Assembly: GCA_027858995.1 (NCBI GenBank)
Contig: JAQIBP010000091.1
Span: 1-44,860, forward strand
Direction of reading: 5' to 3'
Source: Deltaproteobacteria bacterium
GTDB taxonomy: Bacteria; Desulfobacterota; Desulfobacteria; Desulfobacterales; Desulfobacteraceae
Length of the DNA stretch: 44,860 nt
Of the stretch, positions 1 through 44,860 are shown in pieces (position 1 is the stretch's first letter; each line of letters opens with the position of its first letter). Under the pieces are notes generated by a model, which saw only the letters and a list, made by a program, of their open reading frames with translations, had not been told where the DNA came from and made no database searches. Position numbers and translations under genes: made by a program.

Positions 1-771
1 ATAATTACTTTGAGTTGTTTTCTTATAATTGGTTGTTCAGAGAAGGATGAATGGGTTGATGAATATTCATCCTTGATTCGTGAATGTAAATTGGGTCGAG
101 AAATATCACTTCCTTTAAAAATTCCAAATGGCCTTGCTTATGATGGTAAATATGTATGGTCAGCGGACTACAACAACAAAAGGCCGGGGAATATTATCGC
201 TATTGATATTAATTCAGGAATTATAAAACATTCTGTAAGTATTTTAGAGCATATGGAAGGCTTAACCTGGGATGGAAGGAATTTTTGGGTAGGTGCACCC
301 GCAAAAAAAATATCTAAACTTGCCGAAAATTCATTGAGAATAGTTAAAACCATCAATTCTCCAACAGGAGAAGACGCAGATGGTTTGGCATGGGATGGTA
401 AATATTTATGGATTGCCTCACACTTTCATGGAAGACGGGGTGCTCAAATTATTAAAATGGATGTTGACTCTAAAAAGATACTTAATGAATTCAACTTACC
501 GTTTAAGGAAGTCGGCGATATCACATATATGGATGGATACATATGGGGTATCAAATTTTGTTTGAGTGATAAGCCAGAGGAAAAGCCGTATATATTTAAA
601 ATGGACACTGATTTTGGGGAAATTGTAAGGCTCTATCATACCAAAGAATTACCAAGAAAAATGTGGGGATTGACTCAGATAAACGGCAAACTATGGTTAA
701 GTAATGAAAAAGAAAAGGAAACATCAGTTATTAAAATTATTGAAGTGTTATTCCACAAAGATGAAAAGTAG
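1..771 (+). CDS. Beta-propeller lipoprotein, 5'-truncated by window edge
   Basis: The reading frame is open from base 1, so the true start probably lies before the window; a TTG at 10 would leave almost no signal-peptide n-region. The visible N-terminus ends in a lipobox-like Leu-Ile-Ile-Gly-Cys, which suggests a lipid-anchored envelope protein. The rest repeats a blade signature, Gly-Leu-(Ala/Thr)-x-Asp-Gly-(Lys/Arg)-x-(Leu/Phe/Val)-Trp, at least four times (around residues 42, 84, 124 and 220). This is typical of glutamine-cyclotransferase-like or 6-bladed beta-propellers. No catalytic function can be assigned. It stands 138 bases before the UbiA gene and may belong to a different transcription unit. 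The propeller call is fairly firm; the role is unknown. Confidence 0.7.
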   Translation: MITLSCFLIIGCSEKDEWVDEYSSLIRECKLGREISLPLKIPNGLAYDGKYVWSADYNNKRPGNIIAIDINSGIIKHSVSILEHMEGLTWDGRNFWVGAPAKKISKLAENSLRIVKTINSPTGEDADGLAWDGKYLWIASHFHGRRGAQIIKMDVDSKKILNEFNLPFKEVGDITYMDGYIWGIKFCLSDKPEEKPYIFKMDTDFGEIVRLYHTKELPRKMWGLTQINGKLWLSNEKEKETSVIKIIEVLFHKDEK

Positions 772-877
772 AGGTAAGAATATTTTTGGAAGAGATGAAT
801 TACTAAAAAACTGTTGGACCCAAGATAAAGCAAAGTTTACGCTCTGCAAGATTGCTGGTTTGCTTAATCTTAACTGA
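761..877 (+). CDS. Possible 38-aa small ORF
   Basis: An ATG at 761 overlaps the end of the beta-propeller gene in another frame and opens a 38-codon frame ending TGA at 875-877. The product would be basic and contain a Cys-Trp and a Cys-Lys. No clear ribosome binding site or family was recognised. It may be a remnant of a longer gene or non-coding. It fills most of the 772-909 gap, which shows nothing else. Confidence 0.15.
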   Translation: MKSRGKNIFGRDELLKNCWTQDKAKFTLCKIAGLLNLN

Positions 878-909
878 TACGATTTTGAATAGTTAAACAG
901 GAATCAAAA

Positions 910-1872
910 ATGAAAAAAATTTCCATAATAAAAGGAACACGGGAAGGGGGAAGCTTTCAAAATCCCTATATTCAAATAATGCGTATAGATCACTGGTTTA
1001 AGAATATCTTCATATTTCCGGGTATTGCCTTTGGGTTGCTTGTAAATAATCATGTTGATCAATCACTAATGATAAAAATATTTTTGGGGGTTTTTGCAAC
1101 CTGCTTTGCTGCATCGGCAAACTATTGTATCAACGAGTACCTGGATGCGGAATTCGATCGCTTACATCCAAAAAAGCGTAACCGTCCCTGCGCACTTGGC
1201 CTTGTTCGGTTTGAATTCGTGATTTTGCAATATTTCCTGCTATGTCTTATCTCCATTATCATGGGGTGGAACATTAATATAGCCTTTTGCAGTACCATTG
1301 TTCTCTTTTTGATCATGGGAGTCTTCTATAATGTTTCACCCATTCGCTTAAAGGACAAACCCTTTATTGATGTGCTCACGGAATCTTTGAATAATCCCAT
1401 TCGATTTCTGCTTGGATGGTTTATTATCATCCCCATTTTGCTTCCACCTTCCAGTGGTCTATTGGCCTACTGGTTTGGTGGCGCTTTTTTAATGACCATA
1501 AAACGATTTGCAGAGCTGAGAACTATTGGGAAAGAGGTTTCAAAAAAATATCGTCCCACCTTTAAATATTATACTCAGGAGAAGCTCCTAATTGTCCTCT
1601 TTTTCTATGCACTTTGTGCTGCATTTTTCCTGGGTATCTTTCTATTTAAATACCGTATTGAAATGGTGCTGAGTTTTCCATTTCTTGCATTACTCTTTGC
1701 TGCCTACTTTCGCTTGGGACTCAAGAGCGATTCCGTTGTGCAGAATCCTGAAAAACTTTACAAAGAATGGCAATTTGTTATCTTTGGTGTAGGACTGATA
1801 CTTTTTATAGCCTTGCTTATGTTTGTTGATATTCCCTGGCTCCACTTACTTCTGAGTAATAATTTTTCATGA
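910..1872 (+). CDS. UbiA-family polyprenyl-phosphate phosphoribosyltransferase-like protein
   Basis: This is an integral membrane prenyltransferase of 320 residues with about eight hydrophobic segments. The first Asp-rich loop (around residues 76-97) reads N-x-x-x-N-E-x-x-D-x-E-x-D-R-x-H-P-x-K-R-x-R-P. That is the form found in decaprenyl-phosphate phosphoribosyltransferase (Rv3806c type), not in ubiquinone or heme enzymes. A second conserved loop (around 139-155) holds Tyr-Asn-Val-Ser-Pro-x-Arg-Leu-Lys and an Asp-Val. Known members move phosphoribose from PRPP onto polyprenyl phosphate. The downstream GtrA-like, HAD-phosphatase and GT-C-like genes fit a lipid-linked pentose pathway. No DprE1/DprE2-type epimerase genes are nearby, so the product could stay as ribose. 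The family is sure; the exact substrate is inferred. Confidence 0.8.
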   Translation: MKKISIIKGTREGGSFQNPYIQIMRIDHWFKNIFIFPGIAFGLLVNNHVDQSLMIKIFLGVFATCFAASANYCINEYLDAEFDRLHPKKRNRPCALGLVRFEFVILQYFLLCLISIIMGWNINIAFCSTIVLFLIMGVFYNVSPIRLKDKPFIDVLTESLNNPIRFLLGWFIIIPILLPPSSGLLAYWFGGAFLMTIKRFAELRTIGKEVSKKYRPTFKYYTQEKLLIVLFFYALCAAFFLGIFLFKYRIEMVLSFPFLALLFAAYFRLGLKSDSVVQNPEKLYKEWQFVIFGVGLILFIALLMFVDIPWLHLLLSNNFS

Positions 1873-1918
1873 GTTAAGGAGAGATTGAATACTGACTCGA
1901 GAAACTACCATAAAGCTT

Positions 1919-2290
1919 ATGAAGTATATCGTTAGCGGTTTTACTGCCGTGGTGTTACACTTATTAGTCTTGACCTTTCTGGTGGAAGCTGCCAAAGTCA
2001 ACAAAATTATGGCAACCTCTGCAGGTTTTTGCATCGGATCTGTAGTAAATTATCTTTTGCAGTACTATTGGGTATTTTGTTCGGACCAACACCATCAGAA
2101 AGCATTTGTTTTCTATTTTAGCTTTGCAATTATCATGCTGGTTATCAATGCCAGGATATTTGAATTTTTTCTCAATACCCTCAACTTGCATTACCTCTTA
2201 AGCCAGTGTATGGCCACTGGCATTGTTTTTATCTTGAACTATCATTGCAATCTTTTTATAACGTTTCGTCAATCACGGAGGAAGTCATGA
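1919..2290 (+). CDS. GtrA-like small membrane protein (candidate polyprenyl-P-sugar flippase)
   Basis: The product has 123 residues and four hydrophobic helices, the usual size and layout of the GtrA/DPMS family. Members are thought to flip or help polyprenyl-phosphate-linked sugars across the inner membrane. The second helix region (around residues 35-52) has the typical G-F-x-x-G-S-x-x-N-Y-x-x-x-x-x-W-V-F pattern. It lies between the UbiA-like and HAD genes, and its TGA overlaps the ATG of the HAD gene, so translation is likely coupled. In this context it probably handles the lipid-linked pentose rather than glucose. The family call is good; the substrate is an inference. Confidence 0.75.
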   Translation: MKYIVSGFTAVVLHLLVLTFLVEAAKVNKIMATSAGFCIGSVVNYLLQYYWVFCSDQHHQKAFVFYFSFAIIMLVINARIFEFFLNTLNLHYLLSQCMATGIVFILNYHCNLFITFRQSRRKS

Positions 2291-2955
2291 CAGAAGAAAG
2301 GATGGCATGTTGTGCATTGTACGACTTGGATGGAACTATTACAAAAGATGACTGCTATCTTGGTTTTTTATGCTACATGCTGCTTCGTCGGCCTGTCAGG
2401 TGGATGAGAATTCCCATTCTCGCCATGGGGGTTTTGATGTACAAAATAGGTTTTAAGGATAACTCCTGGCTGAAGGTTTTTTTTTTAAAGCATGTGCTGG
2501 AGGGGCTGAAAAAGGATGATGTGACCCGCCATGTTGCCTGTTTTCTCAATAAAACATTACCCCGAACGATCAAACCAAAGGCTGTCCAGAGTATTAAAAA
2601 CCATCAGGAGAGAGGCGACTACCTGATACTTTTGACGGCGAGTCTTGATTTGTATGCAGAGGCGATAGGCAAGCAACTTGGTTTTCATCAAGTGATTAGT
2701 ACTAAAGCAGAGCGGGATGCAGTTGGCACCATTACTGGTAGACTTAACCAGGAAAACTGCCATGGTAAAACCAAAGCCATTCATCTGCTGTCTTTAAAAA
2801 AAAAGTGGCCAAACATCTGCTTTATAGCATATACCGACCACCACTCGGATATTCCCATGGTTGAAGAAGCAGATACATCAGTGGCCGTCAACCCCGATAA
2901 ACGGCTTCGGGCATATGCCATAACCCACAACATACCGTGCGAGGATTGGAATTGA
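2287..2955 (+). CDS. HAD-IB family phosphatase
   Basis: This 222-residue soluble protein is a phosphoserine-phosphatase-like HAD hydrolase. Motif I is Y-D-L-D-G-T with nucleophile Asp13 and Asp15; motif II is Leu-Leu-Thr-Ala-Ser; the motif III Lys sits in a His-Gly-Lys-Thr-Lys stretch; motif IV is Tyr-Thr-Asp-x-x-Ser-Asp. The frame is open further upstream to 2206, but the ATG at 2287 is preferred because it overlaps the gtrA-like stop as ATGA and follows a GGAGG at 2278-2282. Next to a UbiA-type phosphoribosyltransferase, the likely job is removing the 5-phosphate from polyprenyl-phosphoryl-5-phosphoribose. In mycobacteria that step has been assigned to a different fold, so the role is an inference. 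Confidence 0.75.
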   Translation: MTEERMACCALYDLDGTITKDDCYLGFLCYMLLRRPVRWMRIPILAMGVLMYKIGFKDNSWLKVFFLKHVLEGLKKDDVTRHVACFLNKTLPRTIKPKAVQSIKNHQERGDYLILLTASLDLYAEAIGKQLGFHQVISTKAERDAVGTITGRLNQENCHGKTKAIHLLSLKKKWPNICFIAYTDHHSDIPMVEEADTSVAVNPDKRLRAYAITHNIPCEDWN

Positions 2956-4682
2956 AACACAGCAGAGAATACTCCATACATGGGAGATCTTTCCTTCAGG
3001 CATCGCCAAAGAATAGTCCATCGTGGTTGATAGAAAATGAACCCCTTATTTTCTGGTTTATGACTATACTTTTTCTGGTACCCATCTGGTTTTCAAACTT
3101 TTTGCCCACCCAGGACGGTCCAGCCCATCTTTACAATGCTCATCTGCTTAAAAATTTTTTAACTGGTATTCCCAACGATGTCGTATCTGGGTTTTACGAG
3201 CTGAATACCAATCCCACCCCCACATGGTTTTTACACATCATTTTGACAGGACTTCAATTTTTCTTTTCTCCTTCAGTGGCTGAAAAATTGGTGGTAACGA
3301 TCCTTATTCTCTCTCTTCCCGCAGCTGCCCGCTTTGCTGTTGGAAAGATAGATCAGACCATGAAACCCCTTGCATGGCTCGCGTTTCCTATGACCTATAG
3401 TCTACTTTTTTATCACGGCTTCTATGGTATGTGCTTTTCCGTACCCTGCTTTTTATTTACTTTTGGAGCTGTCCTGGATTATTTGCGTACAGGCAGCTCC
3501 TATTCCCTTTTCCTAATAACTGTAGGAAGTTTGCTCTGTTATGTTATGCATATTATTGGATTGGGCCTGCTTGGCTTAGCTGTTGTAGTTCTTGGTATTG
3601 GGTGGGCACTCATGATTTGGCAAAATAATGTAACTATCCTTTGGGGCTTTGTAACAAGCCGCCTGATTCCCCTTGGTATGACTTTTTTGCCCGCACTCCT
3701 TTTAATGGTGCTTTTTCTCGGTGAAAAGCAGTCAGTATTGAAATCAGAGTTTGATCTGTCTCATCTTTTTTCCCGGGGCCAGAATCTGGGACTCTCTGGC
3801 AGTTTGTTTTCCATTATCTTTACAGGACCAGCTGCCCTTCTTTCCGTGGGAACAATATTTTCCCTGCTTTTATTCCTTCTTCTCGCGGGCATGCTGCGTG
3901 GTCGTCACCTGAAATTAGGTATGACACGAATCATGTTTGCCATTTTCCTACTGTTTTGCTTACTGCAACTTTTTTTGCCCCAACTATTTCTTGTTACACC
4001 CAATAACGGCATGATGGGAGGAGGGTTTATCAGCCAGAGAATCGCCCTGTTCATCACACCAGTTTTCATACTTTTCTTGGCAACCTGTTCCAACAGCATC
4101 AATTATTTTTTCAACCAGTTTCGGATTGTACTGTTTTTTACTGTTTTTATTCTATGTTTTCACAGCATAAGCATTTACCATTTCAATGGATATCTTAAGG
4201 AATATATTGCCTTTGGCCGCCATATCCAACCAGACACCCTTTTTATGCCCCTGCATTTTTTTCCAGAAGAGAAACTAACAATCCGGGGACCTTTGGGCAT
4301 AGCACTCCGATGGAGATTTGACCCGCTTGTCCATGCATCCAATCATATAGCCATGGAAACAGGAGCATTGAGCCTTGATAACTATGAGCCTTCCATGGGC
4401 TATTTTCCTCTCTTGTACAGAAATGATATGAATCCTGAAACCATTGGATATGTTGACTGTCGTCTGAGGAGTCTCTATGGAGACCGTCCCACGGTTTTTA
4501 AAAACCTCATAACTCATTATAAAGAAAAAGGATTTCCTGTGAAGTACGTCCTTGTCTGGCGCATGGCTGATGCTGGGCTATCAGAAGATCTTGCAATGGT
4601 GCTGGCAGACTCTTCAACCTTAATTGCAGAAAGCAGGCATGGACAGCTCTATCAAATAAATGGAGAAACGGCAGTGAAATGA
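2952..4682 (+). CDS. Large polytopic membrane protein, GT-C-like glycosyltransferase candidate
   Basis: About 576 residues with roughly eleven to thirteen hydrophobic helices and a soluble C-terminal tail of about 150 residues. Just after the first helix, a periplasmic-loop motif reads Thr-Gln-Asp-Gly-Pro-Ala-His-Leu-Tyr-Asn. This resembles the Asp-containing first loop of GT-C enzymes that use polyprenyl-phosphate sugars. A TTG at 2952 is chosen as start because GAGGA at 2941-2945 stands 6 bases upstream and the codon overlaps the HAD stop; a GTG at 2937 in the same frame is possible. As the last gene of the block it could be the transferase using the lipid-linked pentose. No database family was recognised with certainty. 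Confidence 0.6.
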   Translation: MKHSREYSIHGRSFLQASPKNSPSWLIENEPLIFWFMTILFLVPIWFSNFLPTQDGPAHLYNAHLLKNFLTGIPNDVVSGFYELNTNPTPTWFLHIILTGLQFFFSPSVAEKLVVTILILSLPAAARFAVGKIDQTMKPLAWLAFPMTYSLLFYHGFYGMCFSVPCFLFTFGAVLDYLRTGSSYSLFLITVGSLLCYVMHIIGLGLLGLAVVVLGIGWALMIWQNNVTILWGFVTSRLIPLGMTFLPALLLMVLFLGEKQSVLKSEFDLSHLFSRGQNLGLSGSLFSIIFTGPAALLSVGTIFSLLLFLLLAGMLRGRHLKLGMTRIMFAIFLLFCLLQLFLPQLFLVTPNNGMMGGGFISQRIALFITPVFILFLATCSNSINYFFNQFRIVLFFTVFILCFHSISIYHFNGYLKEYIAFGRHIQPDTLFMPLHFFPEEKLTIRGPLGIALRWRFDPLVHASNHIAMETGALSLDNYEPSMGYFPLLYRNDMNPETIGYVDCRLRSLYGDRPTVFKNLITHYKEKGFPVKYVLVWRMADAGLSEDLAMVLADSSTLIAESRHGQLYQINGETAVK

Positions 4683-4801
4683 ATCTTTGGAGAGAAATAT
4701 CATTGGAATAAAATGGTCTCTTTTATATTGTAGCAGAGGGAAAAGAGCTGTTTTTTTGCAACTGAATTGTAAACTTATAACTTCAATGGAGGAGGAGAGA
4801 A

Positions 4802-5524
4802 TTGTCAAAAGGTAATAATTATCAGTTAGAAAAAACAAGTAAATTTTACCTGAAAAATAAAACAAAATTTAGCAAGGATTTATTTAGTAAGATATTCACA
4901 TTTTTGAGAAAAGATGATATTATCGTTGAAATAGGCCCTGGTTTAGGACATTTTGCTAAGGAGACAAGAATTCATGGGTTAGAATATATTGGTTTTGAGC
5001 CATCAAAAGTATTGCGCGAAAAATTGCAAAAGAACAATATTAATGTGCGGGATGAATTTATACCACCCATACCTTTAGAAAATGATTGTTGTGATCTGGT
5101 CTATGCCAGTATGATTCTTGAGCACCTTCCAACCCACACCAAAGCTTCAGAATTTTCTTTAGAAATCGCAAGAGTTCTAAAAAAAGGCGGCCATGTTTGT
5201 CTTATTGTCCCCAATTATTTAACATCCAAAGAGTTTTTTTTTGAGATGGATTATACCCATAGCTTTGTTACAACAAAACGTAGAGTAACAAATCTGTTAC
5301 GTGATGCTGAGTTGCAATTAGTGGAAGTACAGCATGTCATTGGATGGTTTTGGGTGAAATCAGGATTTTTTCATCATATTTTAAGGCATTTAATAAATAC
5401 TTTGATGGTCCCCGTTCATTTTGGAGTTACAACATGGTTTTTTGAGTACATAGGATTGGAGACATTATTGTGGAAGATACGAAAAACTTTTTTTGAGTCC
5501 CTGATTATAGTGGCTAAAAAATAA
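4802..5524 (+). CDS. Class I SAM-dependent methyltransferase
   Basis: The 240-residue product has the Rossmann methyltransferase core: motif I Val-Glu-Ile-Gly-Pro-Gly-Leu-Gly (around residues 40-47), an acidic residue at the end of strand 2 (Gly-Phe-Glu-Pro), Asp-Leu-Val-Tyr-Ala, then Glu-His-Leu and Leu-Lys-x-Gly-Gly. This is the Methyltransf_11 pattern. The start is a TTG with a strong purine-rich site (GGAGGAGAG, 4790-4798) just upstream. The C-terminal third is more hydrophobic and may touch the membrane or a lipid-linked substrate. Within a polysaccharide locus it may O-methylate a sugar, but the substrate cannot be read from the sequence. Confidence 0.8.
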   Translation: MSKGNNYQLEKTSKFYLKNKTKFSKDLFSKIFTFLRKDDIIVEIGPGLGHFAKETRIHGLEYIGFEPSKVLREKLQKNNINVRDEFIPPIPLENDCCDLVYASMILEHLPTHTKASEFSLEIARVLKKGGHVCLIVPNYLTSKEFFFEMDYTHSFVTTKRRVTNLLRDAELQLVEVQHVIGWFWVKSGFFHHILRHLINTLMVPVHFGVTTWFFEYIGLETLLWKIRKTFFESLIIVAKK

Positions 5525-5572
5525 TCAAATATTTCCATATAATTTTATATTATTTAATAGAAGACTGTACGC

Positions 5573-6640
5573 ATGAAACAGAAAATAACAGCATTATACA
5601 ACATTTTTAGGCGCCAAAAAAAAATAGCTGGTTTGCCAATCCACATTCAAGTGGAGACGACAAACGCATGTAACTTAAGATGTGCGACATGCCACCGAGA
5701 TCTACTTTATCCACAACCAACAATAATGAAGTTTGTAGATTTTAAAAAAATTTATGATAATGTACTACCCGAAAATATAAATGTTAGCGGTTTGGGGGAA
5801 CCATTGCTTAATCCTGACATTTTTGAAATGATTAAATACGCTAAAAATAGAGGCACCGCAGTTAATTGTGCATCAAATTTCACGCTGGCCGGGGATAAAA
5901 TCGAGAAAATTATTGACAGCGGTATTGATCAAATTAAAATTTCAGTTGATGCAGCCGATGCTGAAACTTATTTAAAAATAAGAAAAAAAAATTTTTACGA
6001 TATTTTGATTGATAATATAAAAGAGCTGAATAAGGTGAAAAAATTGAAAAAGAGCAGCAAACCGGTTCTTAGATTTAACTATGCCCTTCAGCAAGATAAT
6101 ATTGACCAGTTGATTGATACGATCAAACTTGCTGCTAAATTAAAAATCCCCGGAATTTATATCCAATACCTCGAGTATATTAATAGAGAGGATCGAAAGG
6201 AACGCCTTGTCGGGAAAATATCTGCTGATAAATTGAAAAATATCCTGATAGAAGCTGAAAATCTTGCTAAAAAGTTAAAGATAACAACAAACACAAATAT
6301 CTGGATGAGGGATTTTGATACCTTCTATAATAAAATGCGTCCTGAAGGAGAATTTATTCCTAATAATAATAAATGCTATTTCCCCTGGTTTTCTTCCTGG
6401 ATAGATGCTGACGGAACAGTGAGACCCTGCCCGATAATACCGTGGCAGATAGAAGAAGCCCATATGGGCAATGCTTTAAAAGAAAATTTTTCTGATATCT
6501 GGAACAATGATAAATACCAGTCATTGCGTGCGGCTTTAGCCCACGGTGAAAGGCCAACGGGGCCTTGCAAAACCTGTATCCCTCAGAGTTTATTTAATAT
6601 TTTCCAAATTCGGACAAAATTACTTCCAGGGAGAAATTAA
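5573..6640 (+). CDS. Radical SAM protein with SPASM-like C-terminus
   Basis: The radical SAM cluster motif Cys33-x3-Cys37-x2-Cys40 follows Glu-Thr-Thr-Asn-Ala, and a Gly-Leu-Gly-Glu-Pro-Leu stretch (around residue 77) marks SAM binding. The C-terminal part holds a Cys-Tyr-Phe-Pro-Trp stretch, an Arg-Pro-Cys-Pro and a final Cys-Lys-Thr-Cys, as in SPASM domains carrying auxiliary Fe-S clusters. The protein has 355 residues and is cytoplasmic. It abuts the asparagine-synthetase-like gene (stop at 6640, next ATG at 6641), so the two are probably co-translated. Similar genes occur in capsule, lipopolysaccharide and peptide-modification loci; the substrate here is unknown. Confidence 0.8.
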   Translation: MKQKITALYNIFRRQKKIAGLPIHIQVETTNACNLRCATCHRDLLYPQPTIMKFVDFKKIYDNVLPENINVSGLGEPLLNPDIFEMIKYAKNRGTAVNCASNFTLAGDKIEKIIDSGIDQIKISVDAADAETYLKIRKKNFYDILIDNIKELNKVKKLKKSSKPVLRFNYALQQDNIDQLIDTIKLAAKLKIPGIYIQYLEYINREDRKERLVGKISADKLKNILIEAENLAKKLKITTNTNIWMRDFDTFYNKMRPEGEFIPNNNKCYFPWFSSWIDADGTVRPCPIIPWQIEEAHMGNALKENFSDIWNNDKYQSLRAALAHGERPTGPCKTCIPQSLFNIFQIRTKLLPGRN

Positions 6641-8503
6641 ATGTGCGGCATAAGTGGCTTTGTTGGAGGGTTTACTAAAAATGATTTACAAACAATGAAT
6701 CAATCCATGGTTCATCGAGGCCCGGATGATTATGGCACCTACTTTAAGAATAATGTTGGTCTTGCTCATCGCAGGTTAAGCATTATTGATGTCGAGGGCG
6801 GACATCAGCCCATGTCTAATGAGAAAAATACAATATGGATTGTTTTTAATGGTGAAATTTATAATTTTCAGACTTTGCGAAAAGACCATCTTAAATCTTA
6901 TAGGTTTAAAACAAGGAGTGATACTGAGGTCATTCTCCATCTCTACGAAAAATATGGTGAAAAATGCATAGAATATCTTCGGGGAATGTTTGCATTCGCC
7001 ATCTGGGATGAAAATAAGCAAAAATTATTAATCGTCCGTGATCGGTTTGGTATAAAACCATTATATTACGCCCAAACCGGCAGAGGACTGATTTTTGCCT
7101 CTGAATTAAAGGCAATATTAGCAATCGATGCAGTACCGCGTAAGGTGGATAAGGAAGCGCTGAATTTATACTTATCTTTCAGGTATGTTCCTGGCTCCGG
7201 AACAATGATAGACAGCATCAAAAAACTGGAACCTGCACATTCTATGGTTTATCAGAATGGATGTTTGAAAATCAGCAAGTATTGGGACCTTAGCTTTGAC
7301 AAGGATACAGGCAAATCTGAAGAGTATTACAGCCAGAGGTTAACTGAATTATTAAAAGAATCAATAGATATCAGATTATTAAGTGAAGTTCCACTAGGAG
7401 CATATCTCTCAGGGGGGTTAGATTCCAGTTTTATGGTCGGACTGATGAGCCAGATCGTTCATGAGCCGATAAAAACATTTACAGCAGGGTTTGATGGCAG
7501 TTGGTATGATGAATCACCTCATGCGGAAATCATTGCAAAGGAGTTTAATACAGACCACCATCTTTTAAAAACAAAAGCAGATGATGTAACTATACTTGAG
7601 AAGGTAATCTGGCACCTTGATGAACCTTTGGCAGATGCCGCAACCATACCGACCTATCTTTTATCTCAACTAACAAAAAAAGCTGTCACCGTGATATTAA
7701 GTGGAGAAGGAGCAGATGAATTATTAGCAGGTTATGATAAATATAAATTTTTATTTTATGCGGGAAAATTTTCTCCTTCATTTTTCAACCCTTTCTTTAT
7801 GTTCATGCAAAATATATTCAAGGGAAATATTAAAATGGAGAGAGGATTTAATTTGTTGTGCTCAAAACAAAGAAATCAGATAAATTATTTAGATTTTGCC
7901 GCAGTTTTTACAAATCAAGAAAAACAACAATTGCTGGGACCGGAGTTAAAGGAACTGCAAGGCATGAATAAGGTGCCAGAGAGAATTATTAATAAATACT
8001 TGTCTTACAGTGAAAAGGGAGGAGATTTGTTGGACAGACTTCTGTATCTTGATATTAAAACCTGGTTACCCAATGATGTACTATTGAAAAATGATAAGAT
8101 GACTATGGCTCATTCACTGGAAGCCCGCGTACCATTTTTGGATCACAAATTTGCAGAATTTGCAATGACAATTCCTAACCGTCTAAAATTAAAATGGTTA
8201 ACGGAAAAGTATATCCTTCGACAATCAATGAAAGGGATTGTGCCAGACAATATTATTAACCGGAAAAAGCATGGTTTTACAGTCCCTGTTGCTAAATGGA
8301 TGCAGGATGGATTAAAGCAATATGTTGAGAAGCTCTTAAATACAGGCAGAATAACCAAGTTGGGGTATTGGAATAGATCCTATGTCGAGAGATTGCTCAA
8401 GCAGGATCTAAGTAATCAATTCTATAAGAGACAATTTTGGACAATAATTACCTTTGAGATATGGCATAGAATTTTTATTGAACAAGAAACTATAAATATA
8501 TAG
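6641..8503 (+). CDS. asnB: Asparagine synthase (glutamine-hydrolysing)-type amidotransferase
   Basis: The 620-residue product starts Met-Cys-Gly-Ile, placing the class II glutaminase nucleophile Cys2 at the N-terminus after Met removal. The glutaminase domain spans about residues 1-210 (His-Arg-Gly-Pro-Asp-Asp and Phe-Asn-Gly-Glu-Ile-Tyr-Asn visible). The synthetase domain carries the ATP pyrophosphatase motif Ser-Gly-Gly-Leu-Asp-Ser-Ser near residue 257 and Gly-Glu-Gly-Ala-Asp-Glu near 363. Genes of this kind are frequent in exopolysaccharide loci, including exosortase-A-associated ones, and may amidate uronic acids or other carboxyl groups. With a GDP-mannose dehydrogenase in the same locus, amidation of a uronic acid is a reasonable guess. 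The symbol describes the family rather than free asparagine synthesis. Confidence 0.85.
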   Translation: MCGISGFVGGFTKNDLQTMNQSMVHRGPDDYGTYFKNNVGLAHRRLSIIDVEGGHQPMSNEKNTIWIVFNGEIYNFQTLRKDHLKSYRFKTRSDTEVILHLYEKYGEKCIEYLRGMFAFAIWDENKQKLLIVRDRFGIKPLYYAQTGRGLIFASELKAILAIDAVPRKVDKEALNLYLSFRYVPGSGTMIDSIKKLEPAHSMVYQNGCLKISKYWDLSFDKDTGKSEEYYSQRLTELLKESIDIRLLSEVPLGAYLSGGLDSSFMVGLMSQIVHEPIKTFTAGFDGSWYDESPHAEIIAKEFNTDHHLLKTKADDVTILEKVIWHLDEPLADAATIPTYLLSQLTKKAVTVILSGEGADELLAGYDKYKFLFYAGKFSPSFFNPFFMFMQNIFKGNIKMERGFNLLCSKQRNQINYLDFAAVFTNQEKQQLLGPELKELQGMNKVPERIINKYLSYSEKGGDLLDRLLYLDIKTWLPNDVLLKNDKMTMAHSLEARVPFLDHKFAEFAMTIPNRLKLKWLTEKYILRQSMKGIVPDNIINRKKHGFTVPVAKWMQDGLKQYVEKLLNTGRITKLGYWNRSYVERLLKQDLSNQFYKRQFWTIITFEIWHRIFIEQETINI

Positions 8504-8584
8504 TTATTACAATCATGCGTATTGGTCCACAAATAAGTGTTTGTGAAATTTTTAAATTATTAATGTTAGATTAGGAGATTGTAA

Positions 8585-10399
8585 ATGGGATGGCCTTTTA
8601 TATCAAATAATAAGAAAATTTTGTTCTTTATCCTTTTTTTAGGTGCTGCTATTCGTTTGTTGGGCCTTTGGCATGGTTATCCATACTCTTATTATCCTGA
8701 TGAAGCCCATTTTGTTAAACGTGCTTTATCTTTTGGTTCAGGAGATTTGAATCCTCACTGGTTTCATAAACCTGCCTTTTATATGTACATTTTATTTTTC
8801 GAATATGGTTTGTATTTCATTTTCGGAAAAATAATCGGTCTGTTTTCTTCTGTGAATGACTTCGCAGTATCATATATTCTAAATCCAGGCCCATTCTATA
8901 TGATCGGCCGATTGACCACCGCTTTATTTGGTGTTGGTTCAATATTATGCGTTTATATGGTTGGTGAAAAGCATTTCAAAAGAAAGTCTGGAATAGCTGC
9001 GGCAATTCTTCTTTGTGTAAGTTTTGGCCAGGTTGTTGCATGCCAAGATGTAAAGGCAGATATTCCTGCAAGTTTTTTTGCTATTTTGTCCATGTATTTC
9101 CTTTTGAATTATTTGGATACTCATAAAATTAGAGATATAGTATTAACATCTATTATTGCAGGGGTGGGAGCGGCAACAAAAATTTATCCCATTGTCATGC
9201 TTATACCCATTATGATATCCATTGTTTATATAAAACTAAACCAACCTATTGATGTTTTAACTAAAATTATAAAAAGCTCCACTCTTGTTTTTACATCAAT
9301 AATTGTATTTTACTCTGCATATTTTTTTTGTGCTCCTTTCAGCTTTATTGATCCCCTTGGGTTTTCGGACACATTTAGTCCTTTTATCAGGCTGATTAAA
9401 AGGATTATGCAAATTTTTTCGGGAACTGTTATTGAGAAACCTGATGATTTTATAGTAACCCGGACAGGTGTATTTGGTGGCTTCTTAGACTATTTTAAGA
9501 CGATGGTTGATCCCAGGGGATTGGGTCTTGTTATTTTTAGTTTATCATTTTTGGGAATTATATGGGTTTGTTTAAAAAATAATATCAAAATGATAATTTT
9601 TTTATTATTTCCAATATGCTTTTTATTCTTATCTGTTTTTACACAACCGGGTTATGCTGCACCCAGACATCAAATACCAGTTTATGTATTTTTTACAGTG
9701 TGTGGGGGGATGTTTGTCTCTTTATTGATAGAAAAATTCAAATCAAAGGAAAAATTAATTACCATTCTTTTTTTAATGTCCTTAATTTGGCCATTGTTAT
9801 TTATTATACAGCATGGAATTCAAATATCAAAAAGTGATACTAGGAATTTGGCCAAACAATGGATAGAAAAAAACATTAAACCTGAGAGCAAGCTTTTGAT
9901 GGATGAGAATGGTCCTCCAATTCTTTTTAATGAAAAAGCTTTGAAGAAATCCCTTAAAAAAATTGAAGTATATGATTCTAATGGTAAAGGGCAGTTTACT
10001 ACACATTACGATACTTATTTAAAATACCAGTTACTGGCTTCGAAAAAGGGACTTTCGTTCTATTTTGAAGAAATAAGGTTTCCATGGTGGCGTTCTTCAT
10101 ATACTAAATTGGAAATCAGCGTTATGAATACCGAATATGATAAAGATATGGCGAACCCTGTAAGACCTGTCGGTGTTAATAACTATGATTATTATGTCAA
10201 TAACAATTTTAATTATGCAGTAGTGGTGAGTAGTAGGTATAAACGGTTTTTTGATCCAAAACGATCAGTGAAAAAAAAATTTCCAATATTTCATGAATTC
10301 TATTCTGAATTGTTTAAAAGGGGAGAACTCATAAAAGAATTTATACCCTTAAAAGGCGAAAGTAACGGACCTGTTGTGAAAATTTTTAAAATAAGGTAA
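8585..10399 (+). CDS. GT39/ArnT-like membrane glycosyltransferase (GT-C fold)
   Basis: A 604-residue polytopic protein with about ten hydrophobic helices and a hydrophilic C-terminal domain of about 200 residues. After helix 1 comes Tyr-Tyr-Pro-Asp-Glu-Ala-His-Phe (residues ~37-44), the catalytic-loop Asp-Glu/His motif of the ArnT/PMT superfamily, then a His-Lys-Pro. Such enzymes take sugars from polyprenyl-phosphate donors on the periplasmic side. The next gene is a GtrB-like polyprenyl-phosphate sugar synthase only 8 bases away, giving a donor-maker and transferase pair. GGAG at 8574-8577 supports the start. The acceptor is unknown. Confidence 0.8.
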   Translation: MGWPFISNNKKILFFILFLGAAIRLLGLWHGYPYSYYPDEAHFVKRALSFGSGDLNPHWFHKPAFYMYILFFEYGLYFIFGKIIGLFSSVNDFAVSYILNPGPFYMIGRLTTALFGVGSILCVYMVGEKHFKRKSGIAAAILLCVSFGQVVACQDVKADIPASFFAILSMYFLLNYLDTHKIRDIVLTSIIAGVGAATKIYPIVMLIPIMISIVYIKLNQPIDVLTKIIKSSTLVFTSIIVFYSAYFFCAPFSFIDPLGFSDTFSPFIRLIKRIMQIFSGTVIEKPDDFIVTRTGVFGGFLDYFKTMVDPRGLGLVIFSLSFLGIIWVCLKNNIKMIIFLLFPICFLFLSVFTQPGYAAPRHQIPVYVFFTVCGGMFVSLLIEKFKSKEKLITILFLMSLIWPLLFIIQHGIQISKSDTRNLAKQWIEKNIKPESKLLMDENGPPILFNEKALKKSLKKIEVYDSNGKGQFTTHYDTYLKYQLLASKKGLSFYFEEIRFPWWRSSYTKLEISVMNTEYDKDMANPVRPVGVNNYDYYVNNNFNYAVVVSSRYKRFFDPKRSVKKKFPIFHEFYSELFKRGELIKEFIPLKGESNGPVVKIFKIR

Positions 10400-10406
10400 T
10401 TATCAA

Positions 10407-11348
10407 ATGTCAATTTATCTAAGTATAGTTATTCCGTTTTATAATGAAGAGGAGTCTGTACAGGCTTTAATAGATTCTGTAAAGAAAACTTGTGTCGGTT
10501 CTGAATATAGCTATGAGATTATACTGGTGGATGACGGTTCAAAAGATAACACTTGGTGTTTAATTGAAAATGCAGCACAGACAAGTCGGGAAACAACTGG
10601 AATCAGACTACGTAAAAATTGTGGTCAGACTGCTGCCATGGTGGCAGGAATATCATATTCAACCGGAGACATTATTGTGACAATGGATGGGGATCTGCAA
10701 AATGACCCTGCTGATATTCCAGCTCTTCTCGAGAAAATTGAACAGGGTTATGATATTGTAAGCGGATGGAGAAAATATAGGAAAGATCATTTTTCAAGAG
10801 TGCTGCCTTCCAGAATTGCCAATTGGATCATTTCCATAACAACTGGAGTACATCTTCATGATTATGGCTGTTCTTTAAAGGCTTATCGCGCAGATTGCAT
10901 AAAAACACTTGAAGCATATGGGGAGATGCATCGTTTTTTCCCCGCCGTGGCAAGTATGACAGGGGCAAGGGTTACTGAACTTCCTGTAAATCATTACCCA
11001 AGGAATTTCGGAGTTTCAAAATATGGGTTTGAAAGAGTTTTTAAGGTGCTGGCAGATATTGTATCAATCAACCTCATTATACGATTTTCATCTATGCCTC
11101 TTAAAGGGTTTTCAATATTTGCGTTGCCTTTTGTGTTGTTAGCTCTCTTTTCTTTTTTTACAGGGGGTGTGGCTTTTGTTTTTAACTGGACAGCTGGTAA
11201 AGCGGCGTTTTTTGGATTTATAGGGTTTTTTTCTTTTATGACAGCTGTACATTTATTAATTCTTGGGATGCTTGGGGAATTGATTGTAAATACCAGTGAC
11301 CTTTCATTTACAAAGATGCCTGAAATAACAAAGAAAAATCTTAATTGA
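10407..11348 (+). CDS. GtrB/DPM1-like GT2 polyprenyl-phosphate glycosyltransferase
   Basis: The 313-residue product has a GT-A domain (about residues 1-225) with Asp-Asp-Gly-Ser-Lys-Asp-Asn-Thr (~40-47) and the metal-binding Asp-Gly-Asp-Leu-Gln-Asn-Asp (94-100). Two C-terminal hydrophobic helices follow, as in GtrB. A His-Tyr-Pro-Arg-Asn-Phe-Gly-Val-Ser-Lys-Tyr stretch near residue 195 corresponds to the conserved H-x-x-R-x-x-G-x-S-K-Y. Enzymes of this type make undecaprenyl-phosphate sugars at the cytoplasmic face from NDP-sugars. All catalytic motifs look intact. It is followed after 12 bases by a paralogue lacking these motifs. Confidence 0.85.
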   Translation: MSIYLSIVIPFYNEEESVQALIDSVKKTCVGSEYSYEIILVDDGSKDNTWCLIENAAQTSRETTGIRLRKNCGQTAAMVAGISYSTGDIIVTMDGDLQNDPADIPALLEKIEQGYDIVSGWRKYRKDHFSRVLPSRIANWIISITTGVHLHDYGCSLKAYRADCIKTLEAYGEMHRFFPAVASMTGARVTELPVNHYPRNFGVSKYGFERVFKVLADIVSINLIIRFSSMPLKGFSIFALPFVLLALFSFFTGGVAFVFNWTAGKAAFFGFIGFFSFMTAVHLLILGMLGELIVNTSDLSFTKMPEITKKNLN

Positions 11349-11360
11349 TATGGGAGATTC

Positions 11361-12335
11361 ATGCAAAATACTGAAATGCAGATAAAATACTCTATAATAA
11401 TACTACTTGAAGAAGAAACAGGGGAAATTGACAGATTTGTCCGCCGAATTCATGAACTCTTTTCAAAAAAATATGAACCTTTTGAGGTAATTTTAATAGC
11501 CAATGGAACTGAAGGTTTTTTTAAGAATCAATTTGATGAAATAAAAAATGAATTCAGCAATATTCAAATTTATACGCTTTATAGAAAAAACACACAGGCT
11601 GTATGTATGAAAGCGGCTTTAAAAGAATCAAAAGGGGATATCATAATTGCCTGCGGCTCCTATCAGCAGATAACAATGGAAAGCCTTGGTCAGGCAATAG
11701 ACAGCCTTGATACTCAGATAGATCTGATACTGCCCTGCAGAAAAAAACGGGTTGACCCTGTTTTTAATCAGTTTCAATCCAGTTTTTTTAACCTTTTGGT
11801 TAGAAAAATAACAGCGCATCGTTTTAATGATTTGAGCTGTACTGTCCGGATTGTAAGAAGAGAAGTTATGGAGAGTATTGATTTTTATGGTAATATGTAT
11901 CGGTTTTTACCTGTAGTAGCAGCACAGAAAGGTTTTAAATATAAAGAAATAGATGCTGATCATTTTAAAGAGTTGGGTAAAACGGGTTTTTACAAACTAT
12001 CAGAATACCTAATGAGGCTTCTTGATATTTTTTCATTACTTTTTCTTGTTCACTATACCAAAAAGCCTTTCCGGTTTTTCAGTACAATTGGAATCTTTTT
12101 TTTCAGTCTTGGTTTATCCTTTATTGGGTATGTTCTTTTTGATAAAATTTTCTCTGATGCTTATGTTGGAAATAATTTTATTTTAATTACAGGCTTTATT
12201 CTTTTTGCGGTTGGGGTGCAGTCTTCAGGCGCCGGTCTTCTTGGAGAAATTATTACCTTTGCCCATGGAAGAAAAAACAAAGAATACACTGTTGACAAAG
12301 TTATATCCCATTCATTTAAAGAAAAAGAGATATGA
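11361..12335 (+). CDS. Degenerate GtrB-like GT2 paralogue, predicted catalytically inactive
   Basis: This 324-residue protein aligns along its whole length with the preceding GtrB-like protein, including the region around Tyr-Gly-Asn-Met-Tyr-Arg-Phe-Leu-Pro and two C-terminal helices. The key motifs are gone: the Asp-Asp-Gly-Ser position reads Ala-Asn-Gly-Thr (~44-47), the DxD segment reads Cys-Gly-Ser-Tyr-Gln-Gln (~98-103), and the late His-x-x-Arg-x-x-Gly-x-Ser-Lys-Tyr loop is altered to Lys-Thr-Gly-Phe-Tyr. The frame is long and uninterrupted with a GGGAG site at 11352-11356, so it is not an ordinary decaying pseudogene. It may act as a regulatory or scaffolding partner of its neighbour. 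That role is an inference. Confidence 0.75.
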   Translation: MQNTEMQIKYSIIILLEEETGEIDRFVRRIHELFSKKYEPFEVILIANGTEGFFKNQFDEIKNEFSNIQIYTLYRKNTQAVCMKAALKESKGDIIIACGSYQQITMESLGQAIDSLDTQIDLILPCRKKRVDPVFNQFQSSFFNLLVRKITAHRFNDLSCTVRIVRREVMESIDFYGNMYRFLPVVAAQKGFKYKEIDADHFKELGKTGFYKLSEYLMRLLDIFSLLFLVHYTKKPFRFFSTIGIFFFSLGLSFIGYVLFDKIFSDAYVGNNFILITGFILFAVGVQSSGAGLLGEIITFAHGRKNKEYTVDKVISHSFKEKEI

Positions 12336-12470
12336 ACGAATATGGAGCGGAGTAAAATTTTTAGAAGAAGAAATGAAGACTGAAGACTGAAAATTTGCGT
12401 ATATAATTTATAGCTTTAGTAAGAAATTTTTCGTAGACCTGAATTTAAATTCAACAAGGATAAAAATAGT

Positions 12471-13526
12471 ATGGGCATAATTTTTTCAATTATTTTGTTA
12501 TTTGCAGTTATACATTTTTTGTATATTTTTATATGCATAATATTGCCTGAAGGTAAGGAAAATCCAGAAATTCAAGGAGAGAACTATTCGATAGAACATA
12601 TTATATGTTTCCATAATGAATCTAAATTTATAAAACAAAAATTGGAAAATTGTTATAGATTAAAGCATAAAAAGATTCATTTTACTTTTATCAATGATAA
12701 TTCTACCGATGACACATTGGATCTTTTACAAAAATATTCAAAAAATAAAAAAAATATAACTATAATTGATAACAAACAAAATATTGGGAAAAATCAATCT
12801 CAGATTAAGGCGGTAAATAAAAGCGAATCTGATCTGTTGCTATTTACAGATTCAAACGTTTTTCTTGAAGAGGATGCTATAAGCGAACTAGTAGGTTCTT
12901 TTAGTAGTAGTGTTGGTGGCCTTACCGGCAACGTAACAATTAAAACCGAGCAAAAGAAGGTAGAATTTTCCGGTAAATATTGGAATTTAGAGAAAAAAAT
13001 CAAACGGTTCCAATCTCTATTTGGCTCTGTGATTGGTTTTGATGGAGGGTTCTATTGTGTTAAAAGACAGTGTTATAACCTTAAAAGAGAGAATGAACTA
13101 AGTGACTTAGAGACTGCTTTTTTAATTTTTGAGCAACAAAAACAGGTTCTATATATCTCTAACGCAGTTGCATCTGAATTAGAACATCGTAATATAAAAA
13201 GTTCATTCAAGGCCAGAATTCGGGCTTCCAATAGAGTTTTCTGGAGCTTTAAAAGAATTTTTAAATATGCTAATAAACTCAATTACGGAGTTCTTTTTCA
13301 TTTTTTCTGTCACAAGCTTTCAAGATATCTTTTTGTTATTTTATTTGTAATGTTCTCTCCTTTAATGGTCATCCAGATAATTAAGGTATCACCATTGTTA
13401 TTGTTAGTTATATTTATACCAGTTGTTTTTAGAATTCTAAACGAATGTTTTGCATTATTTATAGGAGGGTTAATAGCTTTGAGTGGTAAAGAGTATATTA
13501 CTTGGTCAGAGAAAAAAGCAAAATAA
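12471..13526 (+). CDS. Membrane-anchored GT2 glycosyltransferase
   Basis: An N-terminal hydrophobic helix (residues 2-25) is followed by a GT-A domain starting His-Ile-Ile-Cys-Phe-His-Asn-Glu-Ser. It has Asn-Asp-Asn-Ser-Thr-Asp-Asp-Thr (~79-86), Thr-Asp-Ser-Asn (~124-127, DxD-like) and an acidic Leu-Ser-Asp-Leu-Glu segment (~212). An Arg-Ala-Ser-Asn-Arg-x-x-x-Ser-Phe stretch (~251) sits where processive enzymes carry QxxRW. Two or three C-terminal helices close the protein, which has 351 residues. The layout resembles ICA/HAS-like membrane GT2 enzymes. AAGGA stands upstream of the ATG. It may add a sugar to a lipid-linked acceptor or extend a chain; sequence alone does not decide. Confidence 0.75.
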   Translation: MGIIFSIILLFAVIHFLYIFICIILPEGKENPEIQGENYSIEHIICFHNESKFIKQKLENCYRLKHKKIHFTFINDNSTDDTLDLLQKYSKNKKNITIIDNKQNIGKNQSQIKAVNKSESDLLLFTDSNVFLEEDAISELVGSFSSSVGGLTGNVTIKTEQKKVEFSGKYWNLEKKIKRFQSLFGSVIGFDGGFYCVKRQCYNLKRENELSDLETAFLIFEQQKQVLYISNAVASELEHRNIKSSFKARIRASNRVFWSFKRIFKYANKLNYGVLFHFFCHKLSRYLFVILFVMFSPLMVIQIIKVSPLLLLVIFIPVVFRILNECFALFIGGLIALSGKEYITWSEKKAK

Positions 13527-13559
13527 TATTTTTGGAAACTTTAAAAGAGAGGAGCATAG

Positions 13560-14588
13560 GTGAGAGGATCCGGAATAGTTAAGAATATATTATTATATTC
13601 TGGTGTGATGAAAATTTTTCATAAATTTTCCATAAAAAATTGTGTTGCTATTTTACGATATCATTCAATTTGTAACCCTGAAGAGAGTTTTTATGCATTT
13701 CCATCTATTTGTATCAGGCCAGATGTTTTTGAAGATCAGATAAATTATTTATCTAAAAATTTTAATATTATCTCGCTGGATGTATTTATTGAAACCCTTA
13801 AAAACAAGCAGGATCTTCCTCACAAAGCACTTATTTTGACTTTTGATGATGGGTATGAAGATAATTATTATGCATATAAAATACTGAATAAATACAATGT
13901 TACAGGTACTTTTTATATAGCTGCAGAGTGTGTTGACAATTTTTCAACTCTCTGGTTGTTTGAAGTATTTTTTTTAATCAATAACACTTCAGCTGATTCT
14001 TTAAAGATAAATTTCAAAAACACTTCAGTTGAATTCCAATTAAAATCTCCAGATAATAAAAAAAAATGTATAAGAAAAATTGTAGAAATCATCAAATCAA
14101 ATGATCTTGCTACAAGAGAAATAATTAGAGAACAATTGCATCATTTACTAAAAGATGTGAATAACTTTCAGGCAATGAGTAAAAAAGTAATGCTTACCTG
14201 GGAACAGGTCAGAGAGATGAAGAATAATGGTATGACAATTGGCGGGCATACCATGACACATATTAACCTGCCAAACGCAAAGGCTGAGGATGCTCGCCAG
14301 GAAATTATTGATTGTAAAGAATTAATCGAAAATAAAATAGGGTCAAAAGTCAATCATTTTTCATATCCAAATGGTGGAAATTATGATTACTATAATGACT
14401 CAATAAAGCAAATGGTCATTGATGCAGGTTTTCTAACTTCAACAACATCTAATAATGGGATGGCTGACTTACTTAGTGATCCATTTGAGCTGAACAGGAT
14501 AAGAGTCACGTCAAATCTTGCTGAAATCATATATCAGATAAAAGTTGAACCATTTATGGATCGCCTGCAAGGAAAATTTAATTCATGA
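13560..14588 (+). CDS. Polysaccharide deacetylase (CE4/NodB homology)
   Basis: The 342-residue product carries the NodB motifs: Thr-Phe-Asp-Asp-Gly-Tyr (catalytic and metal Asp, ~residues 95-99), the metal-binding His-x3-His in Gly-Gly-His-Thr-Met-Thr-His, and a Phe-Ser-Tyr-Pro-Asn-Gly-Gly motif 3. An insert of about 70 residues lies between motifs 1 and 2. The start is a GTG preceded by an AGAGGAG purine run. The stop overlaps the next ATG as ATGA. No clear signal peptide is seen, so it may act on lipid-linked or nucleotide-activated sugars in the cytoplasm or at the membrane. CE4 enzymes are regular members of exosortase-A-type loci. Confidence 0.85.
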   Translation: MRGSGIVKNILLYSGVMKIFHKFSIKNCVAILRYHSICNPEESFYAFPSICIRPDVFEDQINYLSKNFNIISLDVFIETLKNKQDLPHKALILTFDDGYEDNYYAYKILNKYNVTGTFYIAAECVDNFSTLWLFEVFFLINNTSADSLKINFKNTSVEFQLKSPDNKKKCIRKIVEIIKSNDLATREIIREQLHHLLKDVNNFQAMSKKVMLTWEQVREMKNNGMTIGGHTMTHINLPNAKAEDARQEIIDCKELIENKIGSKVNHFSYPNGGNYDYYNDSIKQMVIDAGFLTSTTSNNGMADLLSDPFELNRIRVTSNLAEIIYQIKVEPFMDRLQGKFNS

Positions 14589-15637
14589 CCATCAGCATTA
14601 TTGAATCCGATGTCGAAGCTGATATCGACACTTTTCGTTCTCTTCTAAATAGAAATAGAGAGAAAACCGTAGATAATGACAGATTTAATTGGTTATATCT
14701 AAACAATCCCCATGGTAAAGCAAAAGTATGGTGTGCTGTTGATGAACAGTCTGGGAAGACAATCGCATTTACCTGCGCTCTACCTCGTTTAATGAAGATT
14801 AACGGTTCTGATCTGTTATGCTGGAATTGTGGTGATTTTTCAGTCGATAAGAAATTCAGAACCCTGGGGGTAGCGCTGAAATTAAGGAGGGCTGCAAAAA
14901 ATGATGTTGACCAGGGTGTTGTTAATTTTCTATATGCACATCCCAATAATAAAATGGAAGTAATTCATAAAAGAGTCGGACATTTTTGTATTGGTAAAAT
15001 GCAGAGATATGTCAAGCTGATCCGCGTTAATTCGTTGATCCAAAAAAAAATTGGAAGTAGAATTTTAACAGACTTTTTTAGTTTTTTTTTAAATCCAGCA
15101 TTATCAAGTTTTGATTTTTTCATGTTTAAAAAAGAAAAACAATTTCAAAAGGAATGGGTATCAGGTAAAAAATTTGATCAATCTTATGATGATCTGTTCA
15201 AAAAGGTATCACCAAATTATAAAATAATTGGTGATAGAAGTTCTAAATATTTGAACTGGAGATATCACAACAACCCCTTATATAAAACAAAAAGAATCAC
15301 AATACGTAAAAACAATGAACTTCTTGGTTTTATAGTTTTTTATGTTAAAAATGATATAGCTGTTTTTAAAGATATGCTGGTGATGCCCGATAAGCGAATA
15401 TTAAATTCAATAGTTGGATTCTGGATCAAAGAGTTACGGAAAAAGAAAATTAACCAGATTTCAGCAAATTTTATGGATAAAAATCCAATACTTGATTTTT
15501 TTAAAAATCATGGATTTTATTTTAGACCGGAAGAGGAATCTTCAGTATATGTGTATGCAAATAAAAACAATGAAAGCTATTCTCAATGGATTGATGGTGA
15601 TAACTGGTATATGACTGTCGGAGACAGAGATGTATAA
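14585..15637 (+). CDS. GNAT-like acyltransferase, exopolysaccharide-associated
   Basis: The 350-residue protein looks like a two-part GNAT or FemAB-like acyltransferase. The N-terminal half (about 1-150) has a GNAT-type core with Val-Asp-Lys-Lys-Phe-Arg-Thr-Leu-Gly-Val-Ala-Leu-Lys (~82-94), matching the acyl-CoA-binding R/Q-x-x-G-x-G/A loop only loosely. A second, similar fold may occupy about 200-340. It begins inside the deacetylase stop and lies 14 bases before the acyl carrier protein start. The position suggests it may move an acyl group made by the carrier protein and ligase downstream. The assignment to GNAT rather than FemAB is moderate. Confidence 0.6.
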   Translation: MTISIIESDVEADIDTFRSLLNRNREKTVDNDRFNWLYLNNPHGKAKVWCAVDEQSGKTIAFTCALPRLMKINGSDLLCWNCGDFSVDKKFRTLGVALKLRRAAKNDVDQGVVNFLYAHPNNKMEVIHKRVGHFCIGKMQRYVKLIRVNSLIQKKIGSRILTDFFSFFLNPALSSFDFFMFKKEKQFQKEWVSGKKFDQSYDDLFKKVSPNYKIIGDRSSKYLNWRYHNNPLYKTKRITIRKNNELLGFIVFYVKNDIAVFKDMLVMPDKRILNSIVGFWIKELRKKKINQISANFMDKNPILDFFKNHGFYFRPEEESSVYVYANKNNESYSQWIDGDNWYMTVGDRDV

Positions 15638-15651
15638 AAATGGAGGTATTT

Positions 15652-15894
15652 ATGTCAGCAATGCAAGAGATTAAAACTTTTTTTTTAAACAACAAATGTA
15701 TTGATACCAGTAACGATTTAGATGAATCAGACTCATTATTGGAAAACGGGATTATTGATTCAGTTGGGATGCTGGAATTAGTAGATTATCTTGAGGAAAA
15801 ATTTTCAATACAAATTGATGAGGATGATTTAATGCCGGAGAATTTTGACTCATTAACTGCGATAAATGATTATGTCAGCAGTAAAATCAAATAA
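15652..15894 (+). CDS. Acyl carrier protein
   Basis: This acidic 80-residue protein has the carrier-protein four-helix pattern and the phosphopantetheine attachment motif Gly-Ile-Ile-Asp-Ser with Ser37. The frame also has an ATG at 15640, but GGAGG at 15642-15646, 5 bases before the ATG at 15652, fixes the likely start. Together with the AMP-forming ligase two genes on, it resembles a discrete acyl or aminoacyl carrier system (compare DltA/DltC logic) more than the housekeeping fatty-acid ACP, which lies in fab operons. Its C-terminal codons overlap the start of the LarA-like gene. Confidence 0.9.
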   Translation: MSAMQEIKTFFLNNKCIDTSNDLDESDSLLENGIIDSVGMLELVDYLEEKFSIQIDEDDLMPENFDSLTAINDYVSSKIK

Positions 15895-17122
15895 GTTGAA
15901 ATCTTATCATATCCCCTGGGGTGCCTGGTATGGTGATGAATCTTTGAAGATTGATTTTCCGGTATCCTGGGAAGTTGATAAAATGCAGATTGTTGATGCT
16001 CCAGGGTTACAACAGGATAAAATTATAGATTTATTGAATAAGCCATATGGCAAGGGTAGATTAAAAGATTTAGTCAAAAATAAAAAGAAAATTGTCATTG
16101 CCGTTGAGGATATTACAAGGCCGGTTCATCTTGAATTAGTATTGTTGCAAATTGTCAATGACTTACTAAAAGTCGGCATTGAAAAGGAGCAAATCACATT
16201 CTTAATATGTAATGGTGCCCATGCACCAATGCTTAATTCCGACATTAGAAAAAAAATCGGTTTGGAAATATTAAAAAATTTCATTATACACAACCATAAT
16301 CCCTATGATAATCTATCAGATACAGGGATTATTCTTGGTAAAACTCCTGTCAGAGTGAACCGTTATTTCCATGAGGCAGATTTCAGAATCATTGTTGGAA
16401 GCATCATTCCCCACAGTTTTGCTGGTTTTAGTTCAGGTGCTAAACTTGTCTTGCCCGGTCTGGCGGATATTGCAACCCTTGAAAGAAGTCATAAATATGT
16501 GATGATGGGGTTTCGAGGAGGAGTTAATGATGTAGAAACCAATAAATTCAGATCGGAAATAGAAGATGTGGTCTCTAAAATTGGCATAGACTTTTTTATA
16601 GGTGTAGTCCCAAACTCCAAGAGAGAACCAGCTGGTGTTTTTGCTGGTGATTTGATTAAAGCGCATAGAGAAGGTGTCAGCTTTGCCAGAAAAATATTTC
16701 GCACTTATGTTGAAAATCAATCTGATGTAGCAGTTCTTAATGCCTACCCAAAGGATTCTGAATTACTGCAGGCCGATTCAGCGTTAACACCTTTAAAAAC
16801 TATCCCCACTGAAATTGTCGGAGAAAAAGGGGTGTATATCATATGCACGAAATGTTCCAACGGTTTTGGATATCATTCTCTGTTTGGTCCTGGAATGCGA
16901 TTGACAAGAAAACCAATTAAAAAAGGTTTCCTAAAAGGAAGAGATTTAATCATCTTCTCACCTAATGTAAATCAGGCCGAGTTTAAAATGTTATACTGGG
17001 AAGGGTACTATTTTGCTGACACATGGGAATCAGTTCTATCTTATTTAAAAGAAAAATATCCAGCACAATGTAAAATTTCAATTTATCCTAACGCTCCCTT
17101 ACAACTACTGGAAGGTATTTAA
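15866..17122 (+). CDS. LarA-type nickel-dependent racemase family protein
   Basis: The 418-residue product belongs to the lactate racemase (LarA/DUF2088) family. It has Glu-Asp-Ile-Thr-Arg-Pro (~80), Asn-Gly-Ala-His-Ala-Pro (His119) and the signature I-P-H-S-F-A-G-F-S-S-G-A-K-x-V-L-P-G. In Lactiplantibacillus LarA the nickel-pincer cofactor is held by Lys184 and His200, with His108 and His174 in catalysis. Here His183, Lys193 and His209 keep exactly those spacings (10 and 26 residues). An active nickel-pincer enzyme is therefore likely, though the substrate need not be lactate. The start is the ATG at 15866 or 15872, inside the ACP gene. No larB, larC or larE is in the window. Confidence 0.85.
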   Translation: MIMSAVKSNKLKSYHIPWGAWYGDESLKIDFPVSWEVDKMQIVDAPGLQQDKIIDLLNKPYGKGRLKDLVKNKKKIVIAVEDITRPVHLELVLLQIVNDLLKVGIEKEQITFLICNGAHAPMLNSDIRKKIGLEILKNFIIHNHNPYDNLSDTGIILGKTPVRVNRYFHEADFRIIVGSIIPHSFAGFSSGAKLVLPGLADIATLERSHKYVMMGFRGGVNDVETNKFRSEIEDVVSKIGIDFFIGVVPNSKREPAGVFAGDLIKAHREGVSFARKIFRTYVENQSDVAVLNAYPKDSELLQADSALTPLKTIPTEIVGEKGVYIICTKCSNGFGYHSLFGPGMRLTRKPIKKGFLKGRDLIIFSPNVNQAEFKMLYWEGYYFADTWESVLSYLKEKYPAQCKISIYPNAPLQLLEGI

Positions 17123-18663
17123 TGATTCATCATTTTCTGGAGAATAGTGCTGATCGCTATCCTGATAAAGAAGCTGTAGTTCATGGTAATAACAGATATT
17201 CTTATATTGAAATTGAAAATCAGTCAAATCGTCTCGCTAACTGGCTTATTGATATTGGCATCTCAAAGGGTGATCGAGTGGCAATACTCTTAAGAAATTC
17301 ATTTGAATATATAATAACTTATTATGCAATATTAAAAACAGGAGCAATTGCAGTCCCATTAAACACCGGTCTTGACGTAAAAGAAGTATCACAGACACTT
17401 GAAGACTGCTCTCCTGAAATATTGGTTTCAGAAAAATACTTTAATAAAATTATTCAAAATATTTTTAAACACGATTCTAACTTATGCAAGTTGCTATCAA
17501 TATCTGATGTCTTGGAAACTAAGGAAGATATTGGTAAAACAGAGGTAATGTTATTTTCTGATATTTTTAAAAAATATTCAACCAAAAGGCCCCATATCAA
17601 ATTAATTGACCTTGATATTGCATCAATAATTTATACATCCGGCAGTACTGGAAAACCAAAAGGAGTAGTACTAAGTCATCTTAATATAGTAACTAACACA
17701 CGTTCAATTGTTGAATATCTTAAATTAGAAAAGCATGATCGTTGTATGGCTATCTTACCATTTTATTATGTATACGGTAAAACTCTTTTGAATATTCATT
17801 TTTCAGTATCCGGCACAGTAGTGATTGATAACAGATTTACATTTCCCAATGCTGTGCTTAAAACGATGATAGAAGAAAAGGTTACCGGTTTTTCCGGGGT
17901 CCCGTCAACTTTTTCGATTTTAATGAATCGTTCTTCGATTGGAAAAATGGAGTTTCCGGATTTAAGATATATTGCACAAGCTGGTGGTCATATGCCGGGT
18001 GAAATAAAGGAAAGATTAATAAATAAGTTCTCAAACAAAGAAATATATATAATGTATGGAGCCACAGAAGCCTCTGCGAGGTTGGCATATCTTAAACCTG
18101 AAATGTTATCAAAGAAACTGAACTCATTTGGTAAGGCTATTCCCAATGTTGAAATGAAGATTATTACCCAAAAAGGTAATGATGCAGGAGTTAATAAAGA
18201 AGGTGAAATTGTTGCCAGAGGCTCCAATATAATGAACAATTATTGGAATGCACCGGAAGAGACAAAAAAAGTTCTTAAAAACGGGTGGTACTATACTGGA
18301 GACCTTGGAATAATGGATGAAGAGGGATATTTTTTTGTCACCGGCAGAAAAAGAGACATGATTAAAGTAGGAATTTATAAAGTAAGTGCCAATGAGATTG
18401 AAGAAACTCTTTATAAATATCCTGGAGTAACTGAAGCAGCAGTAATTGGTATCCCTGATGATAATCTGGGTGAAGCTGTTCAAGCCTATATTGTAACTTC
18501 AGAGGATGTCAATATAACATCTGATGATATAATCAATTACTGTTCTGAAAATTTATCTTCGCACAAAATACCAAAACAGATAGAGTTTATTAAAGCTTTA
18601 CCTAAAAACGAATCCGGTAAAATTTTAAAACGTGAATTATCAAAAAATAATTTTTATAATTAA
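17122..18663 (+). CDS. AMP-forming acyl-CoA/acyl-carrier ligase
   Basis: The 513-residue enzyme belongs to the ANL superfamily. It shows the ATP-binding loop Tyr-Thr-Ser-Gly-Ser-Thr-Gly-Lys-Pro-Lys-Gly (~171-181), Tyr-Gly-Ala-Thr-Glu-Ala (~312), Tyr-Thr-Gly-Asp-Leu (~391), the hinge region Gly-Arg-Lys-Arg-Asp-Met, and a C-terminal Gly-Lys-Ile-Leu-Lys-Arg that includes the catalytic Lys. It should adenylate a carboxylic acid and pass it to CoA or a carrier thiol. Its ATG overlaps the LarA-like stop by one base, and the ACP is just upstream. This suggests that the racemised acid is the substrate loaded onto the ACP. An equivalent ligase is known in exosortase-A-associated loci. Confidence 0.85.
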   Translation: MIHHFLENSADRYPDKEAVVHGNNRYSYIEIENQSNRLANWLIDIGISKGDRVAILLRNSFEYIITYYAILKTGAIAVPLNTGLDVKEVSQTLEDCSPEILVSEKYFNKIIQNIFKHDSNLCKLLSISDVLETKEDIGKTEVMLFSDIFKKYSTKRPHIKLIDLDIASIIYTSGSTGKPKGVVLSHLNIVTNTRSIVEYLKLEKHDRCMAILPFYYVYGKTLLNIHFSVSGTVVIDNRFTFPNAVLKTMIEEKVTGFSGVPSTFSILMNRSSIGKMEFPDLRYIAQAGGHMPGEIKERLINKFSNKEIYIMYGATEASARLAYLKPEMLSKKLNSFGKAIPNVEMKIITQKGNDAGVNKEGEIVARGSNIMNNYWNAPEETKKVLKNGWYYTGDLGIMDEEGYFFVTGRKRDMIKVGIYKVSANEIEETLYKYPGVTEAAVIGIPDDNLGEAVQAYIVTSEDVNITSDDIINYCSENLSSHKIPKQIEFIKALPKNESGKILKRELSKNNFYN

Positions 18664-18684
18664 ATTTCTTTCGGAGGTCAATTA

Positions 18685-20013
18685 ATGAAAATTTCCATAT
18701 TTGGGTTAGGGTATGTCGGTTGTGTATCATCAGTCTGTCTGGCCAAAGAAGGGCATGATGTTATTGGTGTGGATGTTAATCAGACAAAAGTTGATATGAT
18801 TAATGATGGAAAGAGTCCTATTGTTGAAAAAGACCTTAATGTCATATTAGAAAGAATTGTTAAGAATAACAATTCTACTGGTTCTTTAATTGCTACAACC
18901 AACGCTTTACGAGCTGTCGCAGATACAGATATCTCTTTAATTTGTGTTGGTACTCCCAGCAATGATAATGGCAGTCTTAAACTTGATTATGTCAAAAGGT
19001 GTGCAGGAAATATTGGTGCAGGGATTAGAGAAAAAGAGAAGTATCATGTAATAGTTGCCAGGAGCACAATGCTCCCCGGTACGGTTGAAGATGTGATCAT
19101 TCGTGAAGTTGAGTATTCTTCAGGAAAGAAGGCTGGTAATGATTTTGGTGCAGTTATGAATCCTGAGTTTTTAAGAGAGAGTACTTCCATTGATGATTTT
19201 TTTAATCCTCCAGTAACAGTAATCGGAGAACTTGATAATAAAAGTGGCGATGTTGTACAGAAAATGTACCATTTTCTTGAAGCACCTTTTGTCCGAACTG
19301 ATATCAAATCAGCAGAAATGATCAAATATGCAAATAATACATTTCACGGATTAAAGGTGACATTTGCCAATGAAATAGGAGCAATATGCAAGACATTGGG
19401 AATAGACAGCCATAAGGTGATGGATATTTTCTGTATGGACAACAAACTCAATCTCTCTTCATACTATCTTAAACCAGGCTTTGCTTTTGGGGGATCATGT
19501 CTTCCCAAGGATTTGCGGGCAATAACCTATAAAGCAAAAGAGCAGGATTTAAATGTTCCCATATTGTCATCAATTATAGACAGTAATAAAGAGCACATTG
19601 AAAGAGTTGCAAAAAATATTATGCGATCAGGAAAAAAGAAAATCGGTATTCTCGGATTAAGCTTTAAGGCCGGTACTGACGATTTAAGAGAATCACCTCT
19701 TGTTATTTTAACTGAAAAATTGATTGGCAAGGGATATGATATATCCATATATGACAAGAATGTCGCTGTTGCAAAACTATTTGGAGCCAATAAAGAGTAT
19801 ATTGAAAAGGAAATCCCTCATATTTCATCACTGATGGTGGATGATATTGCAAGTATAAGTTCTCATGCCGAAATTATTATTATTGGAAATAAATCAGAAG
19901 AGTTTAACAGCATATTAATTCAGTGTAGTCCGGATACGATAATTTATGATCTTGTCAGGATTACTCAGGATATCAGCAAGACTCCTGAAGGATATGAAGG
20001 TATCTGCTGGTAA
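18685..20013 (+). CDS. algD: GDP-mannose 6-dehydrogenase (AlgD-like)
   Basis: The 442-residue product has a Rossmann start Gly-Leu-Gly-Tyr-Val-Gly-Cys-Val and Gly-Val-Asp-Val, followed by Gly-Lys-Ser-Pro-Ile-Val-Glu. That stretch is typical of AlgD rather than of UDP-glucose dehydrogenases. It also has Asn-Pro-Glu-Phe-Leu-Arg-Glu-Ser-Thr, Lys-Val-Thr-Phe-Ala-Asn-Glu-Ile-Gly and the catalytic Cys272 in Gly-Gly-Ser-Cys-Leu-Pro-Lys-Asp. It would oxidise GDP-mannose to GDP-mannuronic acid with two NAD+. GGAGG lies 7 bases before the ATG. This is the clearest clue to polymer composition: a mannuronate-containing chain. A UDP-sugar substrate is less likely but not excluded. Confidence 0.85.
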   Translation: MKISIFGLGYVGCVSSVCLAKEGHDVIGVDVNQTKVDMINDGKSPIVEKDLNVILERIVKNNNSTGSLIATTNALRAVADTDISLICVGTPSNDNGSLKLDYVKRCAGNIGAGIREKEKYHVIVARSTMLPGTVEDVIIREVEYSSGKKAGNDFGAVMNPEFLRESTSIDDFFNPPVTVIGELDNKSGDVVQKMYHFLEAPFVRTDIKSAEMIKYANNTFHGLKVTFANEIGAICKTLGIDSHKVMDIFCMDNKLNLSSYYLKPGFAFGGSCLPKDLRAITYKAKEQDLNVPILSSIIDSNKEHIERVAKNIMRSGKKKIGILGLSFKAGTDDLRESPLVILTEKLIGKGYDISIYDKNVAVAKLFGANKEYIEKEIPHISSLMVDDIASISSHAEIIIIGNKSEEFNSILIQCSPDTIIYDLVRITQDISKTPEGYEGICW

Positions 20014-20016
20014 ATT

Positions 20017-21219
20017 ATGAAGATTTTATTTCTATCACAAAGATTTTTATTCCCCATGGACAGCGGTGGAAAAATACGAACAGGGAAGATACTTGAACAG
20101 TTGTCAAAGCATCATGACATCACATTAATTTCCAATATAGAACCTTCAAAAGATGATCCCTATTTGGCACAAATTGATAAATTATGTTCCAAATTCGTTC
20201 CTGTTCAATGGAAAGAGATTAGAAAATTTACCCCTCTTTTTTTCCTTCGGCTTTTTTTTCAAATGTTTTCCATCTATCCGGTTAGTGTGCTGAATGATTA
20301 TTCAAAAAGACTTCAGGCTGCTGTTGAAGAAGAGTTAACTAAGAATTCTTATGATATAACAATATGTGATTTTGTTCAGTCAGCCTTAATGTTCAGAAAT
20401 GTTAAAAAGATCCCCACTATTCTTTTTCAGCATAATGTTGAATCAATGATAGCAAAAAGACACATCAGGCAAAATAATAATATCCTTGCAAAACTGTTCT
20501 GGTGGCTTCAGTGGAAGAAAATGCTCTGGTTTGAAAAAAAAGTTTGCAATAGATTTGATACGGTTATTGCTGTCTCTGAGGCAGATCGGAATATTTTTAA
20601 TAAACTGTATAAGACTGATAATATTAAAATAATACCTACTGGTGTAGATGTTGATTACTATAAACCAATTCCCAATTATAAAGTTAAAGAAAATTCTCTT
20701 GTCTTCTGCGGTTCAATGGACTGGCTTCCTAATGAGGATGCAATGATTTTTTTTATTCAAGATATTTTGCCTGTTATAAAAAAGAAAATTTCCGACGTCT
20801 CTCTTACTGTTGTTGGAAGAAACCCTTCACCCCATTTAATTAAGATCATCAGGGAAAATCCAGAAATTGAATTGACAGGGTGGGTTGAAGATACGCGGCC
20901 ATATATTGCGCAGTGTGCATTGTTTATTGTTCCCATACGAATTGGTGGTGGAACCAGAATGAAAATTTTTGAAGCAATGGCAATGGGCAAAGTTGTTGTC
21001 TCCACATCTATAGGAGCAGAAGGTCTGCCAATTGATAATGGTAAAAATATTGTGATTGAGGATAGTCCCATTGTATTTGCTCAGAAAATAAATGAATTGT
21101 TATTGCCTGGCAACGATAGAATTTCTGTAGAATCAAATGCATTAGAACTTGTTCAAAAGAACTTTACCTGGTCCGTTGTAGCTAAGAGGTTTTTAGATAT
21201 TTGTGATAGTTTAATATGA
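20017..21219 (+). CDS. GT4 glycosyltransferase, exosortase-A-associated type
   Basis: The 400-residue GT-B enzyme opens Lys-Ile-Leu-Phe-Leu-Ser-Gln-Arg-Phe with a following Gly-Gly-Lys-Ile-Arg. The C-terminal half holds Gly-Val-Asp-Val-Asp-Tyr-Tyr, Phe-Cys-Gly-Ser-Met-Asp-Trp and the donor site Gly-Gly-Gly-Thr-Arg-Met-Lys-Ile-Phe-Glu-Ala-Met-Ala-Met-Gly. The opening and the Ser-Met-Asp-Trp-Leu-Pro-Asn segment resemble the stp1-type glycosyltransferase of PEP-CTERM/exosortase-A loci. It lies 3 bases after algD and probably shares its transcript. Donor and linkage are unknown. Confidence 0.85.
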   Translation: MKILFLSQRFLFPMDSGGKIRTGKILEQLSKHHDITLISNIEPSKDDPYLAQIDKLCSKFVPVQWKEIRKFTPLFFLRLFFQMFSIYPVSVLNDYSKRLQAAVEEELTKNSYDITICDFVQSALMFRNVKKIPTILFQHNVESMIAKRHIRQNNNILAKLFWWLQWKKMLWFEKKVCNRFDTVIAVSEADRNIFNKLYKTDNIKIIPTGVDVDYYKPIPNYKVKENSLVFCGSMDWLPNEDAMIFFIQDILPVIKKKISDVSLTVVGRNPSPHLIKIIRENPEIELTGWVEDTRPYIAQCALFIVPIRIGGGTRMKIFEAMAMGKVVVSTSIGAEGLPIDNGKNIVIEDSPIVFAQKINELLLPGNDRISVESNALELVQKNFTWSVVAKRFLDICDSLI

Positions 21220-21383
21220 TGCTAACAAAATTGTAAGGGTTACCTATTGGGTCAGAATTTCAAATGAAAAAAAGTTATTAAAGGCTTATTGAAAAAATTG
21301 ATAATAATTATTAATAGTTTAGATTGCAGGACTAACCTAAGTGAGAAAATTAGGGTGGTTGTGCAAAGGATTTTTCTCTAAAA

Positions 21384-22670
21384 ATGTCAAAGACAGCATT
21401 AATTTGGTTATTTATCTTTTTCAGTGGGCTAACGACTTCATTCTTAAAAGGGCCATTCATTGCATTACTCACATATATATTTACCTATTATACTCAATTC
21501 AATTGGGCAAAACACTTACACTACAGATGGTCATTATATGCAGGACTTTCATTTTTAGTTGTTTTTTTTTGTTATAAATTATCTAAATCAGACCAAATAT
21601 CAAATGGGCCTCTGTCTAATTTTAAGTGGTTGTTGTTTATTGTAATCAACATGCTATTAGTAACCCCATTTGCAGCAAATCCCATTGCCAATACCGATGC
21701 AATCATTGGATTTTGTAAAATTGTGATCTTATATTATTTAATTGCCATGACTATCCATACAAAGCTTCATTATAGAATGTTTATTTGGTTTCAAATATGG
21801 GGCAACTATTTATTGGGATATCTTTCATACACGGAAGGTGAATTCTCAGGAGGTAGACTCGAAAATATTGGTGCACCAGGCATTAAGGAGAGTAATCTTT
21901 TAGCACTTCATTTTCTATTGATCCTTCCGTTTCTTGGTATGAAGATATTGCGTGGAAATAAATGGGAGAGAATTGCATCAATAATTACATCAGTTTTTGT
22001 TGTGAATGCTATCATACTTTGCAATAGCAGGGGTGCATATTTATCTATGGCTCTAATGTGCGTTTTTGCATTGATAATGTTTGGTTCTAAATTTCGGCTA
22101 AAGATTATTATTGGCATTTGTATTGGCGGGCTATTATTTTTCCAATTAACTGACAACAAATTTTGGGATAGAATGTCAATGTCTGAGATAAAGACCACTA
22201 ACGAGGATGGCTCCGCAATGGGGAGAATGAAATCCTGGAATGGTGCGATAGATATGATCTTTGATTTTCCTTTTGGCAAAGGGGGTGGTGGTTGGGAAGA
22301 ATACAGTCCACGATATATTCCTGACATTGTCTATGCACATGGTGGTCAAAAAAGATCTGTTCACAACACCTATTTAATGATGGCAACTGATTGGGGAATT
22401 CAGGGTTTAATTTTATTTTTATTTTTTTTATCAGGCTCATTGTTTTGTCTGTATCGTATACGTTTAAAGGCAAATCAAAGCCCGGATGATTTTTATTATA
22501 TTGAAAGTACGGCAATGTTTATAGCGATAGCAGGGTTTCTTATTGGATCATTTTTTTTAAATAGAATCTATGCTGAATCTTTATATTGGTATTGTGCACT
22601 TGCTGCAGCGCTTAGCAATATACAAAACAGAGAAATTTCACAAATGAACTCAGTGCCTTCAGATGAATAA
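21384..22670 (+). CDS. O-antigen ligase/polymerase-like (Wzy_C) membrane protein
   Basis: The 428-residue protein has about ten hydrophobic helices and a large periplasmic loop around residues 255-320 that includes Arg-Met-x-Ser-Trp, Gly-Lys-Gly-Gly-Gly-Gly-Trp and Ser-Val-His-Asn-Thr-Tyr-Leu. The His-Asn-Thr-Tyr motif is the hallmark of Wzy_C/WaaL/PglL-type enzymes. N-terminal features fit the putative O-glycosylation ligase of exosortase-A loci. It could polymerise repeat units or ligate glycan to protein. The 21220-21383 gap ahead has no gene I can support, and no strong ribosome site precedes the ATG. Polymerase versus ligase cannot be told from the sequence. Confidence 0.8.
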   Translation: MSKTALIWLFIFFSGLTTSFLKGPFIALLTYIFTYYTQFNWAKHLHYRWSLYAGLSFLVVFFCYKLSKSDQISNGPLSNFKWLLFIVINMLLVTPFAANPIANTDAIIGFCKIVILYYLIAMTIHTKLHYRMFIWFQIWGNYLLGYLSYTEGEFSGGRLENIGAPGIKESNLLALHFLLILPFLGMKILRGNKWERIASIITSVFVVNAIILCNSRGAYLSMALMCVFALIMFGSKFRLKIIIGICIGGLLFFQLTDNKFWDRMSMSEIKTTNEDGSAMGRMKSWNGAIDMIFDFPFGKGGGGWEEYSPRYIPDIVYAHGGQKRSVHNTYLMMATDWGIQGLILFLFFLSGSLFCLYRIRLKANQSPDDFYYIESTAMFIAIAGFLIGSFFLNRIYAESLYWYCALAAALSNIQNREISQMNSVPSDE

Positions 22671-22715
22671 AAAAATATTAAAGCAGTTAATTAAATCTCA
22701 TATTAAAAGAACAAA

Positions 22716-23846
22716 ATGTGTGCGAAAACTATGGAACAGATAAGAATTTTACATTTAATCAATGAGTTGGGGCTTGGTGGTGCTGAAACGGTTGTTATTA
22801 ATATAATAAATCATTTCAACTCTGATAAATTTAAAAACAAACTCTGTGTTTTTGTGCCAGACGGTGTGTTAACTCATCTAATTAAAAATCCAAATGAGAA
22901 TTTAATTGAGCTGGATAAGAAACCCGGTAATGATATTAGATTGCCTTTTAAACTTAATAATATTTTTAAAGAATATAAGCCACACATTATTCACACACAT
23001 TGCTGGGGTACGCTAGTAGAAGGGTATATAGCTGCTAAAATCGCTAAAATCCCAGCACTTGTGCATTCAGAGCACGGTACAATTGAAGATAAAAATTGGA
23101 ATCTTTATATCCAAAGATATCTTTGGCACTTGCATAATCAAATCATTGCAGTAAGCCAGGAACACAAAAATAGACTAACCAAGACCATCGGTTTTCCTGA
23201 AAATAAAATTAATGTTATTTATAATGGAGTTGATACAGAACATTTTAAGCAAATATCAAATTCACGGAGAATTGAAAAAAGAAAGAGTTTAGGTGTTTGC
23301 AACAAAAATTTTGTGATAGGCACTGTTGGGAGACTAGAACCGGTCAAAGATCAGGTGACTCTTTTATATGCATTTAAAATAATTTTACAACAGTTCCCAA
23401 ATAGCAAATTAGTAATTACAGGTGATGGTAGCTTAGCATCTGTATTAAAAAACACTGCTGCTTCTTTAAGAATTAGTAATTCAGTTTTGTTCCTTGGCCT
23501 GCGTGATGATATTCTTGAACTGTTAGGTACTATGGATATTTTTGTATTGCCTTCAATCAGTGAAGGAACCTCATGTACGCTTCTTGAAGCTATGAGTTGT
23601 GGTTTGCCAGTTGTTGCAACCAATGTGGGTGGCAACCCAGAGCTTGTTCTTGATAATGAGACTGGAGTATTGGTTCCTAAACAAGATTCGAAGAAATTAT
23701 CTCATGCCATAATAACATTATTAACAAACAGCGATTTGCGAACAAAAATGAGTTTAAGTGGTCGGGAAAGAATAGTGCAAGGATTCAGTCTATATAAAAT
23801 GATTGATAATCTTAAAAATTTATACAATTCTTTGCATGTTTCATAA
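22716..23846 (+). CDS. GT4 glycosyltransferase
   Basis: A 376-residue GT-B enzyme with the acceptor-side opening Leu-Gly-Leu-Gly-Gly-Ala-Glu-Thr-Val and Ser-Glu-His-Gly-Thr. It also has Asn-Gly-Val-Asp-Thr, Val-Gly-Arg-Leu-Glu-Pro-Val-Lys-Asp, and the donor motif Glu-Gly-Thr-Ser-Cys-Thr-Leu-Leu-Glu-Ala-Met-Ser-Cys-Gly with the E-x7-E spacing. An ATG at 22731 (Met-Glu-Gln) is an alternative start. It resembles stp2-type GT4 proteins of exosortase-A loci and is expected to add one sugar to the lipid-linked repeat unit on the cytoplasmic side. Confidence 0.85.
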   Translation: MCAKTMEQIRILHLINELGLGGAETVVINIINHFNSDKFKNKLCVFVPDGVLTHLIKNPNENLIELDKKPGNDIRLPFKLNNIFKEYKPHIIHTHCWGTLVEGYIAAKIAKIPALVHSEHGTIEDKNWNLYIQRYLWHLHNQIIAVSQEHKNRLTKTIGFPENKINVIYNGVDTEHFKQISNSRRIEKRKSLGVCNKNFVIGTVGRLEPVKDQVTLLYAFKIILQQFPNSKLVITGDGSLASVLKNTAASLRISNSVLFLGLRDDILELLGTMDIFVLPSISEGTSCTLLEAMSCGLPVVATNVGGNPELVLDNETGVLVPKQDSKKLSHAIITLLTNSDLRTKMSLSGRERIVQGFSLYKMIDNLKNLYNSLHVS

Positions 23847-23970
23847 ATATCATAAAGGGATGTGTCAAACAAATGAGACAGTAACGGTTTGATGTTTAGT
23901 TTGTAGATTATAACTTTTTTATACTTTAATATGAACAATTATCCAAAATTTTAATAGAAAGCATTCACAA

Positions 23971-25455
23971 ATGAAATTAAAAAAAGAGATGGGTATAGCT
24001 ACAATCGCAAATTGGTCAACAACAGTTGTTATGTATATTATTGCTTTTTTTTCAACTCCATATATTGTTCATACGTTTGGTAATGTTCAATATGGCATAT
24101 GGTCACTCGCCATGTCATTAACAGCTTCATTTGGAATGATTGAACTTGGTGTTTCAACTACACTGATAAAGTATTTTTCAGACTATTCTGAAAAAAAGGA
24201 TACAACTTCAGCAAACGCTCTTTTAAGCACAGGCTTTTTTACTTATATAGTTTTGTTTTTTGTTCTATTGATGATAATGCTTATCGTGATATGGAAAGTT
24301 GAATACCTCTTTAATATACCAGATCATCTGATTAGAGAAACTAAAATATTGTTTTTATTAGTTACAGTCGCTTTTGGACTCAATTTGCTTGGTAATACAT
24401 TCCTCGCTGTTATTATGAGTTTGAGGAAATTTGTTATAAAAAATCAAATAATTATTGGTATTTCAATAGTTAGAGTCCTTGGTATTGTATTTGTTTTGTA
24501 TGCAGGTTTTGGTTTGATTGTTGCTGGTGTAGTTGTCCTTTTAATAGACATTTTAAGAAATATTATTTTTTTTATATATGCTTTAAAGTTATTCCCTTCT
24601 ACACATATTTCCCTTAAACTTATTAATTTGCCTTTTTTTAAGAATTTTTTCTCTTTTACCTTTTTTAATTTTCTTAGGAAAATAGCAGTGAAGATGCTTG
24701 AAAGAGCTGATTTAATCTTAGTCGGTATTTTTTTTGATATGCAGACAGTTGCAATTTATTCAATTGCAGAATCACTTGTCAGGTATGCAAGAATGTTTCC
24801 TAATGGGATATTAAATATAATATTACCATTCTCAAGTAAGTTGAATGCGCAACAGCAAAAGAAAGATTTAATGAAAATAGCTTTTTTTATTCCTAAATAC
24901 ACCATCTCTTTTTTTCTGGGCATAATATTTCTTTTTATCTTTTTTGGAACTCAGTTTATTGAATTATGGCTGGGCAATGGATATGAACAAGCCTATCTAA
25001 TAACAATTGTTTTGTTGATTGCCAAAGCAATTTATATGAGCCAGAGTGTTATTGTTCACTTATTAGTGGGAATGGGATATAATAAATTCTTTGGAATAAT
25101 AGGAATAGTGGAAGCATTACTGAAAATTATTATAAGTATTATATTTTTAAAAATATTTGGTGTACTGGGTATAGCATATGGATCTTTAGTTGTTTTTTTT
25201 ATTATAACCATGATTATAATCCCATACTATGTCATGGATATAATTGGAATCAATAAATTTAAATATTATACAGAAGCTATTTTTATTCCTATGCTGTTAT
25301 GTTTTATTCTATATTTTTGTAATTCTTTTATAGAAATAAGAAGTTTTTTATGGATTCCAGTTTTAGTGTTAGAATATTGCCTGCTATTTTATCTTTTTGT
25401 ATGGAAAGAAGTGCGATTTAAAAATAAAAAGTTAGTTTTTGATTTTTCTTTTTAA
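23971..25455 (+). CDS. Wzx-like polysaccharide flippase (MOP superfamily)
   Basis: The 494-residue protein is almost wholly hydrophobic, with about 12-14 helices and the N-terminal pattern of lipopolysaccharide/polysaccharide biosynthesis transporters (Thr-Ile-Ala-Asn-Trp-Ser-Thr, Pro-Tyr-Ile-Val-His-Thr-Phe-Gly, then Tyr-Gly-Ile-Trp-Ser-Leu). It would move the undecaprenyl-pyrophosphate-linked repeat unit across the inner membrane for polymerisation by the Wzy-like protein. It fits a Wzx/Wzy route rather than a synthase route. The 124-base gap before it shows no feature I can support. Confidence 0.85.
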   Translation: MKLKKEMGIATIANWSTTVVMYIIAFFSTPYIVHTFGNVQYGIWSLAMSLTASFGMIELGVSTTLIKYFSDYSEKKDTTSANALLSTGFFTYIVLFFVLLMIMLIVIWKVEYLFNIPDHLIRETKILFLLVTVAFGLNLLGNTFLAVIMSLRKFVIKNQIIIGISIVRVLGIVFVLYAGFGLIVAGVVVLLIDILRNIIFFIYALKLFPSTHISLKLINLPFFKNFFSFTFFNFLRKIAVKMLERADLILVGIFFDMQTVAIYSIAESLVRYARMFPNGILNIILPFSSKLNAQQQKKDLMKIAFFIPKYTISFFLGIIFLFIFFGTQFIELWLGNGYEQAYLITIVLLIAKAIYMSQSVIVHLLVGMGYNKFFGIIGIVEALLKIIISIIFLKIFGVLGIAYGSLVVFFIITMIIIPYYVMDIIGINKFKYYTEAIFIPMLLCFILYFCNSFIEIRSFLWIPVLVLEYCLLFYLFVWKEVRFKNKKLVFDFSF

Positions 25456-25514
25456 GTATTTTTTATTGGATTGCACAGGAATATTAAGAAAATTAAAAAT
25501 CACAATATAACTTC

Positions 25515-26378
25515 ATGAATATAAAGAAAGAACACAGTAAGGCTGTTGATGAAATTTTAAAATATTTTAAAAAAAATCCTTCTGTTTTTAATGTTAAGAA
25601 CGTTGAACAAATTTCCATAAAAATAGTGTTTTCGGATTTAAGAAAAAGATTTACAGAATTTTATAGAATAAGAGTAGATAACTACTCAATCCTTACTCAA
25701 ACAAATAATCACGTTTATTATTGGGTCAGGATTGTAAAAAGTAAACCTGGTGAAATTCTACTTGATGCATTAGAAAAACAGTTTAAAATAATGCAGGAAC
25801 TGTATGGTTTTTTTGACAATAGAAAAAATAATCATTACCAGTCCTGCTGCAAACCCATTGCACTTTTGCCTGAATATAATGCTTTGATTTCAAGGGAATG
25901 CAATGGCATTTTATTCAATAAGTATCTTCAAAGACAGATACCAGTATTAAATAAAAAAAATATTTGTGTGCATTTTTATAATTGCGGAGTATGGCTTAAA
26001 TTATTTCATGAATTTTATAAAGACAATTCAATCACACAATCTGAAATGGAGAAATATCTTTTAAAATTTCAGGATATATTTAAACGTGACCCTGAAAAAC
26101 ACATGAGATATATTACAAACTGTCATAATGATTATAGTCCACGAAATATTTTTGTATCAGAAAATTCAGTTGAAGTGATTGATTTTGTTGGTGTTGAAAA
26201 AGGATTTCCTGAACAGGACATCAACTTTTTTTGTAATTATATATATAAAGCCAGATTTAATTTCCTTTATCCCTTGAGAGTGAAAAAAATGATGATTAAG
26301 GCTTTTCATAGTGGATATGATGATGGTCAAAGTTCTATTGAAGAACATAAATACAAAACGAAATCTTGTTGTCAATAA
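25515..26378 (+). CDS. APH/Kdo-kinase-like small-molecule phosphotransferase
   Basis: The 287-residue product has a protein-kinase-like fold as in aminoglycoside phosphotransferases. The catalytic loop reads Cys-His-Asn-Asp-Tyr-Ser-Pro-Arg-Asn-Ile (~202-211; HxDxxxxN pattern with Asn in the second place), followed by Val-Ile-Asp-Phe (~222), the metal-binding Asp. No glycine-rich loop is evident, which is normal for the family. It is only 12 bases before the heparinase-family gene. Related kinases phosphorylate sugars or lipid-linked saccharides. A sugar kinase role in the polysaccharide locus is more plausible than drug resistance, but the substrate is unknown. Confidence 0.65.
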   Translation: MNIKKEHSKAVDEILKYFKKNPSVFNVKNVEQISIKIVFSDLRKRFTEFYRIRVDNYSILTQTNNHVYYWVRIVKSKPGEILLDALEKQFKIMQELYGFFDNRKNNHYQSCCKPIALLPEYNALISRECNGILFNKYLQRQIPVLNKKNICVHFYNCGVWLKLFHEFYKDNSITQSEMEKYLLKFQDIFKRDPEKHMRYITNCHNDYSPRNIFVSENSVEVIDFVGVEKGFPEQDINFFCNYIYKARFNFLYPLRVKKMMIKAFHSGYDDGQSSIEEHKYKTKSCCQ

Positions 26379-26390
26379 ATTAGGATAAAG

Positions 26391-28610
26391 ATGATCCAGC
26401 ATAAAATTAATAAGCTGTTATCAATGGGAAAAGATGAACTTTTTTTTAGAGTAAAAGAATCAGTTATTCAACAAGTGGAGTATTCTCTTCATAAATTGGG
26501 CAAAGATCAAGTGTCAAACAAAAAATTTGAAACTAAAGTTGTTCAAAATCATTCAACTAAGCCATTCAACACCTTTTTATTAAAAGAATTTTTCAATGGA
26601 AATCGGGATATATTTTTTACAGAACTTTACGATAAAAAAGATCGTGTTTATGAATTTAAAAAATATTGTGATACTGATAAATGGATAGTAGAAGCAAAAG
26701 ATATTCTGGAAGGGAAAATAACTCTTTTAGGAAAAAAACTTAATTTGCCGGTTGATCAAGGATGGCATGTTGACCCTTTAAATAAAGTGAAATGGGCTCA
26801 AATTTTTTTTTCAAAAGTAAGTAATAGTGCCAACACTAAATCATGTGATATCAAATATATTTGGGAAATAAATCGCCACCAATACCTGATATCTTTAGGT
26901 AAAGCATATTGGCTGACAGGTGATGAAAAATATTCAGAAAGGGTTTTTGCTACAATATCCGGCTGGATCTCCGAAAATCCATATAATAGTGGAGTTAACT
27001 GGACAAGTTCTCTAGAACTTGCAGTCAGAACCATCTCATGGATTTGGGCATATTTTCTTTGTCAAGGTTCAAAATATCTGACTGCTCCATTCCATCAAAT
27101 ATTTGTTAGATCAGTTTATGAGCAGGCAAAACACATTGAGAGTCATTTGTCCTATTATTCCAGTCCTTATAATCATCTCATTGGTGAGGCTGCAGCTCTT
27201 CATATAATTGGCACTTTATTTTCGCAACTGAAGCAGGCAGAAAAATGGGAATCATTGGGATGGAGTATTCTGGAACAAAATATTGATAAACAGTTTCACC
27301 CTGATGGTTTTTGTGTTGAACAAGCTTCTTTTTATCACCATTTTACACTCGGCTTTTATCTTCAGTCAGTTTTGCTTCGAAAAATGAACAGTAAAAATGT
27401 TGCTGAAAAAGTTTTAAAAAGAGTTGAAAAAGCTCTTGAGTTTTCTATGTTTATGACAAAGCCTGATGGCACCTTACCTATGGTGGGCGATATTGATAAT
27501 GCAAGATCTTTATATTTTAGTCCATTACACGCCTGGAATTTTAAGGGTTATCTTGGAATAGGGGCTGTGCTTTATAACCGCTCTGATTTCAAAAAACAGT
27601 GCAATAACTCTTTGGAAGAAATTTTATGGTTATTCAGTGATTCAGAGATTGACAAATATACTTTATTAAATGAGAAGCAGCCAAATGCTATCTCAAAGAT
27701 CTTTCAAAAAAGCGGATATTGTATAAGCCGGGATTCATGGGATCATGACTCAAATTATTTATGTTTTGATTGTGGTGAAATAGCTGATGGCCTTAGTGAT
27801 AAAGCAATACCATCAGCAGCACATGGTCATGCAGACGGACTCTCTTTTGACTTGTCAGCTTATGGAAAATCTTATATAATTGACGCCGGTTTTTATACTT
27901 ATTTTGGTGACTTGGACTGGCACAAACATTTCAGGCATGAAGAGGCCCATAATACTTTATTGATCGAAAATTATCGACAGGCTGAATATTGTGGTCGGTT
28001 GACATGGCAGAAAGTTAAATCTCCTGAACTGCTTCAATGCGAACACACTGAAAAATATGATTATTTTGCCGGCAGGATTCAATTTAATACTGATGTAAGC
28101 CATAAGCGACAGATTGTATATTTAAAAGATCAATGTTGGATGTTCAATGATACGATCACAACTGATAATAAAGATACAAAAGTAGATACTTTTATTAATT
28201 TTGCTCCTGGAGTAGAAATCAAAATAGACAAAATACAAAAGCAAATCACAGCATCAATAGGGGAAGAGGGAATTATACTACAATACTTTAATGATTCTGA
28301 AATTCTGGTTACAAAAGGAGGAAGATCCCCTTCAGATGGATGGGTTGCTTCTGGCTATGGTATTAAAAAACCTGGATGCCATATACAGTTCAGGTGGAAT
28401 ACTGCTGGGAAAAGATGTATTTTTCCATTTCTTATTATTCCATGTAAAAAAAATAAGGGATTTCTATGTAAAAAGTATGAGTTGAATACGAAATCTTCGA
28501 ACATCTTTAAAAGTGAGTTTTTAATAAACAAAAATAATATTAAAATTATAATTGATGAAGAATCTAAAATCAGCCTAATTCATGATAGCGTAAATTATCA
28601 ATTTGATTAG
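26391..28610 (+). CDS. Heparinase II/III-family polysaccharide lyase
   Basis: A 739-residue protein with an N-terminal alpha/alpha toroid (about 110-400) containing Tyr-Asn-His-Leu-Ile-Gly-Glu-Ala-Ala (~263). The heparinase II/III beta-sandwich (about 440-700) carries Ala-His-Gly-His-Ala-Asp-Gly-Leu-Ser-Phe (~478), His-Phe-Arg-His-Glu-Glu-Ala-His-Asn-Thr and Asp-Ala-Gly. These Asn, His and Tyr residues are the expected catalytic set. No signal peptide is obvious, since it begins Met-Ile-Gln-His-Lys. Family members cleave uronate-containing chains such as heparin or alginate, which agrees with the mannuronate signal from algD. In biosynthetic loci such proteins may trim or edit the polymer. 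AGGA precedes the ATG. Confidence 0.85.
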   Translation: MIQHKINKLLSMGKDELFFRVKESVIQQVEYSLHKLGKDQVSNKKFETKVVQNHSTKPFNTFLLKEFFNGNRDIFFTELYDKKDRVYEFKKYCDTDKWIVEAKDILEGKITLLGKKLNLPVDQGWHVDPLNKVKWAQIFFSKVSNSANTKSCDIKYIWEINRHQYLISLGKAYWLTGDEKYSERVFATISGWISENPYNSGVNWTSSLELAVRTISWIWAYFLCQGSKYLTAPFHQIFVRSVYEQAKHIESHLSYYSSPYNHLIGEAAALHIIGTLFSQLKQAEKWESLGWSILEQNIDKQFHPDGFCVEQASFYHHFTLGFYLQSVLLRKMNSKNVAEKVLKRVEKALEFSMFMTKPDGTLPMVGDIDNARSLYFSPLHAWNFKGYLGIGAVLYNRSDFKKQCNNSLEEILWLFSDSEIDKYTLLNEKQPNAISKIFQKSGYCISRDSWDHDSNYLCFDCGEIADGLSDKAIPSAAHGHADGLSFDLSAYGKSYIIDAGFYTYFGDLDWHKHFRHEEAHNTLLIENYRQAEYCGRLTWQKVKSPELLQCEHTEKYDYFAGRIQFNTDVSHKRQIVYLKDQCWMFNDTITTDNKDTKVDTFINFAPGVEIKIDKIQKQITASIGEEGIILQYFNDSEILVTKGGRSPSDGWVASGYGIKKPGCHIQFRWNTAGKRCIFPFLIIPCKKNKGFLCKKYELNTKSSNIFKSEFLINKNNIKIIIDEESKISLIHDSVNYQFD

Positions 28611-28643
28611 ATTATTTATTGTTCTTAAAAAGGTATAAAATAA

Positions 28644-29723
28644 GTGAAATTTTTAGAAATCGGACCATACCCACCCCCTAATTCAGGCTGGAGCGTAAGA
28701 ATTAAGTTTTTAAAAACTGCTTTTATTTCAAAAGGGCATGATTGCAGGGTATTGAATCTTGGTAAGTACAGAAAAATAAAAAGTAGTGAATATATTGATG
28801 TTCAAAATGGTTTGGATTACCTTTTAAAATTGATATTATTCAGACTGAAAGGTTATCATTTTCATATTCATATGAATGCACAGGCAGTAAAAGGTCCAAT
28901 TTTATCCTTGGCAGCACTTATAATTTCTCTGCTGACATTTGAAAGAGCGGCTATCACATTGCATGGAGGAGTGAAGCAATTATATTTTCCAAGAGAAAAT
29001 GGACAAAAAATGTACTGGGTAATATATTTAAATTTTTTATTTGCAAAATTAATTATCTGTAATAATGAGCCTATTAAAAGTGAAATAGTCAGATATGGTT
29101 TATTGTTAAATAAGCATAAAATTTTTCCAATCCAGGCATTTAGTGTTCAATATCTAGATTGTTCAGAGGCTGAACTGCCTGAAAAAATAACCAATTATTT
29201 AAAATTTAAGAAGAACATTATTTTCTGTTATATGGTTTTGCGAAATGGATTTTACATTGAGACGCTTATAGATTTCTTAGAGAGATTGGATTCTGATGTT
29301 GGAGTGATTTTAACTGGAATCAGAGAAGTTGAAGATGATGATGTTTCTGAATATTATCAAAAAATATTGGTATTAAAAGAAAAAAAAATAATATTGACTG
29401 TGGGCAACTTAGATCACGATCAGTTTATGACTTTACTTGGGAAAAGTGATATTTTCCTTCGCACACCGGTCTCAGACGGTGTTGCATCATCGGTTTTGGA
29501 AGCACTGGCTCTAAAGGTTCCTGTTGTAGCAAGTGAGAATGGCAGACGTCCTCAAAGTGTTATTACTTATCAGGCGGACAATGCCGAAGAATTGGGATCT
29601 AAAGTTAAAGATGTTTTGATAAATCAAGATGAGTTTAGAAAGAAGATTATAAAACCAGATGTTAAAGATACGGTTATAGATGAGATTGAACTCTTGATAA
29701 AGAGATATAGTTTTCACAAGTGA
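28644..29723 (+). CDS. GT4-like glycosyltransferase
   Basis: The 359-residue protein starts with GTG and opens Phe-Leu-Glu-Ile-Gly-Pro-Tyr-Pro-Pro-Pro-Asn-Ser-Gly-Trp, a common GT4 acceptor-domain start. A Leu-His-Gly-Gly stretch (~112) and a C-terminal Pro-Val-Ser-Asp-Gly-Val-Ala-Ser-Ser-Val-Leu-Glu-Ala-Leu-Ala (~274-288) match the donor-binding E-x7-E region in a slightly diverged form. It lies 33 bases after the lyase. Cytoplasmic or peripheral membrane location is expected. Sugar specificity cannot be read. Confidence 0.75.
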   Translation: MKFLEIGPYPPPNSGWSVRIKFLKTAFISKGHDCRVLNLGKYRKIKSSEYIDVQNGLDYLLKLILFRLKGYHFHIHMNAQAVKGPILSLAALIISLLTFERAAITLHGGVKQLYFPRENGQKMYWVIYLNFLFAKLIICNNEPIKSEIVRYGLLLNKHKIFPIQAFSVQYLDCSEAELPEKITNYLKFKKNIIFCYMVLRNGFYIETLIDFLERLDSDVGVILTGIREVEDDDVSEYYQKILVLKEKKIILTVGNLDHDQFMTLLGKSDIFLRTPVSDGVASSVLEALALKVPVVASENGRRPQSVITYQADNAEELGSKVKDVLINQDEFRKKIIKPDVKDTVIDEIELLIKRYSFHK

Positions 29724-29777
29724 AAAAGTGTTCTGATGAATATATCATGTATATTATAAAAAAATATAGGGTTTATT

Positions 29778-30779
29778 ATGAGTCGTACAATTATAGAAAA
29801 CAATAAAATTTTATTCATTTCCTGGGCACCCTATTGTAGTAGAAGTGATAATATAGCAAGAGAATTTAGTGGTAAATCTTATATGATATATTTTGATTTT
29901 TTGGGAAGCACATATTATACAATATGGCTGAAATACTTACTTCAAACAATAAAAACAATGTTTGTCTTAATTCAAAATAAGCCAGATGTGACTTTTGTTA
30001 TGAGTCCGCCTGTTTTTGCTTGTTTGCCTGTTTTACTATATTGTAAATTGTTTAGAAAGAAATATATTATTGACAGCCATACAGCGGCTTTTTTACATCC
30101 AAGATGGATTAATAAAAAACGACTAAATAGTTTTTTTGCAAAAAGAGCTTTATTGACAAACGTAACGAATGATTACCTTGGGAAAATTGTTGAGAGCTGG
30201 GGTGGGAATTACCACTTACTAACCGATGTCCCAATAAAGTATCTTGAAACCGGAAAGAGTATTGTTAAAAACAGTGGAAAGTTAAATGTAACACTCATTA
30301 ATAGTTTTGCCCCGGATGAACCTTTAGATACCTTTTTGTTAGCAGCTTCAAAACTTAATTTTATATCCTTTTATATTACTGGAAAAATTTCAAATAATAA
30401 GAAAAAAATTGTAGAAAAAGTGAATAGTAATATAGTTTTTACAGATTTTTTATCCGATCAAGATTACGGCAGGCTTTTGAAAGAATCTGATTTGATATGT
30501 GTTTTTACAGATAGGGATCACACAATGTTACGTGGTGCCTATGAAGCTATATATCTCGGGAAACCTGTTGTGCTATCAAGCTGGGATATTTTAAAAAAAA
30601 ATTTTCCCATAGGCGCAGTTCATGTGTCAAATACTGTAGATGGAATATCAAATGGCATAATTCAAGCTATGGAGAACATCAAGGTTTTAACTGAAGAGGC
30701 TATAGCTTTGAGAATGAGCAAATTATCAATTTGGAATAAAAATAAAAAAGATATATTAAATATTATTAATAATTCATAA
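29778..30779 (+). CDS. GT4-like glycosyltransferase, divergent
   Basis: A 333-residue GT-B-like protein. The N-terminal half has Leu-Phe-Ile-Ser-Trp-Ala-Pro-Tyr-Cys-Ser-Arg-Ser-Asp-Asn and Ile-Asp-Ser-His-Thr-Ala-Ala-Phe. The C-terminal half has Leu-Ile-Asn-Ser-Phe-Ala-Pro-Asp-Glu-Pro and a donor-site-like Leu-Arg-Gly-Ala-Tyr-Glu-Ala-Ile-Tyr-Leu-Gly-Lys-Pro-Val-Val. It is shorter than usual GT4 enzymes and the first acidic residue of the E-x7-E motif seems replaced. It is the last gene of the + strand polysaccharide locus and is followed 56 bases later by a strong terminator. Confidence 0.65.
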   Translation: MSRTIIENNKILFISWAPYCSRSDNIAREFSGKSYMIYFDFLGSTYYTIWLKYLLQTIKTMFVLIQNKPDVTFVMSPPVFACLPVLLYCKLFRKKYIIDSHTAAFLHPRWINKKRLNSFFAKRALLTNVTNDYLGKIVESWGGNYHLLTDVPIKYLETGKSIVKNSGKLNVTLINSFAPDEPLDTFLLAASKLNFISFYITGKISNNKKKIVEKVNSNIVFTDFLSDQDYGRLLKESDLICVFTDRDHTMLRGAYEAIYLGKPVVLSSWDILKKNFPIGAVHVSNTVDGISNGIIQAMENIKVLTEEAIALRMSKLSIWNKNKKDILNIINNS

Positions 30780-30834
30780 TTCAGTAGAAAAAGAGTAGTA
30801 GCAATAAGATAAAAAATATGAATATATTTTTTGT

Positions 30835-30879
30835 ATAGCAATTGCATGTTTGTATTGCAAACATGCAATTGCTATTTTT
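30835..30879 (+). terminator. Rho-independent terminator closing the polysaccharide locus
   Basis: Perfect 18-base inverted arms (30835-30852 and 30858-30875) surround a 5-base loop, and a run of five T follows on the + strand (30875-30879). It lies 56 bases after the last glycosyltransferase stop. The stem is AT-rich but very long. It separates the biosynthetic locus from the IS21 element. Confidence 0.85.
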
Positions 30880-31209
30880 AGGAGCGGTGTTTGTCAAGAT
30901 AGTTGTCCCTTTTATTAAACTGCATTTTCTACGAGTTCTTTGGTGTCCACACTGTCAGATCGAACAGGATTAAGCCAGACATCGGACATGCCACCCCAAA
31001 ACAGTACAAAAAACGCTGTTAACTCCTGCTATCGATTAATATCTCATTCATTACTTGGAAACAGCGGTTTAAAATCCAGCCAAATTCATCGGTTTAAAAC
31101 CAACCATACAGTAGTATAGATAAACCTATCCGGCATTGGCACTAGACCAAAGTAACAGTTCTCCTGTGTAACTGAACTGTAAGTTGCTTATGATTTTAAA
31201 GTATGTTTA
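30880..31209. other. Non-coding spacer with IS21 right-end region
   Basis: No gene could be supported in these 330 bases. Two direct repeats of CGGTTTAAAA(T/C)CCA-like sequence at 31065-31078 and 31090-31102, 25 bases apart, are the kind of repeated site that IS21 transposases bind at element ends. The exact end of the element is not clear, and no target duplication was found by eye. Confidence 0.4.
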
Positions 31210-31935
31210 TTAAGATTTCTTTCGATAGCTTTCTCCTTCAAGGATAAGGATCTCAGAGTTGTAAACGAGTCGGTCAGCAATCGCTGTGGCAACAGTGGTT
31301 CCGTCAAAGCTGTTTCCCCATTTGGCAAACGGCAGATTTGTCGTAATGATGGTAGACTTTTTTTCATGCCGGGCGCTGATGACTTGGAAGAACAGGTTTG
31401 ACCCTTGTCTGCCCAACGGCAGGTACCCAATTTCGTCGCAGACTAAAATATCCTGTGATTGATAATATTGCAGCTTTTTTAACAAAGTGTGATCTGTTTT
31501 TGCAGCCACAAGTTGATTGATCATATCCATGGTTGTGGTAAAAAGTGTTTTGATCCCTGTCTGGGTGGCAGCATAGGCAATGCATCTGGATAAAAAAGTT
31601 TTACCCGTTCCCGGATTGCCGATCAGAATGATATCTTTTTTGTTTTGGATAAACCCCAGATCTATCAAGCTCAAAATCCTGTTTTTATACTTTCGTCTGG
31701 ACGTATGATGAGTGAAGTCAAATTGATCAATGGTCGTTTTCGCTCCCAGCTTGGACTGCTTAAATCTTAAGATGATCCTGGCCTTTTTTCTACAGGCAAG
31801 TTCAATTTCCAGCAACCGGTCAATGGCTTGAAGGATAGACAAGTTTTCTCTGGCACTCTGATTTAAAACATCGGCCAGATTCTGTGCACAGTTTTTTAAC
31901 CGAAGAGCTTTAAATTTATCAATTACAGTATCCAT
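31210..31935 (-). CDS. istB: IS21-family helper ATPase IstB
   Basis: The 241-residue AAA+ ATPase has Walker A Gly-Asn-Pro-Gly-Thr-Gly-Lys-Thr (106-113) and Walker B Ile-Leu-Val-Cys-Asp-Glu-Ile-Gly-Tyr, plus the N-terminal DnaC-like helical region usual for IstB. It regulates target choice and stimulates the IstA transposase. Its ATG overlaps the istA stop by one base (TAATG), so translation is likely coupled. Length and motifs look intact, so the element may be functional. Confidence 0.93.
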   Translation of the reverse strand: MDTVIDKFKALRLKNCAQNLADVLNQSARENLSILQAIDRLLEIELACRKKARIILRFKQSKLGAKTTIDQFDFTHHTSRRKYKNRILSLIDLGFIQNKKDIILIGNPGTGKTFLSRCIAYAATQTGIKTLFTTTMDMINQLVAAKTDHTLLKKLQYYQSQDILVCDEIGYLPLGRQGSNLFFQVISARHEKKSTIITTNLPFAKWGNSFDGTTVATAIADRLVYNSEILILEGESYRKKS

Positions 31936-33410
31936 TATCTCTCTCTCCTTTTAAGTGCAATAGCATCATATTCAGCAAGGTTGGGTCTTGGCAGACGAAT
32001 TTGGTTGAGTTCTTCGTTTTTTAGAGCCACTGGCTGATGACGGATTGAAGGGGTCATTTCCTGGTATAAAATATTCTGGACATAAGCAAATCCATACAGT
32101 TTATGTTTCAATGCCTTTTTCAGTGCATAGATTAAAGAACAAGTGCCATAGTCATCGTTCAAAACCAACAGACGAACTATAGTTTTTTTCAACGGCTGGG
32201 ATGCATAAGCCAATTTTTCAAGGTAATCTACCGCTTCCTGGCCCAGAGACATAAAAATCATGACCTGTTTATCCATGAATACTTTTTTCTTGAGCTTTTT
32301 GACCTGCTCGCTATGAGATGCCAGGTCAATCCGCTGTTTTTTCTTCCAGGTTCGCACATGGATTGCCATCTGCTTTTCCTTGTAATAAATTGATAGTGTC
32401 CGACTGTCTGCTTTAAGGGTTACTGATTTACCCACCAGCCTGGGCGGTACCGTATAGACATTTGTATCAAATCGGATGCCAAAATCCTTGTATACCAGAA
32501 GCGTCTCGGTCTCTCTAAAGTCGGGCAATGGATTCGGCAGCGGCCTTAAGGCATCTTTTACAAATCGTTGGACCGGTTTTTGTCCGGTGGTCTGGTGCAG
32601 CCTTTGATTGGCTGTGGTGTTAAGCCAGGCCAGAACCTGATGATTAACATCTTCAAGGTCACTGAAGATCCTTAATGGCCAGAAGTTATATCGCAGGTAT
32701 TTTATGGAGTTTTCTACTTTCCCTTTTTCATGGGGCGCCCTGATATTGCAGGCCACAGGTGTAATACTAAAGTGCCTTAAAAAATCAAGAAACGACTCGT
32801 TAAAACGGACCATGGATCCCACACGTTCAGTTACCGCGGTCAACATATTATCCACAACTATTTCCTTGGGCGTACCACCGAAATATCGAAAAGCTTCGAC
32901 AAGACACTGATGGAGGGCTTCTTGTTTTTGACTGTGGGTAAAAACCACATACAGCATCCTGCTGTGGGATTCAATGACGGCCAGAGCGTATAGTTTTCTT
33001 GAACTTCCCTCATATGCAAGACTGCCAAAATGACCCCAATCAATTTGTATTTGTTGACCCGGCTGAGATTCAAACCGGATAAAGGCTTGTTTTCTGCCAA
33101 TATCATACTTAAGGACTTTGAGATACTTTCGAACAATGGTTATTTCTCCGTCAAACCCCTTATTTTTTATCTGCCTTAAAACTACAGGGGCGTTGACTTT
33201 TGGATATTGCACCACCATCTCCTGGATAAACTCCCGAAAAGGGTCAAGTTTTGAAGGCCTTCCCCGCCTTGGTTTGTGGGTAATATCCGGGTGTTTGATG
33301 TGTCTGGCAACGGTCCCTCTGTCCAAATTCAAAGTTTTGGCAATCTGTCGTATGGAAAACTGCATGTCCTTTAACCGGTGAATTTCAAAAATGGTTCGTC
33401 TGTTTATCAT
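31935..33410 (-). CDS. istA: IS21-family transposase IstA
   Basis: The 491-residue transposase has an N-terminal helix-turn-helix (about 15-40, Ser-Ile-Arg-Gln-Ile-Ala-Lys-Thr-Leu) and a DDE integrase core: Asp in Ile-Gln-Ile-Asp-Trp-Gly (~125), Asp in Val-Val-Asp-Asn-Met (~185) and Glu in Glu-Lys-Gly-Lys-Val-Glu-Asn (~232). A C-terminal beta-barrel-type domain follows. The start overlaps the stop of the preceding winged-helix-like gene as ATGA. The frame is uninterrupted and of normal IstA length. Confidence 0.93.
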   Translation of the reverse strand: MINRRTIFEIHRLKDMQFSIRQIAKTLNLDRGTVARHIKHPDITHKPRRGRPSKLDPFREFIQEMVVQYPKVNAPVVLRQIKNKGFDGEITIVRKYLKVLKYDIGRKQAFIRFESQPGQQIQIDWGHFGSLAYEGSSRKLYALAVIESHSRMLYVVFTHSQKQEALHQCLVEAFRYFGGTPKEIVVDNMLTAVTERVGSMVRFNESFLDFLRHFSITPVACNIRAPHEKGKVENSIKYLRYNFWPLRIFSDLEDVNHQVLAWLNTTANQRLHQTTGQKPVQRFVKDALRPLPNPLPDFRETETLLVYKDFGIRFDTNVYTVPPRLVGKSVTLKADSRTLSIYYKEKQMAIHVRTWKKKQRIDLASHSEQVKKLKKKVFMDKQVMIFMSLGQEAVDYLEKLAYASQPLKKTIVRLLVLNDDYGTCSLIYALKKALKHKLYGFAYVQNILYQEMTPSIRHQPVALKNEELNQIRLPRPNLAEYDAIALKRRER

Positions 33411-33736
33411 TGGGCACCCTCCTTATGAACACTTTCTGGCAGGGAAAGAACCTGGAACAGGGTCCCGTCATGCATTATAAGATCTTTATGGATCAGACAG
33501 CTTCTGGCAAAAATATAATCGTCACCCTTGAGCCCCAGGATGGAACAGATAGTCTTGTCACCATAAAACGAAAGACCATTCCGGTCCGAAGCCAATACCA
33601 GAAACACATAAAGAGCCAATTCATGCCGAGTCAACGCTTGTAAAAAACCATCGGTAAGAAAACGATGGGAGATAAAACAAAAACTCTTGCCTGTTTTCCG
33701 AACCCGGGCCGGAGCAAGCACTTTTTTTCTTATCAT
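33407..33736 (-). CDS. IS21-associated winged-helix-like protein
   Basis: The 109-residue product is basic at its N-terminus, and then has an Arg-His-Glu-Leu-Ala-Leu-Tyr-Val-Phe-Leu stretch and Gly-Asp-Lys-Thr-Ile-Cys-Ser-Ile-Leu-Gly-Leu. This is similar to the winged helix of replication-initiator-like DNA-binding proteins. A GGAGG site precedes its ATG (minus strand, about 33740-33745), and its end overlaps istA by 4 bases. It is probably part of the element and may regulate istAB or bind its ends. Function is inferred from fold and position only. Confidence 0.6.
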   Translation of the reverse strand: MIRKKVLAPARVRKTGKSFCFISHRFLTDGFLQALTRHELALYVFLVLASDRNGLSFYGDKTICSILGLKGDDYIFARSCLIHKDLIMHDGTLFQVLSLPESVHKEGAQ

Positions 33737-33801
33737 AATGTCCTCCTTGGTTTATATGAATTTTATCCTGTCTAACACAGATATTTATCCCACGTCCCCG
33801 A

Positions 33802-33943
33802 GTCCATCTTTGCAATCATGGGGAATTGACTGGTACTGAAGCGATAAAAATTTTTACTGCGTCCATCTTTGCAACGGCAGGTACAAGCCAATATTGTCCG
33901 GAAAGGCTGTATTCTCTCGATTTTCTCGCGTCCATCTTTGCAA
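33802..33943. repeat. Three direct repeats of a 14-base motif in the IS21 accessory gene
   Basis: GTCCATCTTTGCAA occurs perfectly at 33802-33815, 33861-33874 and 33930-33943 (start-to-start 59 and 69 bases). Two copies lie in the end of the Cys-rich gene and one overlaps its stop. The last two copies also share a 5' GC. They could be binding sites or recombination relics. Confidence 0.85.
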
Positions 33944-34259
33944 TACCAATTGTTTTTGATACCTTGGAAACAATCTGATCACATCGAGTTTTCATATTTC
34001 GAATCTTCTGAAGAGATCGGTTCCTATCAGCTTTTCCCGGGTTCCTGCGGCGATAACCTTTCCAATACCCGGGACTATTTTGAAGCCATTTCTTTTGTGC
34101 CAGACGCTGCCCTTCTTTGTATTCTGGATCTGTTGCAAGTTTTTGTTTTTGCCAAAGGCTTTTTCTAACTCTCTGACAACTCGACTTTGAACAAAACATC
34201 TGGCATTTGTTTCTGGGAACAAAAAAAGTACTGCAACCCGCACATGGAACTGGCTCCAT
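33816..34259 (-). CDS. Small Cys-rich protein associated with IS21
   Basis: The 147-residue, strongly basic product begins with Cys-x2-Cys and two further Cys (Cys-Ser-Lys-Ser-Ser-Cys), a likely zinc-binding head of about 30 residues. A Lys/Arg/Trp-rich helical part follows. The C-terminal 50 residues repeat Ala-Lys-Met-Asp, encoded by the direct DNA repeats described at 33802-33943. GGAGG stands before the ATG. It is the first gene of the IS21 operon. I do not recognise a named family; DNA or RNA binding is a guess from the composition. Confidence 0.55.
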   Translation of the reverse strand: MEPVPCAGCSTFFVPRNKCQMFCSKSSCQRVRKSLWQKQKLATDPEYKEGQRLAQKKWLQNSPGYWKGYRRRNPGKADRNRSLQKIRNMKTRCDQIVSKVSKTIGIAKMDARKSREYSLSGQYWLVPAVAKMDAVKIFIASVPVNSP

Positions 34260-34285
34260 AATCCCTCCTGTAAGTAGCTACGAGG

Positions 34286-34420
34286 CGAATTAAATAGAGG
34301 GAATTATATATGATTTTAAAAATGTTTAAGGAAATTAAATGGAAGGAATGAAATTGGTGGTAGGGAATTTATCCTGAAATTGGCTGCGAAGAAAATCCTC
34401 AGGATGGCAGGGAATTAAAT
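34286..34420. repeat. Five imperfect copies of a GGGAATTAWAT motif at the IS21 left end
   Basis: Copies are at 34286-34295 (CGAATTAAAT), 34299-34309, 34330-34340 (GGAAATTAAAT), 34363-34372 (one base shorter) and 34410-34420. They lie just upstream of the IS21 operon. IS21 transposases bind several repeats at the ends, so these are candidate sites, though no copy was found at the other end. Confidence 0.55.
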
Positions 34421-34470
34421 GCCTATTTCCACATTACTTGATTATCAGGTGTGGTTTAAACTACGCCTAC

Positions 34471-34803
34471 ACTACAGCAAAAGATTATTAAAAAGTACTC
34501 CATGACTGTATAAAATAAAAGACAGTTGTTGCAAGTAGAATGTAATCTTTCTTGGAGATCTGGTGCTTTCTGTGACCACTGATAAGGAGGTTTTAGGATA
34601 ATCTGTGTATTGAGTGTTATCACAAAGTTGACGCGAAAAGAGCACTCTTTTTCTCTGGTAAGTTATAAAGGATTTCAAGCAGATTATGAGGAACTATGGT
34701 TGTATCCGGAGGATATACCGAATTAACCCTCCAAATTATATTATTTGTATTGATCATGATTCAGATAGGATAGAAACTATTTTAAAAAAAAATTTTCTTT
34801 TAC
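34471..34803. other. Gene-free spacer upstream of the secreted-protein unit
   Basis: I could not support any gene in these 333 bases. Frames are short and lack ribosome sites. This is where an enhancer-binding activator of the sigma-54 promoter at 34804 might bind, but I could not identify a convincing dyad. Confidence 0.5.
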
Positions 34804-34819
34804 TGGCACGAGATTTGCT
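34804..34819 (+). promoter_or_regulatory. Sigma-54 (RpoN) promoter
   Basis: TGGCACGAGATTTGCT matches the sigma-54 consensus TGGCAC-N5-TTGC(A/T). The invariant GG (34805-34806) and GC (34817-34818) are 10 bases apart, the correct spacing. It stands 68 bases before the ATG of the first secreted-protein gene and points along the + strand. Such a promoter needs an activator ATPase; none is in the window. Confidence 0.85.
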
Positions 34820-34887
34820 AAAAGTAAAGTAAGGCAAAGTTTTAAGACCCATTTTTTGTAAACCACATCAATATGGAGATGTAAAAA

Positions 34888-35913
34888 ATGTTAAAATATA
34901 TTACCACATTTATAAAGAGCTTAAAGCAGTTTGGCAAATTCTTTTCAATAATTCTCAATATCTTTTTTATTTCATTGCTTTTTTTATTAGTTTCTACACA
35001 CCAAGTTGTAGCTGCCGATCATACACATTTCTACAGCGAGGTATCACGGTTAGGTGTTGCCGGAGATCTTGTACTAAGTAGAGAATACAGGTCAGATTCT
35101 TCAGGGAGTGAAGCTGCAAGTGACTTTTTTGCGCTTAATGGTGTAGGTGGTCTAACAAAGTGTGACTTTGGAGATACGTGCGCTCATTATGACTCTGGTA
35201 TTGATGGTTTTGTATTGGCAATTACTTCTGGTGTGTATGAAGCAAATTCTTTGCAAGCAAAGTTTGGCCCTATTGGTGGTGAAGTTTGGACACAGTGGGA
35301 AATATGGATAGATCAAGATTTTGTGGATGATTTACCTGTAAACGGAATATGGAAAAATACTAAATTATTTAGATTTCATAATTATGATGTAGCTGGTACT
35401 TCTCCATGCCCTCATGATAGTATGGACACATTATTTATCTATGATGATGGTAATAGAAAACATTTACGTTGGGAAGATACTATTGAAGAGAATGCTCCTC
35501 AAATAGATTGCAAAGGATCAATATTAATAGATCAAGATGATTTTGGGAATCAGGGAAGTAAATGGTTGCGTTATACCATGTACTTTAATTTCAATACAAA
35601 ACGGGTAACATGGTGGGTAACAGACCCCGCAACAGGTACCACGAAAAAAAGAGCTGATGAAGTTCGTTCTAATTGGTTAAGTGAAACAGTGGATGGTATC
35701 GGACCACTACTTCACATATCAAAAAGAGATGATTTTCCGCTTCCAGGTCATAAAACTTATACTTTTGGATATAGAAATATGATAGTTTCTACTAAACCAA
35801 TAAATTTTGCCGCAGGTACATCTCCACCCGTAACATCACCCGAACCATCACCCGACTCTCCACTTACAGAGCCGCCTGCAGTACTGGCAAAACCAATTAT
35901 TAAGGCAAACTGA
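34888..35913 (+). CDS. Secreted protein, probable jelly-roll fold, Pro-rich tail
   Basis: The 341-residue product has a long basic n-region, a hydrophobic helix (~20-37) and an Ala-Ala cleavage site near residue 43, so it is exported. The mature part is rich in aromatic and Asp residues with alternating strands (Trp-Thr-Gln-Trp-Glu-Ile-Trp, Trp-Leu-Arg-Tyr-Thr-Met-Tyr). This suggests a concanavalin-like sandwich as in some polysaccharide lyases or lectins. The last 30 residues are Pro/Ser/Glu-rich and look like a linker without an anchor. No catalytic set was recognised. It is first in the sigma-54 unit, with GGAG at 34875-34878. Confidence 0.65.
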   Translation: MLKYITTFIKSLKQFGKFFSIILNIFFISLLFLLVSTHQVVAADHTHFYSEVSRLGVAGDLVLSREYRSDSSGSEAASDFFALNGVGGLTKCDFGDTCAHYDSGIDGFVLAITSGVYEANSLQAKFGPIGGEVWTQWEIWIDQDFVDDLPVNGIWKNTKLFRFHNYDVAGTSPCPHDSMDTLFIYDDGNRKHLRWEDTIEENAPQIDCKGSILIDQDDFGNQGSKWLRYTMYFNFNTKRVTWWVTDPATGTTKKRADEVRSNWLSETVDGIGPLLHISKRDDFPLPGHKTYTFGYRNMIVSTKPINFAAGTSPPVTSPEPSPDSPLTEPPAVLAKPIIKAN

Positions 35914-35975
35914 TTATTATGGATACTTACAATAAATTATACAATTGTATCCATTTGTATACAATAGGAGGAAAA

Positions 35976-37484
35976 ATGATTAATAATATATTAAATTTTG
36001 GGAAAGTGAATTTTTTTAGACTCCTGTTTATGATTATTCCTTTATTTATCTGTTTGGCTGCATTTGAAGCATCTGCAGTGGAGTTTTATATTGATAATAA
36101 TATTGGCAATGATTCAAATTCAGGATTAAGCTCAAGTTCACCCTGGAAAAGTTTATCTAAAATTGATGATCATTCATTTTCATCTGGTGATAAAATTTTT
36201 CTCAAAAAGGGGCAAATATGGAACGAGGATCTAAATCTGGATGTCTCTGGCTCAGCAGCCGCACCAGTTACTGTTGATGCATACGGTTCTGGCATATTAC
36301 CTGAAATTCGGGGTGGCACCATATCAGGAGCCTATATTACAATAAAAAATTTAATAATTGACCGCGCAAAAACAGATGATGATGCTTTGCGTTTGCGTGG
36401 TGTCAATAGTATCATTTTACAAAATCTTACTATCAGAAATGGTTTACAAGATGGTTTGGATGTGGCTAGAACCGTTGATCTGCTTATAGATTCTTGTCAA
36501 ATTCATCATTTCCTTGCCGGATCATATACAAATCAGGTTGATGCCCACGGGATAGCCATAGTGAAATCTCAAGATATTGTAATACGTAATACAGAGATTC
36601 ATCACGTTTCAGGCGATAGTTTACAGGCAGATTCGGAACGTGAGGAAACCAATTTAACTAATAATATTTTAATTGAGGACTGCCATTTCTGGACCGGGCC
36701 TTTATCAGAAAATTTTAATTCAGGCTGGATTAAAACTGATGATAAACCTGATGGACAAAAGCAGTATCCCGGAGAAAATGCAATTGATACAAAAGTGTTG
36801 AAATTTGGTTGGGAGAATTATCCTCCAATGAGTGTCACTATAAAAAGAATGAAGGCTCATGGCTGGAAAAACGATGATTTTATCGATAATAAAGCTGTTT
36901 TCAATTTAAAGGAAAATGTTGAAGTAACTCTTGATGATATCACTGTTTACGATAGTGAAATCGCATTTCGTTTGCGAGGTACTCGTGGAAATGCAGATGT
37001 TAGTATTAATAATGCAACAATATCAAATTGTGAAGTTGCTGTCAGAGCTGAAGATGATCTGCAAAATCTTCAAATAATCAATTCTGATTTTGGTACGGGT
37101 ATTGGAACTCAAATTCTCTTTGCTGGGGGTGATGGAGGGAAAGATAGCTGGATTTTTAAAAATAACACTTTTTTTGACAGGAAACCTGAGATTGCAAGTG
37201 ACCCCAGCAATATAGTCACTGATGGGACTGTATCGGATACAAAAGTGATATTAAAATGGAATCCAAATGACGAAGGTGATCTTGCGGGTTATAACATATA
37301 TTTTGGAACATCATCTCGAGATTATGGATTGCCTATTCCAGTTGGAAAAATTACTGAATATTCCCTTAAAAATCTTGAAGTCGGCAAAGTTTATTATTTT
37401 GCAGTTACTTCATTTGATCTATCCGGCAATGAAAGCGGATTCTCCAAAGAGATATCTCTAAATTACAAAGAAGGAGAAAAATAA
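35976..37484 (+). CDS. Secreted right-handed beta-helix protein with Fn3 domain
   Basis: The start is set at the ATG at 35976 because AGGAGG (35966-35971) lies just upstream; the frame is open back to 35919. The 502-residue product has a signal peptide (about residues 10-36, Ala-Ser-Ala). A parallel beta-helix of about 350 residues with PbH1-type repeats follows (for example Ile-Thr-Ile-Lys-Asn-Leu-Ile-Ile, Ile-Val-Ile-Arg-Asn-Thr-Glu-Ile-His). It ends in a C-terminal Fn3 domain (about 415-495) with Ala-Gly-Tyr-Asn-Ile-Tyr. Such helices occur in alginate lyases (PL6), pectate lyases and mannuronan C5-epimerases. With algD in the neighbouring locus, action on a mannuronate polymer is plausible. 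The exact chemistry is open. Confidence 0.75.
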   Translation: MINNILNFGKVNFFRLLFMIIPLFICLAAFEASAVEFYIDNNIGNDSNSGLSSSSPWKSLSKIDDHSFSSGDKIFLKKGQIWNEDLNLDVSGSAAAPVTVDAYGSGILPEIRGGTISGAYITIKNLIIDRAKTDDDALRLRGVNSIILQNLTIRNGLQDGLDVARTVDLLIDSCQIHHFLAGSYTNQVDAHGIAIVKSQDIVIRNTEIHHVSGDSLQADSEREETNLTNNILIEDCHFWTGPLSENFNSGWIKTDDKPDGQKQYPGENAIDTKVLKFGWENYPPMSVTIKRMKAHGWKNDDFIDNKAVFNLKENVEVTLDDITVYDSEIAFRLRGTRGNADVSINNATISNCEVAVRAEDDLQNLQIINSDFGTGIGTQILFAGGDGGKDSWIFKNNTFFDRKPEIASDPSNIVTDGTVSDTKVILKWNPNDEGDLAGYNIYFGTSSRDYGLPIPVGKITEYSLKNLEVGKVYYFAVTSFDLSGNESGFSKEISLNYKEGEK

Positions 37485-38209
37485 TGAATATTCAAAAAAT
37501 TATTGTTGTTATATCTTTTTGTGCTCTTTCAATAATGCTTCCAATGAACACATTTGGAGATACTATTGAATGGGAGGATCGTGGTGATGCTGTTGATGGC
37601 TATAAATTATACTATGGCATTTTTGATGATAGTACACTTTGTAGCTCACACACAAAAAATGAATATAGTAATGTTGTTGATCTTAAAATCAATCAATATG
37701 TATTAGATAATCTTTCTTCTTTATCTTCTGGAAAACAATATTGTTTTGCTGTATCTGCATATAACTCTGCCGGTGAAAGTGATATATCAGAAGCTGTTAG
37801 TTGGATACCCTCTTCAAGCTCTGATAATATACCACCATTAACACCATCAGGGCTATCAGCTGAAATTATGACTTCTACACAGACTGACACAACAGCACCA
37901 TTGGTAACCATAAAAACCCCGACCTCAGGGACAACTTATGAAACACAATCAGACAGTATTAACTTAAGTGGCACATCGTCTGACGACACTGGCATAAGAA
38001 GTGTAACCTGGTCAAGTTCAAGGGGTGGCTCAGGTACAGCAACTGGTACTGACAATTGGAGTGTAGCTGGCATAACATTATCAGATGGTGAGAATCATAT
38101 TACAATAACTGCTCGTGATAGCTCTGGTAATACTTCTACAGATACTTTGGTTATAATAGTACCTGTGGTAATTTTAAAAGCCCCCAGTAATGTCCGGATA
38201 GTCTATTGA
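37484..38209 (+). CDS. Secreted Fn3 plus bacterial Ig-like protein
   Basis: The 241-residue product begins with a signal peptide (about 1-25) and an Fn3 domain (~28-108) similar to the one ending the preceding protein (Asp-Gly-Tyr-Lys-Leu-Tyr-Tyr and Gln-Tyr-Cys-Phe-Ala-Val-Ser-Ala-Tyr). A Thr/Ser-rich linker and an Ig-like domain (~137-228, Thr-Pro-Thr-Ser-Gly-Thr-Thr-Tyr and Asp-Gly-Glu-Asn-His-Ile-Thr-Ile) follow. Its ATG overlaps the previous stop by one base. No enzyme domain, PEP-CTERM or other sorting tail is visible. It probably serves binding or structure at the cell surface or in the matrix. Confidence 0.75.
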   Translation: MNIQKIIVVISFCALSIMLPMNTFGDTIEWEDRGDAVDGYKLYYGIFDDSTLCSSHTKNEYSNVVDLKINQYVLDNLSSLSSGKQYCFAVSAYNSAGESDISEAVSWIPSSSSDNIPPLTPSGLSAEIMTSTQTDTTAPLVTIKTPTSGTTYETQSDSINLSGTSSDDTGIRSVTWSSSRGGSGTATGTDNWSVAGITLSDGENHITITARDSSGNTSTDTLVIIVPVVILKAPSNVRIVY

Positions 38210-38647
38210 ATGGGAAAATAAAATATCATTTTTTACTTGACAAGGGTAGGCAAAATGCTTCCTGTTTATAAATTATTATTTGTAATTGATTTTAATTAAA
38301 CCTCGGGCTATACTCGAGTGATCCAAAAAAGTTTGACCATTCCGGTGTAGAGGGTATTTCATCATACCTCTTGCTATGCATGAGATAGGTGATTTTCTAC
38401 AAGAATAGAAGGAGAATTTTGCAAAATGAGCCCATCACTTGCCCCCATTTTGAGTACAATCTGCAATGTTAGGATGACTCCAAAATTTTAAATTATTGTT
38501 GATGAGTACCATATCCTTTGCTACCTTTCAATTACCTGTCCAGGGGATGGGGCAACGCTGGGGAGCGACCCGAGCACTGGTGCAGGTGCTAATCCGGATG
38601 GGTCATGTTCAATGCATGGCCTTTCCTTTGGCCCATCCAGATGGCTT
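38210..38647. other. Gene-free debris region
   Basis: No convincing gene is present. Short frames lack starts and families. A 7-base inverted pair CAAAATG/CATTTTG at 38422-38428 and 38446-38452 encloses a C-rich stretch and resembles an insertion-sequence end remnant. The region borders two broken IS3 copies. Confidence 0.4.
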
Positions 38648-38918
38648 TTAAGCGCTAAGCCCCGGGGGTCTGTTGACAGAGCCCCCCATATTAGATTGTT
38701 CCCATTCCTTTCTAATTGTTTCCGGAGTCTGATACCCCAAGCTACTGTGCAATTTTTTACCATTATAGTACCGGCGCCTCGTCTCTATAATGATCCTTGC
38801 ATCCAGCACTGAGCAAAATACTTCCTGGTTCAGGCATTCATCTCTAAATCGGCCATTAAAGCTTTCCCCAAAAGGATTTTGCCATGGCTTACCAGGTTCT
38901 ATATATTTGGTTTTGTAC
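38648..38918 (-). pseudogene. IS3-family orfB (transposase) C-terminal fragment
   Basis: On the minus strand the frame encodes the end of an IS3-type DDE transposase: Tyr-Ile-Glu-Pro-Gly-Lys-Pro-Trp, [12 protein letters not shown] and His-Ser-Ser-Leu-Gly-Tyr-Gln-Thr-Pro. The catalytic Glu of the ESFNG segment is present but the upstream two thirds of the protein are missing. The frame reads on to 38992, but homology stops at 38919, where the end of a second IS3 in the other orientation begins. This indicates that the second element inserted into this one. Confidence 0.8.
38651..38693. repeat. GC-rich hairpin repeat, copy 1
   Basis: AGCGCTAAGCCCCGGGGG opens a stretch that can fold as GGGGGTCTGT/ACAGAGCCCCC with one bulged base. 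A related copy lies at 39662-39700, about 1 kb away in the same orientation. Both are far richer in GC than their surroundings. Confidence 0.7.
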
Positions 38919-39260
38919 TGTGGTCCCCAAAAACTGGACAATATGCTAAGCTCTAATTTATAACCAAAAAAGGAGAGTAGTATGAGAAACAAAAGGAAAA
39001 AGTATAGTTCAGAATTTAAAGCAAAAGTTGCCTTGGCAGCAATAAAGAATGAAGAAACTATCCCAGAACTGGCAGTCAGATAATTACCATTGGAAGGAAA
39101 TTAAAAGAGATGATAATAATACCTGAATTGACAAAGGTTTATGAAAAAAAATTATGATTTCCTTGCCAAAAAAATACGAAAATGAGAGTTAAGAAACTGA
39201 TATGGTTGACACTTGTCAAGAAAAAATATCAATTCCTGCCACTTTTTTTTACCTGTTAAA
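38919..39260 (+). mobile_element. Decayed IS3-family element, + strand copy
   Basis: The terminal sequence at 38919-38940 reads TGTGGTCCCC then AAAAACTGGACA, a typical IS3-family end. It is followed by an orfA start with AGGAGAG site. Frames after 39083 still carry weak traces of orfA and of an orfB start (Met-Val-Asp and Lys-Ile-Ser-Ile around 39202-39240) but are broken. The far end was not found; 39260 is only where traces stop. Confidence 0.55.
38982..39083 (+). pseudogene. IS3-family orfA N-terminal remnant
   Basis: The ATG at 38982 follows AGGAGAG and opens a 33-codon frame: [18 protein letters not shown]. This is the usual start of an IS3 orfA helix-turn-helix protein. It stops at TAA where the recognition helix would follow, so it is truncated by a frameshift or deletion. 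Confidence 0.8.
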
Positions 39261-39456
39261 ATTAAGAGGTTTATACCGCTTTTTAAATTTTATTGTCAGG
39301 GACGGGATCATCATGTATCGACGGTTGATCAATCTGATATACGCGGATTGGTTACCGCATGACTTGGCTTCGTCGTGGAGCTGCCCTGATCTAATTGCGG
39401 GAGTTTCAGTAATTTTACCTATTCCCATAGTTCCTTCTGGGATTCTCCAACCGTGA
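39202..39456 (+). CDS. Hypothetical ORF in mobile-element debris
   Basis: An 84-codon frame in the debris between the IS3 remnant and the IS110 element. The first 18 residues may be a decayed IS3 orfB start. The rest (Asp-Leu-Ile-Ala-Gly-Val and a hydrophobic end) matches nothing I can name. There is no good ribosome site. It is more likely a chance frame than a gene. Confidence 0.15.
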   Translation: MVDTCQEKISIPATFFYLLKLRGLYRFLNFIVRDGIIMYRRLINLIYADWLPHDLASSWSCPDLIAGVSVILPIPIVPSGILQP

Positions 39457-39512
39457 CCGCGTCCCTGCAATAAACTCAAAATTTATGTGGTTACTCTTAT
39501 GTTTGTCTCCTC

Positions 39513-39647
39513 TTAATTACTGCTTTTTGTCTGCAATTCAATTGCATTTGAAGCGGACTCAATGTCAAGTTGATTTAATTTTGTAAGCCGGCTTTCATAG
39601 TTAAAAAAGTCTCTTGAGTTTGTTAAATCCACCTGTCTTTTTTCCAT
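39513..39647 (-). CDS. Possible 44-aa small ORF
   Basis: A minus-strand ATG (39645-39647) opens a 44-codon frame ending TAA at 39513-39515. The product is hydrophilic and looks helical (Leu-Thr-Lys-Leu-Asn-Gln-Leu). No ribosome site stands out. It could be a real small protein, the start of a broken gene, or a chance frame downstream of the IS110 transposase. Confidence 0.2.
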   Translation of the reverse strand: MEKRQVDLTNSRDFFNYESRLTKLNQLDIESASNAIELQTKSSN

Positions 39648-39661
39648 GCTTTTGTCTATAA

Positions 39662-39700
39662 AGCGTTAAATCCCGGGGTTTGGGGCAGAGCCCCATGTTA
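39662..39700. repeat. GC-rich hairpin repeat, copy 2
   Basis: AGCGTTAAATCCCGGGG opens the copy, with a perfect 6-base hairpin TGGGGC-AGA-GCCCCA at 39681-39695. It matches copy 1 along its length except for a shorter loop region. It lies about 120 bases past the stop of the IS110 transposase and could be part of that element's non-coding end. Confidence 0.7.
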
Positions 39701-39820
39701 ATAGGTAAACTTCCTTATTTGTTTGAAGCAGGACCATTATATTCTTATCCCTGATGGTCTTTTTTTTCATTACTATAAAATTCTTTCAGTTTCTGCCTTT
39801 CAGGGTAATGTTGGACAATT

Positions 39821-40930
39821 TTATGCAACTTTTGGGACTGCATGTGCAATAGCCCACATAAAACCGGCTAACTCTCTGGCAATAGCTGTTTTTACAAGAT
39901 TTGAATTTTTACCCCTAAATACCAGTCGCTTATATCGGCCACATAACCTTACCTGGGCTTGCCAGGCAATTTTACAAATTTTTTGTGGTAAGCCTTCATT
40001 GCGTTTTGCAATGGTTCGGCTTTTCCTGGCAGGAAGTCTATATGCTTGAGCAGCCTCAACAAGTGCACGGCGGACATGTCCATTTCCAGTTTTAGTGATT
40101 TTCCCCGATCTTTTTTTGTCTCCACTATTATGCTGGGAGGGTACAAGACCCAAATATGCCATCAATTTTGAAGGAGACTCAAACCGGGTAAGGTCTCCTA
40201 ATTCTGATACTACAACAGCAGAAACGATTTGTGATACCCCGCGCAATGACTGTAGTGCCTTATTGAGCTCATTTAATTGAGTTTGTCCTGATAATTGCCT
40301 GATTTGTTCTGAAATACGTTCCACACGTTTCTTACCATCCTGGACCATATCAATATATTCTTGTAACGCTATTTGCTGTGCTGGGTGTGGCATTGATATA
40401 TCCACAAGCCAATTGAAATATGCCTTACTCCATTTCGACTTCCCAGAGTAACAAATATGATGTCTCAACAAGAAAGCACCCAGTTGTTGTTTGGTTCTCT
40501 TAAGTGCATTGACAAAATCTTCACGAGTACGGACCAGATCCCGGAGAGCTTCATCTTCCATGGAGGGTACATAAACTGCTGTTAACTCTTCCGCTCTGTG
40601 CAGTTTTGCAAGACTTTCTGCATCTCTTCGATCAGTTTTGATTCTGTCACCACTTTTTTTTGGGATTAGAGAAGGAGCAATCACAACACAATCTATGCCT
40701 TTCTCTTTTAAGCTACGGTAAATATTATATCCGCAAGGACCTGCTTCATATACGCACCTTGGCTCTACTCCTTGTGAAATCTGTTTCCGTAAGAATTTAT
40801 GTAATTGATCCATGTCGTTGTTGATTACACCGTAAAAGTTAACATCCCTTTTTTGCCCATCTTCTGCAATTGCAATAGCTATAGAATTTTTGTGGACATC
40901 CAACCCAATATACTTTATTATTTTTCTCAT
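39821..40930 (-). CDS. IS110-family transposase (DEDD recombinase)
   Basis: The 369-residue product has the N-terminal RuvC-like DEDD core: Asp in Ile-Gly-Leu-Asp-Val-His-Lys, Glu in Val-Tyr-Glu-Ala-Gly-Pro, and the Asp pair in Lys-Thr-Asp-Arg-Arg-Asp-Ala. The C-terminal Transposase_20 part (Leu-Arg-Gly-Val-Ser, Ala-Tyr-Leu-Gly-Leu-Val-Pro-Ser, Lys-Thr-Gly-Asn-Gly-His-Val-Arg-Arg) contains the serine-bearing region. Length and motifs are complete, so it may be active. IS110 members use a structured non-coding (bridge) RNA from one end of the element; the candidate region here is 39660-39820 downstream, since only about 60 bases separate the start from fic. Confidence 0.92.
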   Translation of the reverse strand: MRKIIKYIGLDVHKNSIAIAIAEDGQKRDVNFYGVINNDMDQLHKFLRKQISQGVEPRCVYEAGPCGYNIYRSLKEKGIDCVVIAPSLIPKKSGDRIKTDRRDAESLAKLHRAEELTAVYVPSMEDEALRDLVRTREDFVNALKRTKQQLGAFLLRHHICYSGKSKWSKAYFNWLVDISMPHPAQQIALQEYIDMVQDGKKRVERISEQIRQLSGQTQLNELNKALQSLRGVSQIVSAVVVSELGDLTRFESPSKLMAYLGLVPSQHNSGDKKRSGKITKTGNGHVRRALVEAAQAYRLPARKSRTIAKRNEGLPQKICKIAWQAQVRLCGRYKRLVFRGKNSNLVKTAIARELAGFMWAIAHAVPKVA

Positions 40931-41010
40931 GACCTGCCTCCCTTTTGGTTATGGCTCTGAATTGCAGCCTTGTTGCATTTTAATCCATGTTTGCAAAAAA
41001 GGCAGGTCAT
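40929..41010. repeat. 11-base inverted repeat at the IS110/fic boundary
   Basis: ATGACCTGCCT at 40929-40939, overlapping the transposase start codon, is a perfect inverted copy of AGGCAGGTCAT at 41000-41010, inside the fic 5' codons. The arms are 60 bases apart. This may mark the element end or its insertion site. Confidence 0.7.
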
Positions 41011-42135
41011 TTCTACGTGGCAACCATAATATCTAATAAGCAACAATATCAATACAAAAGCTTTTCTCCAGAAAAAATTAATACAACATGGGTTTGGGAT
41101 GATCCGATTTTGAATGTTTTACTGGAAAAAGCAACACGAAAACTGGGCGAATTAAATGCCTTTACACTTATTGTGCCCAATATAGACCTCTTTATTCAAA
41201 TGCATATTATCAAAGAAGCCAATACTTCCAGTAAAATAGAAGGAACTCAAACAAATATTGATGAGGCGCTGCTTCCAGAAGAGGATATTGCACTTGAAAA
41301 ACGAAATGATTGGCAGGAAGTCCAAAATTATATTAATGCTATGCACTACGCAATTAATAAACTTGAAAAGCTACCCATTTCGAATCGCTTATTAAATGAA
41401 ACACACGAAATCTTAATGCATGGTGTCAGAAGTGAGCATAAATCACCGGGAAATTTTAGAACAAGCCAAAATTGGATCGGTGGATCCAATTTGTCAGATG
41501 CTATATATATTCCACCGCATCATACAGAAATCCCCGGTCTAATGTGTGACCTTGAATTATTTTTACATAACGATGCCGTAAATGTACCTCATTTGATAAA
41601 GATAGCGATCGCTCATTATCAATTTGAGACGATACATCCATACTTAGATGGTAATGGGAGAGTCGGGCGTTTATTGATTACACTTTACCTGGTTGGTTTT
41701 TCACTTTTGAAGAAGCCGTCATTATACCTTTCCAGTTTTTTTGAAAAACATAGAAGTTCTTATTACGACGCTCTATCGAGAGTCCGGGTGGCAAATGATA
41801 TTTCGCATTGGGTAAAATTTTTCTTAAATGCAATTATAGATACCGCAGATGATGGGAAAAAGACCTTTATTCTAATTTTAGAACTAAAAAAAGAAACTGA
41901 TAGTTTTATTATTAGCCTTGGAGGCAGGGCTGAAAATGCGAATAAAATCTTAGAACTCTTTTACCAAAAACCAGCATTGAATGTAAAAGAGATTGAAAAA
42001 GCTCTGTCAATGAATCAAAGAACAATTAGAAATGTATTGAATACCTTAGAAAAGGAAAATTTTATTATTGAATATACCGGCAACAAGCGAAATAAAAAAT
42101 ACATTTTCCAGCGATATCTCAAACTGTTTTATTGA
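40987..42135 (+). CDS. Fic-family protein with C-terminal winged helix
   Basis: The 382-residue product carries the Fic core His217-Pro-Tyr-Leu-Asp-Gly-Asn-Gly-Arg-Val-Gly-Arg, the full HPFx(D/E)GNGRxxR AMPylation motif. An N-terminal inhibitory helix (Ser-Ser-Lys-Ile-Glu-Gly, Glu85) makes it a class II Fic protein that should be auto-inhibited. The last 80 residues look like a winged helix, as in many stand-alone Fic regulators. The first codons (Lys-Ala-Gly-His-Phe) match the family's usual start, but the ATG and ribosome region come from sequence at the IS110 border, so expression may have been changed. Targets are unknown. Confidence 0.88.
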   Translation: MFAKKAGHFYVATIISNKQQYQYKSFSPEKINTTWVWDDPILNVLLEKATRKLGELNAFTLIVPNIDLFIQMHIIKEANTSSKIEGTQTNIDEALLPEEDIALEKRNDWQEVQNYINAMHYAINKLEKLPISNRLLNETHEILMHGVRSEHKSPGNFRTSQNWIGGSNLSDAIYIPPHHTEIPGLMCDLELFLHNDAVNVPHLIKIAIAHYQFETIHPYLDGNGRVGRLLITLYLVGFSLLKKPSLYLSSFFEKHRSSYYDALSRVRVANDISHWVKFFLNAIIDTADDGKKTFILILELKKETDSFIISLGGRAENANKILELFYQKPALNVKEIEKALSMNQRTIRNVLNTLEKENFIIEYTGNKRNKKYIFQRYLKLFY

Positions 42136-42438
42136 TACATTTGTTGCATATCTTTCTTGATTAATAAGATTCATTAAAATTCAACAAAAAAATGGAATAT
42201 AGAAATTATACATCCGTCTATTTTGAAGTGATCTTTCAGGTACTTCAGAAAGTGGAAATGAAAAAAGCTGCTTAGGAAAAATGTTTATTTTTAGCTGACC
42301 ACATCAATAGATTGAAGTTCTTTGAGCTATTTATTAAATTATTTTTCATGGAATTCTTATTTTTTAATCAAAATTCATAGACAATAATCGTTTTTCATGC
42401 CATTGTAAATCGAACAAATAAAACGAGAATTCATAAAG
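42136..42438. other. AT-rich spacer between the two fic genes
   Basis: These 303 bases have no frame I can support and no recognisable RNA. The region is long enough to hold a separate promoter for the second fic gene, but no clear -35/-10 pair was identified. Confidence 0.5.
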
Positions 42439-43977
42439 ATGGCAATTTATAATCAAAACTCACGATGTTTAACTGTTTTTCACGGCTTTCCTGCTTTGGA
42501 AGAAGGAAGCTATTTGGCTGGATATTCAGCCATCATTTCAGCACATGATTTGAAAGTACCTGTTCCTGATTATCTCTGTGCTATAGGTCCGAAACATAAA
42601 AAATACGATCATGGACGCTGGCACATTTTTACACCGCGCCATAAACCGGAAGACACGCTTTTTGGACATATGACCTTTGCGCTTAAATATGAAGGCATTG
42701 ATCTGGCTATCCTCAATGCTTTGTTTCAAACGATTGAGGCCATAGAAATTCAAGAGATTATCTGCTCGGAACCGACCGGAAGCTACAGTCGCAGGCTGTG
42801 GTTTTTGTGGGAATGGTTGCGTGAAGAACAACTTGATATTGAAGATGCGCGGGCTGGAAATTTTGTTTTTCTCGTTAATAGCAAGCTACAATACGAAGGG
42901 AAATCATATCCGTCCAAGCGCCATCGGGTTCGCAATAACTTGCCGGGGACACGCAATTTCTGCCCTCTAATCAAAAAAACAGAAAGGCTTGTACAATATA
43001 TTGCTAAAAATCTTTCAGAAATATCTACAAAACATATCGGTCATACTCATCCCGATCTTTTAAGCCGGGCTGCTGCTTTCCTTCTGCTTAAAGACTCTAA
43101 AGCCTCTTACACTATTGAGGGAGAAAGCCCCCCCCACAATCGCATAGAACGATGGGGGAGGGCAATAGGTGAAGCAGGGCAACGCAAACTCAATATTTCA
43201 GAACTGGAATATTTGCAACAAATAGTTATTCCAAATAATCGGTTTATAGAATCAGGATTGCGCAGAGAAGGTGGTTTTGTTGGGGAACATGACCGTAGCA
43301 CAGGCATGCCCTTACCAGAGCACATTTCCGCACGCTCGGAAGATCTGGATATTCTACTGTCGGGCCTTATAGAGACATATGATCTGCTTCGTGAGGACGA
43401 TTTTGATGCTGTTTTGTTGGCAACTATCCTTGCCTTTGGTTTTGTGTTTATTCACCCATTTGAAGATGGTAATGGTCGGATTCATCGTTATTTATTTCAT
43501 CACGTACTTACTGAAAAAAGTTTTGTTCCAAAAGGATTGATTTTCCCAGTATCAGCGGTCATTCTGGAGAGGATAGAAGAATATCGGAAAATATTGGAGC
43601 ATTATTCAAAACCGCGGCTTAATTTGATCGAATGGAGACCTACAGAAAAAAATAATATTGAGGTTTTAAACGAGACCATAGATTTGTATCGCTATTTTGA
43701 TGCAACAAAGCAGGCTGAGTTTTTCTTTGAATGCGTTGAGGAAACAGTAAATAAAACGCTTCCTGATGAGGTTGAATACTTGAGAAAATATGATCTTTTC
43801 AACGAATTTATCAAAAATTATATTGATATGCCAGATAAGCTTGTTGATTTGCTCATACGTTTTCTTGTCCAAAATGGTGGCAAACTATCAAAACGAGCAC
43901 GAGAAAAAGAATTCAAAAAACTGACTGACCGTGAAATCCAAGCAATTGAACAAAAATACGCAGATATTTTCAGCTAA
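42439..43977 (+). CDS. Large Fic/DOC-family protein
   Basis: The 512-residue product has His339-Pro-Phe-Glu-Asp-Gly-Asn-Gly-Arg-Ile-His-Arg as catalytic loop and an inhibitory motif Ser-Tyr-Thr-Ile-Glu-Gly (Glu227) ahead of it, so it too is class II. About 200 extra N-terminal residues hold Ser-Gly-free, Trp-rich sequence with no recognised domain. The C-terminal 120 residues are helical and basic. It is not a close copy of the preceding Fic protein: length, N-terminus and C-terminus differ. Similar long Fic proteins are common in bacteria and have no settled function. Confidence 0.85.
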   Translation: MAIYNQNSRCLTVFHGFPALEEGSYLAGYSAIISAHDLKVPVPDYLCAIGPKHKKYDHGRWHIFTPRHKPEDTLFGHMTFALKYEGIDLAILNALFQTIEAIEIQEIICSEPTGSYSRRLWFLWEWLREEQLDIEDARAGNFVFLVNSKLQYEGKSYPSKRHRVRNNLPGTRNFCPLIKKTERLVQYIAKNLSEISTKHIGHTHPDLLSRAAAFLLLKDSKASYTIEGESPPHNRIERWGRAIGEAGQRKLNISELEYLQQIVIPNNRFIESGLRREGGFVGEHDRSTGMPLPEHISARSEDLDILLSGLIETYDLLREDDFDAVLLATILAFGFVFIHPFEDGNGRIHRYLFHHVLTEKSFVPKGLIFPVSAVILERIEEYRKILEHYSKPRLNLIEWRPTEKNNIEVLNETIDLYRYFDATKQAEFFFECVEETVNKTLPDEVEYLRKYDLFNEFIKNYIDMPDKLVDLLIRFLVQNGGKLSKRAREKEFKKLTDREIQAIEQKYADIFS

Positions 43978-44132
43978 AAACTTGATATTCAGTTGGACCA
44001 AGTTAATCGGCTGAGAATATAGGACAAAGCATTGAAACATACCCCGAAAATTGTCTTAGGTTAACGCTTTTAGCCCTACTTCTAAGAATCAATACTGATC
44101 TCAACAACGAACAACAAAGGAGAATAAATCAT

Positions 44133-44860
44133 ATGAACCAGGTAATTGATTTGTTGAAAAACCATCGCTCAATTCGAAAGTTTAAACCGGAAACGGTCAG
44201 CATTGAAAAAGTGCATGCCATTATTGAGGCGGCTGGCTGGGCAGCCACCTCAACTTTTATTCAGGCCTATACTGTGATCCATGTAAAAAACAAAAAAACG
44301 CGAAAGCAGATTGCGGACCTTGCAGGCCCCCAGCCATGGGTAGAAACAAGTCCGCTGTTCCTTGTGTTCTGTGCTGATTTAAAGAGAGCTCAAACTGCCT
44401 GTCTGTATGAAAACAAAAAGATGGTATCAGGGTATACCGAGCAGTTCATCATCTCCACGGTGGATGTAGCCCTTGCGGCTCAAAATGCTATGATCGCTGC
44501 TGAATCACTGGGTCTTGGTGGTGTTTATATTGGCGGTATTCGGAATGATCCTGAAACCGTTTGTAAACTTTTGAAAATTCCTGATCATGTTTACCCGGCT
44601 TTCGGCATGTGTCTTGGATACCCGGATGAAAACCAGGAACAAAAACCAAGGCTACCGGTCAGTATGATCCTGAATGATGAGTACTACCAGGAGAGTAACA
44701 CAGACCTGGAAAAGTACAATGCAATCTGTAAAGCTTATTATCAAAACCGTTCCAATTCTTCCAGAGAAGATACATGGACACATCAGATATCGGTCATGAT
44801 GACCAGTCCTGCACGTCCTCATATGAAAGCATTCTTAAAAAAAAGAGGTTTTGAATTCAA
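44133..44860 (+). CDS. NfsA-like NADPH nitroreductase, 3' end cut by window
   Basis: The frame starts at ATG 44133 after AAAGGAG (44116-44122) and runs to the window end without a stop, 242 codons. It opens Leu-Leu-Lys-Asn-His-Arg-Ser-Ile-Arg-Lys-Phe, the FMN-binding start of the nitroreductase family. It continues with Gly-Leu-Gly-Gly-Val-Tyr-Ile-Gly-Gly-Ile-Arg and Pro-Ala-Phe-Gly-Met-Cys-Leu-Gly-Tyr-Pro, typical of oxygen-insensitive NfsA/FRP enzymes. These have about 240 residues, so nearly the whole protein is present. It should reduce quinones or nitro compounds with NAD(P)H; no link to the Fic genes is evident. Confidence 0.88.
   Translation, partial: MNQVIDLLKNHRSIRKFKPETVSIEKVHAIIEAAGWAATSTFIQAYTVIHVKNKKTRKQIADLAGPQPWVETSPLFLVFCADLKRAQTACLYENKKMVSGYTEQFIISTVDVALAAQNAMIAAESLGLGGVYIGGIRNDPETVCKLLKIPDHVYPAFGMCLGYPDENQEQKPRLPVSMILNDEYYQESNTDLEKYNAICKAYYQNRSNSSREDTWTHQISVMMTSPARPHMKAFLKKRGFEF

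Follow-up and report, generated by a model that had tools for sequence, protein, structure and literature searches.

A conserved operon that places a LarA homologue between an acyl carrier protein and an AMP-forming ligase: a probable module for acyl decoration in an exosortase-type exopolysaccharide locus

The described systems closest to the operon reported here are the XrtA/PEP-CTERM loci, in which a ligase (TIGR03098) is accompanied by an acyl carrier protein (ACP) and a PLP-dependent decarboxylase (TIGR03099). We compared with them a stretch of 44,860 nucleotides of a desulfobacterial contig (the window), in which the genes for a polysaccharide deacetylase (PDA), a GNAT-like protein, an ACP and a ligase stand in the same order as in loci G265, L123 and L122, the last with a second GNAT inserted. 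In the decarboxylase-bearing sister loci the decarboxylase lies behind the ligase, whereas in the window a LarA homologue lies between the ACP and the ligase. The two enzymes were not found together: among 11 neighbourhoods of other genomes that hold a GNAT and a ligase, two have LarA, four the PLP decarboxylase, five neither and none both. That a racemase homologue takes the place of a decarboxylase next to the shared ACP and ligase suggests that sugars are modified in these loci with tailored small acids, either amino or hydroxy acids. The ligases differ as well, since those of the window (401.7 bits) and of the more distant genome G095 (523.5 bits) fall below the TIGR03098 cut-off of 592 bits. 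A term search of the main text of the founding PEP-CTERM paper (PMC1569441) did not find ligase, decarboxylase, acyl or carrier. The second point of reference is the LarA superfamily, which the window protein resembles in its Lar_N domain, both catalytic histidines, Arg75, Lys184 and His200, and from which it differs in lacking Lys298 and in that none of its matches to NCBIfam LarA subfamily models (lactate, malate LarAH5/6, LarAH10 and others) reaches the cut-off. With phmmer it matches the malate racemase Mar2 (6d6z) at 5e-39.

More distant systems share parts of this layout. In Nod factor synthesis, NodA, NodB, NodC and NodF carry out the deacetylation of GlcNAc followed by ACP-dependent N-acylation; the acyl group there is a fatty acyl and neither an AMP ligase nor a racemase takes part, so that the likeness is one of logic only, and the window proteins match NodB and NodC weakly, far below cut-off. 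Tetronate, a chiral 2-hydroxy acid, is handled in Vibrio cholerae O1 by a set of proteins that reportedly includes an ACP (RfbK/WbeK), and we know of no LarA in that pathway. Nor is it known to have a GNAT of this kind. According to PMC3441752, a surface sugar, perosamine, carries tetronate on its amino group, and wbeL, with a putative ATP-binding domain, is predicted to be necessary. In butirosin synthesis (PMC7857480), carrier-bound acyl chemistry on BtrI is performed by BtrK, which belongs to the fold class of the PLP decarboxylase of the sister loci; that system differs in using an amino acid, in making an antibiotic and in having no nickel enzyme. The initial annotation of this DNA knew of no described system joining a nickel-pincer racemase to carrier-protein acylation, and our limited searches of the open-licence literature likewise found none: the sole open-licence paper combining lactate racemase, polysaccharide biosynthesis and acyl carrier protein concerns iron regulation in Clostridioides difficile (PMC6311696), and a term search of the main text of PMC7583248 and PMC11770544 did not find polysaccharide, acyl carrier or acyl-CoA.

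Table 1. Genes of the operon and of its surroundings in the window, with profile scores and identities to partners in genome G587.
Feature	Position	Strand	Evidence and remarks
AsnB-type amidotransferase, polysaccharide cluster	6641..8503	+	PF00733 343 bits; TIGR03108 (XrtA amidotransferase) 578 bits, below cut-off 817
Family 2 glycosyltransferase, PgaC-like by best match	12471..13526	+	PF00535 68.7 bits; TIGR03937 82 bits, far below cut-off
Polysaccharide deacetylase (PDA), first of the conserved five genes	13560..14588	+	PF01522 81.6 bits, cut-off 23.1; G587 partner 53% identical
GNAT-like acyltransferase, tandem NMT/Eis fold predicted	14585..15637	+	350 aa
Acyl carrier protein (ACP)	15640..15894	+	84 aa; PF00550 23.7 bits, cut-off 20.8; G587 partner 53% identical
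LarA homologue	15872..17122	+	alternative start ATG 15866; Lar_N PF09861 150 bits, cut-off 23.3
AMP-forming acyl ligase, TIGR03098 relative	17122..18663	+	PF00501 275 bits; PF13193 68 bits; G587 63% identical
O-antigen-ligase-like membrane protein (Wzy_C), context	21384..22670	+	PF04932 75.9 bits; G587 49% identical
Polysaccharide flippase, context	23971..25455	+	PF01943 40.5 bits; G587 45% identical
Kinase-like (APH) protein and heparinase II/III protein	25515..28610	+	PF01636 25.8 bits; PF16889 125 and PF07940 86 bits

The genes of the operon (Table 1) are tightly packed: those for the PDA and the GNAT overlap by 4 bases, those for the ACP and LarA, with the LarA start taken at 15872, by 23 bases, and the LarA and ligase genes have one base in common. 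The initial annotation had described the GNAT, ACP, LarA and ligase genes as overlapping or nearly touching at 14585-18663, with an intact ACP serine and an intact AMP-ligase signature, and all of this was confirmed: Ser41 lies in the motif GIIDSVG and is invariant in the four ACPs aligned, and the ligase contains both YTSGSTGKPKG and the C-terminal lysine of ESGKILK. The PDA, absent from that list, is part of the conserved unit. A putative UDP-glucose dehydrogenase gene, recognized on reading the sequence, follows the ligase at 18685.

The same five genes, PDA-GNAT-ACP-LarA-ligase, occur in this order in G587, a genome from a different family within the same taxonomic order, with identities of 53, 51, 53, 60 and 63%, respectively, and with an ACP/LarA overlap of the same length, 23 bases. 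Because the five-gene order is repeated there, a chance arrangement is very unlikely. The annotation had proposed looking for LarA beside the ACP and ligase in other genomes; G587 supplies such a case, and G095 a more loosely linked one. Likeness to G587 extends to the surroundings, where the APH and heparinase II/III proteins of the window have cluster partners that are 49% and 51% identical. The G587 cluster exceeds the cut-offs of the XrtA-system models TIGR03006, TIGR03007, TIGR03013 and TIGR03019 and of the general exosortase model TIGR02602, and remains below those of the XrtA exosortase TIGR03109 (147 vs 208 bits), TIGR03027 (142 vs 180) and TIGR03097 (139 vs 188). The Wzy_C protein of the window is likewise below the cut-off of TIGR03097 (exosortase-A-associated ligase; 112 vs 188 bits), and no exosortase was found among the 24 window proteins scanned with Pfam. 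We consider it fairly probable, judging from gene content and order, that the operon serves an exosortase-type exopolysaccharide locus as its dedicated module for acyl decoration, with a chemistry that we infer throughout.

In such a module, the PDA would free the amine of an N-acetylated sugar, the AMP ligase would activate a 2-hydroxy acid and load it onto the phosphopantetheine arm of the ACP, LarA with the nickel-pincer (NPN) cofactor made by LarB, LarC and LarE would equilibrate or invert the C2 hydroxyl to make the required isomer available, and the GNAT would take the hydroxyacyl group off the ACP and pass it on to the sugar amine. The LarA step might tentatively be placed on the free acid, before loading; it might, also tentatively, be placed on the ACP-bound acyl group, after loading. 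The sole Pfam match of the GNAT is to NMT (PF01233, 21.6 bits, below the cut-off of 25), and its predicted fold is that of the tandem NMT/Eis enzymes, with two GNAT repeats matched across the whole chain; this modeled fold fits N-acyl transfer. In 8 of 17 GNAT chains, including those of the window, G587, G095 and G265, a GD-x-D motif is followed by exactly one residue to the C-terminus, and in 5 of the 17 the motif is missing. Against a decoration module stands the ligase score below the TIGR03098 cut-off; the enzyme could load CoA rather than the ACP. The initial annotation had proposed that the racemase sets the stereochemistry of a 2-hydroxy acid, which the ligase loads on the ACP and the GNAT-like protein transfers to a sugar: gene conservation, the presence of larB, larC and larE and the GNAT fold argue for that interpretation, and the loss of Lys298 in LarA argues against it, so that it is supported in part. 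The operon probably helps attach acids of set handedness to a surface polymer, which would point to a likely role of the nickel-pincer cofactor in building cell-surface polymers, beyond small-acid metabolism only, and it offers a handle on the role of the ACP, AMP ligase and GNAT in exosortase-type polysaccharide loci.

Comparison of active sites shows where the LarA homologue departs from its superfamily. The residues His183, Lys193 and His209 (418-aa numbering), which had been matched to nickel-pincer residues by spacing, are the equivalents of LarA His174, Lys184 and His200, and Asp72, Arg75 and His108 are also kept; the NPN-binding Lys184 and His200, the catalytic His108 and His174, Asp72 and Arg75 are all present in the G587 protein too. 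Lys298 binds the carboxylate in solved LarA; its position is occupied by Ser in the window protein and by Ala in that of G587, while Gln295 is kept in both; Lys298 is found in all 35 other Gln295-type homologues compared (35 of 37 when these two are counted). The initial annotation did not list this loss. In sequence terms, only Lys298 sets the active site apart from that of LarA, and free lactate-type acids may not be its substrate, since this lysine is lost. The putative UDP-glucose dehydrogenase gene had raised the thought of LarA as an epimerase of uronic-acid sugars; we set this role aside, by reasoning only, because in a pyranuronate the oxygen on C5, beside the carboxyl group, belongs to the ring.

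On which form of the acid, then, would LarA act? One possibility, which we hold tentatively, is that it acts on the hydroxyacyl thioester on the ACP, as BtrK decarboxylates glutamyl-BtrI: once the acyl group is held as a thioester the free carboxylate is gone, and Lys298 is not needed. The position of the LarA gene, directly behind that of the ACP and overlapping it, is consistent with this order, as is the loss of a lysine that is otherwise constant in Gln295-type homologues. The PLP decarboxylase found behind ACP and ligase in some related loci also favors it, being of the fold of BtrK, whose substrate is a carrier-bound amino acid (PMC7857480). However, Lys298 is not universal in the superfamily, since nearly half of the 70 aligned homologues (31 to 34) lack the Gln295/Lys298 segment or align differently there; moreover, the G095 LarA has Lys at the Lys298 column, with Val at that of Gln295. 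We know of no NPN enzyme that uses a thioester, which also counts against the ACP-bound order. The other groups that hold the carboxylate in LarA, namely Arg75, both catalytic His and Gln295 (PMC11851776), are all kept in the window protein, a further point against this order. If LarA did isomerize an ACP-tethered 2-hydroxyacyl group, as is possible, it would be a nickel-dependent equivalent of the PLP decarboxylase in the sister loci, and the lost carboxylate lysine would be accounted for. No earlier NPN enzyme with a carrier-bound substrate is known to us. Surface polymers would in this way receive acids whose handedness is set.

It is likewise conceivable, without our favoring it, that LarA is a metabolic feeder working on a free acid such as malate or glycerate. 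It would form or consume one isomer purely for supply, for example to let an L- or D-acid of the cell into the pathway, and the ligase and ACP would then use the acid to decorate the polymer. Among NCBIfam models the window protein scores best against those for malate racemase (NF052593, 244.6 bits, below the cut-off of 500), and a gene near the G402 LarA encodes a D-2-hydroxyacid-dehydrogenase-like protein (NF041369, 160 bits, below the cut-off of 400). Known LarA homologues work on free 2-hydroxy acids (PMC11770544). Set against this is the absence of Lys298 from both operon LarAs, those of the window and G587.

The acceptor raises a separate alternative. We think it unlikely that the acceptor is a protein or lipid of the exosortase system, or that the polymer receives the acyl group as an O-ester, instead of a sugar amine being acylated. 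NMT, among the closest fold matches of the GNAT, acylates proteins, the window ACP has weak matches to ornithine-lipid ACP, and the G587 locus holds an exosortase, which is a protein sorter; but a PDA match of at least 80 bits is present in 6 of the 11 GNAT and ligase neighbourhoods, the PDA and GNAT genes are neighbours in the window, G587, G265, L122 and L123, and GNATs are known mostly to form amides.

We searched for LarA in 58 relatives, of which 42 gave a match at E≤1e-3, and in 395 genomes of the phylum, of which 55 (the window genome included) gave one at E≤1e-45. The five-gene operon is absent from nearly all sampled relatives, and neither an ACP nor a GNAT was seen in the 1.5 kb flanks of the LarAs nearest to the window protein; among 29 phylum loci compared with 11 window genes, only the window had a GNAT or ACP within 1.5 kb of LarA. 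We also compared 87 LarA loci with genes of the window, G095, G265 and G402 clusters at E≤1e-8; this set counts duplicate places, has flanks of up to 1.5 kb and does not contain the G095 locus. Sugar-cluster neighbours were found beside LarA at the window and G402 places only. In this survey an AMP ligase adjoins LarA on the opposite strand in G076 and G178 and on the same strand in G190, and LarE adjoins LarA in G019. The G190 pair (L076) lies outside any recognized sugar cluster, so LarA-ligase adjacency alone proves little. A pattern search of genome contigs with the window LarA alone matched 17 stretches, none of them a relative. In a tree of 70 LarAs the window protein groups with five others (99/98 support) whose 1.5 kb flanks have no sugar-cluster genes, and the window, G095 and G402 proteins fall in different places, a placing that is unsure given long branches.

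The larB, larC and larE genes, whose presence in the genome had been proposed as a check, were found above cut-off (LarC 449, LarE 295.8 and LarB 299.8 bits), on contigs other than that of the operon; they are not operon-specific, because that genome has two further LarA homologues. In G095 the link is closer: the ACP, ligase, larC, larE, larB, GNAT, PDA and LarA genes lie within 18.3 kb on one strand, with larC, larE and larB over NCBIfam cut-offs, and the cluster holds the genome's only LarC match and its only LarA match at E≤1e-25. This LarA is ~30% identical to that of the window and lies 7.6 kb behind the GNAT. No second copy was seen in the family or order of G095, where none of 4 other genomes had the LarA at 1e-30 and none of 5 had the GNAT at 1e-12, and the LarA closest to that of G095, in G120, lies 1.6 kb from the end of its contig and outside any recognized sugar cluster. 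That LarA is a mere passenger, a catabolic racemase in the cluster by accident, as its tree neighbours, the rarity of the operon and the G190 pair might suggest, is very improbable and was rejected because of the G587 operon, where the position and overlap of LarA recur at 60% identity with cofactor and catalytic residues kept, and of the G095 cluster with its own larCEB. A further arrangement was seen in G402, where a NeuB-like synthase is followed by LarA and then by a GNAT and the dehydrogenase-like protein; the sugar cluster in which they lie also encodes a PIG-L deacetylase.

In polysaccharide loci of the exosortase type, the genes of a nickel-pincer racemase homologue and of a predicted carrier-protein acylation unit are coupled; this coupling is real and conserved and, as far as could be searched, undescribed. 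The GNAT-like protein, ACP, LarA homologue and AMP ligase that the initial annotation had read as such a unit are all present in the window on one strand, next to a deacetylase gene. The scanned genes around this operon include those of a polysaccharide cluster: an AsnB-type amidotransferase, family 2 glycosyltransferases, an O-antigen-ligase-like protein, a flippase and a heparinase. Behind the glycosyltransferases, at 31210-33410 on the - strand, lies an IS21-type element with IstB-like and integrase proteins, and two open frames (2937-4682, 581 aa; 34888-35913, 341 aa) have no Pfam match at 0.001.

Positions of the operon genes and of related gene runs in two other genomes
Feature	Position	Strand	Source
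Polysaccharide deacetylase	13560-14588	+	window
GNAT-like protein	14585-15637	+	window
ACP	15640-15894	+	window
LarA homologue	15866-17122 or 15872-17122	+	window
AMP ligase	17122-18663	+	window
larC, larE, larB, DUF362 protein, GNAT run in polysaccharide cluster	L109:5915-14285 and L110:290-10198		G095
LarA after NeuB-like synthase, then GNAT and D-2-hydroxyacid-dehydrogenase-like gene	L170:6225-10216		G402

Among 389 sampled genomes of the class, the GNAT search at E≤1e-12 gave matches in 12, own genome counted. One of these, G587 (a different family of the same order, 6.9 Mb in one contig), matches at 399 bits, and it repeats the order deacetylase, GNAT, ACP, LarA, ligase, with identities of 53, 51, 53, 60 and 63%. 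The overlap between the ACP and LarA genes is 23 bases in both genomes. Because this match comes from a one-contig genome, an assembly artefact in the window is very unlikely. We call the G587 cluster XrtA-type from the TIGR models that it passes and fails: the XrtA deacetylase (TIGR03006), glycosyltransferase (TIGR03013), FemAB (TIGR03019) and general exosortase (TIGR02602) models are over cut-off and the chain-length protein (TIGR03007) passes narrowly (281.7 vs 278.9), while the XrtA-specific exosortase (TIGR03109), TIGR03027 and TIGR03097 are under cut-off.

The three residues singled out by the initial annotation, His183, Lys193 and His209, do align with LarA His174, Lys184 and His200, and Asp72, Arg75 and His108 are likewise kept (residue roles from PMC11770544 and PMC11851776). 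In solved LarA, according to PMC11851776, the substrate carboxylate is held by an Arg, the two catalytic His, Gln295 and Lys298; the segment LLQADSAL of the window LarA aligns without gaps to this Q-x-x-K segment. From the examined loci we took 98 LarA matches, all of them complete frames with a length of 330 aa or more, and reduced these to 70 distinct sequences (71 with G587). Gln295 is found in 37 of the 71, and 35 of these 37 also have Lys298; only the window, with Ser, and G587, with Ala, depart from this. LarAs without Gln295 mostly miss the segment, with Ile at that column in 31 of the 70-sequence set, and the LarA of G095 has Val and Lys at the two columns. Thus both LarAs encoded between ACP and ligase have lost a carboxylate contact while their cofactor and catalytic residues stay intact, which fits an altered substrate; the boldest reading is that this substrate would be a thioester on the neighbouring ACP. 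No LarA subfamily model matched by the window protein reaches its own cut-off.

In the mechanism that we propose, the AMP ligase would load a 2-hydroxy acid onto the ACP, LarA would set the configuration at C2, and the GNAT would pass the acyl group to a sugar amine freed by the deacetylase. The tetronate of Vibrio cholerae O1 is a chiral 2,4-dihydroxybutyrate. Its occurrence on perosamine is a precedent for hydroxy acids on sugar amines (PMC3441752), and the known substrates of LarA homologues include 2,4-dihydroxybutyrate (PMC11770544).

The window genome (172 contigs, completeness 97.1%) can probably make the nickel-pincer cofactor, since the check for larB, larC and larE returned one LarC (449 bits) and, over cut-off, one LarE (295.8 bits) and one LarB (299.8 bits). 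All three sit on contigs other than the window, the genome has two further LarA homologues, and the cofactor genes have no specificity for the operon. LarC of G587 also lies away from the operon, elsewhere on the chromosome.

A search of 395 phylum genomes at E≤1e-3 gave GNAT matches in 43, own counted; besides the own genome, the outstanding scores were those of G095 (148.5 bits) and G265 (141.8 bits). In G095, ACP and ligase are followed by three other genes and then by a run of larC, larE, larB, a gene for a DUF362 protein and the GNAT gene, in which no overlap or gap exceeds 43 bases. A glycosyltransferase-like gene and a deacetylase come next, and LarA lies 7.6 kb behind the GNAT; the module and larCEB genes share one strand and span 18.3 kb in all. 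LarC, LarE and LarB are over their NCBIfam cut-offs. The sole LarC match of this genome and its sole LarA match at E≤1e-25 are both in the cluster, and the cofactor pathway therefore looks dedicated to the polysaccharide. In G265, deacetylase, GNAT, ACP and ligase are followed by an exosortase-A PLP decarboxylase (TIGR03099, 521 bits vs cut-off 478), and LarA is absent from the 20 kb examined. Proteins with a similar F-x-H-x-SVG stretch, recognized by eye, recur in three genomes (L109:9188-10015, L120:3041-3982, L125:9096-9929) in the vicinity of ACP, ligase and GNAT; the one scanned had no Pfam match.

We scored 35 GNAT neighbourhoods from other genomes (37 loci) for module genes with self-chosen thresholds: 17 loci, plus neighbourhoods from 11 of the 42 other matched phylum-sample genomes and 6 of the 11 other matched class-sample genomes (G473 twice), on stretches of 3.8 to 35 kb, several cut by contig ends. 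GNAT and ligase occur together in 11, nine of which have an ACP match. Of these 11, two have LarA (G095, G587), four the decarboxylase (L111, L122, L123, L189), five neither (L120, L125, L132, L187, L190), and none both. One further neighbourhood (L124) lacks the ligase but has GNAT, ACP and decarboxylase; the remaining 23 have GNAT alone or with ACP, one case showing nothing above thresholds. With six informative loci, mutual exclusion of LarA and decarboxylase is a hint rather than a statistic. Nor are the two swapped within one slot, since the decarboxylase lies behind the ligase (in L124, behind the ACP) and the LarA gene, in the window as in G587, stands between those for ACP and ligase. 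BtrK, which shares the fold class of this decarboxylase, acts on a carrier-protein-bound amino acid (PMC7857480). At L122:10001-12376, an ACP is flanked by two tandem-GNAT genes, the second without the conserved C-terminal motif.

The initial annotation knew of no described system joining a nickel-pincer racemase to carrier-protein acylation, and our search of the open-licence literature agrees: among the papers listed, no such unit was described in those that combine LarA or lactate racemase with polysaccharides, exopolysaccharides, ACP or gene clusters, nor in those that combine exosortase with ACP, ligase or decarboxylase. A recent LarA paper (PMC12611868) proposes carbohydrate metabolism for a different LarA subfamily, which is without one catalytic His.

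The G402 cluster, nonulosonic-acid-like and also containing a PIG-L deacetylase and an ATP-grasp protein, is perhaps another hydroxyacyl-sugar system. Its LarA has ∼30% identity; the NeuB-type synthase (TIGR03569, 320 bits, cut-off 400) and the D-2-hydroxyacid-dehydrogenase-like protein (best model 160 bits) are under cut-off. Because the LarAs of the window, G095 and G402 fall apart in the tree, LarA may have been recruited into sugar clusters repeatedly, a tentative reading given the long branches. In G190, LarA (L076:1489-2730) and an AMP ligase (2951-4204) adjoin on the - strand, with no recognized sugar cluster.
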